Origin: Haliotis asinina | Lineage: Eukaryota; Mollusca; Gastropoda; Lepetellida; Haliotidae | Direction: 5' to 3' | Length of the DNA: 64,000 nucleotides | NCBI RefSeq assembly: GCF_037392515.1 | Contig: NC_090288.1 | Location: 13,497,969-13,561,968, forward strand | Shown here: piece by piece, positions 1 through 64,000 of the stretch | Position numbering within the stretch: the stretch's first letter is position 1 | How the letters are laid out: each line of letters opens with the position of its first letter | Program-made: the position numbers and the translations under genes | The notes under the pieces: generated by a model | What the model was told of the DNA's origin: nothing | Databases searched by the model: none | The model's input: the letters and a program-made list of their open reading frames with translations, nothing else

Positions 1-1397
1 AAAAACAAAACAAAACAAAAACAAATAAATTGATAAATCCAAATGAATAGATGGAATACTAAAAACCACCAAAATATGCACGTCCCCTTTAAAAAGGTAG
101 AGTGCAAAGTGGCAAACCGGTAAAATGTGCCAAGATTCAAACTCAAAACTATACAATCGTATTTTGCTCGATAAATCAGAATGGTCTCAATGTCATAATG
201 TGGGTAGTTACAGAATCGAAGCAAAATATTGTACATATATGCATCATGAAATAATAATTTATCAACTGAATAACACATAAAAAATACTCTTATGATATGT
301 ATAACATCACATTTGAGTAAAAAAATGCATGCGTTGAGCTTGTTAAATATTTTAAAGATTAATAGAAGAGGTAGTAAAGGACACCCCCACTTGGGAACTT
401 GGGAGCAGAGAGACGCCACGGTTCAGTGGTTACAGCTATAGGGCCTCCTGTGCTCTCTGCTCAATATATTAAGGGTGGTGATGTAGATGAAGGTTACGCA
501 GGAAAAGTAGGTGATGTGGGTATACTACGTCAACAGGCTGCTGTGCAGTCAACCAGATAGTTTGTTGTTTTAACCTGTCGGACAATTGTTACGTCTGACC
601 AGGGAGACAATAACAAGCTGATGTTAACACATGTGATCTAACGATAGTTTTGCGTTCTTTAGCATGTTTTGGAAGGGATGGCCGTGGTGTATCATTTATT
701 CTTTCATTCATTCACATATGTATTTCTTTCTTTTATTATTTCTTTCATTCATTCACATATACTTCTTGCTCTTCATTCCTTCCTTCCTTCCTTCATTTCT
801 TCATTCATTCATTCATTGCAAGATTTCGACTGATACAGTAAACTGGCTGAAGTACCGATAAACGCAGCCTAAGTTGCGATGGAGATGAATCAGGTCACTG
901 TGTGCACTGGAGCATGAGGAGACGCATACTAATTAGTACAAATGGTAAAGAAAACAACCGAGTGACCTACCCCTGTTGTAGATTATTCCTGGTCTGACAA
1001 ATAAATAGGAGAATACCCCATAAAACCTCGGACGAAGAAAAGCCGGGACGGGCAAACGGGAATTACTAAAAATGGAGACCACACTATTAAAACGAAACGT
1101 GCTGAACTGGGTAGGTACACTTAAAACTGCTAGGTAGGTACATTTGGTGAATGTCAGCGGAATTGGCAAGACATATTTCAATACAGTTTAAAGATCTCAC
1201 AACACCGTTTATTAATGTGTCCCAGCATAGTCACTGGAGTTTGGTCACTCTTGATTAGGGCTTTCACAAATAAGTTCAACTTCATAGATATAGGTTGAAT
1301 TTTGGTATATTTATAGAATACCTAAATTCAAAAGAATCTCAAGGCTTAGTATTCTAAGTGTATTGTATATGTTGCTGGAAGTAAAGCTCTGTGTTCG
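1..1397. other. AT-rich non-coding flank
   Basis: No open frame with coding character or splice-bounded exon was found here on either strand. The only structured item is the tetranucleotide tract at about 699-817. The stretch is AT-rich like the rest of the single-copy DNA in the window. It could be intergenic or part of an intron of a gene outside the window. Confidence 0.6.
699..817. repeat. ATTC/CTTC tetranucleotide microsatellite
   Basis: Two blocks of TTCATTCATTCACATAT are followed by four CTTC units and further ATTC units. The overlapping open frames translate into phenylalanine- and serine-rich low-complexity peptides and are products of the repeat, not genes. Confidence 0.85.
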
Positions 1398-1662
1398 GGA
1401 CCCGTGAAGATCTGGAGTAGAAGAGGGCTTCAACAACCCATGCTTGCCATAAAAGGCGACCATGCTTGTCGTAAGAGGTGACTAACGGGATCGGGTGGTC
1501 AGGCTCGCTGACTTTTGCTGACACATGTCATCAGTTCCCAATTGTGCAGGTCGATGCTCATGCTGTTGATCACTGGATTGTCTGATCCAAACTCGATTAT
1601 CTACAAGCTGCCGCCATATTGCTGGGATATTACTGAGTGCGACATAAAACTAAACTCACGAA
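1398..1662 (+). mobile_element. Abalone-type dispersed repeat (family 1 SINE-like), forward copy
   Basis: The copy runs from GACCCGTGAAGATCTGGAG through ATGCTTGTCGTAAGAGGTGAC and GATCACTGGATTGTCTGATCC to the tail GCGACATAAAACTAAACTCAC. The same backbone recurs at 27.3, 39.6, 46.3, 53.6, 61.9 and 63.4 kb in the opposite orientation. Copies are internally diverged, so the family is old and multi-copy. It encodes no protein and is probably mobilised in trans by a LINE (inference from the SINE-like size and conserved tail). Confidence 0.8.
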
Positions 1663-1754
1663 ATTAAACCGAATTGTCATTAGAATTTCATCTATCTTTA
1701 AACCATATGTTTGCAAAATAAAGAAAACGAGCAAACGAAAATATTTTCGTCCAC

Positions 1755-2995
1755 GAGAGAGATTAGTCGAATTAAGACCGGAATGATTTCATTTTTTTGT
1801 CATGATAATTATAAACACACTTTCATTCATAAATTTACAACCTCCAAGACAATAAAAAAAAAAAAACTTTGAGTAAAAGTGATTATTTTGGCATATTTTT
1901 AAAAAATCTTCCTGAACTCGCAAAAGTAAGTCAAAATCAGTTGAATTTTGTGTCATGATACTCACAATGGCACTTTCATACATTTACATCCTCCAAAACA
2001 TTAGAAAAGACGTATTTGGAGTGAAAAGGAAATAATTTCGCTGATGGGCCCAATGTTTTTCGCCCATGGGCGAGATGTTTTTGAAAATCGGTCTCAATTA
2101 GCAGAATTAAGTCATAATGAGTTGGATTTTGTGCCATGATACTCATATATATATGCTCATTCATTTACACCCCCAAACCACAGGAAAAGATGTATTTTGA
2201 GTGAAGGCAAATATTCTCGCCCATGGGCCAAAATGTCTTTCTCCCATGGGCGAGAGTTTTCAAAATGGCTCTCATTTAGAGGAATTAAGTCAAAATGAGT
2301 TGAAATTTGTCATGATACTCATAAATGTACTTTCATTCATTTACATCCTCCAAATATTGGAAAAGATGTGTTTGGGGTAAAAGAAAATATTCTCGCCCAT
2401 GGGCCAAAATGTTTTTCGCCCATGGGTGAGATTTTGTTAAATAGCTCTAAATTAACGGAATTAATTCAAAATGAGTTGAATTTTGTGACATGATACTTAT
2501 GAACATACTTTCATCCATTCACAACCTCCAAAACATGGGAAAAGGTGTATTTTGAGTAAAAGTAAATATTCTCACCCATGGGCCAAATGGTTTTCGCCCA
2601 TGGGTGAGGCATTTTGAAAAATCACTTTAAATTAGCCGAATTAAGTCAACATAAGCTTAATTTCGTGTCAAGACAATAATAAATACACGTTCATTTATTG
2701 AAAAGCTGCAAAGCCTGGAAAAAACATGTAGTTTCAATGAAATTAATCATTCTCATCCAAGGGCCAATATGTTTTTCACCCATGGGCGAGATTTTTCAAA
2801 GTCGCTGTCAGTTAGCAGAGTCAAGTCACAACAAGCTGAAATTTGTGTCATGATACTTATCAACATTTTTTCATTCATTTACAACCTCCAAAACATTTAT
2901 TCTGGATGAAATGAAACACTTTCGCCCATGGGCCTGCCCATGTGCCTACCCATTGGCCACTGTTCGCCCATGGGCGTGCCCATGGGCGAGCGAGT
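1755..2995. repeat. ~178-bp satellite, about seven units, with GCCCATGGGC palindromes
   Basis: The phrase GTCAAAATGAGTTGAATTT and its variants recurs near 1925, 2107, 2283, 2459, 2639 and 2818, giving spacings of 176-182 bp. Each unit also has TTCATTTACAACCTCCAAAAC and, in most units, two GCCCATGGGC or close variants. Units are 75-90 percent similar by eye, so the array is older than the 3.4-kb array that starts 145 bp to its right. The last unit carries four of the palindromic motifs in tight succession. No coding signal is seen. Confidence 0.9.
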
Positions 2996-3140
2996 TTAAA
3001 TTTTGAGTTTTCGAAAAGATTTTTTAGCACATATACATAACAGCTGCCTGTTTAATTTTGCGAAATCGCTTGTGAGAGAGTGGCCACAGTGCTGAGAGTT
3101 TCTGGACTTTTGTGAGTCCAGAATTAAATTGTGACGTGTT

Positions 3141-3272
3141 CCTATTATCCCATTTGTACCTCTTTGGTCTGTTTCGGCTACATTTTTGGGCTTTCCTTTG
3201 GACACACCCTTTCGATCAAGTTATATTTTGGCATACCCTTTGGCTGACATTTCTATGGTATTTCTCTCGTAA
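3141..3272 (+). pseudogene. 5'-truncated alternative last exon at left array edge
   Basis: The array begins inside the coding part of exon 4. The bases from 3141 on match unit exon 4, ending at the same TAA (3270-3272) and followed by the same AATAAA at 3350-3355. The splice acceptor and the first part of the exon are absent and replaced by unrelated sequence next to the satellite. It cannot be expressed as part of a complete gene copy. Confidence 0.8.
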
Positions 3273-3749
3273 TGAGAGGACCATTCTTCCCTTTTGGCCC
3301 CAATTCGGATATTTTCTTTAAGCACATACCATTCTATGTTTTTATATGTAATAAATATTGATGAATGGTATACACACGAGTCTGTTTTTCTTCCTACTTT
3401 GAACCTACTAACAACTAGGTGACAGTAACACAACAGGAGAGGCAATTGAACCAAGTCTGTTTTATTGTGATAGAACTTGAAGATGCTGTAAGACTACACT
3501 AATGAAAATACTAAGGGATCGTTTGCGCTGTCCCATTGTGTTGCTGTCTTCTAATCGAGTTTTTAGCAAGTTCTCTGTGATGGAAATGACGACGTCAATA
3601 GTCGTGTGCAGTTATAACTACAAACTGGATGTCGGAACTCTAGATATTTTACGATGACATCACTTACTTTAAATTACGTGCACTGGTGAATAATCGAGAA
3701 TGGTCTCCCTTCACTGTTTGTGGTTGTTTAACCGTCACCTCTGTTTTAG

Positions 3750-3893
3750 TGAGTGAGTCGGATTTTACGCCGCTTTTAGCATTATTCCAGCTGTAGGACG
3801 GCGGGGGACACCAGAAATGGGCTTCACCCATTTGGGGAATGGAACCCGGCAATTCTGCTTTAAGCACAAGGCTACCCTACCACCCCACATCGT
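3750..3893 (-). mobile_element. tRNA-derived SINE (family 2) fragment inside the array unit
   Basis: The segment reads GTGAGTGAGTCGGATTTTACGCCGCTTTTAGC, then CACCAGAAATGGGCTTCACCC, GGAATGGAACCCGG and GCACAAGGCTACCC. On the minus strand this gives a tRNA-like head (A-box-like GTAGCC, B-box-like CGGGTTCCATTCC) and the shared SINE tail. It is present at the same place in every unit, about 3358 bp apart, so it inserted before amplification. Shorter A-box surroundings than in other family members suggest internal loss. Confidence 0.7.
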
Positions 3894-4925
3894 ATTTATA
3901 TATGTGCACATATTCAAAGACTGGAAGGGCGGTTGTGCTCCTCGTCGAGTGGTCATTAAGCAGGTCGATGGGCTGTAAGTGCATTTAAAGGAATGGCTGG
4001 ACTGGTCTCTCTTATCCAGCTTGGTCCGGGCTGATGCACAAAGGGAGACCACTCATGTCGGACTATTAGCGAGCGTTTATCAGTCGAATTGCGTAGGCTA
4101 TCTTTCCGCAGCAATTAGTGCACCTACCAACAGCCTGTAAAAGTACGCCACGAGCTAAACACCAGCAAACGGTGCGCACGTCCGATGTACGGACTTTGCC
4201 AGCAACTATTTACGTTCATCAGTTTGCCACTTTCAATTCGGGGTTCAAACAAACACAACATGCACTTCTTTTTATCACCGACGGTAACCAAGGCAACGAC
4301 CGACAAAAGGGGATGTGCTTCCTTATTTGTAGTCGTTTCCGTCTTTGGTTAGTGAGACTAAGGTCTTTCTTCCACAGTTCTATGGAAACAAATGGTCCCT
4401 AACGTCTATCAATTTTCAACTTGGTGAAAATGACTTTAACGTACATCTGCCCATTATATCCGGCACTACACGTGCATAGACTTCAGTTTCCCTTTCTGAT
4501 ATACTCTTATGTGAAATAACAAAAAGGGGAATGGGAAGACTTGTATCTTTCTGTCTGAAAACGAATCCTCAACTTTCCCCACTGGTACTCATCTTAAAAG
4601 GGCTTTGGAGAACTGACAATGTGTTTTTAAGATCTAACAGATAAGACGTGGTAGTGAACTATGGTATATCCTGTTTGAACCTGTAGGCATCGGCTAAAAA
4701 CCTAAAAATCGCCAGGTGTTTGACACCATGAGATCCGACTCTAGCCGCCTGCTTGGCATTGCCGGAAACATTCGATGACGCCTCGTTCTGACTTCGTTTC
4801 CATGTAGTTACCGTTGTCGTTGCCAACGGTCCCCTCTGTTCCTAACAGAATCGCCATTGCTCTTGCTACCTATCGCTCTGCATTTCGTTGACTACAACAT
4901 CGTTCCGAGTTCTGCTACTGTCAAG

Positions 4926-6630
4926 ATGTTTACAAGGCTGCATATTCAAGGTATTTAAGCAGTCAGTTATTGTATTTTAAAGTGTTAAAAGTGTAGACTG
5001 ACTTTAAATTGGCCGTAGTTTGACCGTAGCAACAGTGGGGATGACTGGCCGCCATTTGCAATTTTGTGAAAATTCCCAAATGTGTATGTGTTTAATGTGT
5101 ATTCTGCCCATGAAATGAAAGCTCTCGCTATTTATAAACGACGGACGGTACTTTTAGAATCCTTTTGACATATTGTAACTGTTTATAAGGCATAGTTTGG
5201 GCATATTGTTTTGTCAGCTTTTCATGAAAATAGTCGGCCTTTTGTGGCTATTCTAATAGATGGATGGTATACCAAAGCAGTGATTAAATGTCCATTATTA
5301 TTCTTGTAACACCTATTCGTGGCCGATACTTGTCCCGAACGGGACTCCATTAGCTTCATGGTCTATTTTATCGGCAATCCGCATGTCTACTATAGCTTCG
5401 ACGGTCTCTAAATTACTCTTCATGTATTTTAATGTGCATTTTAACGTGTTGTTTTTGGTTATTTTCAGCACGGGAAGACGTGATCCGGTATCATGTCACT
5501 CCTGCTGCTAGTCTATGGCCGTCGCTGGATGAGGAATCCGACTGTGTATGCATTTCATCTACATCTTCTTGAGCTTGGAGGGAATAGTTTTCTTCTTTTC
5601 TCTATGCTTCCACAATCGTCTTGTGCATAGTAGAGACATTTCATTGTATTTTCTCTGTTACGGTATGCTGAAAATCAATCCCCGGGTACCCCTCTCCCAT
5701 TTACACCTTAACATTTCTTTCTAACAATCTGTCAGCATAGACTGTTTGTCTAGGGGTACTGCCTGATAAAATGTGTAATCTGGGGCTATGGACTGTGACC
5801 TTTTTCTGGCCTATCGTCTCATAAACACCTCCTGTAACCCTTGCCCAATGACACTACTTTATCCCACCCTCCCCACTCACCAATATAGCGATCCCTGGCT
5901 TCGTCCCCGAGCCCCTCTCCCGACCCTCTGAGCGTTTTCACCCCGTTCTGGGCCCGCCCTGACCACGGAGAGACGCTCCCTGCCCCAGTCACTATCACCT
6001 ATGTCGACTATTATCCTGTCCCAAGTGACGACGACAGTGACTACTGGGTCTATGAGGACGAGGACGACGACAGCTTCGTGGAGGATATTCATCCCGTGAG
6101 GAAGGCGCTGAGGAGAGTGGCTGCCTTCTTCAGGAGAGTATTCTCGTAGATTCCTCATCTAGTGTGCACGTGTGTGCGTGCGAGCGTGCGAGCGTGCGTG
6201 TGTGTGTGTGTAAAAATGAATATGTAGGTGTAAGAACGTTATTATGAAATTAGATGGGATGTAAACGTGTATATGTGCGAGTGTACATGTTGTAAGATAA
6301 AGTGTGTTTCTGAAAGAATGTTGTTTTTGTGGAGAGAGAGAAAGAGAAAGTGGGGAGGACGGGAGAGAGAGAGAATGAGGGAGAGGATGGTAAATATATA
6401 TTTTTCTGTATATGTGATGTTGATGTGGTTTGCAGGCGTATTGGGTTCGCTGTATATGTTTTCAGGTTGGACGACTTGTTGGGGTATCTGCACAATACCC
6501 TATTATCCCATTTGTACCTCTTTGGTCTGTTTCGGCTACATTTTTGGGCTTTCCTTTGGACACACCCTTTCGATCAAGTTATATTTTGGCATACCCTTTG
6601 GCTGACATTTCTATGGTATTTCTCTCGTAA
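4926..6630 (+). CDS. Array gene, copy 1: spliced acidic protein with cationic amphipathic C-terminus (family unknown)
   Basis: Not recognised. Proposed exons are 4926-4950 (ATG, MFTRLHIQ, ends CAAG before GTATTT), 5469-5545 (after TTATTTTCAG; REDVIRYHVTPAASLWPSLD then EESDC; weak donor GTATGC), and 5889-6149 (after a pyrimidine-rich stretch ending CAATATAG; stop TAG). Phases join without a break, giving 120 residues. Residues 35-79 are Ser/Pro-rich, 81-100 are very acidic (DDDSDYWVYEDEDDDSFVED), and 104-120 (VRKALRRVAAFFRRVFS) put all six basic residues on one helix face. An in-phase donor at CCC|GTGAGG (6095) could instead join exon 4, 6466-6630 or 6436-6630, which ends in a hydrophobic YPIIPFVPLWSVSATFLGF tail, giving 157 or 167 residues. 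The start has A at -3. A good acceptor at 4848 suggests a spliced 5' UTR. No clear signal peptide is seen. Confidence 0.5.
6168..6213. repeat. TG/CG-rich alternating tract, copy 1
   Basis: Alternating purine-pyrimidine sequence (GTGTGTGCGTGCGAGCG then a TG run) lies just after the exon-3 stop and could adopt Z-form DNA. Its length varies between units (shorter in units 4 and 6), as expected for a microsatellite. Confidence 0.8.
6331..6391. repeat. GA-rich purine tract, copy 1
   Basis: A polypurine run (GAGAGAGAGAAAGAGAAAG and following) lies between the exon-3 stop and the exon-4 acceptor. It recurs in every unit and is rearranged in unit 6. It lies next to the right-hand breakpoint of the array in the last partial unit. 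Confidence 0.8.
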
Positions 6631-6707
6631 TGAGAGGACCATTCTTCCCTTTTGGCCCCAATTCGGATATTTTCTTTAAGCACATACCATTCTATGTTTT
6701 TATATGT

Positions 6708-6713
6708 AATAAA
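6708..6713 (+). terminator. Poly(A) signal AATAAA of the array gene
   Basis: AATAAA lies 77 nt after the exon-4 stop and is followed about 30 nt later by a T-rich stretch (CTGTTTTTCTTCC) that could serve as downstream element. The same signal is present at 3350, 10066, 13430, 16715, 20080 and 23436, and it is retained in the diverged copy at 24269. Confidence 0.6.
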
Positions 6714-8283
6714 TATTGATGAATGGTATACACACGAGTCTGTTTTTCTTCCTACTTTGAACCTACTAACAACTAGGTGACAGTAACACAACAGGAGAGG
6801 CAATTGAACCAAGTCTGTTTTATTGTGATAGAACTTGAAGATGCTGTAAGACTACACTAATGAAAATACTAAGGGATCGTTTGCGCTGTCCCATTGTGTT
6901 GCTGTCTTCTAATCGAGTTTTTAGCAAGTTCTCTGTGATGGAAATGACGACGTCAATAGTCGTGTGCAGTTATAACTACAAACTGGATGTCGGAACTCTA
7001 GATATTTTACGATGACATCACTTACTTTAAATTACGTGCACTGGTGAATAATCGAGAATGGTCTCCCTTCACTGTTTGTGGTTGTTTAACCGTCACCTCT
7101 GTTTTAGTGAGTGAGTCGGATTTTACGCCGCTTTTAGCATTATTCCAGCTGTAGGACGGCGGGGGACACCAGAAATGGGCTTCACCCATTTGGGGAATGG
7201 AACCCGGCAATTCTGCTTTAAGCACAAGGCTACCCTACCACCCCACATCGTATTTATATATGTGCACATATTCAAAGACTGGAAGGGCGGTTGTGCTCCT
7301 CGTCGAGTGGTCATTAAGCAGGTCGATGGGCTGTAAGTGCATTTAAAGGAATGGCTGGACTGGTCTCTCTTATCCAGCTTGGTCCGGGCTGATGCACAAA
7401 GGGAGACCACTCATGTCGGACTATTAGCGAGCGTTTATCAGTCGAATTGCGTAGGCTATCTTTCCGCAGCAATTAGTGCACCTACCAACAGCCTGTAAAA
7501 GTACGCCACGAGCTAAACACCAGCAAACGGTGCGCACGTCCGATGTACGGACTTTGCCAGCAACTATTTACGTTCATCAGTTTGCCACTTTCAATTCGGG
7601 GTTCAAACAAACACAACATGCACTTCTTTTTATCACCGACGGTAACCAAGGCAACGACCGACAAAAGGGGATGTGCTTCCTTATTTGTAGTCGTTTCCGT
7701 CTTTGGTTAGTGAGACTAAGGTCTTTCTTCCACAGTTCTATGGAAACAAATGGTCCCTAACGTCTATCAATTTTCAACTTGGTGAAAATGACTTTAACGT
7801 ACATCTGCCCATTATATCCGGCACTACACGTGCATAGACTTCAGTTTCCCTTTCTGATATACTCTTATGTGAAATAACAAAAAGGGGAATGGGAAGACTT
7901 GTATCTTTCTGTCTGAAAACGAATCCTCAACTTTCCCCACTGGTACTCATCTTAAAAGGGCTTTGGAGAACTGACAATGTGTTTTTAAGATCTAACAGAT
8001 AAGACGTGGTAGTGAACTATGGTATATCCTGTTTGAACCTGTAGGCATCGGCTAAAAACCTAAAAATCGCCAGGTGTTTGACACCATGAGATCCGACTCT
8101 AGCCGCCTGCTTGGCATTGCCGGAAACATTCGATGACGCCTCGTTCTGACTTCGTTTCCATGTAGTTACCGTTGTCGTTGCCAACGGTCCCCTCTGTTCC
8201 TAACAGAATCGCCATTGCTCTTGCTACCTATCGCTCTGCATTTCGTTGACTACAACATCGTTCCGAGTTCTGCTACTGTCAAG

Positions 8284-9988
8284 ATGTTTACAAGGCTGCA
8301 TATTCAAGGTATTTAAGCAGTCAGTTATTGTATTTTAAAGTGTTAAAAGTGTAGACTGACTTTAAATTGGCCGTAGTTTGACCGTAGCAACAGTGGGGAT
8401 GACTGGCCGCCATTTGCAATTTTGTGAAAATTCCCAAATGTGTATGTGTTTAATGTGTATTCTGCCCATGAAATGAAAGCTCTCGCTATTTATAAACGAC
8501 GGACGGTACTTTTAGAATCCTTTTGACATATTGTAACTGTTTATAAGGCATAGTTTGGGCATATTGTTTTGTCAGCTTTTCATGAAAATAGTCGGCCTTT
8601 TGTGGCTATTCTAATAGATGGATGGTATACCAAAGCAGTGATTAAATGTCCATTATTATTCTTGTAACACCTATTCGTGGCCGATACTTGTCCCGAACGG
8701 GACTCCATTAGCTTCATGGTCTATTTTATCGGCAATCCGCATGTCTACTATAGCTTCGACGGTCTCTAAATTACTCTTCATGTATTTTAATGTGCATTTT
8801 AACGTGTTGTTTTTGGTTATTTTCAGCACGGGAAGACGTGATCCGGTATCATGTCACTCCTGCTGCTAGTCTATGGCCGTCGCTGGATGAGGAATCCGAC
8901 TGTGTATGCATTTCATCTACATCTTCTTGAGCTTGGAGGGAATAGTTTTCTTCTTTTCTCTATGCTTCCACAATCGTCTTGTGCATAGTAGAGACATTTC
9001 ATTGTATTTTCTCTGTTACGGTATGCTGAAAATCAATCCCCGGGTACCCCTCTCCCATTTACACCTTAACATTTCTTTCTAACAATCTGTCAGCATAGAC
9101 TGTTTGTCTAGGGGTACTGCCTGATAAAATGTGTAATCTGGGGCTATGGACTGTGACCTTTTTCTGGCCTATCGTCTCATAAACACCTCCTGTAACCCTT
9201 GCCCAATGACACTACTTTATCCCACCCTCCCCACTCACCAATATAGCGATCCCTGGCTTCGTCCCCGAGCCCCTCTCCCGACCCTCTGAGCGTTTTCACC
9301 CCGTTCTGGGCCCGCCCTGACCACGGAGAGACGCTCCCTGCCCCAGTCACTATCACCTATGTCGACTATTATCCTGTCCCAAGTGACGACGACAGTGACT
9401 ACTGGGTCTATGAGGACGAGGACGACGACAGCTTCGTGGAGGATATTCATCCCGTGAGGAAGGCGCTGAGGAGAGTGGCTGCCTTCTTCAGGAGAGTATT
9501 CTCGTAGATTCCTCATCTAGTGTGCACGTGTGTGCGTGCGAGCGTGCGAGCGTGCGTGTGTGTGTGTGTAAAAATGAATATGTAGGTGTAAGAACGTTAT
9601 TATGAAATTAGATGGGATGTAAACGTGTATATGTGCGAGTGTACATGTTGTAAGATAAAGTGTGTTTCTGAAAGAATGTTGTTTTTGTGGAGAGAGAGAA
9701 AGAGAAAGTGGGGAGGACGGGAGAGAGAGAGAATGAGGGAGAGGATGGTAAATATATATTTTTCTGTATATGTGATGTTGATGTGGTTTGCAGGCGTATT
9801 GGGTTCGCTGTATATGTTTTCAGGTTGGACGACTTGTTGGGGTATCTGCACAATACCCTATTATCCCATTTGTACCTCTTTGGTCTGTTTCGGCTACATT
9901 TTTGGGCTTTCCTTTGGACACACCCTTTCGATCAAGTTATATTTTGGCATACCCTTTGGCTGACATTTCTATGGTATTTCTCTCGTAA
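8284..9988 (+). CDS. Array gene, copy 2
   Basis: Exons correspond to 8284-8308, 8827-8903, 9247-9507 and the alternative last exon 9824-9988 (upstream acceptor choice 9794). All splice borders, the start codon and both stop codons are as in copy 1. I see no difference from copy 1 in the coding exons, so the encoded 120-residue protein is the same. The lack of any difference over a whole 3358-bp unit implies very recent duplication, conversion, or a collapsed or duplicated assembly. Confidence 0.48.
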
Positions 9989-11641
9989 TGAGAGGACCAT
10001 TCTTCCCTTTTGGCCCCAATTCGGATATTTTCTTTAAGCACATACCATTCTATGTTTTTATATGTAATAAATATTGATGAATGGTATACACACGAGTCTG
10101 TTTTTCTTCCTACTTTGAACCTACTAACAACTAGGTGACAGTAACACAACAGGAGAGGCAATTGAACCAAGTCTGTTTTATTGTGATAGAACTTGAAGAT
10201 GCTGTAAGACTACACTAATGAAAATACTAAGGGATCGTTTGCGCTGTCCCATTGTGTTGCTGTCTTCTAATCGAGTTTTTAGCAAGTTCTCTGTGATGGA
10301 AATGACGACGTCAATAGTCGTGTGCAGTTATAACTACAAACTGGATGTCGGAACTCTAGATATTTTACGATGACATCACTTACTTTAAATTACGTGCACT
10401 GGTGAATAATCGAGAATGGTCTCCCTTCACTGTTTGTGGTTGTTTAACCGTCACCTCTGTTTTAGTGAGTGAGTCGGATTTTACGCCGCTTTTAGCATTA
10501 TTCCAGCTGTAGGACGGCGGGGGACACCAGAAATGGGCTTCACCCATTTGGGGAATGGAACCCGGCAATTCTGCTTTAAGCACAAGGCTACCCTACCACC
10601 CCACATCGTATTTATATATGTGCACATATTCAAAGACTGGAAGGGCGGTTGTGCTCCTCGTCGAGTGGTCATTAAGCAGGTCGATGGGCTGTAAGTGCAT
10701 TTAAAGGAATGGCTGGACTGGTCTCTCTTATCCAGCTTGGTCCGGGCTGATGCACAAAGGGAGACCACTCATGTCGGACTATTAGCGAGCGTTTATCAGT
10801 CGAATTGCGTAGGCTATCTTTCCGCAGCAATTAGTGCACCTACCAACAGCCTGTAAAAGTACGCCACGAGCTAAACACCAGCAAACGGTGCGCACGTCCG
10901 ATGTACGGACTTTGCCAGCAACTATTTACGTTCATCAGTTTGCCACTTTCAATTCGGGGTTCAAACAAACACAACATGCACTTCTTTTTATCACCGACGG
11001 TAACCAAGGCAACGACCGACAAAAGGGGATGTGCTTCCTTATTTGTAGTCGTTTCCGTCTTTGGTTAGTGAGACTAAGGTCTTTCTTCCACAGTTCTATG
11101 GAAACAAATGGTCCCTAACGTCTATCAATTTTCAACTTGGTGAAAATGACTTTAACGTACATCTGCCCATTATATCCGGCACTACACGTGCATAGACTTC
11201 AGTTTCCCTTTCTGATATACTCTTATGTGAAATAACAAAAAGGGGAATGGGAAGACTTGTATCTTTCTGTCTGAAAACGAATCCTCAACTTTCCCCACTG
11301 GTACTCATCTTAAAAGGGCTTTGGAGAACTGACAATGTGTTTTTAAGATCTAACAGATAAGACGTGGTAGTGAACTATGGTATATCCTGTTTGAACCTGT
11401 AGGCATCGGCTAAAAACCTAAAAATCGCCAGGTGTTTGACACCATGAGATCCGACTCTAGCCGCCTGCTTGGCATTGCCGGAAACATTCGATGACGCCTC
11501 GTTCTGACTTCGTTTCCATGTAGTTACCGTTGTCGTTGCCAACGGTCCCCTCTGTTCCTAACAGAATCGCCATTGCTCTTGCTACCTATCGCTCTGCATT
11601 TCGTTGACTACAACATCGTTCCGAGTTCTGCTACTGTCAAG

Positions 11642-13352
11642 ATGTTTACAAGGCTGCATATTCAAGGTATTTAAGCAGTCAGTTATTGTATTTTAAAGTG
11701 TTAAAAGTGTAGACTGACTTTAAATTGGCCGTAGTTTGACCGTAGCAACAGTGGGGATGACTGGCCGCCATTTGCAATTTTGTGAAAATTCCCAAATGTG
11801 TATGTGTTTAATGTGTATTCTGCCCATGAAATGAAAGCTCTCGCTATTTATAAACGACGGACGGTACTTTTAGAATCCTTTTGACATATTGTAACTGTTT
11901 ATAAGGCATAGTTTGGGCATATTGTTTTGTCAGCTTTTCATGAAAATAGTCGGCCTTTTGTGGCTATTCTAATAGATGGATGGTATACCAAAGCAGTGAT
12001 TAAATGTCCATTATTATTCTTGTAACACCTATTCGTGGCCGATACTTGTCCCGAACGGGACTCCATTAGCTTCATGGTCTATTTTATCGGCAATCCGCAT
12101 GTCTACTATAGCTTCGACGGTCTCTAAATTACTCTTCATGTATTTTAATGTGCATTTTAACGTGTTGTTTTTGGTTATTTTCAGCACGGGAAGACGTGAT
12201 CCGGTATCATGTCACTCCTGCTGCTAGTCTATGGCCGTCGCTGGATGAGGAATCCGACTGTGTATGCATTTCATCTACATCTTCTTGAGCTTGGAGGGAA
12301 TAGTTTTCTTCTTTTCTCTATGCTTCCACAATCGTCTTGTGCATAGTAGAGACATTTCATTGTATTTTCTCTGTTACGGTATGCTGAAAATCAATCCCCG
12401 GGTACCCCTCTCCCATTTACACCTTAACATTTCTTTCTAACAATCTGTCAGCATAGACTGTTTGTCTAGGGGTACTGCCTGATAAAATGTGTAATCTGGG
12501 GCTATGGACTGTGACCTTTTTCTGGCCTATCGTCTCATAAACACCTCCTGTAACCCTTGCCCAATGACACTACTTTATCCCACCCTCCCCACTCACCAAT
12601 ATAGCGATCCCTGGCTTCGTCCCCGAGCCCCTCTCCCGACCCTCTGAGCGTTTTCACCCCGTTCTGGGCCCGCCCTGACCACGGAGAGACGCTCCCTGCC
12701 CCAGTCACTATCACCTATGTCGACTATTATCCTGTCCCAAGTGACGACGACAGTGACTACTGGGTCTATGAGGACGAGGACGAGGACGACGACAGCTTCG
12801 TGGAGGATATTCATCCCGTGAGGAAGGCGCTGAGGAGAGTGGCTGCCTTCTTCAGGAGAGTATTCTCGTAGATTCCTCATCTAGTGTGCACGTGTGTGCG
12901 TGCGAGCGTGCGAGCGTGCGTGTGTGTGTGTGTAAAAATGAATATGTAGGTGTAAGAACGTTATTATGAAATTAGATGGGATGTAAACGTGTATATGTGC
13001 GAGTGTACATGTTGTAAGATAAAGTGTGTTTCTGAAAGAATGTTGTTTTTGTGGAGAGAGAGAAAGAGAAAGTGGGGAGGACGGGAGAGAGAGAGAATGA
13101 GGGAGAGGATGGTAAATATATATTTTTCTGTATATGTGATGTTGATGTGGTTTGCAGGCGTATTGGGTTGGCTGTATATGTTTTCAGGTTGGACGACTTG
13201 TTGGGGTATCTGCACAATACCCTATTATCCCATTTGTACCTCTTTGGTCTGTTTCGGCTACATTTTTGGGCTTTCCTTTGGACACACCCTTTCGATCAAG
13301 TTATATTTTGGCATACCCTTTGGCTGACATTTCTATGGTATTTCTCTCGTAA
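11642..13352 (+). CDS. Array gene, copy 3, with an extra Glu-Asp in the acidic run
   Basis: Exons are 11642-11666, 12185-12261, 12605-12871 and the alternative last exon 13188-13352. Exon 3 is 6 bp longer than in the other copies because one GAGGAC is duplicated, adding Glu-Asp to the acidic segment without breaking the frame, so the product is 122 residues. The exon-4 upstream-acceptor version changes Arg to Gly relative to copies 1 and 2. All borders are intact. Confidence 0.48.
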
Positions 13353-15007
13353 TGAGAGGACCATTCTTCCCTTTTGGCCCCAATTCGGATATTTTCTTTA
13401 AGCACATACCATTCTATGTTTTTATATGTAATAAATATTGATGAATGGTATACACACGAGTCTGTTTTTCTTCCTACTTTGAACCTACTAACAACTAGGT
13501 GACAGTAACACAACAGGAGAGGCAATTGAACCAAGTCTGTTTTATTGTGATAGAACTTGAAGATGCTGTAAGACTACACTAATGAAAATACTAAGGGATC
13601 GTTTGCGCTGTCCCATTGTGTTGCTGTCTTCTAATCGAGTTTTTAGCAAGTTCTCTGTGATGGAAATGACGACGTCAATAGTCGTGTGCAGTTATAACTA
13701 CAAACTGGATGTCGGAACTCTAGATATTTTACGATGACATCACTTACTTTAAGTTACGTGCACTGGTGAATGATCGAGAATGGTCTCCCTTCACTGTTTG
13801 TGGTTGTTTAACCGTCACCTCTGTTTTAGTGAGTGAGTCGGATTTTACGCCGCTTTTAGCATTATTCCATCTGTAGGACGGCGGGGGACACCAGAAATGG
13901 GCTTCACCCATTTGGGGAATGGAACCCGGCAATTCTGCTTTAAGCACAAGGCTACCCTACCACCCCACATCGTATTTATATATGTGCACATATTCAAAGA
14001 CTGGAAGGGCGGTTGTGCTCCTCGTCGAGTGGTCATTAAGCAGGTCGATGGGCTGTAAGTGTATTTAAAGGAATGGCTGGACTGGTCTCTCTTATCCAGC
14101 TTGGTCCGGGCTGATGCACAAAGGGAGACCACTCATGTCGGACTATTAGCGAGCGTTTATCAGTCGAATTGCGTAGGCTATCTTTCCGCAGCAATTAGTG
14201 CACCTACCAACAGCCTGTAAATGTACGCCACGAGCTAAACACCAGCAAACGGTGCTCACGTCCGATGTACGGACTTTGCCAGCAACTATTTACGTTCATC
14301 AGTTTGCCACTTTCAATTCGGGGTTCAAACAAACACAACATGCACTTCTTTTTATCACCGACGGTAACCAAGGCAACGACCGACAAAAGGGGATGTGCTT
14401 CCTTATTTGTAGTCGTTTCCGTCTTTGGTTAGTGAGACTAAGGTCTTTCTTCCACAGTTCTATGGAAACAAATGGTCCCTAACGTCTATCAATTTTCAAC
14501 TTGGTGAAAATGACTTTAACGTACATCTGCCCATTATATCCGGCACTACACGTGCATAGACTTCAGTTTCCCTTTCTGATATACTCTTATGTGAAATAAC
14601 AAAAAGGGGAATGGGAAGACTTGTATCTTTCTGTCTGAAAACGAATCCTCAACTTTCCCCACTGGTACTCATCTTAAAAGGGCTTTGGAGAACTGACAAT
14701 GTGTTTTTAAGATCTAACAGATAAGACGTGGTAGTGAACTATGGTATATCCGACGTTTGAACCTGTAGGCATCGGCTAAAAACCTAAAAATCGCCAGGTG
14801 TTTGACACCATGAGATCCGACTCTAGCCGCCTGCTTGGCATTGCCGGAAACATTCGATGACGCCTCGTTCTGACTTCGTTTCCATGTAGTTACCGTTGTC
14901 GTTGCCAACGGTCCCCTCTGTTCCTAACAGAATCGCCATTGCTCTTGCTACCTATCGCTGTGCATTTCGTTGACTACAACATCGTTCCGAGTTCTGCTAC
15001 TGTCAAG

Positions 15008-16637
15008 ATGTTTACAAGGCTGCATATTCAAGGTATTTAAGCAGTCAGTTATTGTATTTTAAAGTGTTAAAAGTGTAGACTGACTTTAAATTGGCCGTAG
15101 TTTGACCGTAGCAACAGTGGGGATGACTGGCCACCATTTGCAATTTTGTGAAAATTCCCAAATGTGTATGTGTTTAATGTGTATTCTGCCCGTGAAATGA
15201 AAGCTCTCGCTATTTATAAACGACGGACGGTACTTTTAGAATCCTTTTGACATATTGTAACTGTTTATAAGGCATAGTTTGGGCATATTGTTTTGTCAGC
15301 TTTTCATGAAAATAGTCGACCTTTTGTGGCTATTCTAATAGATGGATGGTATACCAAAGCAGTGATTAAATGTCCATTATTATTCTTGTAACACATATTC
15401 GTGGCCGATACTTGTCCCGAACGGGACTCCATTAGCTTCATGGTCTATTTTATCGGCAATCCGCATGTCTACTATAGCTTCGACGGTCTCTAAATTACTC
15501 TTCATGTATTTTAATGTGCATTTTAACGTGTTGTTTTTGGTTATTTTCAGCACGGGAAGACGTGATCCGGTATCATGTCACTCCTGCTGCTAGTCTATGG
15601 CCGTCGCTGGATGAGGAATCCGACTGTGTATGCATTTCATCTACATCTTCTTGAGCTTGGAGGGAATAGTTTTCTTCTTTTCTCTATGCTTCCACAATCG
15701 TCTTGTGCATAGTAGAGACATTTCATTGTATTTTCTCTGTTACGGTATGCTGAAAATCAATCCCCGGGTACCCCTCTCCCATTTACACCTGAACATTTCT
15801 TTCTAACAATCTGTCAGCATAGACTGTTTGTCTAGGGGTACTGCCTGATAAAATGTGTAATCTGGGGCTATGGACTGTGACCTTTTTCTGGCCTATCGTC
15901 TCATAAACACCTCCTGTAACCCTTGCCCAATGACACTACTTAATCCCACCCTCCCCACTCACCAATATAGCGATCCCTGGCTTCGTCCCCGAGCCCCTCT
16001 CCCGACCCTCTGAGCGTTTTCACCCCGTTCTGGGCCCGCCCTGACCACGGAGAGACGCTCCCTGCCCCAGTCACTATCACCTATGTCGACTATTATCCTG
16101 TCCCAAGTGACGACGACAGTGACTACTGGGTCTATGAGGACGAGGACGACGACAGCTTCGTGGAGGATATTCATCCCGTGAGGAAGGCGCTGAGGAGAGT
16201 GGCTGCCTTCTTCAGGAGAGTATTCTCGTAGATTCCTCATCTAGTGTGCGCGTGTGTGCGTGCGAGCGTGCGAGCGTGCGTGTGTGTGTAAAAATGAATA
16301 TGTAGGTGTAAGAACGTTATAATGAAATTAGATGGGATGAGAGAGAGAAAGAGAAAGTGGGGAGGACGGGAGAGAGAGAGAATGAGGGAGAGGATGGTAA
16401 ATATATATTTTTCTGTATATGTGATGTTGATGTGGTTTGCAGGCGTATTGGGTTGGCTGTATATGTTTTCAGGTTGGACGACTTGTTGGGGTATCTGCAC
16501 AATACCCTATTATCCCATTTGTACCTCTTTGGTCTGTTTCGGCTACATTTTTGGGCTTTCCTTTGGACACACCCTTTCGATCAAGTTATATTTTGGCATA
16601 CCCTTTGGCTGACATTTCTATGGTATTTCTCTCGTAA
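15008..16637 (+). CDS. Array gene, copy 4, with shortened last intron
   Basis: Exons are 15008-15032, 15551-15627, 15971-16231 and the alternative last exon 16473-16637. The coding exons match copy 1. The intron between exon 3 and exon 4 lacks about 72 bp immediately before the GA tract, yet both exon-4 acceptors remain. The exon-3 upstream pyrimidine stretch has one T-to-A change and keeps the TAG acceptor. Confidence 0.47.
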
Positions 16638-18293
16638 TGAGAGGACCATTCTTCCCTTTTGGCCCCAATTCGGATATTTTCTTTAAGCACATACCATTCT
16701 ATGTTTTTATATGTAATAAATATTGATGAATGGTATACACACGAGTCTGTTTTTCTTCCTACTTTGAACCTACTAACAACTAGGTGACAGTAACACAACA
16801 GGAGAGGCAATTGAACCAAGTCTGTTTTATTGTGATAGAACTTGAAGATGCTGTAAGACTACACTAATGAAAATACTAAGGGATCGTTTGCGCTGTCCCA
16901 TTGTGTTGCTGTCTTCTAATCGAGTTTTTAGCAAGTTCTCTGTGATGGAAATGACGACGTCAATAGTCGTGTGCAGTTATAACTACAAACTGGATGTCGG
17001 AACTCTAGATATTTTACGATGACATCACTTACTTTAAATTACGTGCACTGGTGAATGATCGAGAATGGTCTCCCTTCACTCTTTGTGGTTGTTTAACCGT
17101 CACCTCTGTTTTAGTGAGTGAGTCGGATTTTACGCCGCTTTTAGCATTATTCCAGCTGTAGGACGGCGGGGGACACCAGAAATGGGCTTCACCCATTTGG
17201 GGAATGGAACCCGGCAATTCTGCTTTAAGCACAAGGCTACCCTACCACCCCACATCGTATTTATATATGTGCACATATTCAAAGACTGGAAGGGCGGTTG
17301 TGCTCCTCGTCGAGTAGTCATTAAGCAGGTCGATGAGCTGTAAGTGTATTTAAAGGAATGGCTGGACTGGTCTCTCTTATCCAGCTTGGTCCGGGCTGAT
17401 GCACAAAGGGAGACCACTCATGTCGGACTATTAGCGAGCGTTTATCAGTCGAATTGCGTAGGCTATCTTTCCGCAGCAATTAGTGCACCTACCAACAGCC
17501 TGTAAATGTACGCCACGAGCTAAACACCAGCAAACGGTGCTCACGTCCGATGTACGGACTTTGCCAGCAACTTTTTACGTTCATCAGTTTGCCACTTTCA
17601 ATTCGGGGTTCAAACAAACACAACATGCACTTCTTTTTATCACCGACGGTAACCAAGGCAACGACCGACAAAAGGGGATGTGCTTCCTTATTTGTAGTCG
17701 TTTCCGTCTTTGGTTAGTGAGACTAAGGTCTTTCTTCCACAGTTCTATGGAAACAAATGGTCCCTAACGTCTATCAATTTTCAACTTGGTGAAAATGACT
17801 TTAACGTACATCTGCCCATTATATCCGGCACTACACGTGCATAGACTTCAGTTTCCCTTTCTGATATACTCTTATGTGAAATAAAAAAAAGGGGAATGGG
17901 AAGACTTGTATCTTTCTGTCTGAAAACGAATCCTCAACTTTCCCCACTGGTACTCATCTTAAAAGGGCTTTGGAGAACTGACAATGTGTTTTTAAGATCT
18001 AACAGATAAGACGTGGTAGTGAACTATGGTATATCCGACGTTTGAACCTGTAGGCATCGGCTAAAAACCTAAAAATCGCCAGGTGTTTGACACCATGAGA
18101 TCCGACTCTAGCCGCCTGCTTGGCATTGCCGGAAACATTCGATGACGCCTCGTTCTGACTTCGTTTCCATGTAGTTACCGTTGTCGTTGCCAACGGTCCC
18201 CTCTGTTCCTAACAGAATCGCCATATGCTCTTGCTACCTATCGCTCTGCATTTCGTTGACTACAACATCGTTCCGAGTTCTGCTACTGTCAAG

Positions 18294-20002
18294 ATGTTTA
18301 CAAGGCTGCATATTCAAGGTATTTAAGCAGTCAGTTATTGTATTTTAAAGTGTTAAAAGTGTAGACTGACTTTAAATTGGCCGTAGTTTGACCGTAGCAA
18401 CAGTGGGGATGACTGGCCGCCATTTGCAATTTTGTGAAAATTCCCAAATGTGTATGTGTTTAATGTGTATTCTGCCCGTGAAATGAAAGCTCTCGCTATT
18501 TATAAACGACGGACGGTACTTTTAGAATCCTTTTGACATATTGTAACTGTTTATAAGGCATAGTTTGGGCATATTGTTTTGTCAGCTTTTCATGAAAATA
18601 GTCGACCTTTTGTGGCTATTCTAATAGATGGATGGTATACCAAAGCAGTGATTAAATGTCCATTATTATTCAGTCTTGTAACACCTATTCGTGGCCGATA
18701 CTTGTCCCGAACGGGACTCCATTAGCTTCATGGTCTATTTTATCGGCAATCCGCATGTCTACTATAGCTTCGACGGTCTCTAAATTACTCTTCATGTATT
18801 TTAATGTGCATTTTAACGTGTTGTTTTTGGTTATTTTCAGCACGGGAAGACGTGATCCGGTATCATGTCACTCCTGCTGCTAGTCTATGGCCGTCGCTGG
18901 ATGAGGAATCCGACTGTGTATGCATTTCATCTACATCTTCTTGAGCTTGGAGGGAATAGTTTTCTTCTTTTCTCTATGCTTCCACAATCGTCTTGTGCAT
19001 AGTAGAGACATTTCATTGTATTTTCTCTGTTACGGTATGCTGAAAATCAATCCCCGGGTACCCCTCTCCCATTTACACCTTAACATTTCTTTCTAACAAT
19101 CTGTCAGCATAGACTGTTTGTCTAGGGGTACTGCCTGATAAAATGTGTAATCTGGGGCTATGGACTGTGACCTTTTTCTGGCCTATCGTCTCATAAACAC
19201 CTCCTGTAACCCTTGCCCAATGACACTACTTTATCCCACCCTCCCCACTCACCAATATAGCGATCCCTGGCTTCGTCCCCGAGCCCCTCTCCCGACCCTC
19301 TGAGCGTTTTCACCCCGTTCTGGGCCCGCCCTGACCACGGAGAGACGCTCCCTGCCCCAGTCACTATCACCTATGTCGACTATTATCCTGTCCCAAGTGA
19401 CGACGACAGTGACTACTGGGTCTATGAGGACGAGGACGACGACAGCTTCGTGGAGGATATTCATCCCGTGAGGAAGGCGCTGAGGAGAGTGGCTGCCTTC
19501 TTCAGGAGAGTATTCTCGTAGATTCCTCATCTAGTGTGCACGTGTGTGCGTGCGAGCGTGCGAGCGTGCGTGTGTGTGTGTGTAAAAATGAATATGTAGG
19601 TGTAAGAACGTTATTATGAAATTAGATGGGATGTAAACGTGTATATGTGCGAGTGTACATGTTGTAAGATAAAGTGTGTTTCTGAAAGAATGTTCTTTTT
19701 GTGGAGAGAGAGAAAGAGAAAGTGGGGAGGACGGGAGAGAGAGAGAATGAGGGAGAGGATGGTAAATATATATTTTTCTGTATATGTGATGTTGATGTGG
19801 TTTGCAGGCGTATTGGGTTGGCTGTATATGTTTTCAGGTTGGACGACTTGTTGGGGTATCCGCACAATACCCTATTATCCCATTTGTACCTCTTTGGTCT
19901 GTTTCGGCTACATTTTTGGGCTTTCCTTTGGACACACCCTTTCGATCAAGTTATATTTTGGCATACCCTTTGGCTGACATTTCTATGGTATTTCTCTCGT
20001 AA
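18294..20002 (+). CDS. Array gene, copy 5
   Basis: Exons are 18294-18318, 18841-18917, 19261-19521 and the alternative last exon 19838-20002. Coding exons match copy 1. One extra base near 18224, upstream of the ATG, would shift any longer reading frame starting 5' of the chosen start. This supports 18294 as the start and makes the upstream hydrophobic-looking frame (SPLLLLPIALHF) untranslated at least in this copy. Intron 1 has three extra bases near 18672. Confidence 0.47.
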
Positions 20003-21657
20003 TGAGAGGACCATTCTTCCCTTTTGGCCCCAATTCGGATATTTTCTTTAAGCACATACCATTCTATGTTTTTATATGTAATAAATATTGATGAATGGTA
20101 TACACACGAGTCTGTTTTTCTTCCTACTTTGAACCTACTAACAACTAGGTGACAGTAACACAACAGGAGAGGCAATTGAACCAAGTCTGTTTTATTGTGA
20201 TAGAACTTGAAGATGCTGTAAGACTACACTAATGAAAATACTAAGGGATCGTTTGCGCTGTCCCATTGTGTTGCTGTCTTCTAATCGAGTTTTTAGCAAG
20301 TTCTCTGTGATGGAAATGACGACGTCAATAGTCGTGTGCAGTTATAACTACAAACTGGATGTCGGAACTCTAGATATTTTACGATGACATCACTTACTTT
20401 AAATTACGTGCACTGGTGAATAATCGAGAATGGTCTCCCTTCACTCTTTGTGGTTGTTTAACCGTCACCTCTGTTTTAGTGAGTGAGTCGGATTTTACGC
20501 CGCTTTTAGCATTATTTCAGCTGTAGGACGGCGGGGGACACCAGAAATGGGCTTCACCCATTTGGGGAATGGAACCCGGCAATTCTGCTTTAAGCACAAG
20601 GCTACCCTACCACCCCACATCGTATTTATATATGTGCACATATTCAAAGACTGGAAGGGCGGTTGTGCTCCTCGTCGAGTGGTCATTAAGCAGGTCGATG
20701 AGCTGTAAGTGTATTTAAAGGAATGGCTGGACTGGTCTCTCTTATCCAGCTTGGTCCGGGCTGATGCACAAAGGGAGACCACTCTTGTCGGACTATTAGC
20801 GAGCGTTTATCAGTCGAATTGCGTAGGCTATCTTTCCGCAGCAATTAGTGCACCTACCAACAGCCTGTAAAAGTACGCCACGAGCTAAACACCAGCAAAC
20901 GGTGCGCACGTCCGATGTACGGACTTTGCCAGCAACTATTTACGTTCATCAGTTTGCCACTTTCAATTCGGGGTTCAAACAAACACAACATGCACTTCTT
21001 TTTATCACCGACGGTAACCAAGGCAACGACCGACAAAAGGGGATGTGCTTCCTTATTTGTAGTCGTTTCCGTCTTTGGTTAGTGAGACTAAGGTCTTTCT
21101 TCCACAGTTCTATGGAAACAAATGGTCCCTAACGTCTATCAATTTTCAACTTGGTGAAAATGACTTTAACGTACATCTGCCCATTTTATCCGGCACTACA
21201 CGTGCATAGACTTCAGTTTCCCTTTCTGATATACTCTTATGTGAAATAACAAAAAGGGGAATGGGAAGACTTGTATCTTTCTGTCTGAAAACGAATCCTC
21301 AACTTTCCCCACTGGTACTCATCTTAAAAGGGCTTTGGAGAACTGACAGTGTGTTTTTAAGATCTAACAGATAAGGCGTGGTAGTGAACTATGGTATAGC
21401 CAGCGTTTGAACCTGTAGGCATCGGCTAAAAACCTAAAAATCGCCAGGTGTTTGACACCATGAGATCCGACTCTAGCCGCCTGCTTGGCATTGCCGGAAA
21501 CATTCGATGACGCCTCGTTCTGACTTCGTTTCCATGTAGTTACCGTTGTCGTTGCCAACGGTCCCCTCTGTTCCTAACAGAATCGCCATTGCTCTTGCTA
21601 CCTATCGCTCTGCATTTCGTTGACTACAACATCGTTCCGAGTTCTGCTACTGTCAAG

Positions 21658-23358
21658 ATGTTTACAAGGCTGCATATTCAAGGTATTTAAGCAGTCAGTT
21701 ATTGTATTTTAAAGTGTTAAAAGTGTAGACTGACTTTAAATTGGCCGTAGTTTGACCGTAGCAACAGTGGGGATGACTGGCCGCCATTTGCAATTTTGTG
21801 AAAATTCCCAAATGTGTATGTGTTTAATGTGTATTCTGCCCGTGAAATGAAAGCTCTCGCTATTTATAAACGACGGACGGTACTTTTAGAATCCTTTTGA
21901 CATATTGTAACTGTTTATAAGGCATAGTTTGGGCATATTGTTTTGTCAGCTTTTCATGAAAATAGTCGGCCTTTTGTGGCTATTCTAATACATGGATGGT
22001 ATACCAAAGCAGTGATTAAATGTCCATTATTATTCTTGTAACACCTATTCGTGGCCGATACTTGTCCCGAACGGGACTCCATTAGCTTCATGGTCTATTT
22101 TATCGGCAATCCGCATGTCTACTATAGCTTCGACGGTCTCTAAATTACTCTTCATGTATTTTAATGTGCATTTTAACGTGTTGTTTTTGGTTATTTTCAG
22201 CACGGGAAGACGTGATCCGGTATCATGTCACTCCTGCTGCTAGTCTATGGCCGTCGCTGGATGAGGAATCCGACTGTGTATGCATTTCATCTACATCTTC
22301 TTGAGCTTGGAGGGAATAGTTTTCTTCTTTTCTCTATGCTTCCACAATCGTCTTGTGCATAGTAGAGACATTTCATTGTATTTTCTCTGTTACGGTATGC
22401 TGAAAATCAATCCCCGGGTACCCCTCTCCCATTTACACCTTAACATTTCTTTCTAACAATCTGTCAGCATAGACTGTTTGTCTAGGGGTACTGCCTGATA
22501 AAATGTGTAATCTGGGGCTATGGACTGTGACCTTTTTCTGGCCTATCGTCTCATAAACACCTCCTGTAACCCTTGCCCAATGACACTACTTTATCCCACC
22601 CTCCCCACTCACCAATATAGCGATCCCTGGCTTCGTCCCCGAGCCCCTCTCCCGACCCTCTGAGCGTTTTCACCCCGTTCTGGGCCCGCCCTGACCACGG
22701 AGAGACGCTCCCTGCCCCAGTCACTATCACCTATGTCGACTATTATCCTGTCCCAAGTGAAGACGACAGTGACTACTGGGTCTATGAGGACGAGGACGAC
22801 GACAGCTTCGTGGAAGATATTCATCCCGTGAGGAAGGCGCTGAGGAGAGTGGCTGCCTTCTTCAGGAGAGTATTCTTGTAGATTCCTCATCTAGTGTGCA
22901 CGTGTGTGCGTGCGAGCGTGCGAGCGTGCGTGTGTGTGTAAAAATGAATATGTAGGTGTAAGAACGTTATTATGAAATTAGATGGGATGTAAACGTGTAT
23001 ATGTGCGAGTGTACATGTTGTAAGATAAAGTGTGTTTCTGAAAGAATGTTCTTTTTGTGGAGAGAGAGAGAAAGAGAAAGTGGGGAGGACGGGAGAGAGA
23101 GAATGAGGGAGAGGATGGTAAATATATATTTTTCTGTATATGTGATGTTGATGTGGTTTGCAGGCGTATTTGGTTGGCTGTATATGTTTTCAGGTTGGAC
23201 GACTTGTTGGGGTATCCGCACAATACCCTATTATCCCATTTGTACCTCTTTGGTCTGTTTCGGCTACATTTTTGGGCTTTCCTTTGGACACACCCTTTCG
23301 ATCAAGTTATATTTTGGCATACCCTTTGGCTGACATTTCTATGGTATTTCTCTCGTAA
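21658..23358 (+). CDS. Array gene, copy 6, most divergent intact copy
   Basis: Exons are 21658-21682, 22201-22277, 22621-22881 and the alternative last exon 23194-23358. Exon 3 has three changes against copy 1: a conservative Asp81Glu, a synonymous GAG/GAA in the acidic run, and a Ser120Leu at the last residue. The frame and all splice borders are kept. The exon-4 upstream-acceptor version differs by two residues. The copy sits next to the older diverged partial copy. Confidence 0.47.
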
Positions 23359-23893
23359 TGAGAGGACCATTCTTCCCTTTTGGCCCCAATTCGGATATTT
23401 TCTTTAAGCACATACCATTCTATGTTTTTATATGTAATAAATATTGATGAATGGTATACACACGAGTCTGTTTTTCTTCCTACTTTGAACCTACTAACAA
23501 CTAGGTGACAGTAACACAACAGGAGAGGCAATTGAACCAAGTCTGTTTTATTGTGATAGAACTTGAAGATGCTGTAAGACTACACTAATGAAAATACTAA
23601 GGGATCGTTTGCGCTGTCCCGTTGTGTTGCTGCCTTCTAATCGAGTTTTTAGCAAGTTCTCTGTGATGGAAATGACGACGTCAATAGTCGTGTGCAGTTA
23701 TAACTACAAACTGGATGTCGGAACTCTAGATATTTTACGATGACATCACTTACTTTAAATTACGTGCACTGGTGAATGATCGAGAGTGGTCTCCCTTCAC
23801 TCTTTGTGGTTGTTTAACCGTCACCTCTGTTTTAGTGAGTGAGTCGGATTTTACGCTGCTTCTAGCATTATTCCAGCCGTATGAGGGCGGGGG

Positions 23894-24870
23894 ACACCAG
23901 AAATGGGCTTCACCCATCTGGGAGAGAGAGAGTGGTGTGAGTTGGCAGGGTAGAGTCGTCTGTATCTGTGATGTTGACGTGATTTGCATGCCTTTTCTGT
24001 TGTGTTTGTTTTCAGGTTCGATGACATGTGTTTGGATGGCCGTAGGATACCCCATTTTCCCGTTTGCCCTTCTTTGGCCTGTTTTGGCTACATGTTTGGC
24101 TTTCTATTGGACACATTCTTTTGATCCAATATCTTTCTGCTATCTTTTCACATACCCTTTGGCTGACATCTCTGTGTTATTTCTCTCCTAATGAGAGGAC
24201 CACTCTTCCGTTTTGGCCCCGATTCGGATATTTTCTTTAAGCACATACCATTCTACTTCTTGATGTAAAATAAATATTGATGAATGGTATACACACGAGT
24301 CTGTTTTTCCTCCGTCTTTGGATCTATTAACAACTAGGTGACAGTAACACAGCAGGAAAAGCAATTGAACCAAGTCTGTATTATTCATTACAACTTGAAG
24401 TTCCTAGGTGTAAACTAATTAACACATGAAGACTTTCAAGGGTCGTTTGCTCTATCCTGCTGTGTTTCTGTCTTCTAGTCGAGTGTTTAACAAGTTCCAT
24501 GTGATGGAAATGACGACGTCTGTAGTCGTGTGCAGCTACTGCTACACACTTGATGTCGGAAGTCAGGATATGTTGCGTTTACTTCACTTGCTTTAAGTTA
24601 CGTGCACTGGTGAATGGTCCAGAGTGGTCTCCCTTCACTCTTTGTGGTTGTTTCGTCACTTCGTCTTTAGTGAGTGAGTCGGATTTTACACCACTTTTAG
24701 CAGTATTCCAGCTATATCACAGTCCTTCCGCTAGATGAACGAACTCTTTGACCACAAGGCTACCCTACCATTTCCACTTCGTGTTCAGATATTTGTACAT
24801 ATTCTAAGGTTGAAAGAGGAGTTGTCCTCCTTGTCTAATGGTCATTTTCAACCCAAATCCCAGCTAACCG
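23894..24870 (+). pseudogene. Older, diverged partial copy of the array unit (last exon and downstream flank)
   Basis: The acceptor GTTTGTTTTCAG at 24004-24015 and exon 24016-24191 match unit exon 4 at roughly 70-75 percent. They share the ending YPLADIS..FLS and the stop followed by TGAGAGGACC. The AATAAA is kept (24269-24274), and the 3' flank can be followed to about 24870. Relative to the unit there is a 2-bp length difference near the acceptor and small indels (net +9) inside the exon, so the reading frame just after the acceptor does not match the unit. Exons 1-3 are absent. It is either a relic or part of a related gene whose other exons were lost. Confidence 0.65.
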
Positions 24871-25144
24871 GATGGGGTGGTCAGTATTGGATGGAGAAGA
24901 CGTGGTTGTGTCTGAGAAACGTGAACCAAACCGACAAGGACAGTAAGTTTGACTAAAGCTAGGTCAAGACTCTCCTTGATAATTAAGGAAATCACCATGA
25001 CCCCCAAAGCGAAGGAGTGAGTGTGTTTGCCTCATAGCAACAGAATGGTTTTCACACGTGTTATGTGAACACGTATCATCAGGTACATAAAGTGGGTACC
25101 GAAGGACCACGTTACTTTCATGTACCGATACTGATGACAGTGAT

Positions 25145-25206
25145 TGCTACTACTATTATCTTTACTACTGCTGCTGCTGCTACTGCTGCTGCTCCTGCTG
25201 CTACTG

Positions 25207-25255
<49 letters not shown>

Positions 25256-25257
25256 CA
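25145..25257. repeat. CTG/CTA trinucleotide repeat
   Basis: Mixed CTG and CTA triplets give way to an uninterrupted CTA run. Open frames through it encode only Thr/Ala or Val/Ala runs and are rejected as genes. Confidence 0.95.
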
Positions 25258-25334
25258 CGTTAAGTACAACATAAGGGTGCAAGAATCTATATAAGTTATC
25301 TGTAAATCTTGTTCGATATTGTAGGGCCATAGAG

Positions 25335-25382
25335 TTCAATATGGCTGAGTGCTGCATAAAACTAAACTCACTCACTCACTGA
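25335..25382 (+). mobile_element. SINE tail fragment
   Basis: ATATGGCTGAGTGCTGCATAAAACTAAACTCACTCACTCAC is the 3' tail shared by the two SINE families, without an upstream body. Confidence 0.65.
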
Positions 25383-25865
25383 AACTGGAAACAAGTTAAC
25401 CAATACCCAAAGTACAAATGTATTTTTCTTTATTTCACTTATTTCAAATTATCAAAAATCACTGTTAGTGGCATTTTGCCTAATATATACAAAATGTAAG
25501 TCAACAAAACATCACAATGATTATGAAAAGTAAAAAAAAAAAAACACATTCATACAAAACATATCAACCAATATGTACATATTATAACAGTTAAATGCAC
25601 TTTGCATGACCAGCTCAACATCAATACAGAAACACACTAATGTACACAAAACATTGATGGTGAAGTACAATGATCTTACCATCAAACCTTATGGCCTGTC
25701 ATTTCTAGCATACTTTTTTGTACGTCCTAAAAATAAAGAACACAGATTTTGTTTATCATATTTTGGTTTGAGCGAAATCAAAGAGATGCTGCAATTATAT
25801 TTCATCACTTGGTTCAGACTTTGATTCTGAAATTCCACTTTTAATTTATCTAAGACAATAACTAT

Positions 25866-25893
25866 TTAAAAAAAACAAAACAAAAACAAACCC

Positions 25894-25924
<31 letters not shown>

Positions 25925-25942
25925 GTTGAGAAGAGCTTTATT
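25866..25942 (-). terminator. Candidate minus-strand poly(A) signal with U-rich downstream element
   Basis: Plus-strand TTTATT at 25937-25942 gives AATAAA on the minus strand. About 15 nt further downstream on that strand a long T run begins (the plus-strand A run, 25890-25920). This arrangement is typical of a cleavage and polyadenylation site. The nearest minus-strand stop codon upstream is the GON-domain stop at 34387, so use for that gene would require an 8.4-kb 3' UTR. This link is inference. Confidence 0.35.
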
Positions 25943-27329
25943 GAAAGAGAAAGAACAGCCTGTCAAACCAGAGAAAACACCCTTAAGGCTTGCATTGTGA
26001 CAGAAATAGTGCATGTGAAATGTGATTAGAGTTACATGCCCTTTTCAGTTTGAGAAAATAGACACTGAAACGTGATTCAAGAGGTAAGATATTTTAATTG
26101 TCTGACCATACATCTAAATTAGTGTTTCTATCAGGGTGCTGAACAGATAAATTCATGTTAAAAAATACACTGTATGGGTATTCTAAAAAAAACCCATCCT
26201 CTAACGAAGGTATTACATCGAAAGCAGTGATGCACATCACCTTTGTATTCTGTTATGGGTTATGCCCTTCTAGACCAGATTGTGTCCAGAGCATAGACTG
26301 GATTTTACAAAAACAGATTAAAAACTTTTTAATGGAGTCAGTACAACCTAAGAATGGCTGACCATCCATTGAGGTATTTCACTGGATGGATTGGCGTTCC
26401 CTGTGATAAAGTACAAAGTCAACCAAAAATTATTTTGCTGACCTGTAATTGATTATGCAGAAAGGAAATATCACATTAGAAGTAAAACAACAATACATTT
26501 GTTTTTCCCGCTTGCTGTTTCCATCGAAGAACCTTATTGACACAAACCCCTAAACCATCCCCCAGACTATTCCGACATTGACACTACCTGTTTAAAGATC
26601 AACTGGAACATGTGCATGATATGTGCATCAACATCTTCCTATTGCAATTCATAGAGCTTAGCCATTTTGCAGGACAAGGAATCACAGAACTACTGTCAGA
26701 AAATCATGTTGGAAGGTACATGGCATATGTGATCAGTATTAATTTTGTTGAAATGCCTCAATTTGTCATTTCCTAATACCTTAACAGACTTATAGTTACA
26801 TGAATAAGGATGAAGTTTATATAATTTGCTTGAATTTTGTTGTCATGGTTACAACAGATAACTAAAGCTCTGGGCCTCCATTCACAAAGCACTATGATGA
26901 TCATATGACACTAAGGTAACCTTTGTGCAATGTTAAAGAATGGGAGTTGAGGTTAACCTTAGTAAAGGTTGCTTCAAGGAAGGAGCCCCTGGTGACATTG
27001 GTTAGGGTAGGGCTGGGGATCAGTGGGGCAGGGCAGGGCAAGGTGGGTGAGGCAGGGTGGCCTGGCAGTGAGCAGTCTGTATAAATACAACCACACACAC
27101 TCACACTCACATGAGAGGTAATCTGGGATGGGGCCACTTTGGTTTAATACGTCATGTCATACTGTAGGTGCAACTGCTGTGGTTGGATTTACTGCACCTC
27201 GTTCTTTACTCTGCGTTTCTTTTAATGGAATCCATGGCTGGACTAGTTTGAGTTTTAGAACCGTGCCATTTTCCAGTCTGTGGTTAGTAGACAAACAAAC
27301 CAAATAATGTTGGCTGGTTGGATGGTTGG

Positions 27330-27545
27330 TTTGTAGTTTTATGCTGCACTCAGCAATATTCCAGCTATATGACAGTAGTCTGTAAATAATCCAGTCTGCA
27401 CAAAACAATCCGGTGATGAATAGCATGAGCATCGATCTATGCAATGGCAGCAAGTCTGACCACCCGATCTGGTTAGTCGCCTCTTACGACAAGCATGAAT
27501 TACTGAAGATGACTTCTAACCCAGATATTCACAGGCCTACCAAAT
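27330..27545 (-). mobile_element. Family 1 SINE-like repeat, reverse copy
   Basis: The plus strand reads TTTTATGCTGCACTCAGCAATATTCCAGC, GTCTGTAAATAATCC, AGCATGAGCATCGATC and CGCCTCTTACGACAAGCATG in order, which is the reverse of the element. The end is degraded. Confidence 0.8.
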
Positions 27546-28406
27546 AATGAACAAATCAGTGAATAAACAGCCCTATCATTAAACTTAAATCATGAATAAC
27601 TTAAATTTGTCAAAATGTATGAAGAATATCCGTTAATTAAAGTTAATAGTTTAAAGCGGAAACAGACCATGAAAGTGAACAAGCAGCCTATATTAATGCC
27701 ATCAGATCCTTCCATCATTGCAAGTAAAGCGGCACATATGGTTTTGCTTATACAAGAAAGATAAATTAATTACTTTGCTATGGCGACAACCATTGAAGAA
27801 GCCCATCAAAAATGTGGTTAAACACACAAAGCACTGTAAGCATATATTTTGAAAAGAAATAACCCAATGGCCATTTCTGAATATATTTGGTTCATGCATT
27901 AAATTCTATTTATCTTTTATCTATAATTACAACTGACATTCAGCCTTGTCCATATTGGTATGATAACAGTGAAAATAAATTGGCATAAAATACTATGTCT
28001 GACCTTTGAACTTGGAACACTAAGCAAATTACCATGTTAAAGTTAATAAAATTGACCCTGTACAAGTAAAACCTTTTATAACAGAAATACAATACGAGAA
28101 GCAGGACAAGTACCATTAAACAATTGCCACTGGACAATATCCATCAAGACAATTCCCATCAGTGACAATTACGACCTATCAACCATCCATGATTGTTTTT
28201 GTGACCCTTAAAGAAGAATTACAACAGCATTTATCAAATATTTACAGAATAATTCCACAGACAACACAAGCTATATTTTACAACATTATCACATCAGCAA
28301 TATTTACATACTGCAAACATTATCATCATTACTAAACCGAGGTATTCACATTACTGTTTGTTAATATCAAAACATCACGCCATCTATACAAACAAGACTC
28401 GGTCGT

Positions 28407-28540
28407 TATATACTCAAAACAAAAAGTTATGGACCAGTCAAATATTCAAAATTTAAGTATTACATGGATCATAATATGAAAATCTAATACTTCAATATTT
28501 AAAATTGGAGTGGTCCTTAAATTTTGTTTTTGAGTATATA
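28407..28540. mobile_element. MITE-like inverted repeat with TATATACTCAAAAC ends
   Basis: The left end TATATACTCAAAACAAAAA is matched in reverse at the right end, TTTTGTTTTTGAGTATATA. Inner sequences (GACCAGTC.. versus ..GGAGTGGTCC) also pair, so almost the whole 134 bp can fold back. It has no coding capacity. The TA-flanked ends resemble Tc1/mariner-type MITEs (inference). Confidence 0.75.
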
Positions 28541-29360
28541 CTGAACAGGCATGGATAGACAATTAAGGAAGTACAGCTCATTACACCAATACATACAAAA
28601 CGTTGTACAAAGAAACCTTTTTAGTCGATGTTGAGTGATCACTGATTATTTCCTATAAATTTCTTATTAAAAAATTCCCAAATACATTTCATGATTTTAA
28701 ATACCACAGAACGAGTGATGACATAATGTGGTCATGTTTTCAGAATACTTCTGTGGTTTTAATCTGGATCAAGAATGCCTTTCTCCTGAGAAGGAAAGAG
28801 AGAAAATATGCATATCCTATCACAACACAATAAGTATGATTTATCACTAAAACCCATGGTAACCTTTTTTCATATTTACTAAATGTTTTACCTGATGTGT
28901 TGTTATTAGCATATTAAAAATGAACATACTTCAATAGCCATATTTGGTGAGTAATTAAAAGAGAAAATATGATACTAGCTTATGTTTTTGCATCAATATA
29001 ATTTATGACCGAGACTTTATGTAACAGATCCAACAGACACTGATCGTGCCCGATACAGTGCGGAAAACAGACAGTGTTGGTTTCATTAGCTCAGAAAGTT
29101 TTAGCGCAAATTTGATTGAAACAAATTCACATTTAGCAAAATTACAGGCGTAAAATGGTTTAGAAGTCTGCTGTTTTCATGTCTGCATTACACCAAACCA
29201 AACCAATGACTAACATTCCACAAAAATGCTAAAGTTTCGATAAAACCTCAAGAGTACAGCACACTATCCATTGTGCCACACAATAGCTACGTGCTGATAT
29301 TTAAGAAATTTCTACCTCAATTATAATTCTGAGTAAAGTTAGTTTCAGATTGATAACGCA

Positions 29361-29582
29361 CCAGGGCCCATTTCACATAGCAATTGTAACGCTATGACTG
29401 TCGTAAGTATACGTTGCAGTATGGGAGCTACGATCACCTTAGTGCTATGATGTTTTGTGAAATCAGGCCCTGGGGTCTGTTCCTCAAGTGATCATAAGGA
29501 ACGACAGTCATAAGTCTATGTTAAAGCATGGTAGTTGCGATCATCTTAGCGCTACGATTCCTTTGTGATCATGCAAGCCTTG
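29361..29582. mobile_element. Foldback element with CCAGGGCC ends plus related second half
   Basis: CCAGGGCCCATTTCACATAGC at the left and GTGAAATCAGGCCCTGG at 29458-29474 are inverted ends. The following 110 bp repeats the same inner motifs (TTAGCGCTACGAT, GTCATAAG). The motif TCTTAGCGCTACGATGG also occurs in the 57-bp tandem repeat at 43.0-43.2 kb and at 40.75-40.82 kb. Confidence 0.65.
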
Positions 29583-31064
29583 ACTAGGCATACCAGTGGC
29601 TGATAGAGTGAGCATCAAACCATTGTCACAAGACAGGTGAAAGAGTTAATCATCTCTTTAATGAGGTACTGTGATATGGTGAGTTGATAGATTTGGTATG
29701 GCAAGATTATTAAGATGAAAGTAAATCCATTCTCATCAGAATAATGAATACCGAAGAGGTTCCATTTGATGGGACATAATTAAGTTACACTAAAATGTAC
29801 AAATACATACTAAGAATAATGGTTTTATACAATTACATCTAGACCTGTGAGATCATATACTTATAATTTCAGTGCTGACATCCTCACTTATCCAGGGTTG
29901 ATATCTGTAATACCCTGGATTATAGAAGATAGTCATGCTGACTACTTTCTCACCATTTTGTAATACACAGAAATATACATACAATGAGATTATATACATC
30001 CTATTATGAGAGTGTCTGATCAAGTAAACAGACCAAACAAGACAGTGTTATGCATGGACACTTTTAAGTTCCAATTTATCATTTTTTTTCATAAAAAACC
30101 CAAACAAATAAATTCTAAACTAATTTGCTACATTTAAATCATTTTGATTCAGCACGATGATATTTAAAATAATGTGTAGCCTATTCATTCACCATAGAGA
30201 GATATTGGTATTTCCTACAGAATTCTTTGTGCTGTTATGGCCATTGTGTTTTAAAGATTTTTTGACGAATTATGTCTTTTTCATGTCTTTCCAACGAATT
30301 ATGTCATATCTCATAGCAGATGAGAACAATCATGAATAGTTCCTATGATGTAACAATATGGAATAAACCATTATGAGATAGAGATGGCGTTAAGCTGACG
30401 TTATGACATACATGGATTTATGCTTGGACAAAATAATGTAAGAGCCAGATCATAATGATAAAAAAATAAAGAAATGTGTAAGGGTTTGAGATTAATTTCC
30501 TAAAATACCTATTTAAATATCTTAAAATATTTTCAAAAGAAACTGCAGGATCACCTGTAAAAGGAAAGGAAAAAATGGTTTGGCCATGGTAAAATACATT
30601 TCATATAAACAACACAAATGACACAAACAAAACAAATACGAATGAGTGAAAGGATATAAATGCTGACATGTAGATATATAACAGAATGCTTTCAAAACTA
30701 AATCTCATGTTTATAACATTGACCTGATAACATAAAAGTTAAAAAATTGTCAAAGTAAATATGAATATGCTTTGCATGACAAACAGTATGCAGGGAAACA
30801 TTATCATGTTTTCAGGGTTGACTTGCAAGCAAGTTCAGATTCATGAAATGGTTGTTGAATAATTACACACTTTTTGATCCATCATTGAAAAATTATTTAT
30901 GAAAAAAAGTGTTCACATGAATTTTCAGGGATTGTAAGAATAAAGTTTTGCATTGGCAGTATGCATCGTATCTTTCAGTGGTGAGTGGATTTTACATAAC
31001 TTCAAACAATGTATTGAATGCTACAGTCAGCACCATGACATATGTACATCAGTATGAAAGCAAT

Positions 31065-31205
31065 CAAATCTGGACTTGATGATCCAGTGACTGATATAAC
31101 AGGCATTGATCTGTGTGACTGGACATTAGTGAAGATGTGCATCAACCAAATCAGCAAGTCCGATCAAGACTCATCCCAATAGCTGCTGCTTCTAACAAGC
31201 AAATC
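31065..31205 (-). mobile_element. Degraded family 1 SINE-like relic
   Basis: The motifs TGGACTTGATGATCCAGTGA, GGCATTGATCTG and CAACCAAATCAGCAAGTCCGA are spaced as in intact reverse copies, but with losses between them. Confidence 0.5.
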
Positions 31206-31899
31206 ACTGACTTCCATATTATGAATGGGCTTGGGAAGTTAAGGTTTAAATTAAGTCCACAACCTTACTGTTTGAAACTAGCCACAATTCCAAAATTTGC
31301 TTGGCATTCTTGGCATAACATAATATCATTACCAAAACAAGTTTTATTTTCTTAGGATGTAGATGTCAATATCATTTTTTGACAGAAAATATTTCTTTTT
31401 TGAAGACTGACCTATTGAAATACTTTCTAAAATTACATCACCTGACAGAATAGTACTAATTGAAGATAAGTCTTTTACTTTCAAATAAAATATGATATTG
31501 TTAAGCTTACAACAGAAATGTTAGAAACAAGGGAGGTAATTGACAAACTGATATTATCTATACCTATAAAAAAATGTTGTTGTTTTTTAAACATTAAGTG
31601 AGTATTCAAAGTAATGAAGTTATTGTGATCTGCGATGACATCATTCCCTCAGATGGTTCAATACATGTTTATTGTTAGTGTGTTTCAACACGTCATTCAG
31701 TTGGTAAAATATTGTAAGACATGATAACCCTTCGGACAATTGTAAACACACAATGTTCCAATATCATTGCATTCATAAATATGGGTGATATTGCACTTGT
31801 TGCATGACTATTACCCTTTTAGAGTGCTAACACAAACACTGGTGGAGTACTGGTAGCACTTGAAGGGTTAATCCTGAAATTCCTGGACAAAAATGCATA

Positions 31900-32126
31900 G
31901 GAATGACCTTTTGATATTCAGCAAGCACAGGGAATTTTGTATTTGTTCCTGAAAATGTTGAAAAAAATTTATTTGTCCTCAAGTTTTACTGAAAAAGTAA
32001 AAAAGATTGCTGGATATTCTGAATATATCATGCATTATGGGTACAAAATATTTTGGAAATATTTTTAGAAAGATATATTTTATGTCTTTAATTTCAAATT
32101 CCCTATGAATATTAAGAGGTCATTCC
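31900..32126. mobile_element. 227-bp foldback element
   Basis: GGAATGACCTTTTGATATTC with CAGGGAATTTTG near the left end pairs with AAATTCCCTATGAATATTAAG and AGGTCATTCC at the right end. The inverted ends are about 30-40 bp with a few mismatches. It has no coding capacity. Confidence 0.7.
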
Positions 32127-33088
32127 CTGAAAATGAACAAAACATCATTAAATAGGATTGTGAAAGATCAAGAACTAGAACACAAGCAATGTAAAGACTC
32201 TTTCATGTTTTCTTATCAAAGAGTATCAGGGAAACATTGTATAATTCCAGTACATAAACATTTTCTTTGACTTAAATCAGCTTCAAATCATTTCTTGTTT
32301 ATGTGTCACATTATTTTCTTTCTATTTTTTATGTTTTTCACAGAAATCATTGTCCGAATAAGTTCATTTATTTTTTTTCAATAAGAATTTTCTTAAATAA
32401 ATGTAATGCCAAGCACGTATACAAACAGAGATATAAGTTGCATGGCTTTGTATGAGTGACACTGCATTAATACTAGTGGTGACACAAGTAGTATCACCCT
32501 TCACTTGTGATAATAGAAGTAATACTAGTGGTAATGCAAGTAGTACTACCTTTACATTCAGCACTGGCAGCAAAAGTAGTGGTGATATAAATAGTACTAC
32601 TTCATACATTTGACACTAATGTTGAAAAAAATATTACCACAGTTTCCCTTCCATATATGAAGTAAAACCAGTGGTAAGACAATATCATAACACAAGCCAT
32701 AACACAAGCAGAATGGCCATAGTCATGTAAGTTCAAATATTGTACAGGTACTTGTAACACAACCTTAACTTGAATACACTAAAACAATCCTCACAGTGTT
32801 ATTTACTTTCATTGTCTGAAACCATGTGATATCTTGTATATCTCAGGGATACTTCAGGTTTAGACTGTGCATAACAGTCACGTGACTCCCTGCATCTTAC
32901 AGCCATATGACTTCTGAATCTTTTGGTCACATGACATCAGTTATGTCATTACTTGTTTTCTCAAAATGGCACTAGGTCCCCACACAGATGCCAGGATGAA
33001 TGTTCATATCCTGTGGCTGACATTGTTCGTATTTTGTGGTTGGGGTACCAGGAACGCTGCTTGTATCCTTTGGCTTGGGTAAAAGGTA

Positions 33089-33182
33089 CACTGTTGATAT
33101 CCTGTGGTTCGAGTAAAGGATCACTGTTGATATCCTGTGGTTCAAGTAAAGGATCACTGTTGATATCCTGTGGTTTTCCTGT
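33089..33182. repeat. 33-bp minisatellite, about three units
   Basis: Units contain ATCACTGTTGATATCCTG and TGGTTCAAGTAAAGG. The core CACTGTTGATATC is shared with the 42-bp minisatellite 0.3 kb further on, so the two arrays are related. The 33-bp period keeps all frames open, which explains the long open frames here. Confidence 0.85.
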
Positions 33183-33384
33183 GGGTTGGGTAATAGCAGC
33201 TAAATACATGTATGCACCACTGGTATCTTGTGTGGTGGGTACCATAAGGATTAATATCCTTGTCTATTTTTGCTGTGGTTTTGGTACCAGGATTATGGCC
33301 AGGATTGATATCCTATGACATCCCCATGGCAGGGGTACTAGGACATATCCTTTGGTGTGGATGACTAGTATCCATGACTGAAAT

Positions 33385-33740
33385 ATCAGGATCACTGTTG
33401 ATATCAAGGCCTTCCTGTGGCTGAGGTACCTGATTGTTGTTGATATCAAGGCATTCCTTTGGCTGAGGTACCCGATCACTGTTGATAGCATGGCCTTCCT
33501 GTGGCTGAGGTACCTGATCACTGTTGATATCATGGCCTTCCCATGGCTGAGGTACCTGATCACTGTTGATATCATGGCCTTCCTGTGGCTGTGGTACCTG
33601 ATCACTGTTGATATCATGGCCTTCCCATGGCTGAGGTAACTGATCACTGTTGATATCATGGCCTTCCTATGGCTGAGGTACCTGATCACTGTTGATATCA
33701 TGGACTTCCTGTGACTGAGGTACCCCTTTCATTGTTGATA
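33385..33740. repeat. 42-bp minisatellite, about eight units
   Basis: Units read GGTACCTGATCACTGTTGATA then TCATGGCCTTCCTGTGGCTGA. Because 42 is a multiple of three, the minus strand stays open for 145 codons with a 14-residue period. There is no splice or start context that would make this a gene. Confidence 0.9.
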
Positions 33741-34094
33741 TCCTTAGGGTCTCCCTGTAACTGTATCAAATGCTTCTAATGTGAGTTAACCCTCCAAATG
33801 CTGCATACTATTAACCCTTTTAGGGTTGACTCCCCAAGTGTAGTGGACGGAGAGACTGATACATCCAATAAATACCTTGGTCCATGTTGTACAGATATGC
33901 GTGCTGGCAACTTGTACTTGGTGATATTTACAGTGAGAGAGTGGTTGGTAAACTGTCGCCAAGCTAACTGCAACAGAATATGGCCAGAATGAGAAGAATT
34001 TTGCATGATTTTGGGGTGTATTTTCCAACAGAAAAAAATAAACCTTTTAACCTCATTACTCAAATGCTAAATTCAACTTGTTCGTAGGTTGCTT

Positions 34095-34240
34095 AATGTT
34101 GTTTAACGTCGCACTAGTGCAATTGGGGGGTCAGGCTTTCCGACTTGGTTGAAACATGTCATCGTATCCCATCCTATTGATGTTCATGTCGTTGATTACT
34201 GGACCATATACCCAGAATAATGCTGAACGTGGCTTTAAAC
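34095..34240 (+). mobile_element. Degraded family 1 SINE-like repeat, forward
   Basis: GGTCAGGCTTTCCGACTTGGT, GAAACATGTCATCG, GATGTTCATGTCGTTGATTAC and AATGCTGAACGTGG follow the element's forward order with truncation of the 5' part. It lies 0.15 kb past the ADAMTS-type stop codon. Confidence 0.65.
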
Positions 34241-34386
34241 AACAAACAAGCCCTAGCCAAAGATGTGGATTAATGCCATATATTCAGTTAGGACTGTCTA
34301 TCTGTACTTCTTCAGTTTTCATGAGGTATTGTTTAATTGTTCTAAATCAAAGAAATCAAAAACAGGACGAACTGAGTGACTTACAT

Positions 34387-34479
34387 TCAGTGAAGGACCT
34401 GTAAGTGGAGGCCTGTCCGGGGGTCAGGGGAACACACGCCGCAGTACCCCCCACATACACCACGGATAATCTCTCCATC
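34387..34479 (-). CDS. ADAMTS9: GON domain, last exon with stop
   Basis: After an acceptor GTGGTTTACAG the exon encodes DGEIIRGVCGGYCGVCSPDP then RTGLHLQVLH and TGA. The CGGYCGxC motif followed by a short hydrophobic tail is the typical end of the GON domain in ADAMTS9-type proteins. Phase 0 start. Confidence 0.93.
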   Translation of the reverse strand, partial: DGEIIRGVCGGYCGVCSPDPRTGLHLQVLH

Positions 34480-37400
34480 CTGTAAACCACAACATCACCT
34501 TCATGTACAGCATGTGAGACTACTGTTTACAAGTTCATACAGGCATACAAGGTTAAGTTGAAGTTCAGAGAATGAGAAGCAGCCGGTGCACAGCGTTGAG
34601 CAAACCTGTTTGGTTTGTGCGACGGAGAGCAGATGTAGGCTAGTGCATGTGCAGTGCATGATGATGAAACTGATTCTGTATGCATTGCTCATAAGACTCT
34701 CATGTGCTTCACACATCGCACTACACTTGATCACGGGCAACCTGGGGCCCCCTTCATTCACAATGGTAAGCGCCAGTGGGCAGCACTCATACATGGTAAT
34801 AATGGGTCAATTGTCAGGTCTGTGCTCAACTTGTCCTTGTTTGCCAGTAAGTTACATTTATCCACTTTGCATGGGTATATTAGGATGATATTGCGACACC
34901 TTATTAATATTGCTACTCCCTAAACAGGCGCACAACGGTGATGCAGCTACACTGATGAAGCGTAGACACTGATAATGCTATACCCTTACCCTGAGACGCC
35001 ATATTCTCTGTGATGCCTTGTTCCCTTCAAGGGTCCATGTTGTGTTCTCGGACACTGCCAGACCGGTCCCAGTCAGGTTAATGCTGAAGAGGCCCTACAA
35101 TCACAATCAAATACAATGTTTCTTCATGAGTGTGTCCTCTTCAATCTGGTTGGAAAAAGCCTGTTTTTTTCTGCTAAGTAGAAAGGCATCCAGTTCTACT
35201 GGTATAGGTAGACAGGAACCCAGTTCTACTGGTTTTGGTACACAGGAACAAAGTTCTACATATGTATGTAGACAAAAGCCCAGTTCTACAGGTTTGGCAG
35301 ACAAGAGCCCAGTTCTATTGGTTTAGGTATACAAAAGCCTAGTTCCACTTGTTTAGGTAGACAGGAGCCCAGTTCTACTGGTCAAGGCAGACAGAAGCCC
35401 AGTTCTATTGGTTTAGATGCCTGCTTTGCTGATGATTAGACTTACCTGTGGGCAGGCCTTTGAGCTGTAGCAATCTCCTGCTGTACCATATGGAATGAGC
35501 TTCCCACTGTGGACGTTACTGAAAGTTCCATCAGTCGCTGCAGCATGAAAACATTTGTGTATCATCAGATCTTTGTTCCTTTCTTTCCTCATTAGCCAAA
35601 ATAACCATGAATATAGAAACTCTTCATTTAATTTCTTTGCATTTGTAACAACATTTTTGTGTATAAGAGCTCAAGTAACCAATGAAATTTTCATATGCTC
35701 TTTGCACTCTTGGATTATTTCTAGAATGAGCGAGAACTGTCAAGTTATTGTGTTGAGTTTTCGTTGGAAATAGCTAAACATTGTTTGGAGTAAAGATGAA
35801 CAATATTTAATATTAACATACCAGCATTGAGCATGATATATTAGTTTTCAATATAGAGGCTATATGGTTAACAATATTAGACCATGATATGATGATGCAT
35901 AATGTCATCAGGTGATATCAGGCTGTGATATCATTTGCCTTTAACTTAAAGAAATCAGAGGATGTGATATCACTGTATATATGTCAATGGCAAAGTGGAT
36001 TGCTTCAAATGATTAATTTGGCTTTAATTGAATCTCCAAGACCTTTAAATGTTGCAAACTTTATAAACAATTAATGTAGACTTACGTAATATTTTTAAAG
36101 TGTTTAGGTCTATTCTGACTTTGGAGTAAGTTGTGCTGCCTGCTTGCTTGTATGGTTTCCGTCGGCAACGGGTGCAAACTTGAGGGCGTGTGCCATTGTT
36201 AGGACAAGATGCTGGGTTCCGCAGTCTGACAATCAGAGAAGTGAGTTGCATGTCAGTCAAAACATGTAAATTATATCATAATCAGTCTGGAAATATAAAT
36301 CAGTTATGTAAGTCTCAAACCCACTACTACTTAACAAATCTCAAATTAAAAAGGAGGTCATATTTCACAATGCAATCCTTGCACTCTGGCTATGCTTAGT
36401 TACAGGATTTCCAGGGGTGATGACCATCCAATCAAAATTAGATGTTTGAAATCAACAAGTCAGCATCCGAACATGTAAATTATCAGTTTGAGAGAGCAAA
36501 GCATTCAAAGAAGCATTTCCCAATCTCTCTAGCTTGACAATGAACTTAACTGACACGTTGCAAACATTAACAAAACAGGTCATTACATTGTAAATATTTC
36601 ATAACTCAGTGTGTGACATCATGGTATATAATATAATACTACCAATATAAAATTTGTACTCTGTGTGAAGATTATTTCCTAATAATCTTGAGCCTCATTT
36701 CACAAGGCTCTACTAAGCCCAATCTCTCGTAACTTTTCTTGTAACATTCGTACTTACAATACTGTAACATAAGAAGTATGAATGCAACGAGAAAAGTTAA
36801 AACATCTTAGGCTTACGAGAGTTTTGTGAAATGGAACCCAAATGTCTGAATCAAGCTGATAAATATGCGAAGCTGAATTATATTAATAAAGTCACATCTG
36901 ATTGGCATCTTCAAACACAGTTTACCTGAAGAAGCCGTCTAAGCAAGACTTTCACACACTGACACTGCACAGGAGTAAAAGATGTTATTCAGTTTTATTA
37001 CATGGTCAGTCACCTACCTGTGGTCAAACATCTCTGCATAGTTCTGATGGCGGTCATTTTGAAGTGTCAAATATTCCTGGGGAAGGGACTTCCTCATGTC
37101 CTTACAGTAAATCTGCAACACATGACACCAGGTATAACAGCGTTATAAACTCCCCAACATTTCAACCACATACCTGGTCTGGTAGCTCTCATAAGTTACA
37201 AGACCAGTTAGAAAATTTTGAGTCCAGAATTTTCGGCGTTAAGAAAAATGATAAGAAGGTTAATAAGAGGAGGGAAACTGCTTAATGTTTTCAACTTTTT
37301 TTCAGTCAAGACTTTAGTCATTGTACTCAAAGTCAGATTTGTCAAAGACCATAAGAGGTGCAACTTGTTAAAACTGACAGTCTGGTCACAAAACAGTCGG

Positions 37401-40400
37401 TCCCCAATGGTCGGGCAGGTGATAGTTTGCAACACTGACGTATAACCAACTTGATTACTTCAATTTAAATAATGGGATTTGGTGGTCAAGTTTCATCATA
37501 TACCAACTGGATAAACTAATGTTCATGCCGTTGATCACCCTTCTCAGTAGCCGGACCCGTTATGATCATGTGACGAAAAGATTAAACAATGTATTATGTT
37601 ATTCTTTCATGACTGACAGTTGTATTGTCCTTGAAGATTTAGACATAATTTATAGCCACCAGTTTTGAATATCACGCATGTTTGAGATATTGAAACACTC
37701 AAAAATTTGGCCTCCAAGCAGAGGAATTTATTGCCATTTCTTACAAATTTGATGTAAGGCATTAACATGAATGGTATTTGGGTAGGGTAGAGGTGGGGTA
37801 ACTGGGTGGAAAATTTGGACCCATTCTAGTCCAAGCCTGGTCCATGCTCAATTACTCACAGATCGCTTCTATAGCTGGATTATTGCCGATAATAACTTCA
37901 ATACAAAATCACTCTGAATGTTATCATCTCTGGTTCATCTTGCACCTCATCCTGGTGCATCACTTACTGTGATCAGCTTCCGGTCCACCATCAGCTTATA
38001 CTCCCCATCCACCCGGATAGTAGTGATCTCCTTTAGCTCCTTGCATGATCTAGCATAACCTAGGCAACAAATGATGGATGATGAAGAAGAGGAGAATACA
38101 GATATTATCTATGTCATACTCTTATTAGATGCACAGTGAGTAAGCATAGATTGATAATTATGACCCAATCCTCAATACTGTAAATCATGAAATTAATGCA
38201 TCATGAATTTAATGTGAGTATAAGAGTCTAGTCTAAAATGCAAAATGAATGTGAGCTCTGGAATCTGTGTTGATAAAATGTGACACCCTGAATCTTTCAT
38301 GTTTAGTTTTTTCAAATGTGTTATTTACTAAATAACCTGAATAGAGCTTATTAAACAATGAATGGAAACGAGCTGAAGATGTTTTGATTTTGAAAAAATG
38401 AAAAAAAATGCTGGAAGATCATTGAAAGAATCACAAGTGATTTTTGATAGCAAGTATAAAGTCTTGTAGTGATACAGAAAAAGATATGTTGTGTATCGTA
38501 TCGTTGTTGAAGTCTCACAATACACCAATGTATCATCTCACTGCTTCTTAACACTAACACTGTTAGAGTCAAATTTAATGACAAAACGTAATTTTAAATA
38601 CTATAACTTTCATTACGCTATACTTTTAAACAGATGTTCCTGCTACACCACATTGATGCTTGTTTCAGCAGCATCTTTAGAAGTTGGAAGTCAGATAGAA
38701 CAAGTATATAAAAGGATGACAACTTCTTTAATTCATAATTCAAGAGCACAACACTTTGAATTCACACTTGCAAGAACCTTATCAAATCGTTGTTAATTCA
38801 CACTTGAAAACGACACAAGAACCTGTATCAAAACATTGTGCTCTTAAATGAAAGAAGTTGTCATCCAAATATACTTGTTCCACCATGATGCTGCTGAAGT
38901 GTGAAGTATATCTTACATGGCCCGTTGTAGCAAGCCCTGCTGGATTCGGGGCGGTACAGTCGGACACAACGCCGCTTGGACTTCCGGCGCCCCTTCTTGT
39001 CGACACACTTGATCATCCTCCGCTGCTTCCCATGGCCACAGCGCACAGTACACTGCAGAAAAGACATTTGTTACTGTTTTAAAACTTCCTCCATCCCATG
39101 CCAAGAAGTTAACTGATAAAATTCTGTTTGGGAGAATGAGTTTTATTGTGGTCAAACATGTGAGTTGATTTTACGCTTTTCAACATATGCTTCACATGTT
39201 TTACAAGCTTGAACCTTCTATGAGACAATATCAATTCAGGTTGGACACATGTTTTACATGCTTGAACCTTCTATGAGACAATATCAATTCAGGTTGGACA
39301 CATGTTTTAAACACATGAAACTCCTATGAGACAATATCAATTCAGCAAGGACACAGGTTTTAAACACTTGAATCTCCTATGAGACAATATCTATTCAGCA
39401 AGGACACATGTTTTTTGAGAGAATACAATAATTAATGCATTAATATTTTAACTGTTGGAACAGCAGATCACAAAATCCACTAAAGACTTAGTTCCTGAAT
39501 ACATATTTTTTTTTCAGAAACAAATAATGCCTTTTAAATTGAAAAGAAGCTCCAGTGAGACAGGAGAATCAAAATATGAACCTTTGGCAATCTAAACTTG
39601 CTTCATTTCAGGTTTAGAACTGAGAGTGAGTGAGTGAGTTTAGTTTCATGCTGCACTCGGCAATATTCCAGCTATTTGGCGGTGGTCTGTAAATAATTGA
39701 GTCTGGACCAGACAATCCAGTGATCAACAGCATGAGCATGAATCTGCTCAACTGGGAACCAATGACATGTGTCAACCGATTCAGCAAGCGTGACCACCCA
39801 ATCCTGTTAGTCATCTCTTACGACAAGCATAATTGCCTTTTATGGCATGTATGGGTTGCTGAAGGTCTATTCTACCCTGGACCTTCACGGGTCGGTTTTG
39901 AACTGAAATAAAGGGCTTTGTGGAAGGAACAGTGTGACTGACGGAACATGAACTGCCCATGGTAAATTAACTTCTTATATGAGTGAGTGAGTGAAGGACA
40001 CCAGAAATGAGCTTCCAATATTGTACATATGTGAAAAATTTAACACAGGCCTAGCATGATAAGCAAAAACTTTAACCACTTGGCTACCCTGCAGTTCCAT
40101 GAGCACAATCTCTGTCAAAATAAACTATTCCAGGTTATTCTCTAAGTTTTACACTCACCTGTCCCCATGGGCCGACTCTCCATCTGTAATCAGCATTACA
40201 GTCACCGTAGTTACAGTATCGGACTCGTGTAGGTTTCTCAGTTATTGGACAGCGGTTGGGCACCTGCCCTGGGAGTATCCAGCCCTCCCGGGTGACCGAC
40301 TGACACACCACAGTACGGATCTGCTTCCCCTCACTGCAGGACGATGTGCACTGCAAGAAGCCAGTCATTGATGATAAAACAATGACAGCAATGGCAACAT

Positions 40401-43400
40401 GATGACAGATGATTAAATGACAACAAAAAAAGACCACACTCAGCAGTATTCCAGCTATATGTTGGCCGTGTAAATAATCAAATCTGGAAGAGACAATCCA
40501 GTGATCAACATCATGAGCATTGATTTATGAGATTGGGATATTATGATGTTTCAACCAAAACTTTGATAGATGTGTCCATCAGTTCCCTCTCATTTGTATA
40601 ATGGAAGTCTTGTTCGAATTGATTTCACTCATATGGATCTAGATACAATTCAGTTAATTTGTATGCACCGATTATGTCTTGTTTCCCTAACCCTTTCAAT
40701 CACGTCATGAAGAGGAAAGAAGTACATACAACCCCAGGAGATGTACAATGCAATCTTAGTGCTAAGGTCACCTCCAATACCTTCACATGGACTTACAATA
40801 GTCTTAGCGCTACTAATACTACCTGTCATACAACTACATACAATTCCCAAAAGTTATCACAGCCTTTGACATAAATGCATTTGGCTTAAGCGAGAACAGA
40901 TTTGTTGAGTAACATAAACCTAGAGTTCTTTCCACCATGACACCTTCATGACCTACCTCACTCCACGGCCCCGTGTTCCAGACGAAGGGGCATGGAAACT
41001 CGCTACATCGTCGGCGCACCTTTGGCTTCCTGTCATTGTCACAGAGATGAGAGGACACAGCAGTGCCCAGTCTGTCTGTGCATGTAACTGACCTCTCCTT
41101 CCGTCCGAATCCACATGTTTTGGAGCACTGAGATCAACAAGAGCAAATAAATATCAGCCAAGTGGTAGTTACCACGTTACGGAAAGTGTTATATGCCTGT
41201 CCAATAAATAAGTATTGTGATGCTATGATTGGAACATATGTAAAACCTCAACATGGGTTTTATGTCTGCTCGGTGCAAAACTACTGACTAACTTTCCAAA
41301 CAGGTTAGAAAGCGGTGTCCAAATGTGTGCATGATTCTGAAGAAAAGTAAACAATTGTTTTATTGAACACAAAGACACCACTTATTTTAAGTTGATAACA
41401 TTTCAACTTTGATATTAAGTAAGGGGCAGGGACCAAGAAAACAGTTCATGAAATCCATCATTTCATTTTAATCAGTTTCTGTACTCATTTTTCATGTCAC
41501 ATCATTTTGAATGGTAAAGATGATTGCTATTTCTGGCCTTAGATGATGATACATGATAATGTCGCGTTGAAACAATGCCTTGCAAACCAGGAATTACAAC
41601 TGACCTACAAAGTCTAGTGACATCTCCAATTTTCGGTTAAAATTTTCTTTTTCACCAACGATACAACATAGTTTTGACTGGGCACACTACACGAAATGGC
41701 AGTTATGCTATGCACAGGTAAAATATACTATTACTTTGCCTTTATTCCTGGTATCTTATACCAGGGCATGCATGGACCCCAAGAGACGCTTTAGGTAAAG
41801 GACGACTGTATGTTCTTACCTCAGACCATATTCCCGGCTTCCACTTGAACTTCAAACAAGTCTTCCTGTGACATTTCATGGTGGTTTGCGGCTTGGTTGC
41901 ATTCTGACACTGGTCTGCATCCACGACATCATGTCGACTGATCATACACTTGACCTCCCTTTGCTTGACCCCAACACCACACGACACAGAGCACTGAAAG
42001 ACAGAACATATAGAAACGCTACAGAACCTTATGAAACAGCCACTGTCCACACTGTCACAATGTCTGTTACGACAGACCTTTACTCTTGTACCTGTGAATT
42101 ATGTCATCCCTTTATGTGGAGTACCATTGAGTACCTATGGTTCTGGAGATCATGGGAGACAACTCTGTCAGACTTACATCCCCTCTCTCTTACACAACAG
42201 ATAAACAGGGTAAGCTGTGAGACTGTGTTGTTTGAGAGACTGGTTTGTTTGCGATTGTTTCGTGAGTGGGTTGTATGTGTGAGCACTTTGAGACTGGGCT
42301 GTTTGAGTGATCGGGTGGTTTGAGTGACTGGATTGTTGGAGAGACAGGGTTGTCTGCAAGACTGGGTTGTTTTGGAGACTGGGTTGTTTGGAAGACTGGG
42401 TTGTTTGGGAGACTGGGTTGTGTGAGTGCCTGGGTTGTCTGAGTGACTGAGTTGTTTGGGAGACTGGGTTAACATGAAAATTCCATAAGAGACATGGGAA
42501 ACAATCTATATTATAAAACTGCAATCAATTTCACATTTTCCAAAATAAAACTGAAAAGAAAAAACAAAATCATGATCTAGTTAATGAAACTGCTAAACAG
42601 AAAACTCAATGTCTGCATGTACAGCAGGCTCATCCTCCTCCAATACTGTAGTTTCTGTACATACTTGTATCAAGCACAAGATATTTGGCAATGATGTGTG
42701 TCATGTGAACATTACTGGCACACTGATAGTGAAATTATGGACACTTCTATAAATGCAGTTGCCATGTTATTGCAGCCAGATTTAAATGACACGTTTGAAG
42801 AAGAAGAAGAGTAATGCAAAAGTTCTTGACAATACAAGAACAGTCATAGACGATGACAGCATGACAATGATTAATTTGTTTGTTGCACTCCAGCTTGTAA
42901 GATACTGAATCCAAAACAGACAAACAAGTGATTGATATCATAAGCATGATGATCAGGGTATGATGATGCATGTAACCTGAGGGCCCAGCTGCACAAAGGG
43001 ATCTCAGCGCTATGATGGTCCAACTCCAACACTCTAACATGGACTAAGAACAATTTTAGCGCTACGATGGTCATAACTCCAACACTCTAACATTGACTAA
43101 AAACAATCTTAGCGCTACGATGGTCATAACTCCAACACTCTAACAATGACTAAAAACAATCTTAGCGCTACAATGGTGATAACTCCAACACTCTAACAAT
43201 GACTAAAAACAATCATAGCGCTGCAATTGCTTTGTGTGAGTGGACATAGGCTGTAATTAAGCTCAGGCTGATCCAGAATAAATCTATCTCCAAATCCCTA
43301 CAGTCACAAAACACACAGGAAAATAACAAGTAACACAATCAGCGGCCTTACCCCAAGGCTTTACTGAGGACTAAGCACATGGATGTATAGTCATTATACC

Positions 43401-46400
43401 TTTTAAGGACCAAGTTGAGATAAGTAGACAGTCTAAGGATGCCAGTCTGTTGGAGGAATACTTCTGTTTGTTGGAAATTATCATTCAAACTATTAATTAT
43501 TACCTAAAAGACTTGTATAAGTCTACTCAGACAGCATGAGGGTTCGCACCAGCATCACCTTGCATACACTAAGTTCTCAATAACGAGTATAGATGGTTTG
43601 AAACTATGAACTCCCAAATTCTCAACAAAAATCTAATTTACTCCTGAGAAATTGTTCCCAAAATCAGTGCTCCATTTCCTTCTAAAACAAGATGGCAATA
43701 GGTAAATCTTCCTCCTAATTATGTTAACTCTCGATACTCGAAATTATTTAACCCCAGAACAATTTTCAAACCGTAAATAGTTTACAAACATTAACCAGAA
43801 TGCACCTTGCTAAGTGAGCCTTATATACAACAGGTGGCATTTCAAAGACAAATTGTGGAGTTTTTGTTTAGCATTCCCGACATTGATTGAGAAGGTAATT
43901 GAGGAACTTGAAGGGGCGTCTCCTTTAGTTCTAAGCCTCAGACAGCTTCCGATGGATCTTCTCTTGTGGGGTAATGAAACCAGGTCGTCTAAGGTCATAA
44001 TTCTAGAGAACAAGCTGACTTTCTTAGGTTATTGCCTTCATAGCTTCACATCCTAAAACAGCTTAGGAATGTCTACTGAATCTTCAACATTCGTTAAATT
44101 GCTTTAGGTGTCGTCAGGTTCAGAAAGTTTGGAATTGTTGTGATGAAAGTTGGTTGTTAAAATAATAATAATAATAATAATGATACAAAACGTGTTATCC
44201 ATTTATATCATTATGGAACCAAACGCTTCAAGGCACTTTACAGAAAGAGTCACAAATGCTACTGTGAGTAGGCTGATTTTTACTTCCTTCTTAAAAATGT
44301 AATAAGATATTCAGTTTCTCCGGGTAGATGGTATATCTTCTATTGAAACAATCTTACTGAAGTATCTGTCACCATACATTAGAGTTTGTGATTTGGTCAC
44401 AGTGATGAGAGATACAAATTGTGATCAAAGCGATCAGGCTTGCTTGTAAGGAATGATGTTAGAACAATGTGATGCAAGACCAGGTCCTGTTACATCAAGA
44501 TCTTACACTGACGCTGGATACTGAATGGCAAACAAGACAAGATCTTCATGATATTGTTGCAGTGGCTTTCTGACTTGTTCAGATTGATTCCAGCTAGTGA
44601 GTTAGTGAGTATCTATGGTTTTACAATGCTTTTAGCAATATTCCAGCAATATTCCAGCAGTATCCCAGCAATATCATGGCAGGGTACACCAGAAATGGGC
44701 TCCACACATAGTACCCATGTGGAGAATTGAACTTGGGTTTTCGACGTGATGAGCAAATGCTTTAACCACTACCCCGCCCAACCATTCTAGTTCCTACAAA
44801 AGTATATTGTGTACATATTATGACATATTTAGTGTTATTTTAATTAATCAAATTTATGAAAATTATTCATGTAATATTAGGCATTGGTAAAAAGAACTAC
44901 AAAAACTAATGCAACTTATTTTAATTTCGTTGACAAAATGTTTAAACTCTGATTAACAATGAACACAACGGTCATGGCAACAAATCAGTTTAAGTCTGTT
45001 TGCAGTGAAAACAGAAAAGTAAACCAAATAAAATAAAGTGAAATTATGATTGTGAATCATCATAATTTGACCTTGCCAACTGAAAGTTTAAGTCCCAGAA
45101 TTTCATTTTACCTTAGGATAAAAGTTATTTAACAAAGGATCCCTGATTCAAATCATTTCTATTGGTTTGTATTACAAGGGAGTAAGCACAGTAGCTGGAA
45201 CAGTGAAACAAATGCACATGCAGTATGTGATGAGTGTTAACTTAGTCCAACCCTTCTTGTTATTGGTGTTTCATTTAATGTGCATACCCCCTTGAAATAC
45301 AAACAAATAAAGTGATTTGAAACTATGATCGTTTGTTAAACAACTTTTATCCAAAGCTGAATACAATTCTGAGATTTAAATGTTCCACTGGTAAGCAAAA
45401 ATTATGAGGATTTGCAATCTAAATTTCACAATATTCAATTTAATTTTTTTTGTTTTAAGTGAAATTCATCGGTACATTTTCACTGCCCACAGACTATATA
45501 CACATTGTATGGCAACCGTCACTGAAGCTCTGCAATCTTTCCATCAATATTCTCCTACATATGTCAAGTTTCTTACATATCTCTGCATCAGCATATCTGA
45601 TTGGCTATTTTAGTCCAGCATCGTGATCGGTTCCATCTGCAGAGTGATATTTGTATATCCCCTTCCATGCTTTTATATTTCTATATACAAAAGAGCTTTA
45701 TTTGATGCCTGTTCTCTCTGTCCTGCTGTTTAGATAAGCCTCCCACTTCAGTAGCAGACAAATTCCGGCCTGTGCCTTATTTTGTAATACAGCCAAAGGT
45801 TGATCTGCCCCATTCCGTTCATTCCCCCAGCAGACAGCACGGGTACAGATCTGTAGAAATACACTTTTTCTTCTAATATTGGGTAATTCCTAGATGAAAT
45901 TTGGGAAAATACCATTTTCCTGACCACTTATTGACAACACAGTTTTGTCAGATCAACCACAACGAAAAACTTAACAAGACTAATTATTCTCACTCGAAGT
46001 ACTTAAACATACATTTTACATGACATTGATTCTAACTCTACCTAAATGTTTGGAATATTGTCATATTTCTTTGTTTGTTGTTTCAACCAATCAGAGCTCA
46101 GACTTAATCATAATATAAAGTATATTAGTTTTTTACTTGTCTCAAGTGTACCCATCTTGGATGAACTGAAAACAACTTTTAAAAAATACATAAGTAACTA
46201 AAACAGCTGATATCTTTCAAATATGTATTGATAAAACTGTATGGAGTTTTAAGACACTGCTAATCCTTAACAAAGACTTCTCAAAAGTAAGTACCACATG
46301 TAAGAGTGAGTGAGTGAGTGAGTTTAGTTTTACGCCTCACTCAGCAATATTCCAGCTATATGGCAGCGGTCTGTAAATCAGACAATCCAGTGATCAACAA

Positions 46401-49400
46401 CATGAGCATCGATCTGCGCAATTGGATGACATGTGTCAACCATGTCAGCGAGCCTGACCACCCGATCCCGTTAGTCAGCTCTTATGACAAGCATAGTCAC
46501 CTTTTATGGCAAGCATGATTTGCTGAAGGCCTATTCTACCCTGGGACCTTCACGGGTCACCACATGTAAGACAAAAGCAAACAAACACTTAGTATTTAAT
46601 TTGTACATGTATTAGCAATCATGTTCACTACTTATTTGCAAACAATCTAAAGAACTTCATTCCACATTAATCCCTACCAAGTATACACAGACATTAACTG
46701 TAAAAACAGGGAAATGCAAAATAATAAACTCTGGGAATAACATCACATGGAACTTTTTAATTGTATTTGAAAGAAATTGTCGCAAGCCTGCAGATAAATT
46801 TACAGATTAAACTTTTAAAGGAAATTTAAAAGAAAATGTGTTTCATTTAATTACATTTCAACCAAAATAAAAGGATTGAAATCATGATAAATTTGTGCTG
46901 AGTGTGAGATGCACTGCTCTAGAGCAGTAAGCTTGTCTTCCTCACACCTGTTCCATGTCGACACCTAGAAAACCAGAACAGACCAATGTCTGGAATGCCA
47001 GGATCTGACGGCATAGATTGACGCACAACCACAAACAAAAATAGAAATGCTTAGCTTTGAAGAAAATCAATTTGACTTTTCATGCAATTCACTGAAAATA
47101 TATGTTCTTGTATTCAAAAAGTAACAATAGCTGCAGATGTACTGCAAAACAAAGGCAGAAAACAGAAAGTGTAATCCTTTTGGGGTTTGCAGTCATTGAT
47201 GATTGTTTCCCAGCTTAACAACACTTGGTGTATACTATACATTTCGTCAAATTAAATCTGCACTAAATCTTTCAAATCAGTCCTGCATCAAATCCTTCTG
47301 ACCTAAGTCAACCCTGCATCAAACCTTAACAACCTCAGTCAATCCTGCATCACACCTTAACAACCTCAGTCAATCCTGCATCAAACCTTAGTAACCTCAG
47401 TCAATCCTGAATCAAACTCTAGTAACCTCAGTCAATCCTGCATCACTCCTTAGTAACCTCAGTCAATCCTAAATCACACCTTAGTAACCTCAGTCAATCC
47501 TCAATCAAACATTTGTAACCCCAGTCAATCCTAAATCAATAAAATACTGAATTAAAGAAAGAAAACAAACATGATCCATGATCGGCATCACACCTTAGTA
47601 ACCTCAGTCAATCCTGCATCAAACCTTAACAACCTCAGTCAATCCTGCATCAAACCTTAGTAACCTCAGTCAATCCTGAATCAAACTCTAGTAACCTCAG
47701 TCAATCCTGCATCACTCCTTAGTAACCTCAGTCAATCCTAAATCACACCTTAGTAACCTCAGTCAATCCTCAATCAAACATTTGTAACCCCAGTCAATCC
47801 TAAATCAATAAAATACTGAATTAAAGAAAGAAAACAAACATGATCCATGATCGGCTAACACTGATTTAAATATTTTCTGACCTGGTTCAACTCTATGCAA
47901 CTACTTTGGATAGAGACTAATGATGGTTCGGAGATGATGGGCCAAAACATGTATTTCTCATTAACATCTCTTCTTCGTAGTTGAAGTGAGACAAGAAGAT
48001 GATTGGATCTTACTTTCTCCTGCACAGGGTCATTACGAACATGTCTGCAACCTTAATAACAACCATACAGGCAGTGTACAGGTTATGTCACCAGAAAGTT
48101 AGCCAATAGTTTTGTTGTGTATGTGAGCCCTACACAATGTATTCTGTCTATGACGGAACCACATGTTTGTACATGTCTTTAAAGGCAGAAAGTCACACAA
48201 TTTTGACTATAATTTGGGTTATACCATACATATTAGGGCATATGCACTCATTTCAGCCTCCTATTGATGAAGTATATGCAATATTATCCCTTACAACTTG
48301 CCTGATATTGATAATTGAAACTTTAAGGCGAACAGCTTCCAAATGGGGAACACTTATGGAACATACATTGAATGTTAACAATTGCTCTGAACATCGAAAA
48401 CTGTTGCACACAGTGTTACTGGTGTTTGCCTTGTCGTTAGCATGATATTTGTATAGAGTGCTCTCAGGGACATAACTCTCTGGGGTTCGCTTAAAATAAT
48501 GTTCTTCCAGTGGAGGGCACAAGAGTTGATTTGATGCAACGTTGCATTAAGTCATTCTAACTTTTTAATTTAATATTGTAATCAAAATACATGATTTTGG
48601 GGGGAATAAATACTATGGTAGCTTCGCTGAGGTCTGACAGTTAGTATTATTGACAGAAATGCATTACGTTTTCTTGAAGATATAGGTGATGTGGCATTAT
48701 GCTTTAACCCAAACAGTTGCACATTCAGTCTGATTTTGCACACGATCTTTGTAACTCTGTACTTAACAACCTGATAAAGAGTTCTGTGAAGACTCTCGTG
48801 AATACAGATATTGCAAGACTGGATTCTCGTTTGACATTGCACTCTGGTGGCCTTGAAATTATCTTCCAACACAAACTGAATATGAAAGCTGCCAGTGGCA
48901 GTGATTAATGGTGGCAATCTAGGGACTTTCTTTATTCATTGATGTCCTTCTAATGACTGCAGATATATTTAGTGCACTCTCAAGCCAGGTGGAACCTTCC
49001 ATATAACTTGATGCTTGCCAACCTAGTGATGCAGACATTGGGTAGAAATGTTGGTATATGCTGGATTGTCATATTCTGGTAATATCGCAATGATCTATGA
49101 GGGGTTGTTTGTTTGTTCTTTAATGCTGCATTCATCAATATTTCATCTACAAGATGCTGGTCTGTAAATATTGAGACCTGAGACTGATGTCAGGAACACT
49201 GATCAATGCATCAACAAAGTCTGACCCCCTAATGCCATAAGTCATCAAATATGGGTTCATGAAAATCAATTTCAACCCAGATTTTCAAGGATCTACAGAC
49301 ACAGACACAGACACAGAATATGTATAGGAAAATCTGAAAAATGACACTAACCAATTTTCTTTCATGAACCAATCATCAACTGTGAGATTTCAACCAATTC

Positions 49401-49629
49401 TCAGCACTTATACATAAGTGCTCATTGCACCATGTTGGACAGCCACAGTTCTGCGAACACTAACCTTGCTCCATCGACCCTTGTTCCAGTGGGGACAATG
49501 ACCTCGTGTACATCGCTTGGTGTTCCGGGGCATCTTCTTGCTGCAGGTGGTGGTGGGCTGGGTGTTCCCTGCTTGGTCAACACACACCACTACCCGCTGT
49601 CTCTGACCAGAGCCGCAGGTGGCAGAACA
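34387..49629 (-). CDS. ADAMTS9: ADAMTS9/ADAMTS20/GON-1-type secreted metalloprotease, C-terminal 484 residues (5' part outside or undetected)
   Basis: Eleven exons join in phase over 1455 bp. In order they encode five thrombospondin type-1 repeats with six cysteines each and WxxGxWS junctions, then a complete GON domain and stop. The GON domain is known only from the ADAMTS9/ADAMTS20/GON-1 branch, whose members are secreted zinc metalloproteases cleaving versican-type proteoglycans and shaping extracellular matrix and cell migration. The thrombospondin repeats and GON domain are ancillary regions for matrix binding and localisation. Each repeat exon starts at the first Cys (CSxxCG) and ends after the next repeat's WS, all phase 0, so repeat exons can be gained or lost without frame damage. 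Signal peptide, propeptide, catalytic domain and the earlier repeats are not seen; vertebrate members have about 15 repeats, so much is missing. Whether the catalytic domain exists cannot be judged here. Confidence 0.93.
34990..35094 (-). CDS. ADAMTS9: GON domain exon, GLFSINLTGTG segment
   Basis: A 105-bp phase 0-0 exon between TTGTAG and GTAAGG. It encodes GLFSINLTGTGLAVSENTTW and ends ASQRIWRLR. The family signature GxFSINLxGTG is clear. An NTT sequon may be glycosylated. Confidence 0.92.
35185..35418. repeat. ~29-bp minisatellite in a GON-domain intron
   Basis: About eight units of CCCAGTTCTACTGGTTTAGG followed by TAGACAGAAG. It ends about 25 bp from the donor of the neighbouring exon. 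Confidence 0.88.
35446..35537 (-). CDS. ADAMTS9: GON domain exon, YGTAGDCYS segment
   Basis: Between CTGCAG and GTAAGT. It encodes TDGTFSNVHSGKLIPYGTAG then DCYSSKACPQ. The TAGDCYSxxxCPQ motif is diagnostic of the GON domain. Confidence 0.93.
36086..36225 (-). CDS. ADAMTS9: GON domain exon, CPNNGT segment
   Basis: Acceptor CTGATTGTCAG, donor GTAAGTC. It encodes LRNPASCPNNGTRPQVCTRC, then AGSTTYSKVRIDLNTLKIL. The segment contains conserved cysteines and the T[FY]xKxRxDL motif of this domain. Confidence 0.92.
36690..36842. mobile_element. Foldback element, intronic
   Basis: CCTCATTTCACAAGGCTCTAC near the left end pairs with GAGAGTTTTGTGAAATGGAAC at the right end, and inner CTCGTAACTTTTC pairs with GAAAAGTTA. 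The outer motif TTTCACAA also ends the element at 29.36 kb, suggesting one family. Confidence 0.65.
37018..37112 (-). CDS. ADAMTS9: GON domain exon, IYCKDM segment
   Basis: Acceptor TGTGTTGCAG, donor GTAGGTG. It encodes IYCKDMRKSLPQEYLTLQND then RHQNYAEMFDHR, matching the GON-domain pattern IYCxxMxxxxPxEYxxL followed by NYAE. Ends in phase 2. Confidence 0.93.
37470..37570 (+). mobile_element. Degraded family 1 SINE-like relic
   Basis: TTTGGTGGTCAAGTTTCATCA, ATGTTCATGCCGTTGATCACC and CGGACCCGTTATG are weak matches in the forward order. Confidence 0.4.
37968..38059 (-). CDS. ADAMTS9: GON domain, first exon
   Basis: Acceptor GTTGCCTAG, donor GTAAGTG. It encodes YARSCKELKEITTIRVDGEY then KLMVDRKLIT. 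The Cys followed by the DGEYxL strand opens the GON domain directly after the last thrombospondin repeat, with no linker. Confidence 0.93.
38697..38880. mobile_element. 184-bp foldback element beside the last thrombospondin exon
   Basis: GAACAAGTATATAAAAGGATG followed by ACAACTTCTTT is repeated in reverse as AAAGAAGTTGTCATCC followed by AAATATACTTGTTCC. Inner AGAGCACAA pairs with TTGTGCTCTT. The right end stops about 36 bp from the splice donor of the exon ending at 38917. Confidence 0.75.
38917..39052 (-). CDS. ADAMTS9: Thrombospondin type-1 repeat exon (last repeat)
   Basis: Starts CTVRCGHGKQRRMIKC after TTTTCTGCAG and ends ACYNGP with a split Cys codon before GTAAGA, completing the sixth cysteine in the GON exon. 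It is very basic (KKGRRKSKRRC), which may favour binding of sulfated glycosaminoglycans (inference). Confidence 0.94.
39188..39412. repeat. ~60-bp minisatellite, about four units
   Basis: Units contain CTATGAGACAATATCAATTC and GGACACATGTTTTA. Intronic. Confidence 0.85.
39627..39905 (-). mobile_element. Family 1 SINE-like repeat, near full length, reverse
   Basis: Plus strand from GAGTGAGTGAGTGAGTTTAG to GACCTTCACGGGTC, with all internal landmarks (CAGCAATATTCCAGC, GACAATCCAGTGATC, TACGACAAGCATAATTGCC). Confidence 0.9.
39985..40105 (-). mobile_element. tRNA-derived SINE (family 2), reverse, truncated
   Basis: Plus strand GTGAGTGAGTGAAGGACACC, AGAAATGAGCTTCC, then AACTTTAACCACTTGGCTACC. The last part is the complement of a tRNA A-box region. 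The middle of the tail is missing. Confidence 0.7.
40159..40350 (-). CDS. ADAMTS9: Thrombospondin type-1 repeat exon
   Basis: 64 codons, phase 0-0, between TTCTTGCAG and GTGAGTG. It runs from CTSSCSEGKQIRTVVCQ to YRWRVGPWGQ. The usual CSxxCG start is CTSSCS here, so the glycine next to the second cysteine is replaced. Confidence 0.94.
40437..40545 (-). mobile_element. Family 1 SINE-like partial copy, reverse
   Basis: CACTCAGCAGTATTCCAGC, GTGTAAATAATCAAATCTGG and CAATCCAGTGATCAACATCA give the core only. Confidence 0.75.
40957..41127 (-). CDS. ADAMTS9: Thrombospondin type-1 repeat exon
   Basis: 57 codons, phase 0-0, between TTGATCTCAG and GTAGGT. It runs from CSKTCGFGRKERSVTC to FVWNTGPWSE. 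Six cysteines in canonical order. Together with the neighbouring repeats it forms an exon-per-repeat array. Confidence 0.95.
41820..41993 (-). CDS. ADAMTS9: Thrombospondin type-1 repeat exon
   Basis: 58 codons, phase 0-0, between CTGTCTTTCAG and GTAAGA. It runs from CSVSCGVGVKQREVKC to FKWKPGIWSE. An NAT sequon lies in the middle. Confidence 0.95.
42225..42478. repeat. ~18-19 bp minisatellite
   Basis: Units are GAGACTGGGTTGTTTGG with variants. The minus strand gives Asn/Pro/Gln/Thr-rich low-complexity frames that are not genes. Confidence 0.9.
43004..43225. repeat. 57-bp tandem repeat, about four units
   Basis: Units contain TTAGCGCTACGATGGTCATA and ACTCCAACACTCTAACA. The core resembles parts of the foldback at 29.36 kb and of 40.75 kb, so the array probably grew from such an element. 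Confidence 0.85.
44158..44183. repeat. AAT trinucleotide microsatellite
   Basis: About eight AAT units in the 7.47-kb intron. Confidence 0.9.
44593..44790 (-). mobile_element. tRNA-derived SINE (family 2), reverse, with expanded tail
   Basis: Tail GTGAGTATCTATGGTTTTAC, with the segment CAATATTCCAG tripled, then CACCAGAAATGGGCTCCAC, GAGAATTGAACTTGGG (B-box complement) and TGCTTTAACCACTACCCCG (A-box complement). Confidence 0.85.
45740..45860 (-). other. Unassigned open segment of higher GC in the long intron
   Basis: On the minus strand a frame after TTTCTACAG starts ICTRAVCWGNERNGADQ and stays open about 50 codons to TAA, where AATAAAGC overlaps the stop. Composition differs from the surrounding intron. 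I cannot assign it: it lacks the thrombospondin pattern, and could be a repeat fragment or an exon of an unrelated nested gene. Confidence 0.25.
46303..46562 (-). mobile_element. Family 1 SINE-like repeat, near full length, reverse
   Basis: GAGTGAGTGAGTGAGTTTAG, CACTCAGCAATATTCCAGC, TAGTCACCTTTTATGGC and GACCTTCACGGGTCACC occur in order. About 15 bp are lost after GTCTGTAAATCA. Confidence 0.9.
47265..47857. repeat. ~33-bp minisatellite with a ~270-bp higher-order duplication
   Basis: Base units are TTAGTAACCTCAGTCAATCC followed by TGCATCAAACC. The whole block including the unique tail ATTAAAGAAAGAAAACAAAC and ATGATCCATGATCGGC is present twice (tails near 47550-47586 and 47820-47857), with the same order of unit variants in both halves, so the block was duplicated recently. 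Confidence 0.92.
49105..49305 (-). mobile_element. Degraded family 1 SINE-like repeat, reverse
   Basis: TTTAATGCTGCATTCATCAA, CTGGTCTGTAAATATTGAG and AACCCAGATTTTCAAGGATC are recognisable, 0.16 kb downstream (in transcription terms) of the exon at 49465. Confidence 0.65.
49465..49629 (-). CDS. ADAMTS9: Thrombospondin type-1 repeat exon (most upstream seen)
   Basis: 55 codons, phase 0-0, between ACATTGCAG and GTTAGTG. It runs from CSATCGSGQRQRVVVC to HWNKGRWSK. A 7.47-kb intron separates it from the next repeat exon. The join WNKGRWSK-CSVSCG is structurally regular, so no exon needs to be missing in between. The exon supplying its own WxxGxW was not found in the remaining 14 kb. Confidence 0.94.
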
Positions 49630-49892
49630 CTGCAATGTTACAAATAAACATCATACTCTCACAGGATATGTTACTTGCACAGTTCATGTAACAGTCAGAT
49701 CAATGTTACAGTACAATGTACTCTCAAGTATTGTCTCTCAGCCATTGTTTCTGGTACAGTTAAGTTTTGTGTAACAGACATGGTTTGTGCTGGAGGAACA
49801 ATTGATGTAACAGCCACAGTTAATGTTATAGTTTATGTAACAGTCAAAGTTTATGTTGCTGATACGATTTATGTAACAGACAAAGTTTCTGT

Positions 49893-50103
49893 TCCAGTTT
49901 GACCTCACAACAGCCAATGCTAAATGTTGCAGTTTGATCTCACAACAGCCAATGCTAAATGTTGCAGTTTGATCTCACAACAGCCAATGCTAAATGTTGC
50001 AGTTTGATCTTACAACAGCCAATGTTAAATGATGAAGTTTGATCTCACAACAGCCAATGCTAAATGTTGCAGTTTGATCTTACAACAGCCAATGCTAAAT
50101 GTT
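49893..50103. repeat. ~35-bp minisatellite, about six units
   Basis: Units are GCAGTTTGATCTCACAACAG followed by CCAATGCTAAATGTT. The preceding 200 bp also has irregular GTAACAGTCA-type repetition. The units are contiguous with no spacers, so this is not a CRISPR array. Confidence 0.92.
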
Positions 50104-50109
50104 GCTGTA

Positions 50110-52957
50110 CAAGTTCATGCAACAGACATATATTATGTTGCAGTTAGTTAGGTAACAGTCGCAGGTAAAAGTTCATGTAACTGTCATAGTTTACTTTGCA
50201 GGAATAGATTATGATAGTTTGGTTCATGTGACATATTTTCCATTAATGGTTAAGTTTATGCTATATGTATAGTTAAAGTTACACGTATAAAGTATGTTAC
50301 AACCCTAGTTTTTACTGCAGCCACAGTTCATGTCAGAGCGATATCACACTAGTACCATTCCCACATGTATGGTTCCTTCCAGAAGCCATTTTGACCACAC
50401 AATCCACATTTAGCTTCAGACAAAATGATATGTAGCACTGGGGACCTAGACTCTACACCTTAATCAATTACTGTATTTAAACAAGACACGGCTAATCACA
50501 ACAAACAAGAAATGAGGCTGAATGTGATTCCACCATCAACGCAGAACATGAAAGACATAGAACTTTAGAAATCTGAGGAATCTTCATAACAAATGGCTAG
50601 TGAATACCACAGCTCAATTTTGGGAATCATCTAAACACCGATTCCATTAAACTTGGAATGTGTATTCAGATTAATCTTTCCCTTAATGTTTTAAGAACAC
50701 CAGGTGAGATATCTGCTCTGCATCAAATTGATTAACACAGCAAACACAGTTGAAGGGACAGCTATGAATCCTGCTCCAAAAGTTCCAAAACAAGATTCCA
50801 GAAAATGTAACCTATAGTGCTAATTACCAGCAGAAGGAACTCTTCACACAATAGAGACAGAAGATTCAGGACAGGGTTATGTAAACAGAAATACAGAAAA
50901 AACGTGTTGGTGTATATTACACAGGGTGTTCCCTATTGTTCAGAGTCTATTTCTTGTTGAATTTTGTTCATGAAATAGTTTGATGGGGATGTAGGGCCTG
51001 TTCTGCTCTAATCTAGAACATCATATATCCGTTGAATAATGATTAAAAATCTCAACATACATTTGCCACACTAGCTTCTTTACAGAAACAAAGTCACCTT
51101 CAGAAGTTCATTTTATGGGTGATGTGATTCTTCCTCTCCCAAATGCCCCAACATTTCGCTTGCTTATGCAAATAATTTGACTGACCAGTCATTTTTGCAC
51201 ATTTCTTTCCACATAATAAAATATATCAGGTAATGGCAAAAAAACAAATTCAATACCTAACCCCACTATTACCTAAATGGTGGCAGTAAAAAAGAAGACT
51301 AGACCTGGCAATTCAGTGATCAATAGCATGAGCATTGATCTAAGCAATTAGAATATGATGACATATGTCAAGCAAGAGAGCAAGTCATGGAAATAGCAAC
51401 AAATAGGCATATTACTTCTCTACTGGAAGAGTAAAATTGGAAACAAAAGACTATGAAACTACAACATTTTCACATCAGCAAACTTTGACCTCTACTGCAC
51501 ATGCTGAGTATGATTCACACTTCTTTTCAGTTTCTGAGCAGCTAGAAGAAGTATTGAATATGTTGAAATAATTACTGTCAGTCATTTCATACAAATGGAA
51601 AGTAAACTAAACAGGTTTGCACACAAATATGATGATGATATATGCTAAATAACACAATAGAAATACTTTAAAAAAGTGAATGTAACTTTTGTTGAGAATG
51701 AAAAATGTAACATGTTCAAAATGTCCTCATCCATGTGTGCATGTGACAATCAAAGCTGCAGACTTTCCATTTTCTTATCCAGTTTATATGAAGTTACAAC
51801 TTTTACGTTTTCAGTAGCAAGGTATTTATAATGTTTACGTTGCTATTTCCTCGATTAATGTGGGTTTTCTGCGTTTATCTGCACTGTGGGAAAGTTTCTT
51901 TGGTAGGCTTGTGTATTGAGCAAGTTATCCATTGGTGAGAAATCCTCACTTGTCACCATCCATAACCATGGAGATGAGATACAAGCAGCAACATCCTCAT
52001 TACTTGTGTTTTATCACACGATGAAAGCATCAGATAATGACTAAACCCCATCAAATGCTGATAACCTCTGACCCCAGGTGCCTTCTCCATCAGAGGTAAA
52101 TGGCCTTTCCCCTTATGATGGATAAATATTCTGACAATTATATACACATTTTTCACAATTTATGATGAAATGGGGCAAACCACACACGATATAATATCCA
52201 TAATTCAGCTTCATAACCCAACATGACCTTGTAGCATGACCTTGACATACTTACTTGTAAAGGTCATGACGTATTTATGTATGATTAATGTACGCAATAT
52301 ATAAAAGATGACAAAGATAAGATAATGTATTTATGGCTTACTGCAGTCATTTCTAAGTACTTCATAATTTTCCTTTTACAGAAATACCCGGTAACAAAAT
52401 TTGCGAGGCATGTAAAAATTAGGATTTAATTGTAGGTAAATGTACATATGTTCTGGCCTTTGACCTTACAAACATATGAGTTAGGCTATGACAGATTGAG
52501 GGAGAGTGTCATAGATAAAAAGTGCAATTTGTTGATGGTAGAGATACCAATGGAAATAAATAGACTCGTTCTGTCAATGATATGAATTGGAATCACACTG
52601 TAAAACATAAATGGGTCTTACTTCAATAGTAATGGAATCTCTTATCCTTTCATCACGGAGGAGGATGTTGCATTGATGGAGACAAAAATGGCAATTTCTT
52701 GACGCCATGGTTATCAGCTCAACTATTAGCCATTCCTTACTCTGCATCATACATGAAAGTCTGTCTCACATCATTTTCCCTATTTTCTAGCATTCCCTGC
52801 AGTGTTAAAACCCTAAATACAGAAAGTCTAAATTCCTTCAGGTTCAGAAGCCTTAAGTAGACTACTAATGCTTAGACTCTGAATATATACGATATAAATT
52901 TGTTAGAAACATATTTTCAAATAATATTTCCAAACAAAAAGTTCAAATTTGATTTCA
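50110..52957. other. Non-coding AT-rich DNA (probable intron)
   Basis: Apart from a family 1 fragment at about 51295-51375, nothing recognisable is seen: no thrombospondin exon, no splice-bounded open segment. If the minus-strand gene continues to the right, this is intron. Confidence 0.5.
51295..51375 (-). mobile_element. Family 1 SINE-like fragment
   Basis: AGACCTGGCAATTCAGTGATC, AATAGCATGAGCATTGATC and ATGACATATGTCAAGCAAG are the middle part of the element only. Confidence 0.6.
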
Positions 52958-53118
52958 AGTGAGTGAGTATGTATGGTTTTATGTCGCTTTTAGCAATATT
53001 CCAACATTAGGGACAACAGCAAAGATCTTTGCACCTTGTGACCATGATGGGAATCAAACTCGGGTTTGGGGCATGACGAGCAAACACTTCAACAACTAGA
53101 CTAACCCACCACCCCCTT
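52958..53118 (-). mobile_element. tRNA-derived SINE (family 2), reverse
   Basis: GTGAGTGAGTATGTATGGTT, CGCTTTTAGCAATATTCC, GGGAATCAAACTCGGG (B-box complement) and GAGCAAACACTTCAACAACTA (A-box region). Confidence 0.8.
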
Positions 53119-53596
53119 CATATCACAGCACTGGAATCATTATATATGTAAGGTATTATTCACAGAACCTTAATGTACCAGGATTAACCATTAAGTAAAA
53201 AAAAATACAACCAGAACCTAGACTTCCACGCCACACCAAAAAACATGCGCGCAGCCAATTCCATCCAGGCTCTACAAGTAGCTGTATGGACTTGTTCTAT
53301 TGGGTATTAGTTCTAGTTAGATGAGTCTGCAGACAAGCCCTCCTTGGAGATTAGATAATTGCCTCATCTGGGAGAAGATGGCTGAGTTATGGAGTGATGG
53401 AGGAACATTACACTTGTGTGATGGAGGAGAAGGACCACCTGAACGCCGTCAGGACGTTGTCTTGTGTTACTGATCTACTACACAGTAAATACTTGCTCTA
53501 GAAACTTGGTCCTGAGGGAAAATCGGACATTTAGGTTAAACTACCTTGCAAAAATCAGCAAGTACATACCTGGGTCAGAAATATGACATTGATTGG

Positions 53597-53800
53597 TTGG
53601 TTGGTTGTTTAACACCACACTCAGTAATATTCCAGCTATATGGTGGTGGTCTGCCTCAGGATCAAACAACTTGGTGATCAACAGCATGAGCATTAATCTT
53701 GGCAACTGGGCTACAATGACATGTGTCAACCAAGTCAGTGTGTCTGAAGACCTGAGCCCATTTGTCAACTCTTACGACAAGCATGGGTTGCCAAAGATCT
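53597..53800 (-). mobile_element. Family 1 SINE-like repeat, reverse
   Basis: TTGTTTAACACCACACTCAG, TAATATTCCAGCTATATGG, GATCAACAGCATGAGC and CTTACGACAAGCATGGGTTG in order. Confidence 0.85.
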
Positions 53801-54229
53801 TATAGAAATGAAGAGTGTATCATGGGCAGGTTTAGTTAATTTCTGTTATGTATCTAAGGTCAACTGAAAGAGACAAAATTTTGAAAGAGTTGAATTTCAG
53901 AGAATCATATTTTTAATCATGCTGGGAAAACGGGGAGAAACACTGGTTACCATATTTGCCATAATAAAAGCTCCACGTGTTTATGAAATTGACAAAGGGA
54001 GAGCCTTTTAAAACAATACAGGACTTAAATTTGTTGATTTGAATTGAGCAACAGTGAACCTATATAGTTCAAATATTGATGCAACTAAACTTTTTGGTAC
54101 CAGTTACTGGACAATATATACCTCATTTATGCTTTTCCTTTATGTAAACTATCCTTATTATAAAGGAAATATAATGGTCATGAAAATTTCCATTATTTGT
54201 AGTTTCTAAGATTAACAGCAGTAATCAAG

Positions 54230-54392
54230 TTAATGTTTGCACCACTTTTAGCAATATTCCAGCAATATCACAGTGGGGGGGGGGGACACCAGAAATGGGC
54301 TTCACACATTGCATCCATGTAGGGAACCAAACCCAGGTCTTCAGTGTGACAAGCAGATGCTTTAACCATTAAGCCACCCCACCGCCCCAGAT
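54230..54392 (-). mobile_element. tRNA-derived SINE (family 2), reverse
   Basis: CACTTTTAGCAATATTCCAGC, a ten-G run, CACCAGAAATGGGCTTCACAC, GGGAACCAAACCCAGG (B-box complement) and GCTTTAACCATTAAGCCACCC (A-box complement). Confidence 0.88.
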
Positions 54393-54661
54393 TAACAACA
54401 TTCTAGCCTAGAAGCTGGTCAGGGTGACTTACTGGAACTGGGCATTTAATACAGTGACTACGGTATGTGTACAGTGTTTGTGGCCTGGTTGTAGTGCCTC
54501 CTGTTTAACCAGCGAGTATACACAGGAAGAAGGGGCTGACCACACCAGGAACTGGCCATCTGGACTGGCCTGACTCTCACACAGGGGTCACTCACTACCA
54601 CCGCCACATCTACCACAGGTCTTACTCCACCTGTCAGTTTTCTACACATTTTCACTTTTAT

Positions 54662-54755
54662 CAAGGTGGTGGGGAGCCAAATGGTTAAAGCACTAGCTTG
54701 TCTTGCCAAAGACATAGGTACAATAGGTGTAAAACCATACTCACTCCATCACTTT
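54662..54755 (+). mobile_element. tRNA-derived SINE (family 2), forward, internally deleted
   Basis: The head GGTGGGGAGCCAAATGGTTAA with GCACTAGCTTGTCTTGCC is followed directly by the tail GTAAAACCATACTCACTCC. Body and B box are mostly lost. Confidence 0.65.
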
Positions 54756-55074
54756 TATGAGGATGAGCATATTCTCATTAATTCATAGATTTACAGTTAA
54801 CCTTGAAAGGAATCAATACTGCAATATTTGATCTCTGTTAGGAAATGTCAATCTTTAAAGTGTTGATGCTGACCTTTAATAGGTCACCCCAGCCTCACTG
54901 GAAACAAAATTAATGTCATCTTTCATTCGCATATCATGATGTCCATGAAACCTAAATGTATGTCATTCATAATCTGGCTACCTGTACCTTCATCACTGTG
55001 AATATGTAATGTCAACCTGTCCAAGTGTACCTTGACCTTCATCACAATGGTTAATGTCAACCTTTCTAGGGTAT

Positions 55075-55560
55075 TCTTAGAAAGGTCAACATTACGCATT
55101 GTTGGTGAAGGTCTTGGTACCCTTACAAAGGCTGACATTACACATTGTTGGTGAAGGTCTTGGTACCCTTACAAAGGTCGACATTACACATTGTTGGTGA
55201 AGGTCATGGTACCCTTACAAAGGTTGACATTACACATTGTTGGTGAAGGTCATGGTACCCTTACAAAGGTTGACATTACACATTGTTGGTGAAGGTCTTG
55301 GTACCCTTACAAAGGTCGACATTACACATTGTTGGTGAAGGTCTTGGTACCCTTACAAAGGTTGACATTACACATTGTTGGTGAAGGTCTTGGTACCCTT
55401 ACAAAGGTTGACATTACACATTGTTGGTGAAGGTCATGGTGCCCTTACAAAGGTTGACATTACACAGTGTTGGTGAAGGTCTTGGTACCCTTACTAAGTT
55501 GACATTAGCCATTGTGATGAAGGTCAGAGTACCCTTACAAAGGTCGACATTACACATTGT
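55075..55560. repeat. 46-bp minisatellite, about ten units
   Basis: Units read GACATTACACATTGTTGGTG then AAGGTCTTGGTACCCTTACA and AAGGTT. Units differ mainly at CTTGG/CATGG and GGTTG/GGTCG. A diverged start and end unit flank the regular ones. Confidence 0.95.
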
Positions 55561-55675
55561 GTAATATTCCAGCAATATCAGAAATGACCTTTTAACATTG
55601 TACCTATGTGGACAATTGAACCAGTATTTTCGCCATGACAAGTGAATGCTTTAACCACAAAACTGCTCCTTAAAC
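55560..55675 (-). mobile_element. tRNA-derived SINE (family 2), reverse, abutting the minisatellite
   Basis: TAATATTCCAGCAATATCAG, TTGTACCTATGTGGACAATTG, then GAATGCTTTAACCACAAAAC. Its truncated tail begins right at the end of the 46-bp array. Confidence 0.7.
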
Positions 55676-56640
55676 ACTTATGCATCAAAGAATGAAGAGC
55701 ATACCCTTAAATGTATGATGCTAAGGAAACACTTAACGATTCTGACCATTCTTGAACAGAACCTCTGACATGTGAAGGCAGTTGACGCTGATTCCGTTCG
55801 GCTAAGCACACAATATGTCGTAAAACAACACTACTGCACAACACAAATACTGCCAAGACTTAACACAATCGTCCACGCCAACACAACCATTATTCAAAGA
55901 CGAACAAAACCCATCACATCCTTCCTGTCATGCCTGACCAAATTGTTTCCAAATAGAACCATATCACATCAATGTACAGAAGGGAAGTAGGTTCAGTGCC
56001 TGAATCATTGCATCGTGACCCAGCAACGTGTGTGTGTGTTGGTGTTGGCCATTTACCACCAGGGGGCGCCACCATGTGTTGCTCTATCAGACACATGTGT
56101 CCTCGATATGGTAAAACACAGTAAGGTCATTGTATTAACAGTAGAGGGTCCCTCAAGCTCACACCTGGCAAAGCCCTGTATTTTCCCACATGCACAATAC
56201 TACAAAACATTTGTAAACTCCGTAACATTTATCATTTTGTATTTTTTGCAGACAGTTTTAAAAAACAAATGAACAGTATTTACTTCAGACAATCCTTCTA
56301 ATATCTTTATGAGTCTCTGGTTTGGGTCAAATTGGAATAGTTTAATGTGAATTACCTTGACAACCCTCATTGTATTTAGATCAGTTATGATATTGTGAAC
56401 ACAAAATACTAAATACTAACACTAATATGAAAATCAATACTCTAATGAATCATGCTTAGTTACAAAATCACCCATTTCCAAATTCATGATGAAACAGTGT
56501 TTTTCCCGGTTTGTCCAATTTCTGATCATTTGATAAGAAACTTATGGCTATCACATTCCAGTATACTGCAGTAGCTATTATGAAGGACATTAAGTCCCAT
56601 ATTTCCATGTTTATTCGCACACTGCAGAAACACTTGCTAC

Positions 56641-56756
56641 CTTGTAGATTTGATGGCTCTGAATAATTACAGAATCCAAATGAAACTTTTTCCCCAAGTC
56701 ATGAGGTACTTCAAATTTCCTCTCAGCACTGTCATTTAACGTTATCCTATCTTCTT
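56641..56756 (-). CDS. Candidate coding exon, family unknown
   Basis: A strong acceptor (CTGTTTTTCTTTACAG) precedes 116 bp open in one frame: EDRITLNDSAERKFEVPHDL then GKKFHLDSVIIQSHQIYK, followed by AAG|GTAGCAAG. It starts with two bases of a split codon and ends in phase 0, the phase used by the thrombospondin exons downstream on the same strand. It has no Cys or Trp, so it is not a thrombospondin repeat. It cannot supply the WxxGxW expected before the exon at 49629. It could be a linker exon of the same gene or belong to another gene. Confidence 0.35.
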
Positions 56757-57565
56757 CTGTAAAGAAAAACAGTACTTAGTGATTGCTTCCAGTTACATTA
56801 GCTAGAGAAAGTGATGTGCTTTCATGGGAGCTGGATGTTGATAGTGTTGAAATGAGATGGGGTGTGACGTATTTGAAGCAACTTGACGACCACTTGCACC
56901 AGTTATTGCTGATATTATGGAGAACTTTTTATTCATCTGAATATTTGTTTGGATAAACCCAGTTGATTTCATCATCGGGCAGGATGAGAGGAGTCCTACA
57001 GATTCCTCTGAGAGGGAGGGAGATTTTGATTACTTCAGCTAAAACCTGCAGCTGTGTGAATCAAACATAGGGGACTCCCATCGGGGTGATGAATGGGGGT
57101 GGGTGTGAGGATGGGTGAGGGGTTGAGGGTTGCTTTTGGATTGACAGGAGTAGTATTTTGCTGAGGGGGTAGAAGGTTGTTGGAACAGCCACTTGAGGTT
57201 GTATTGTCCTATGATGATTGATGATGTTTCAGGGGAGGAGAAAGGAAGAGCTTCACAACAGGTGGTTGGCAGGGTCCTTAAGTGGTTCAGCTCCTCCCTC
57301 ACCCCACCCATGACGAAAGGAAAGCATGTGATGCTGTTAGGGGGACGTCCTTGGTACCACATGTACTTACAAATGACCAATGAGACGGTTGCTTGTGGTT
57401 GCTAAGAGACATCACTTGGACCCAGCCTATGGGAATATCCCTGATTCAGCAAAGTAGTCTACCGATGGACTTTTATGGCAGTTTAGTTAATAAATTATAA
57501 TTACATGATCGTATAGTATTTCAGGGTCAAAGGTCACGCAGAGGAAGTTTTAAAAAAATGTTTGT

Positions 57566-57600
57566 AGGTGAGAGGCACCGCCTATAGGTGCCTCCCACCT
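57566..57600. other. Strong short hairpin
   Basis: AGGTGAGAGGCACC and GGTGCCTCCCACCT form a 14-bp stem with a single mismatch around the 7-base loop GCCTATA. No gene-related context was seen. It is too short for a typical microRNA precursor as it stands. Confidence 0.6.
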
Positions 57601-58036
57601 CACTGGATTGGACAAGAAACGGTACACATCACAGACTGGGCATATATTTACAAAGTCAGCTGGGAAGGGTGTAAAAGACAGACAATTGATAATAATTAGC
57701 AGGTGCAGAAGGAAGTCAATATATGGAGTGATCAGACAGGAAGTAGACAATGGGAGCCACGATGGAAAACTGGTTTGTAGATTCTCCTCACCACGAGGAA
57801 ACCTCCTACCTCTAAATCACATGGCTAGCCTAGTGTGCTGTACTGCTTCGCTGGCAGAGCTGTATAGCTGCCTGCACACTATACCAATGGAGAGACTGAA
57901 GCTCTGTCTGTCATATCCAACTGTTGGTAGGGGAATCCGAGAATTTTGACTATGCAGATGTTATTATTAGTAATATTTTTACACATTTTGTTGTTTCAAT
58001 ATCTGAAGAATATTCATGATTTAGAAATTCCCTTGA

Positions 58037-58133
58037 AAAAATATTTTTGACTTATCATCATCATCATCACCATCACCATCATCATCATCATCATCACCAT
58101 CACCACCACCATCATCATCATCATCATCATCAT
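58037..58133. repeat. CAT/CAC trinucleotide repeat
   Basis: A run of CAT with CAC interruptions. The open frame through it encodes a polyhistidine run of about 26 residues but lacks any other coding feature. Confidence 0.95.
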
Positions 58134-59154
58134 ATGTATAGTCTCCCAATTAAACTGCTCTTGCATAATTATCATCAAAAGAGTGTTTCCATCTTAGAAC
58201 TGTCACCTGAACACTGTGATGATTATCTGCTATATATACATATCTACTATTACTTTAACACTGATTTTGGCACACAGAGAATGGGGACTACTCCTTATAA
58301 CAGAACAATAACAATAAAGTTCAACGACATGAAACCTTTGGTTTATACAACTGTAATATATATACACCCACAATAAAAACACAGAACAGCCTTCGTCACA
58401 AACTTGAAAAGGTAAACTTCAATTTTGTTGAACAAAATATTTCCATGTATGAAGCTGAATGTGAATGCTTTTATTATCAACAATAAAAAAAACACCTTAT
58501 TCACCTTCTAGAACAATGCCTCATCTACAAAACTGAAAACATTATTGCCATGTTGTATGACAACTGGGTTAAAAGGTGGGTTTATTGAGAAAAAATATTG
58601 ACACTGGTATATTGAGTTTGCAAAGATATGTTAAGGGCATCTGTTGGTATAACATATTAATCATATGTAGAACAAATATGTAACGTATGATAAAAATATG
58701 TTTCATTCTATAATATGTATCAATATAATATTATGATCCCAGTATGCAATACCAGTATTTCATGTTAAATAAATGCATTTGTTGCCATGACAACACTGAC
58801 ATGGATAATACTGCAATGTATTATTTTATATCTTAGTAAAATCAGGTAATACTGAACATTCATACAAAAATAGATCAACAATGGTGGTTATTGTTTATTT
58901 GCTATATACACATCATTGTTAATCAGGTTGGCCATTGTCTGGCATAAGGAAATGATATGCAGGGGTTGTCATGGTGATGATTAATGTATATGCAGGATAA
59001 ATACATTGGTAATTGCAAACAAATGTCTTCCACAACAAAGTTGATTATACAAATAAAAGCAATCAAAATACACATACAGCATATCAGGCCCTTTGAAGAA
59101 AAATCTTGAGGAGACACATATTTATCTTATATGCATCAAGAGGATCCGATGTCA

Positions 59155-59725
59155 ACCCTTCTCACAAAGACCTGAACACAACCCATCTCACACTGGCCTG
59201 ACCACCTACCACCTCACAGAGACCTGAAGGTAACCCACCTTATAAGCTAAACTCAACCCAACTCACAAGCGCTTGAACACAACCCATCTCACACTGACCT
59301 GAACACAACCCATCTCACACCCACCTGAACACAACCCTTCTCACAAAGACAACACATCCCTTCTCACACTGACCTGAACACAACCCTTCTCACACTGACC
59401 TGAACACAACCCTTCTCACACTGACCTGAACACAACCCATCTCACACTGACCTAAACACAACCCTTCTCACAAAGACAACACAACCCATCTCACAAAGAC
59501 CTGAACACAACCCTTCTCACACTGACCTGAACACAACCCTTCTCAGACTAACCTGAAGACAACTCGTCTGACAGTGACCTGAACACAACCCATTTTACAC
59601 TGGCCTGAAGACAGCCCATCTAACAAAGACCTGAAGACAACCCATTTCATATAGACTTGAACACAACCCATCTCACACTGACCTGAAGACAACACATCTC
59701 ACAAGGGCCTAAACACAACCAATTC
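59155..59725. repeat. ~26-bp minisatellite, more than 15 units
   Basis: Units are CTCACACTGACCTGAACACA followed by ACCCTT or ACCCAT, with many variants. Confidence 0.93.
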
Positions 59726-59867
59726 TGTTAGATTGAAATCCATTATACAAGTTGAGGTCTTATTGGCTTTAGAGATACCTGTTGGAATTGGCAGCTGGTC
59801 TTCTTTGAGAAATAAGACATGAATTTAAGCTTGTGACAAAGCCTGAACCCCACCAAGACTCCAACAC

Positions 59868-60133
59868 AAGCTCAATCACTCTCAATCCTCAGACCATATT
59901 CACTCTCAGTCCTCAGACCATATTCACTCTCAATCCTCAGACCATGTTCACTCTCAATCCTCAGACCATGTTCACTCTCAATCCTCAGACCACATTTACT
60001 CTCAATCCTCAGACCACATTCACTCTCAATCCTCAGACCACAGTCACTCTCAATCCTCAGACCATGTTCACTCTCAATCCTCAGACCACATTCACTCTCA
60101 GTCCTCAGACCACAGTCACTCTCAATCCTCACA
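59868..60133. repeat. 24-bp minisatellite, about eleven units
   Basis: Units are ACTCTCAATCCTCAGACCAC followed by ATTC. The 24-bp period keeps frames open in both directions (Thr-Leu-Asn-Pro-Gln-Thr type octads) without other gene signs. Confidence 0.95.
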
Positions 60134-60322
60134 CAGCATAATGGAGACATATTACATTACATAACTTGTCTACAGCAGATAAAATCTGAGCTAACATACA
60201 TCTAAATCCTACATCAACACCAATAGAGGTCTGTGGGCCTTGATGCCAATTCAGCAAGCCAACTAGCTGAGGAAACACGTGTTCACTGCCAAGTCCTCAC
60301 AACCGGTACATTTCCACGTTTC

Positions 60323-60442
60323 TCACATGGTTCTACAACATAAGCGGGTCAGGTTATCAACACCGGCAAGCAGGAGCTGTGTGACCTTCCTGGTGACCTT
60401 GCTGGCAACCCGCCCACTGACACACTCCAGACACACGCCAAT
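60323..60442 (-). CDS. Candidate short terminal exon, family unknown
   Basis: After GTGACTGCCAG the minus strand is open for 39 codons: IGVCLECVSGRVASKVTRKV then TQLLLAGVDNLTRLCCRTM and TGA. The segment has higher GC and a protein-like mix unlike its AT-rich surroundings. No matching upstream exon could be identified. It may be a fragment of a repeat family. Confidence 0.25.
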   Translation of the reverse strand: MGVCLECVSGRVASKVTRKVTQLLLAGVDNLTRLCCRTM

Positions 60443-61624
60443 CTGGCAGTCACTCAAACCACAATCAAACCGCAATCAAACATCAATCCAACATTGACTA
60501 CAAGGAGTAGAAAACCATTATCAATGCTACACCAGAGCACCAAGGAATTTTAAAGTCAGTCTAGTCTCAGAGATTAAGCTATGGGTCATGTAAACGAACA
60601 CTGTATCAAATTTGGACATCTAATATATCCAACTGATTTCTCATTCCTCGTCTCAGTGGTTAAGTCATAAACCTGATTCATTTCCCTCAGCGCTAGTACT
60701 GAGGGTCTCAAACGTTTAAATTTGGTCTCGCTCAAGTCTATGTTGGCTTCAAACATCAATGACGCACTGCTTCTTTTCATAGGGGATTCTAGTGGTATAA
60801 CTGATGTAGACAAAAAGGTATTGTTCCAATATGCCCAAAACAATGACACAAGTGGTGCCATATTACATGATTTTAGTTTCTTTTTTCACTAAAAATGCAG
60901 CTCCTTTAAACTGAACATTTAACACACACTTCAGAAAGCTGGCTCGATGATTGCATCAGATTCTTTCGCAAGTCATCAGATATAAATATTCATTAGGCCT
61001 GTAATGAAAAAGTCAAGGTAAACATTCAGTGGAATCTATGCTGAAAATAAGACAAACATCTGAATATTCTAGTTCCACCCCTTAATGTTGATAACAAGTT
61101 TAGAGACATGGAAAAGTGTAGCACCTGTTACTGGGTTAATTGCAAATACAACTTTCCTATCTGCCTATTCCATGCCTGTTTTTGGAGGAGTGTGATGGGA
61201 ACCAGTTGCTTTACTGTGATACACAACGTCTTGGCAATACCTCAGAGTCTGTGTAGTATCTCAGTATCTCGAGATATATTTCAGTATTATCTTAAGATTT
61301 TACATTTCAGTCGTTCTCACTATTGCTGCCAACCTTCTTTAGTTTACGGAATATCAAGCAATATTTCATCACCATCTAAACAATATCTCAGTATAACGAC
61401 ATTTCAGCAATAACTTCAGCGCAACTGTGGATTTTATCTGGACCATTGCGGCTTCAAATACCAACTGTATTTTCCCATCATTACAAGAAGGATTGGTTAC
61501 TTGGGTCTCGCAAGAGAGCTAGTTTGGTTACTATGCATTTTAACTGGATTCCAGATGCATTAGAACATGTTGGTTTAACAAGGGGGAATAAACCATAGTG
61601 ACATAGGTCTTAGACTGAGTATGG

Positions 61625-61765
61625 TTTAACAATACCCAATATTCCAGCAACATCACAGCAGTGGACACCAGAAATGGTGTCACACATTGTACCCATGTGA
61701 GGAATCAAATGCTTTCAATGTGATGAGCAGACATTTTTACCCCTAGGCTACCTAACTGCCCCTGC
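61625..61765 (-). mobile_element. tRNA-derived SINE (family 2), reverse
   Basis: AATATTCCAGCAACATCACAG, CACCAGAAATGGTGTCAC, GAGGAATCAAATG and CCCCTAGGCTACC. The B-box part is weakened. Confidence 0.75.
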
Positions 61766-61894
61766 AGGCTATAGAGTTCATAGATTCCTGGTGTATCTAA
61801 GGGAAGCAACTTTGTACAACAAATTGCAGAACTGAGACAAATCGGTCAACCGTGATCTCTCATGGGATCTGAGTCAATGTCAACACATGGTTTA

Positions 61895-62185
61895 TCTCAT
61901 GAGTGAGTGAGTGAGTGCATTTAGCTTTACGCCACACTCAGCAATATTCCAGCTATATGGCAGCGATCTGTAAATAATCGAGCCTGGACCAGACAATCCA
62001 GTGATCAACAACATGAGCATCGATCTGCGCATTTGGGAACCGATGACATGTGTCAACCAAGTCAGCAAGCGTGACCACCCGATCCTGTTAGTCGACTCTT
62101 ACGACAAGCATAGTTGCCTTTTATGGCAAGCATGGGCTGATGAAGGCCTATTCTACCCCGGGACCTTCACAGGTCGTTTACCTCA
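61895..62185 (-). mobile_element. Family 1 SINE-like repeat, full length, best preserved copy, reverse
   Basis: Plus strand from GAGTGAGTGAGTGAGTGCAT through CACACTCAGCAATATTCC, GCGCATTTGGGAACCGATGA and CGACTCTTACGACAAGC to CCCGGGACCTTCACAGGTC. A good reference for the family consensus. Confidence 0.92.
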
Positions 62186-62294
62186 TGGATGAAGACGCAT
62201 GTCTTTTAACACTGTTATCATGTTCTGACTTGATTCAAATAACCTGTGAAGGTTTAAGTTAGAACTGATCTTCAGTAACCCACACTAATGTTGC

Positions 62295-62460
62295 AAGAGG
62301 AGAGCAGGTGATCAGCCGAGACTCGCTGACTTCGTTGACAATTGTGTAGACAGATGCTCATGCTGTTGATCACGGGATTGTTGAATCCAGACTCAGTTAT
62401 TTACAGACAGCTTTAGCTGGAATACTGCTGAGTGTGGTTTAAAGCTAAACTCACACACTC
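62295..62460 (+). mobile_element. Family 1 SINE-like repeat, 5'-truncated, forward
   Basis: GACTCGCTGACTTCGTTGAC, GATGCTCATGCTGTTGATCAC, GGAATACTGCTGAGTGTGG and AAGCTAAACTCACACACTCC in order. Opposite orientation to the full copy 0.1 kb away. Confidence 0.85.
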
Positions 62461-63423
62461 CTTCCCTTGACTCAATAATAATACTGTCCCAGTATTCCTT
62501 CAGTACTGACACGCTTACTATAAACATGACCAGTGATATCAATAACAGAATCATCAAGCTGCCACATAAAGTTAAACGTTGAAGTAAAATACTGCACTCC
62601 TATAAACTGTTTCACTTATAACGTTATCAGTTGAGTGGAAAGTACCATCAGTATTATTGGCTATTCCTTATCAGTTCTGTGGCAAATAGCATCAATATGA
62701 TCTTCCATTCCTTCAAGCATTGGCAGGGTGTGCTTTTTGATTTCAAGATTATGCCACTTGTATTTTCACAGGAACATTTTATTCTATCTAAATATTTAAC
62801 AGATACACTGGGTGTGAGACAGATGAGTGAAATATGGAATCATATTTCGACAACAATTTTCAAAAGATTCATCCAATTGATGTGAATGGTTGTGGTGAAT
62901 GATCGCAGATGAAACACGCCCAGCCTTTTGATAGGCAATCATGGTTAAGATTCTGTTTATTTTACTGAAGTAAGCCCCAAATCTATTTTCACATGTTTAT
63001 GATACCAATGGCGCCAGAGGGAAATCGGAGATGGAAAGCGGCACATAGTATTGGTGAAATATAAATTCTAAATGAGAAAGCAAACATTTATTGAAGGTGT
63101 CTTGCCAAATATTTCTTTTACTGGATACTATATTTAACACAAACTTCATGAGGCAAAAGCTTAAAATGCCTGGATGTTTCAGGTTCTTCACTGTACCTAT
63201 TCCCATAATCCTAAGTACAGTGGTCTGTCTCCCTGACATTAAACAGTAAATTAAAAGGACTCTAACTCAAATCTAATAGGATTTAGCAAGAACAGAATGC
63301 CAAAATGCAATATTATATATTTGGCATATATATGTTTGTGAATGATGAAACTATCTTTCTGAGGCTAAACTTCTGTGTAATGGTACTCTCAATTCTACTC
63401 TCAACTGAAACAACAGTTATAGT

Positions 63424-63690
63424 TTGTTGAGTGAGTGAGTGAGTGAATGAGTGAGTGAGTTTAGTTTGACCCCACTCAGCAATATTCAAGCTATATGGCG
63501 TCAAGTAAATGAGTCTGGAGCAGACAATCCAGTGATAAACAGCATGAGCATCTGAATCTACGCTTATGATAAGATAATGTTTCAACCAAGTTAGCAAGCC
63601 TGACCAACCAATACTATTAGTCGCCTCTTATGACAAACATGGGTTACTGAAGATCAATTCCAACCAAGACCTTCACAGCTCCATACACGA
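63424..63690 (-). mobile_element. Family 1 SINE-like repeat, reverse
   Basis: Six GTGA-type units, then GTTTGACCCCACTCAGCAAT, CAGACAATCCAGTGATAAAC, CGCCTCTTATGACAAACATG and GACCTTCACAGCTCC. Confidence 0.88.
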
Positions 63691-63772
63691 CAACCTAACA
63701 ACCCTGCAATAAATCTGTGTTTCCAAGAGTTCCAGACCCAAGAGTAACCCATTGCTTTACAACAAACCTACA

Positions 63773-63808
63773 GGAACAAGAACAAGAACAGGAACAGGAA
63801 TAAGGAAT
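63773..63808. repeat. AACAGG/AACAAG hexanucleotide repeat
   Basis: GGAACAAGAACAAGAACAGG and following units. A direct repeat TCGACTGCAA follows at about 63818-63840. Confidence 0.8.
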
Positions 63809-64000
63809 TGATTTCAGTCGACTGCAATCGACTGCAATCAGTTCAGCCACACAACTCTGATAACCTCACTAAAACTGTGAATATAAATACTTTACCTTCA
63901 CATCTAATATTTGTCTGGGCTCCATGCTCCATATTCACAGAATACAAGATATCTCACATCTGTCAGTCTTTCAACTCAGCTAACAGATGAGTGAGTGAGG

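Follow-up and report, generated by a model that had tools for sequence, protein, structure and literature searches.

We found that a three-exon gene is repeated in head-to-tail arrays in the genome of the abalone Haliotis asinina. Its copies number at least 176 and are spread over 11 clusters on contigs C9, C13, and C92. Six of these copies lie in the window, the 64,000-nucleotide stretch of C9 that we analyzed. A sequence-only reading of the window had described a lineage-specific gene amplified to six copies. The amplification stands, as does the restriction to Haliotis in the searches made, but the genome holds at least 176 copies rather than six, and the earlier reading saw only the margin of a much larger system. 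The best explanation, to which we give about an even chance, is that a Haliotis-only gene was amplified for dosage and homogenized by exchange, and that its product is a disordered intracellular polyanion.

The six near-identical tandem units noticed earlier are real, and two incomplete copies follow them.

Unit 1: start 3141, length 3358 bp
Unit 2: start 6499, length 3358 bp
Unit 3: start 9857, length 3364 bp
Unit 4: start 13221, length 3285 bp
Unit 5: start 16506, length 3365 bp
Unit 6: start 19871, length 3356 bp
23227-23890, plus strand: partial seventh unit; gene 6 3′ tail, then a short repeat, interrupted
24016-24700 (approximate), plus strand: diverged old 3′ tail (copy 8), identity 80-88% in the measured parts

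Units 1 and 2 show zero differences, and the remaining pairs differ by 1-42 substitutions. Alignment of the six units revealed unit-specific indels as well as substitutions, and variable sites had similar frequencies throughout the gene: 3 in 363 bp of exon sequence and 7 in 861 bp of intron sequence. In a four-gamete test on 47 sites, 12 site pairs failed, demonstrating sequence exchange between copies of this array. Because the six units are nearly identical, they are not independent evidence for a gene. No RNA gene or tRNA was found within the window.

Each of the six units carries an exon E1 with 25 coding bp, an E2 of 77 bp, and an E3 of 261 bp (267 bp in unit 3); the borders are GT/AG, and the frame is open over 120 or 122 amino acids. 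The parts of the six genes, all on the plus strand, are as follows.

4926-4950, plus strand: gene 1 E1, coding part with ATG; conserved with its GT donor in six of seven other clusters and in C13
5469-5545, plus strand: gene 1 E2, 77 bp; from cluster comparison and C13
5889-6149, plus strand: gene 1 E3 through the stop codon; from cluster comparison and C13
6150-6713, plus strand: gene 1 probable 3′ UTR, ending with AATAAA at 6708-6713; contains the proposed fourth exon, 6466-6630
8284-8308, plus strand: gene 2 E1
8827-8903, plus strand: gene 2 E2
9247-9507, plus strand: gene 2 E3
11642-11666, plus strand: gene 3 E1
12185-12261, plus strand: gene 3 E2
12605-12871, plus strand: gene 3 E3, 267 bp, with 6 additional in-frame bp
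15008-15032, plus strand: gene 4 E1
15551-15627, plus strand: gene 4 E2
15971-16231, plus strand: gene 4 E3
18294-18318, plus strand: gene 5 E1
18841-18917, plus strand: gene 5 E2
19261-19521, plus strand: gene 5 E3
21658-21682, plus strand: gene 6 E1
22201-22277, plus strand: gene 6 E2
22621-22881, plus strand: gene 6 E3; product differs from that of gene 1 at two residues

This exon anatomy is by itself not above chance, since dinucleotide shuffling of one unit gave a GT-AG three-exon frame of at least 120 amino acids 23 times out of 25, as would be expected if the gene were a chance frame within a non-coding repeat. What raises the gene above chance is comparison with other H. asinina clusters and with Haliotis rufescens. 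We aligned the window with clusters A, B, D, E, F, G, and H. The three exons, their splice sites, and the open frame are common to the window, six of these seven clusters, and C13; in cluster H (14.645 Mb), which was used without E1, E2 and E3 were found and E1 was absent from the piece analyzed. The dN/dS ratio was 0.07-0.29 for 27 of 28 cluster pairs, the outlier (D versus C92, 0.58) resting on three differences, and 0.11-0.22 in all eight comparisons with the C13 copy. Variable columns were distributed 20/14/49 over codon positions 1, 2, and 3 (chi-square p = 3e-6). As judged from these aligned coding sequences, the protein is under strong purifying selection. A chance frame is contradicted by the dN/dS values, the codon-position bias, and the cross-species homology, and we consider it scarcely credible. 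Exons shared across clusters, dN/dS, and the H. rufescens homologue instead support the proposal that every unit holds an intact spliced gene, and favor a real protein-coding gene, tandemly amplified in abalone.

Synonymous sites are slowed as well. In six cluster pairs, divergence was 0.00-0.12 in exons and 0.19-0.54 in intron middles, with the shift falling near the exon edges; in the same pairs, four-fold sites differed by 7-16%, versus 19-54% for intron middles. This slowing could reflect homogenization of the exons only, for example via cDNA, or a second code within them.

The sequence-only reading had counted four intact segments per unit, the fourth a hydrophobic alternative last exon. 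All four are present with their borders in the six units, and segment 4 has in each a TTTTCAG acceptor, a phase-0 frame of 54 codons, and an AATAAA beyond. The fourth, however, is not supported as coding. Its acceptor is kept in one of seven other clusters (B, where 46 codons follow) and missing in A, D, E, F, G, and H, the pieces of E and F ending inside the region compared. Alternative AGs lie 5-9 bases from the lost acceptor in these six clusters, and the frames behind them run for 3-50 codons, the 50-codon frame occurring in D and C92. Between clusters, segment 4 diverged by 0.17-0.40, similar to the surrounding 3′ UTR. Relative to copy 8, it has indels of 2, 1, and 10 bases, and phase 0 of copy 8 stops after two residues; as copy 8 has no E1-E3 of its own in the window, this comparison is insufficient alone to decide the matter. 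A query joining E1, E2, and segment 4 matched P0001, the annotated H. asinina protein described below, in the E1-E2 part only. We rejected segment 4 as a coding last exon on the acceptor loss in six of seven clusters, the UTR-like divergence, and the non-triplet indels. There is no conserved fourth exon; a cluster-specific one would still be conceivable. A hairpin around the AATAAA was unremarkable (z = -1.48; 15 of 200 shuffles equally good).

Other frames were also discarded. The antisense ORF at 5877-6158 exists, as reported earlier, and is interrupted by a stop codon in four of eight clusters, which led us to reject it as a gene. An upstream extension of E1 was rejected as well, an in-frame ATG being absent in all seven clusters that have E1. 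Reading through the E2 acceptor, the form taken by H. rufescens isoform X1, leaves about 25 codons open in all eight clusters, with an ATG upstream of E2 in the window and cluster B only; the hydrophobic letters of this stretch are produced by the T-rich intron itself.

Across the genome, clusters occur in both orientations and differ strongly in introns and period lengths. All 150 scored E3 matches, as listed, lacked an internal stop (41 of 191 candidates were unscored). Among the minus-strand copies of cluster B, E3 was open over 86 codons in 40 of 40, and 35 of 39 recovered copies encoded an identical E3 peptide. Exceptions were a lone copy at 13.103 Mb of C9, which has a frame shift and lacks the AG of the E3 acceptor; the copy at C9 11984558, listed with an extra TGA; and the copies at 13471916 and 13475273, listed with a frame of 103 codons, not 86. 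There is some decay among copies, and little among those examined. The arrays could have grown neutrally by unequal exchange, with the gene mostly a passenger, selection acting on few copies, and conversion spreading them. Array number can drift, the units are almost alike (1 and 2 completely so), and the lone copy outside the arrays decayed, all of which would fit such growth. Passengers, however, are expected to decay in some clusters, so the 150 stop-free E3 copies, found despite intron middles that differ by 19-54%, count against neutral growth, and we regard it as decidedly unlikely.

The copy in the small contig C92 differs from the 4.5-Mb cluster at 3 of 360 coding positions and 0 of 309 in intron 2, and this near-identity suggests that the two may be alternative haplotypes. 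Together with the identity of units 1 and 2, it is what one would expect if the arrays were an assembly artefact of duplicated or unmerged haplotypes. Such an origin is extremely improbable given the distinct indels and substitutions of each unit and the differences in introns and period length between clusters.

The protein had been called undescribed and of no recognized family. The first description no longer holds, as it is already predicted, as uncharacterized, in both H. asinina and H. rufescens. P0001, from the public H. asinina annotation, has exactly the same sequence as the 12.02-Mb cluster product and shares 95% identity with the window product. P0002, isoform X1 of H. rufescens LOC125376035 (140 amino acids), is 75% identical and has a different N terminus, reading upstream through the E2 acceptor; the N terminus and compartment of the protein are therefore tentative. 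The annotation entries comprise 13 (P0001) and 26 (P0002) member sequences, and the entry names give no sign of mass amplification. In neutral simulations against P0002, conservative changes were in mild excess (P = 0.035) and the lack of stops was uninformative (P = 0.4); a simulation of amino-acid changes against P0001 gave P = 0.28. The lack of a recognized family was borne out. Searching with the 120-residue spliced product yielded no Pfam family at E up to 10, and P0002 yielded none at E up to 0.1. There was no significant match in PDB (best E 2 and 0.91), no relative confirmed among 16 and 277 pattern matches to viruses and prokaryotes, and in PHROGs a best E of 0.27 and 0.64. One phage match of 37 bases had an E of 0.3. 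Relatives appeared only in Haliotis in these searches, and literature searches returned no paper on the gene.

The product begins MFTRLH, has no hydrophobic start by eye, and has an acidic run near the C terminus. Net charge is -10 or -11 across the seven full-length cluster products. An acidic, aromatic-rich stretch (net -12), part of which is fully invariant across clusters, precedes an amphipathic helix of +5 to +6 with a hydrophobic moment of 0.56-0.61 (P = 0.002-0.007 versus shuffles). AlphaFold, run on two sequences, gave a helix at 103-119 only and left the rest unstructured; confidence in this model is low (mean pLDDT 52). The product is thus predicted to be a disordered acidic chain that ends in a cationic amphipathic helix. 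Cationic antimicrobial precursors typically carry a secretory signal peptide and an amphipathic cationic helix after an acidic pro-part. The order of acidic part and predicted helix is alike here, and amplification could then have served immune dosage. Unlike such precursors, however, the E1 form does not start hydrophobically by eye, no in-frame ATG lies upstream, the ATG of the E2 read-through is confined to the window and cluster B, and the invariant acidic residues suggest a job of their own. We consider an antimicrobial precursor very unlikely.

In the explanation that we favor, amplification for dosage, the arrays would be a device in which many uniform working copies together supply one small protein in bulk, with unequal crossing-over and gene conversion maintaining uniformity and copy number. 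Some 180 copies with the protein kept similar suggest a high demand for it; we infer the dosage role solely from copy number and intactness. The protein would reside inside the cell, as the 120-amino-acid model lacks a signal-peptide-like start. Its acidic stretch would stay extended as a disordered polyanion, and the helix at 103-119 would dock on a membrane, a nucleic acid, or an acidic or hydrophobic partner. We infer that it could package, store, or buffer some other charged product of high abundance, a role like that of FITZAP toward sperm lysin.

Intragenomic conflict could also drive copy number, through an ampliconic arms race over transmission in which the C9 and C13 clusters are opposing or suppressing partners. 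The very high copy number, amplification on two large contigs in both orientations, exchange between copies, and restriction to abalones are all consistent with this, and families of this kind are described in the excerpted text of PMC10618873. That excerpt calls the genes "rapidly evolving", whereas the genes here show strong purifying selection and little decay, and we find conflict unlikely. A reading that some 180 mostly working tandem genes for an abalone-only protein reflect either a C9/C13 dosage race over gamete transmission or bulk packaging in gametes is, in our estimate, unlikely.

Apart from histones and some families driven by conflict, intact protein-coding genes at nearly 200 copies are, to our knowledge, rare. 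About 180 copies is unusually strong amplification for a protein gene, and here the protein is without a known family, abalone-only in our searches, and strongly conserved. The tissue and time of its production would reveal whether it is an overlooked bulk product of abalone or a new genetic-conflict amplification in a mollusc.

Among known systems, Stellate/Su(Ste) and Slx/Sly are ampliconic families with many homogenized copies, according to the part of PMC10618873 consulted. The likeness lies in the copy pattern, at least 176 copies with exchange between units, and we claim no sequence relation. Their paralogous arrays are on both sex chromosomes and are expressed in the testis; the arrays here occur on C9 and C13. 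Their rapid evolution contrasts with the dN/dS found here (0.07-0.29 for all but one of 28 pairs and 0.11-0.22 in comparisons with C13). The abalone acrosomal family (lysin, sp18, and duplicates) likewise consists of tandemly duplicated abalone genes; the excerpt of PMC9022041 describes four ancestral members, signal peptides, and positive selection, and that of PMC6952181 a positive charge. FITZAP (sp6) is, in the same excerpt of PMC6952181, an abalone sperm protein of about 6 kDa encoded by two exons, the first of which specifies a signal peptide and a poly-aspartate N terminus. Unlike FITZAP as described there, the window protein has three coding exons, 120 amino acids, and a cationic C-terminal helix, and by eye neither a signal-peptide-like start nor an N-terminal poly-aspartate. 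The partners of FITZAP are lysin or sp18, which it binds in the acrosome. Both are small, disordered, strongly anionic abalone proteins, and by analogy with FITZAP (PMC6952181, in part) charge-based binding of a partner is plausible.

Positions 3141-23226 of the window hold six head-to-tail units of ~3.36 kb each, followed on the right by a partial seventh unit and an old diverged 3′ tail. A reading of the sequence alone had proposed a spliced gene in every unit, and its anatomy of the six proved accurate: we found the same three exons, E1 (which carries the ATG; 25 coding bp), E2 (77 bp), and E3 (261 or 267 bp with the stop), all with GT/AG borders, in 6/6 units. Units 1, 2, 4, and 5 encode an identical 120-aa protein; the unit 3 protein has two additional residues and the unit 6 protein two substitutions. 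The AATAAA and 3′ end of each gene fall within the first 220 bp of the following unit. Other features of the window are as follows.

1920-2896: 180-bp tandem repeat, 5.5 copies, several of which bear palindromic CCCATGGGC motifs; it adjoins the array on its left side
~3746-3836 (unit 1), with a counterpart at the equivalent spot of every other unit: short dispersed repeat (GTGAGTGAGTCGG...), which we take to resemble a SINE; relatives near 44602-44709, 46313-46369, 52962-53011, and 54236-54310
6684-6729 and equivalents: inverted repeat ATACCATTC / GAATGGTAT around AATAAA; hairpin predicted at -11.4 kcal/mol (z -1.48)
23890-24016: junction of the partial seventh unit with the old eighth copy, inside a stretch of repeats and GA-rich DNA, looking as though a single deletion had removed the intervening exons
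40138-40524 and 41745-42098, minus strand: two open stretches that match the thrombospondin type 1 domain of ADAMTS (Pfam PF19030; E values 2.6e-8 and 4.7e-10), both probably exons from an ADAMTS-like animal gene

The anatomy of the window is by itself insufficient to prove a gene. No difference separates units 1 and 2, and even the most divergent pair of the six differs by just 42 substitutions, so the six copies amount to roughly one observation. Exons have 3 variable sites in 363 bp and introns 7 in 861 bp, an equal density, and a three-exon GT-AG frame of 120 aa or more turned up in 23 of 25 dinucleotide shuffles of one unit.

We searched the H. asinina assembly (1.143 Gb, 159 contigs), in which the window occupies C9:13497969-13561968, for short motifs. 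A 26-base E3 motif occurred 165 times exactly and 182 times with up to 3 mismatches, and a 33-base motif from the beginning of E2 occurred 172 times with up to 2 mismatches; reversed control motifs gave 0 occurrences. Counting by hand, cluster by cluster, we obtained at least 176 copies, a lower bound, with 150 of 385 candidates scored in one E3 listing and 150 of 191 in another.

Copies by cluster in the H. asinina assembly (C9 is the contig of the window; C13 and C92 are further contigs)
C9 4.50-4.54 Mb: 11 copies, by the E2 motif
C9 4.93-5.06 Mb: 35 copies, from two listings (33 + 2)
C9 11.97-12.09 Mb: 28 copies
C9 13.103 Mb: 1 copy, lone
C9 13.17-13.30 Mb: 40 copies (cluster B)
C9 13.46-13.52 Mb: 15 copies, the window's six being the right part
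C9 14.64-14.68 Mb: 8 copies
C9 14.79-14.86 Mb: 19 copies
C9 41.17-41.20 Mb: 7 copies
C92: 6 copies
C13 31.37-31.41 Mb: 6 copies

Neighbouring copies generally lie 3.3-4.4 kb apart, though a few steps measure 2.2-2.3 kb. The units on C92 (34,248 bases) are nearly identical to those of the 4.50-4.54 Mb cluster, and this contig is probably either an unplaced part of that cluster or its other haplotype; in the latter case, the count would fall by six. The window's own array is split, nine copies to the left and six to the right, by ~13.5 kb (C9 13490344-13503856, including window 1-3140) that holds no E3 match among those listed.

Most copies examined had an intact E3. All 150 scored E3 matches (of 191 candidates) were listed without an internal stop, and E3 was open, with 86 or 88 codons, in 40/40 copies of cluster B and in 16/16 excised loci, some of them within the window. 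In many rows of the other E3 listing, the TAG shown is the E3 acceptor. As listed, the copy at C9 11984558 has an additional TGA, and in those at 13471916 and 13475273 the frame runs to 103 codons rather than 86. The lone 13.103-Mb copy (L009, ~3199-3483) is decayed: its frame is shifted and its E3 acceptor lacks the AG. It lies outside the arrays, on the strand opposite to cluster B.

To compare clusters, we aligned the window with one unit from each of seven others and one C13 unit, leaving out the 41.17-Mb cluster. E1, E2, and E3 were intact in every aligned cluster except H (14.645 Mb), where E1 was not found in the piece read. Of 28 pairs, 27 had a dN/dS of 0.07-0.29 (the remaining pair, at 0.58, has only three differences); in pairs with C13 the ratio was 0.11-0.22 in 8/8. 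Binomial tests on five chosen pairs, which share branches and are not independent, gave p values of 1e-7 to 5e-6, and a codon-position test gave p = 3e-6. In six pairs, exons differed by 0.00-0.12 and intron middles, aligned with many gaps, by 0.19-0.54; in the closest pair, the window and B, introns were also nearly alike (0.05 and 0.085). Four-fold sites differed by 0.07-0.16 in six pairs, less than intron middles; codon use, conversion biased toward exons, or an additional constraint may lie behind this. We consider it almost certain that the gene is real.

The fourth segment fared differently. The sequence-only reading had taken it for a hydrophobic alternative last exon, which was not borne out: among the other aligned clusters, the TTTTCAG acceptor is kept only in B (not in A, D, E, F, G, or H), the frame is broken relative to copy 8 (window ~24016-24700), and the segment is as variable as the surrounding 3′ UTR. 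Other AGs lie 5-9 bases from the missing acceptor, with frames of 3 to 50 codons behind them, so we rejected the segment as a conserved coding exon. The segment is best seen as 3′ UTR.

Of the 73 candidates in a protein search, two were relatives.

P0001: an annotated Haliotis asinina protein of 120 aa
P0002: an H. rufescens protein of 140 aa (LOC125376035 isoform X1), with 75% identity

P0001 matches the product of the C9 12.02-Mb cluster letter for letter and is therefore a paralogue within the same genome, leaving P0002 as the only independent relative. A profile search with three sequences found no additional relatives among 1113 candidates, and Pfam, PDB, Rfam, prokaryotic, and viral searches found none.

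Twelve four-gamete violations among 47 sites indicate exchange among the six window units, and in cluster B 35 of the 39 recovered E3 peptides are identical. The favoured reading is that the arrays are a dosage device in which homogenisation maintains many uniform copies. The chief rival is conflict-driven amplification, as in ampliconic families (PMC10618873), against which stand the low dN/dS and the rarity of decayed copies.

The seven full-length products carry a net charge of -10 or -11. Their last 18 residues are cationic (+5 to +6) and amphipathic (hydrophobic moment 0.56-0.61; shuffle P 0.002-0.007), and the 27 residues before them, in which Asp, Glu, Tyr, and Trp abound, have a charge of -12. 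From an input of two sequences, the sole structure predicted by AlphaFold was a helix at 103-119 (block pLDDT 66 and 73, average 52). When H. rufescens is compared with nine H. asinina clusters (cluster H ignored where missing), 76 of 120 positions are invariant, among them the block SDDDSDYWVYEDED. Supplied in quantity, a disordered polyanion whose tail is cationic and amphipathic might package or buffer another abundant charged component. We give the account as a whole, dosage and packaging together, even chances, the packaging part being the weaker. That part draws on an analogy with FITZAP, the acidic sperm protein that, according to PMC6952181, packages or buffers lysin in abalone sperm. 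The proposed likeness lies in packaging or buffering an abundant charged partner; gene structure, size, and signal peptide differ and rule out membership in the FITZAP family.
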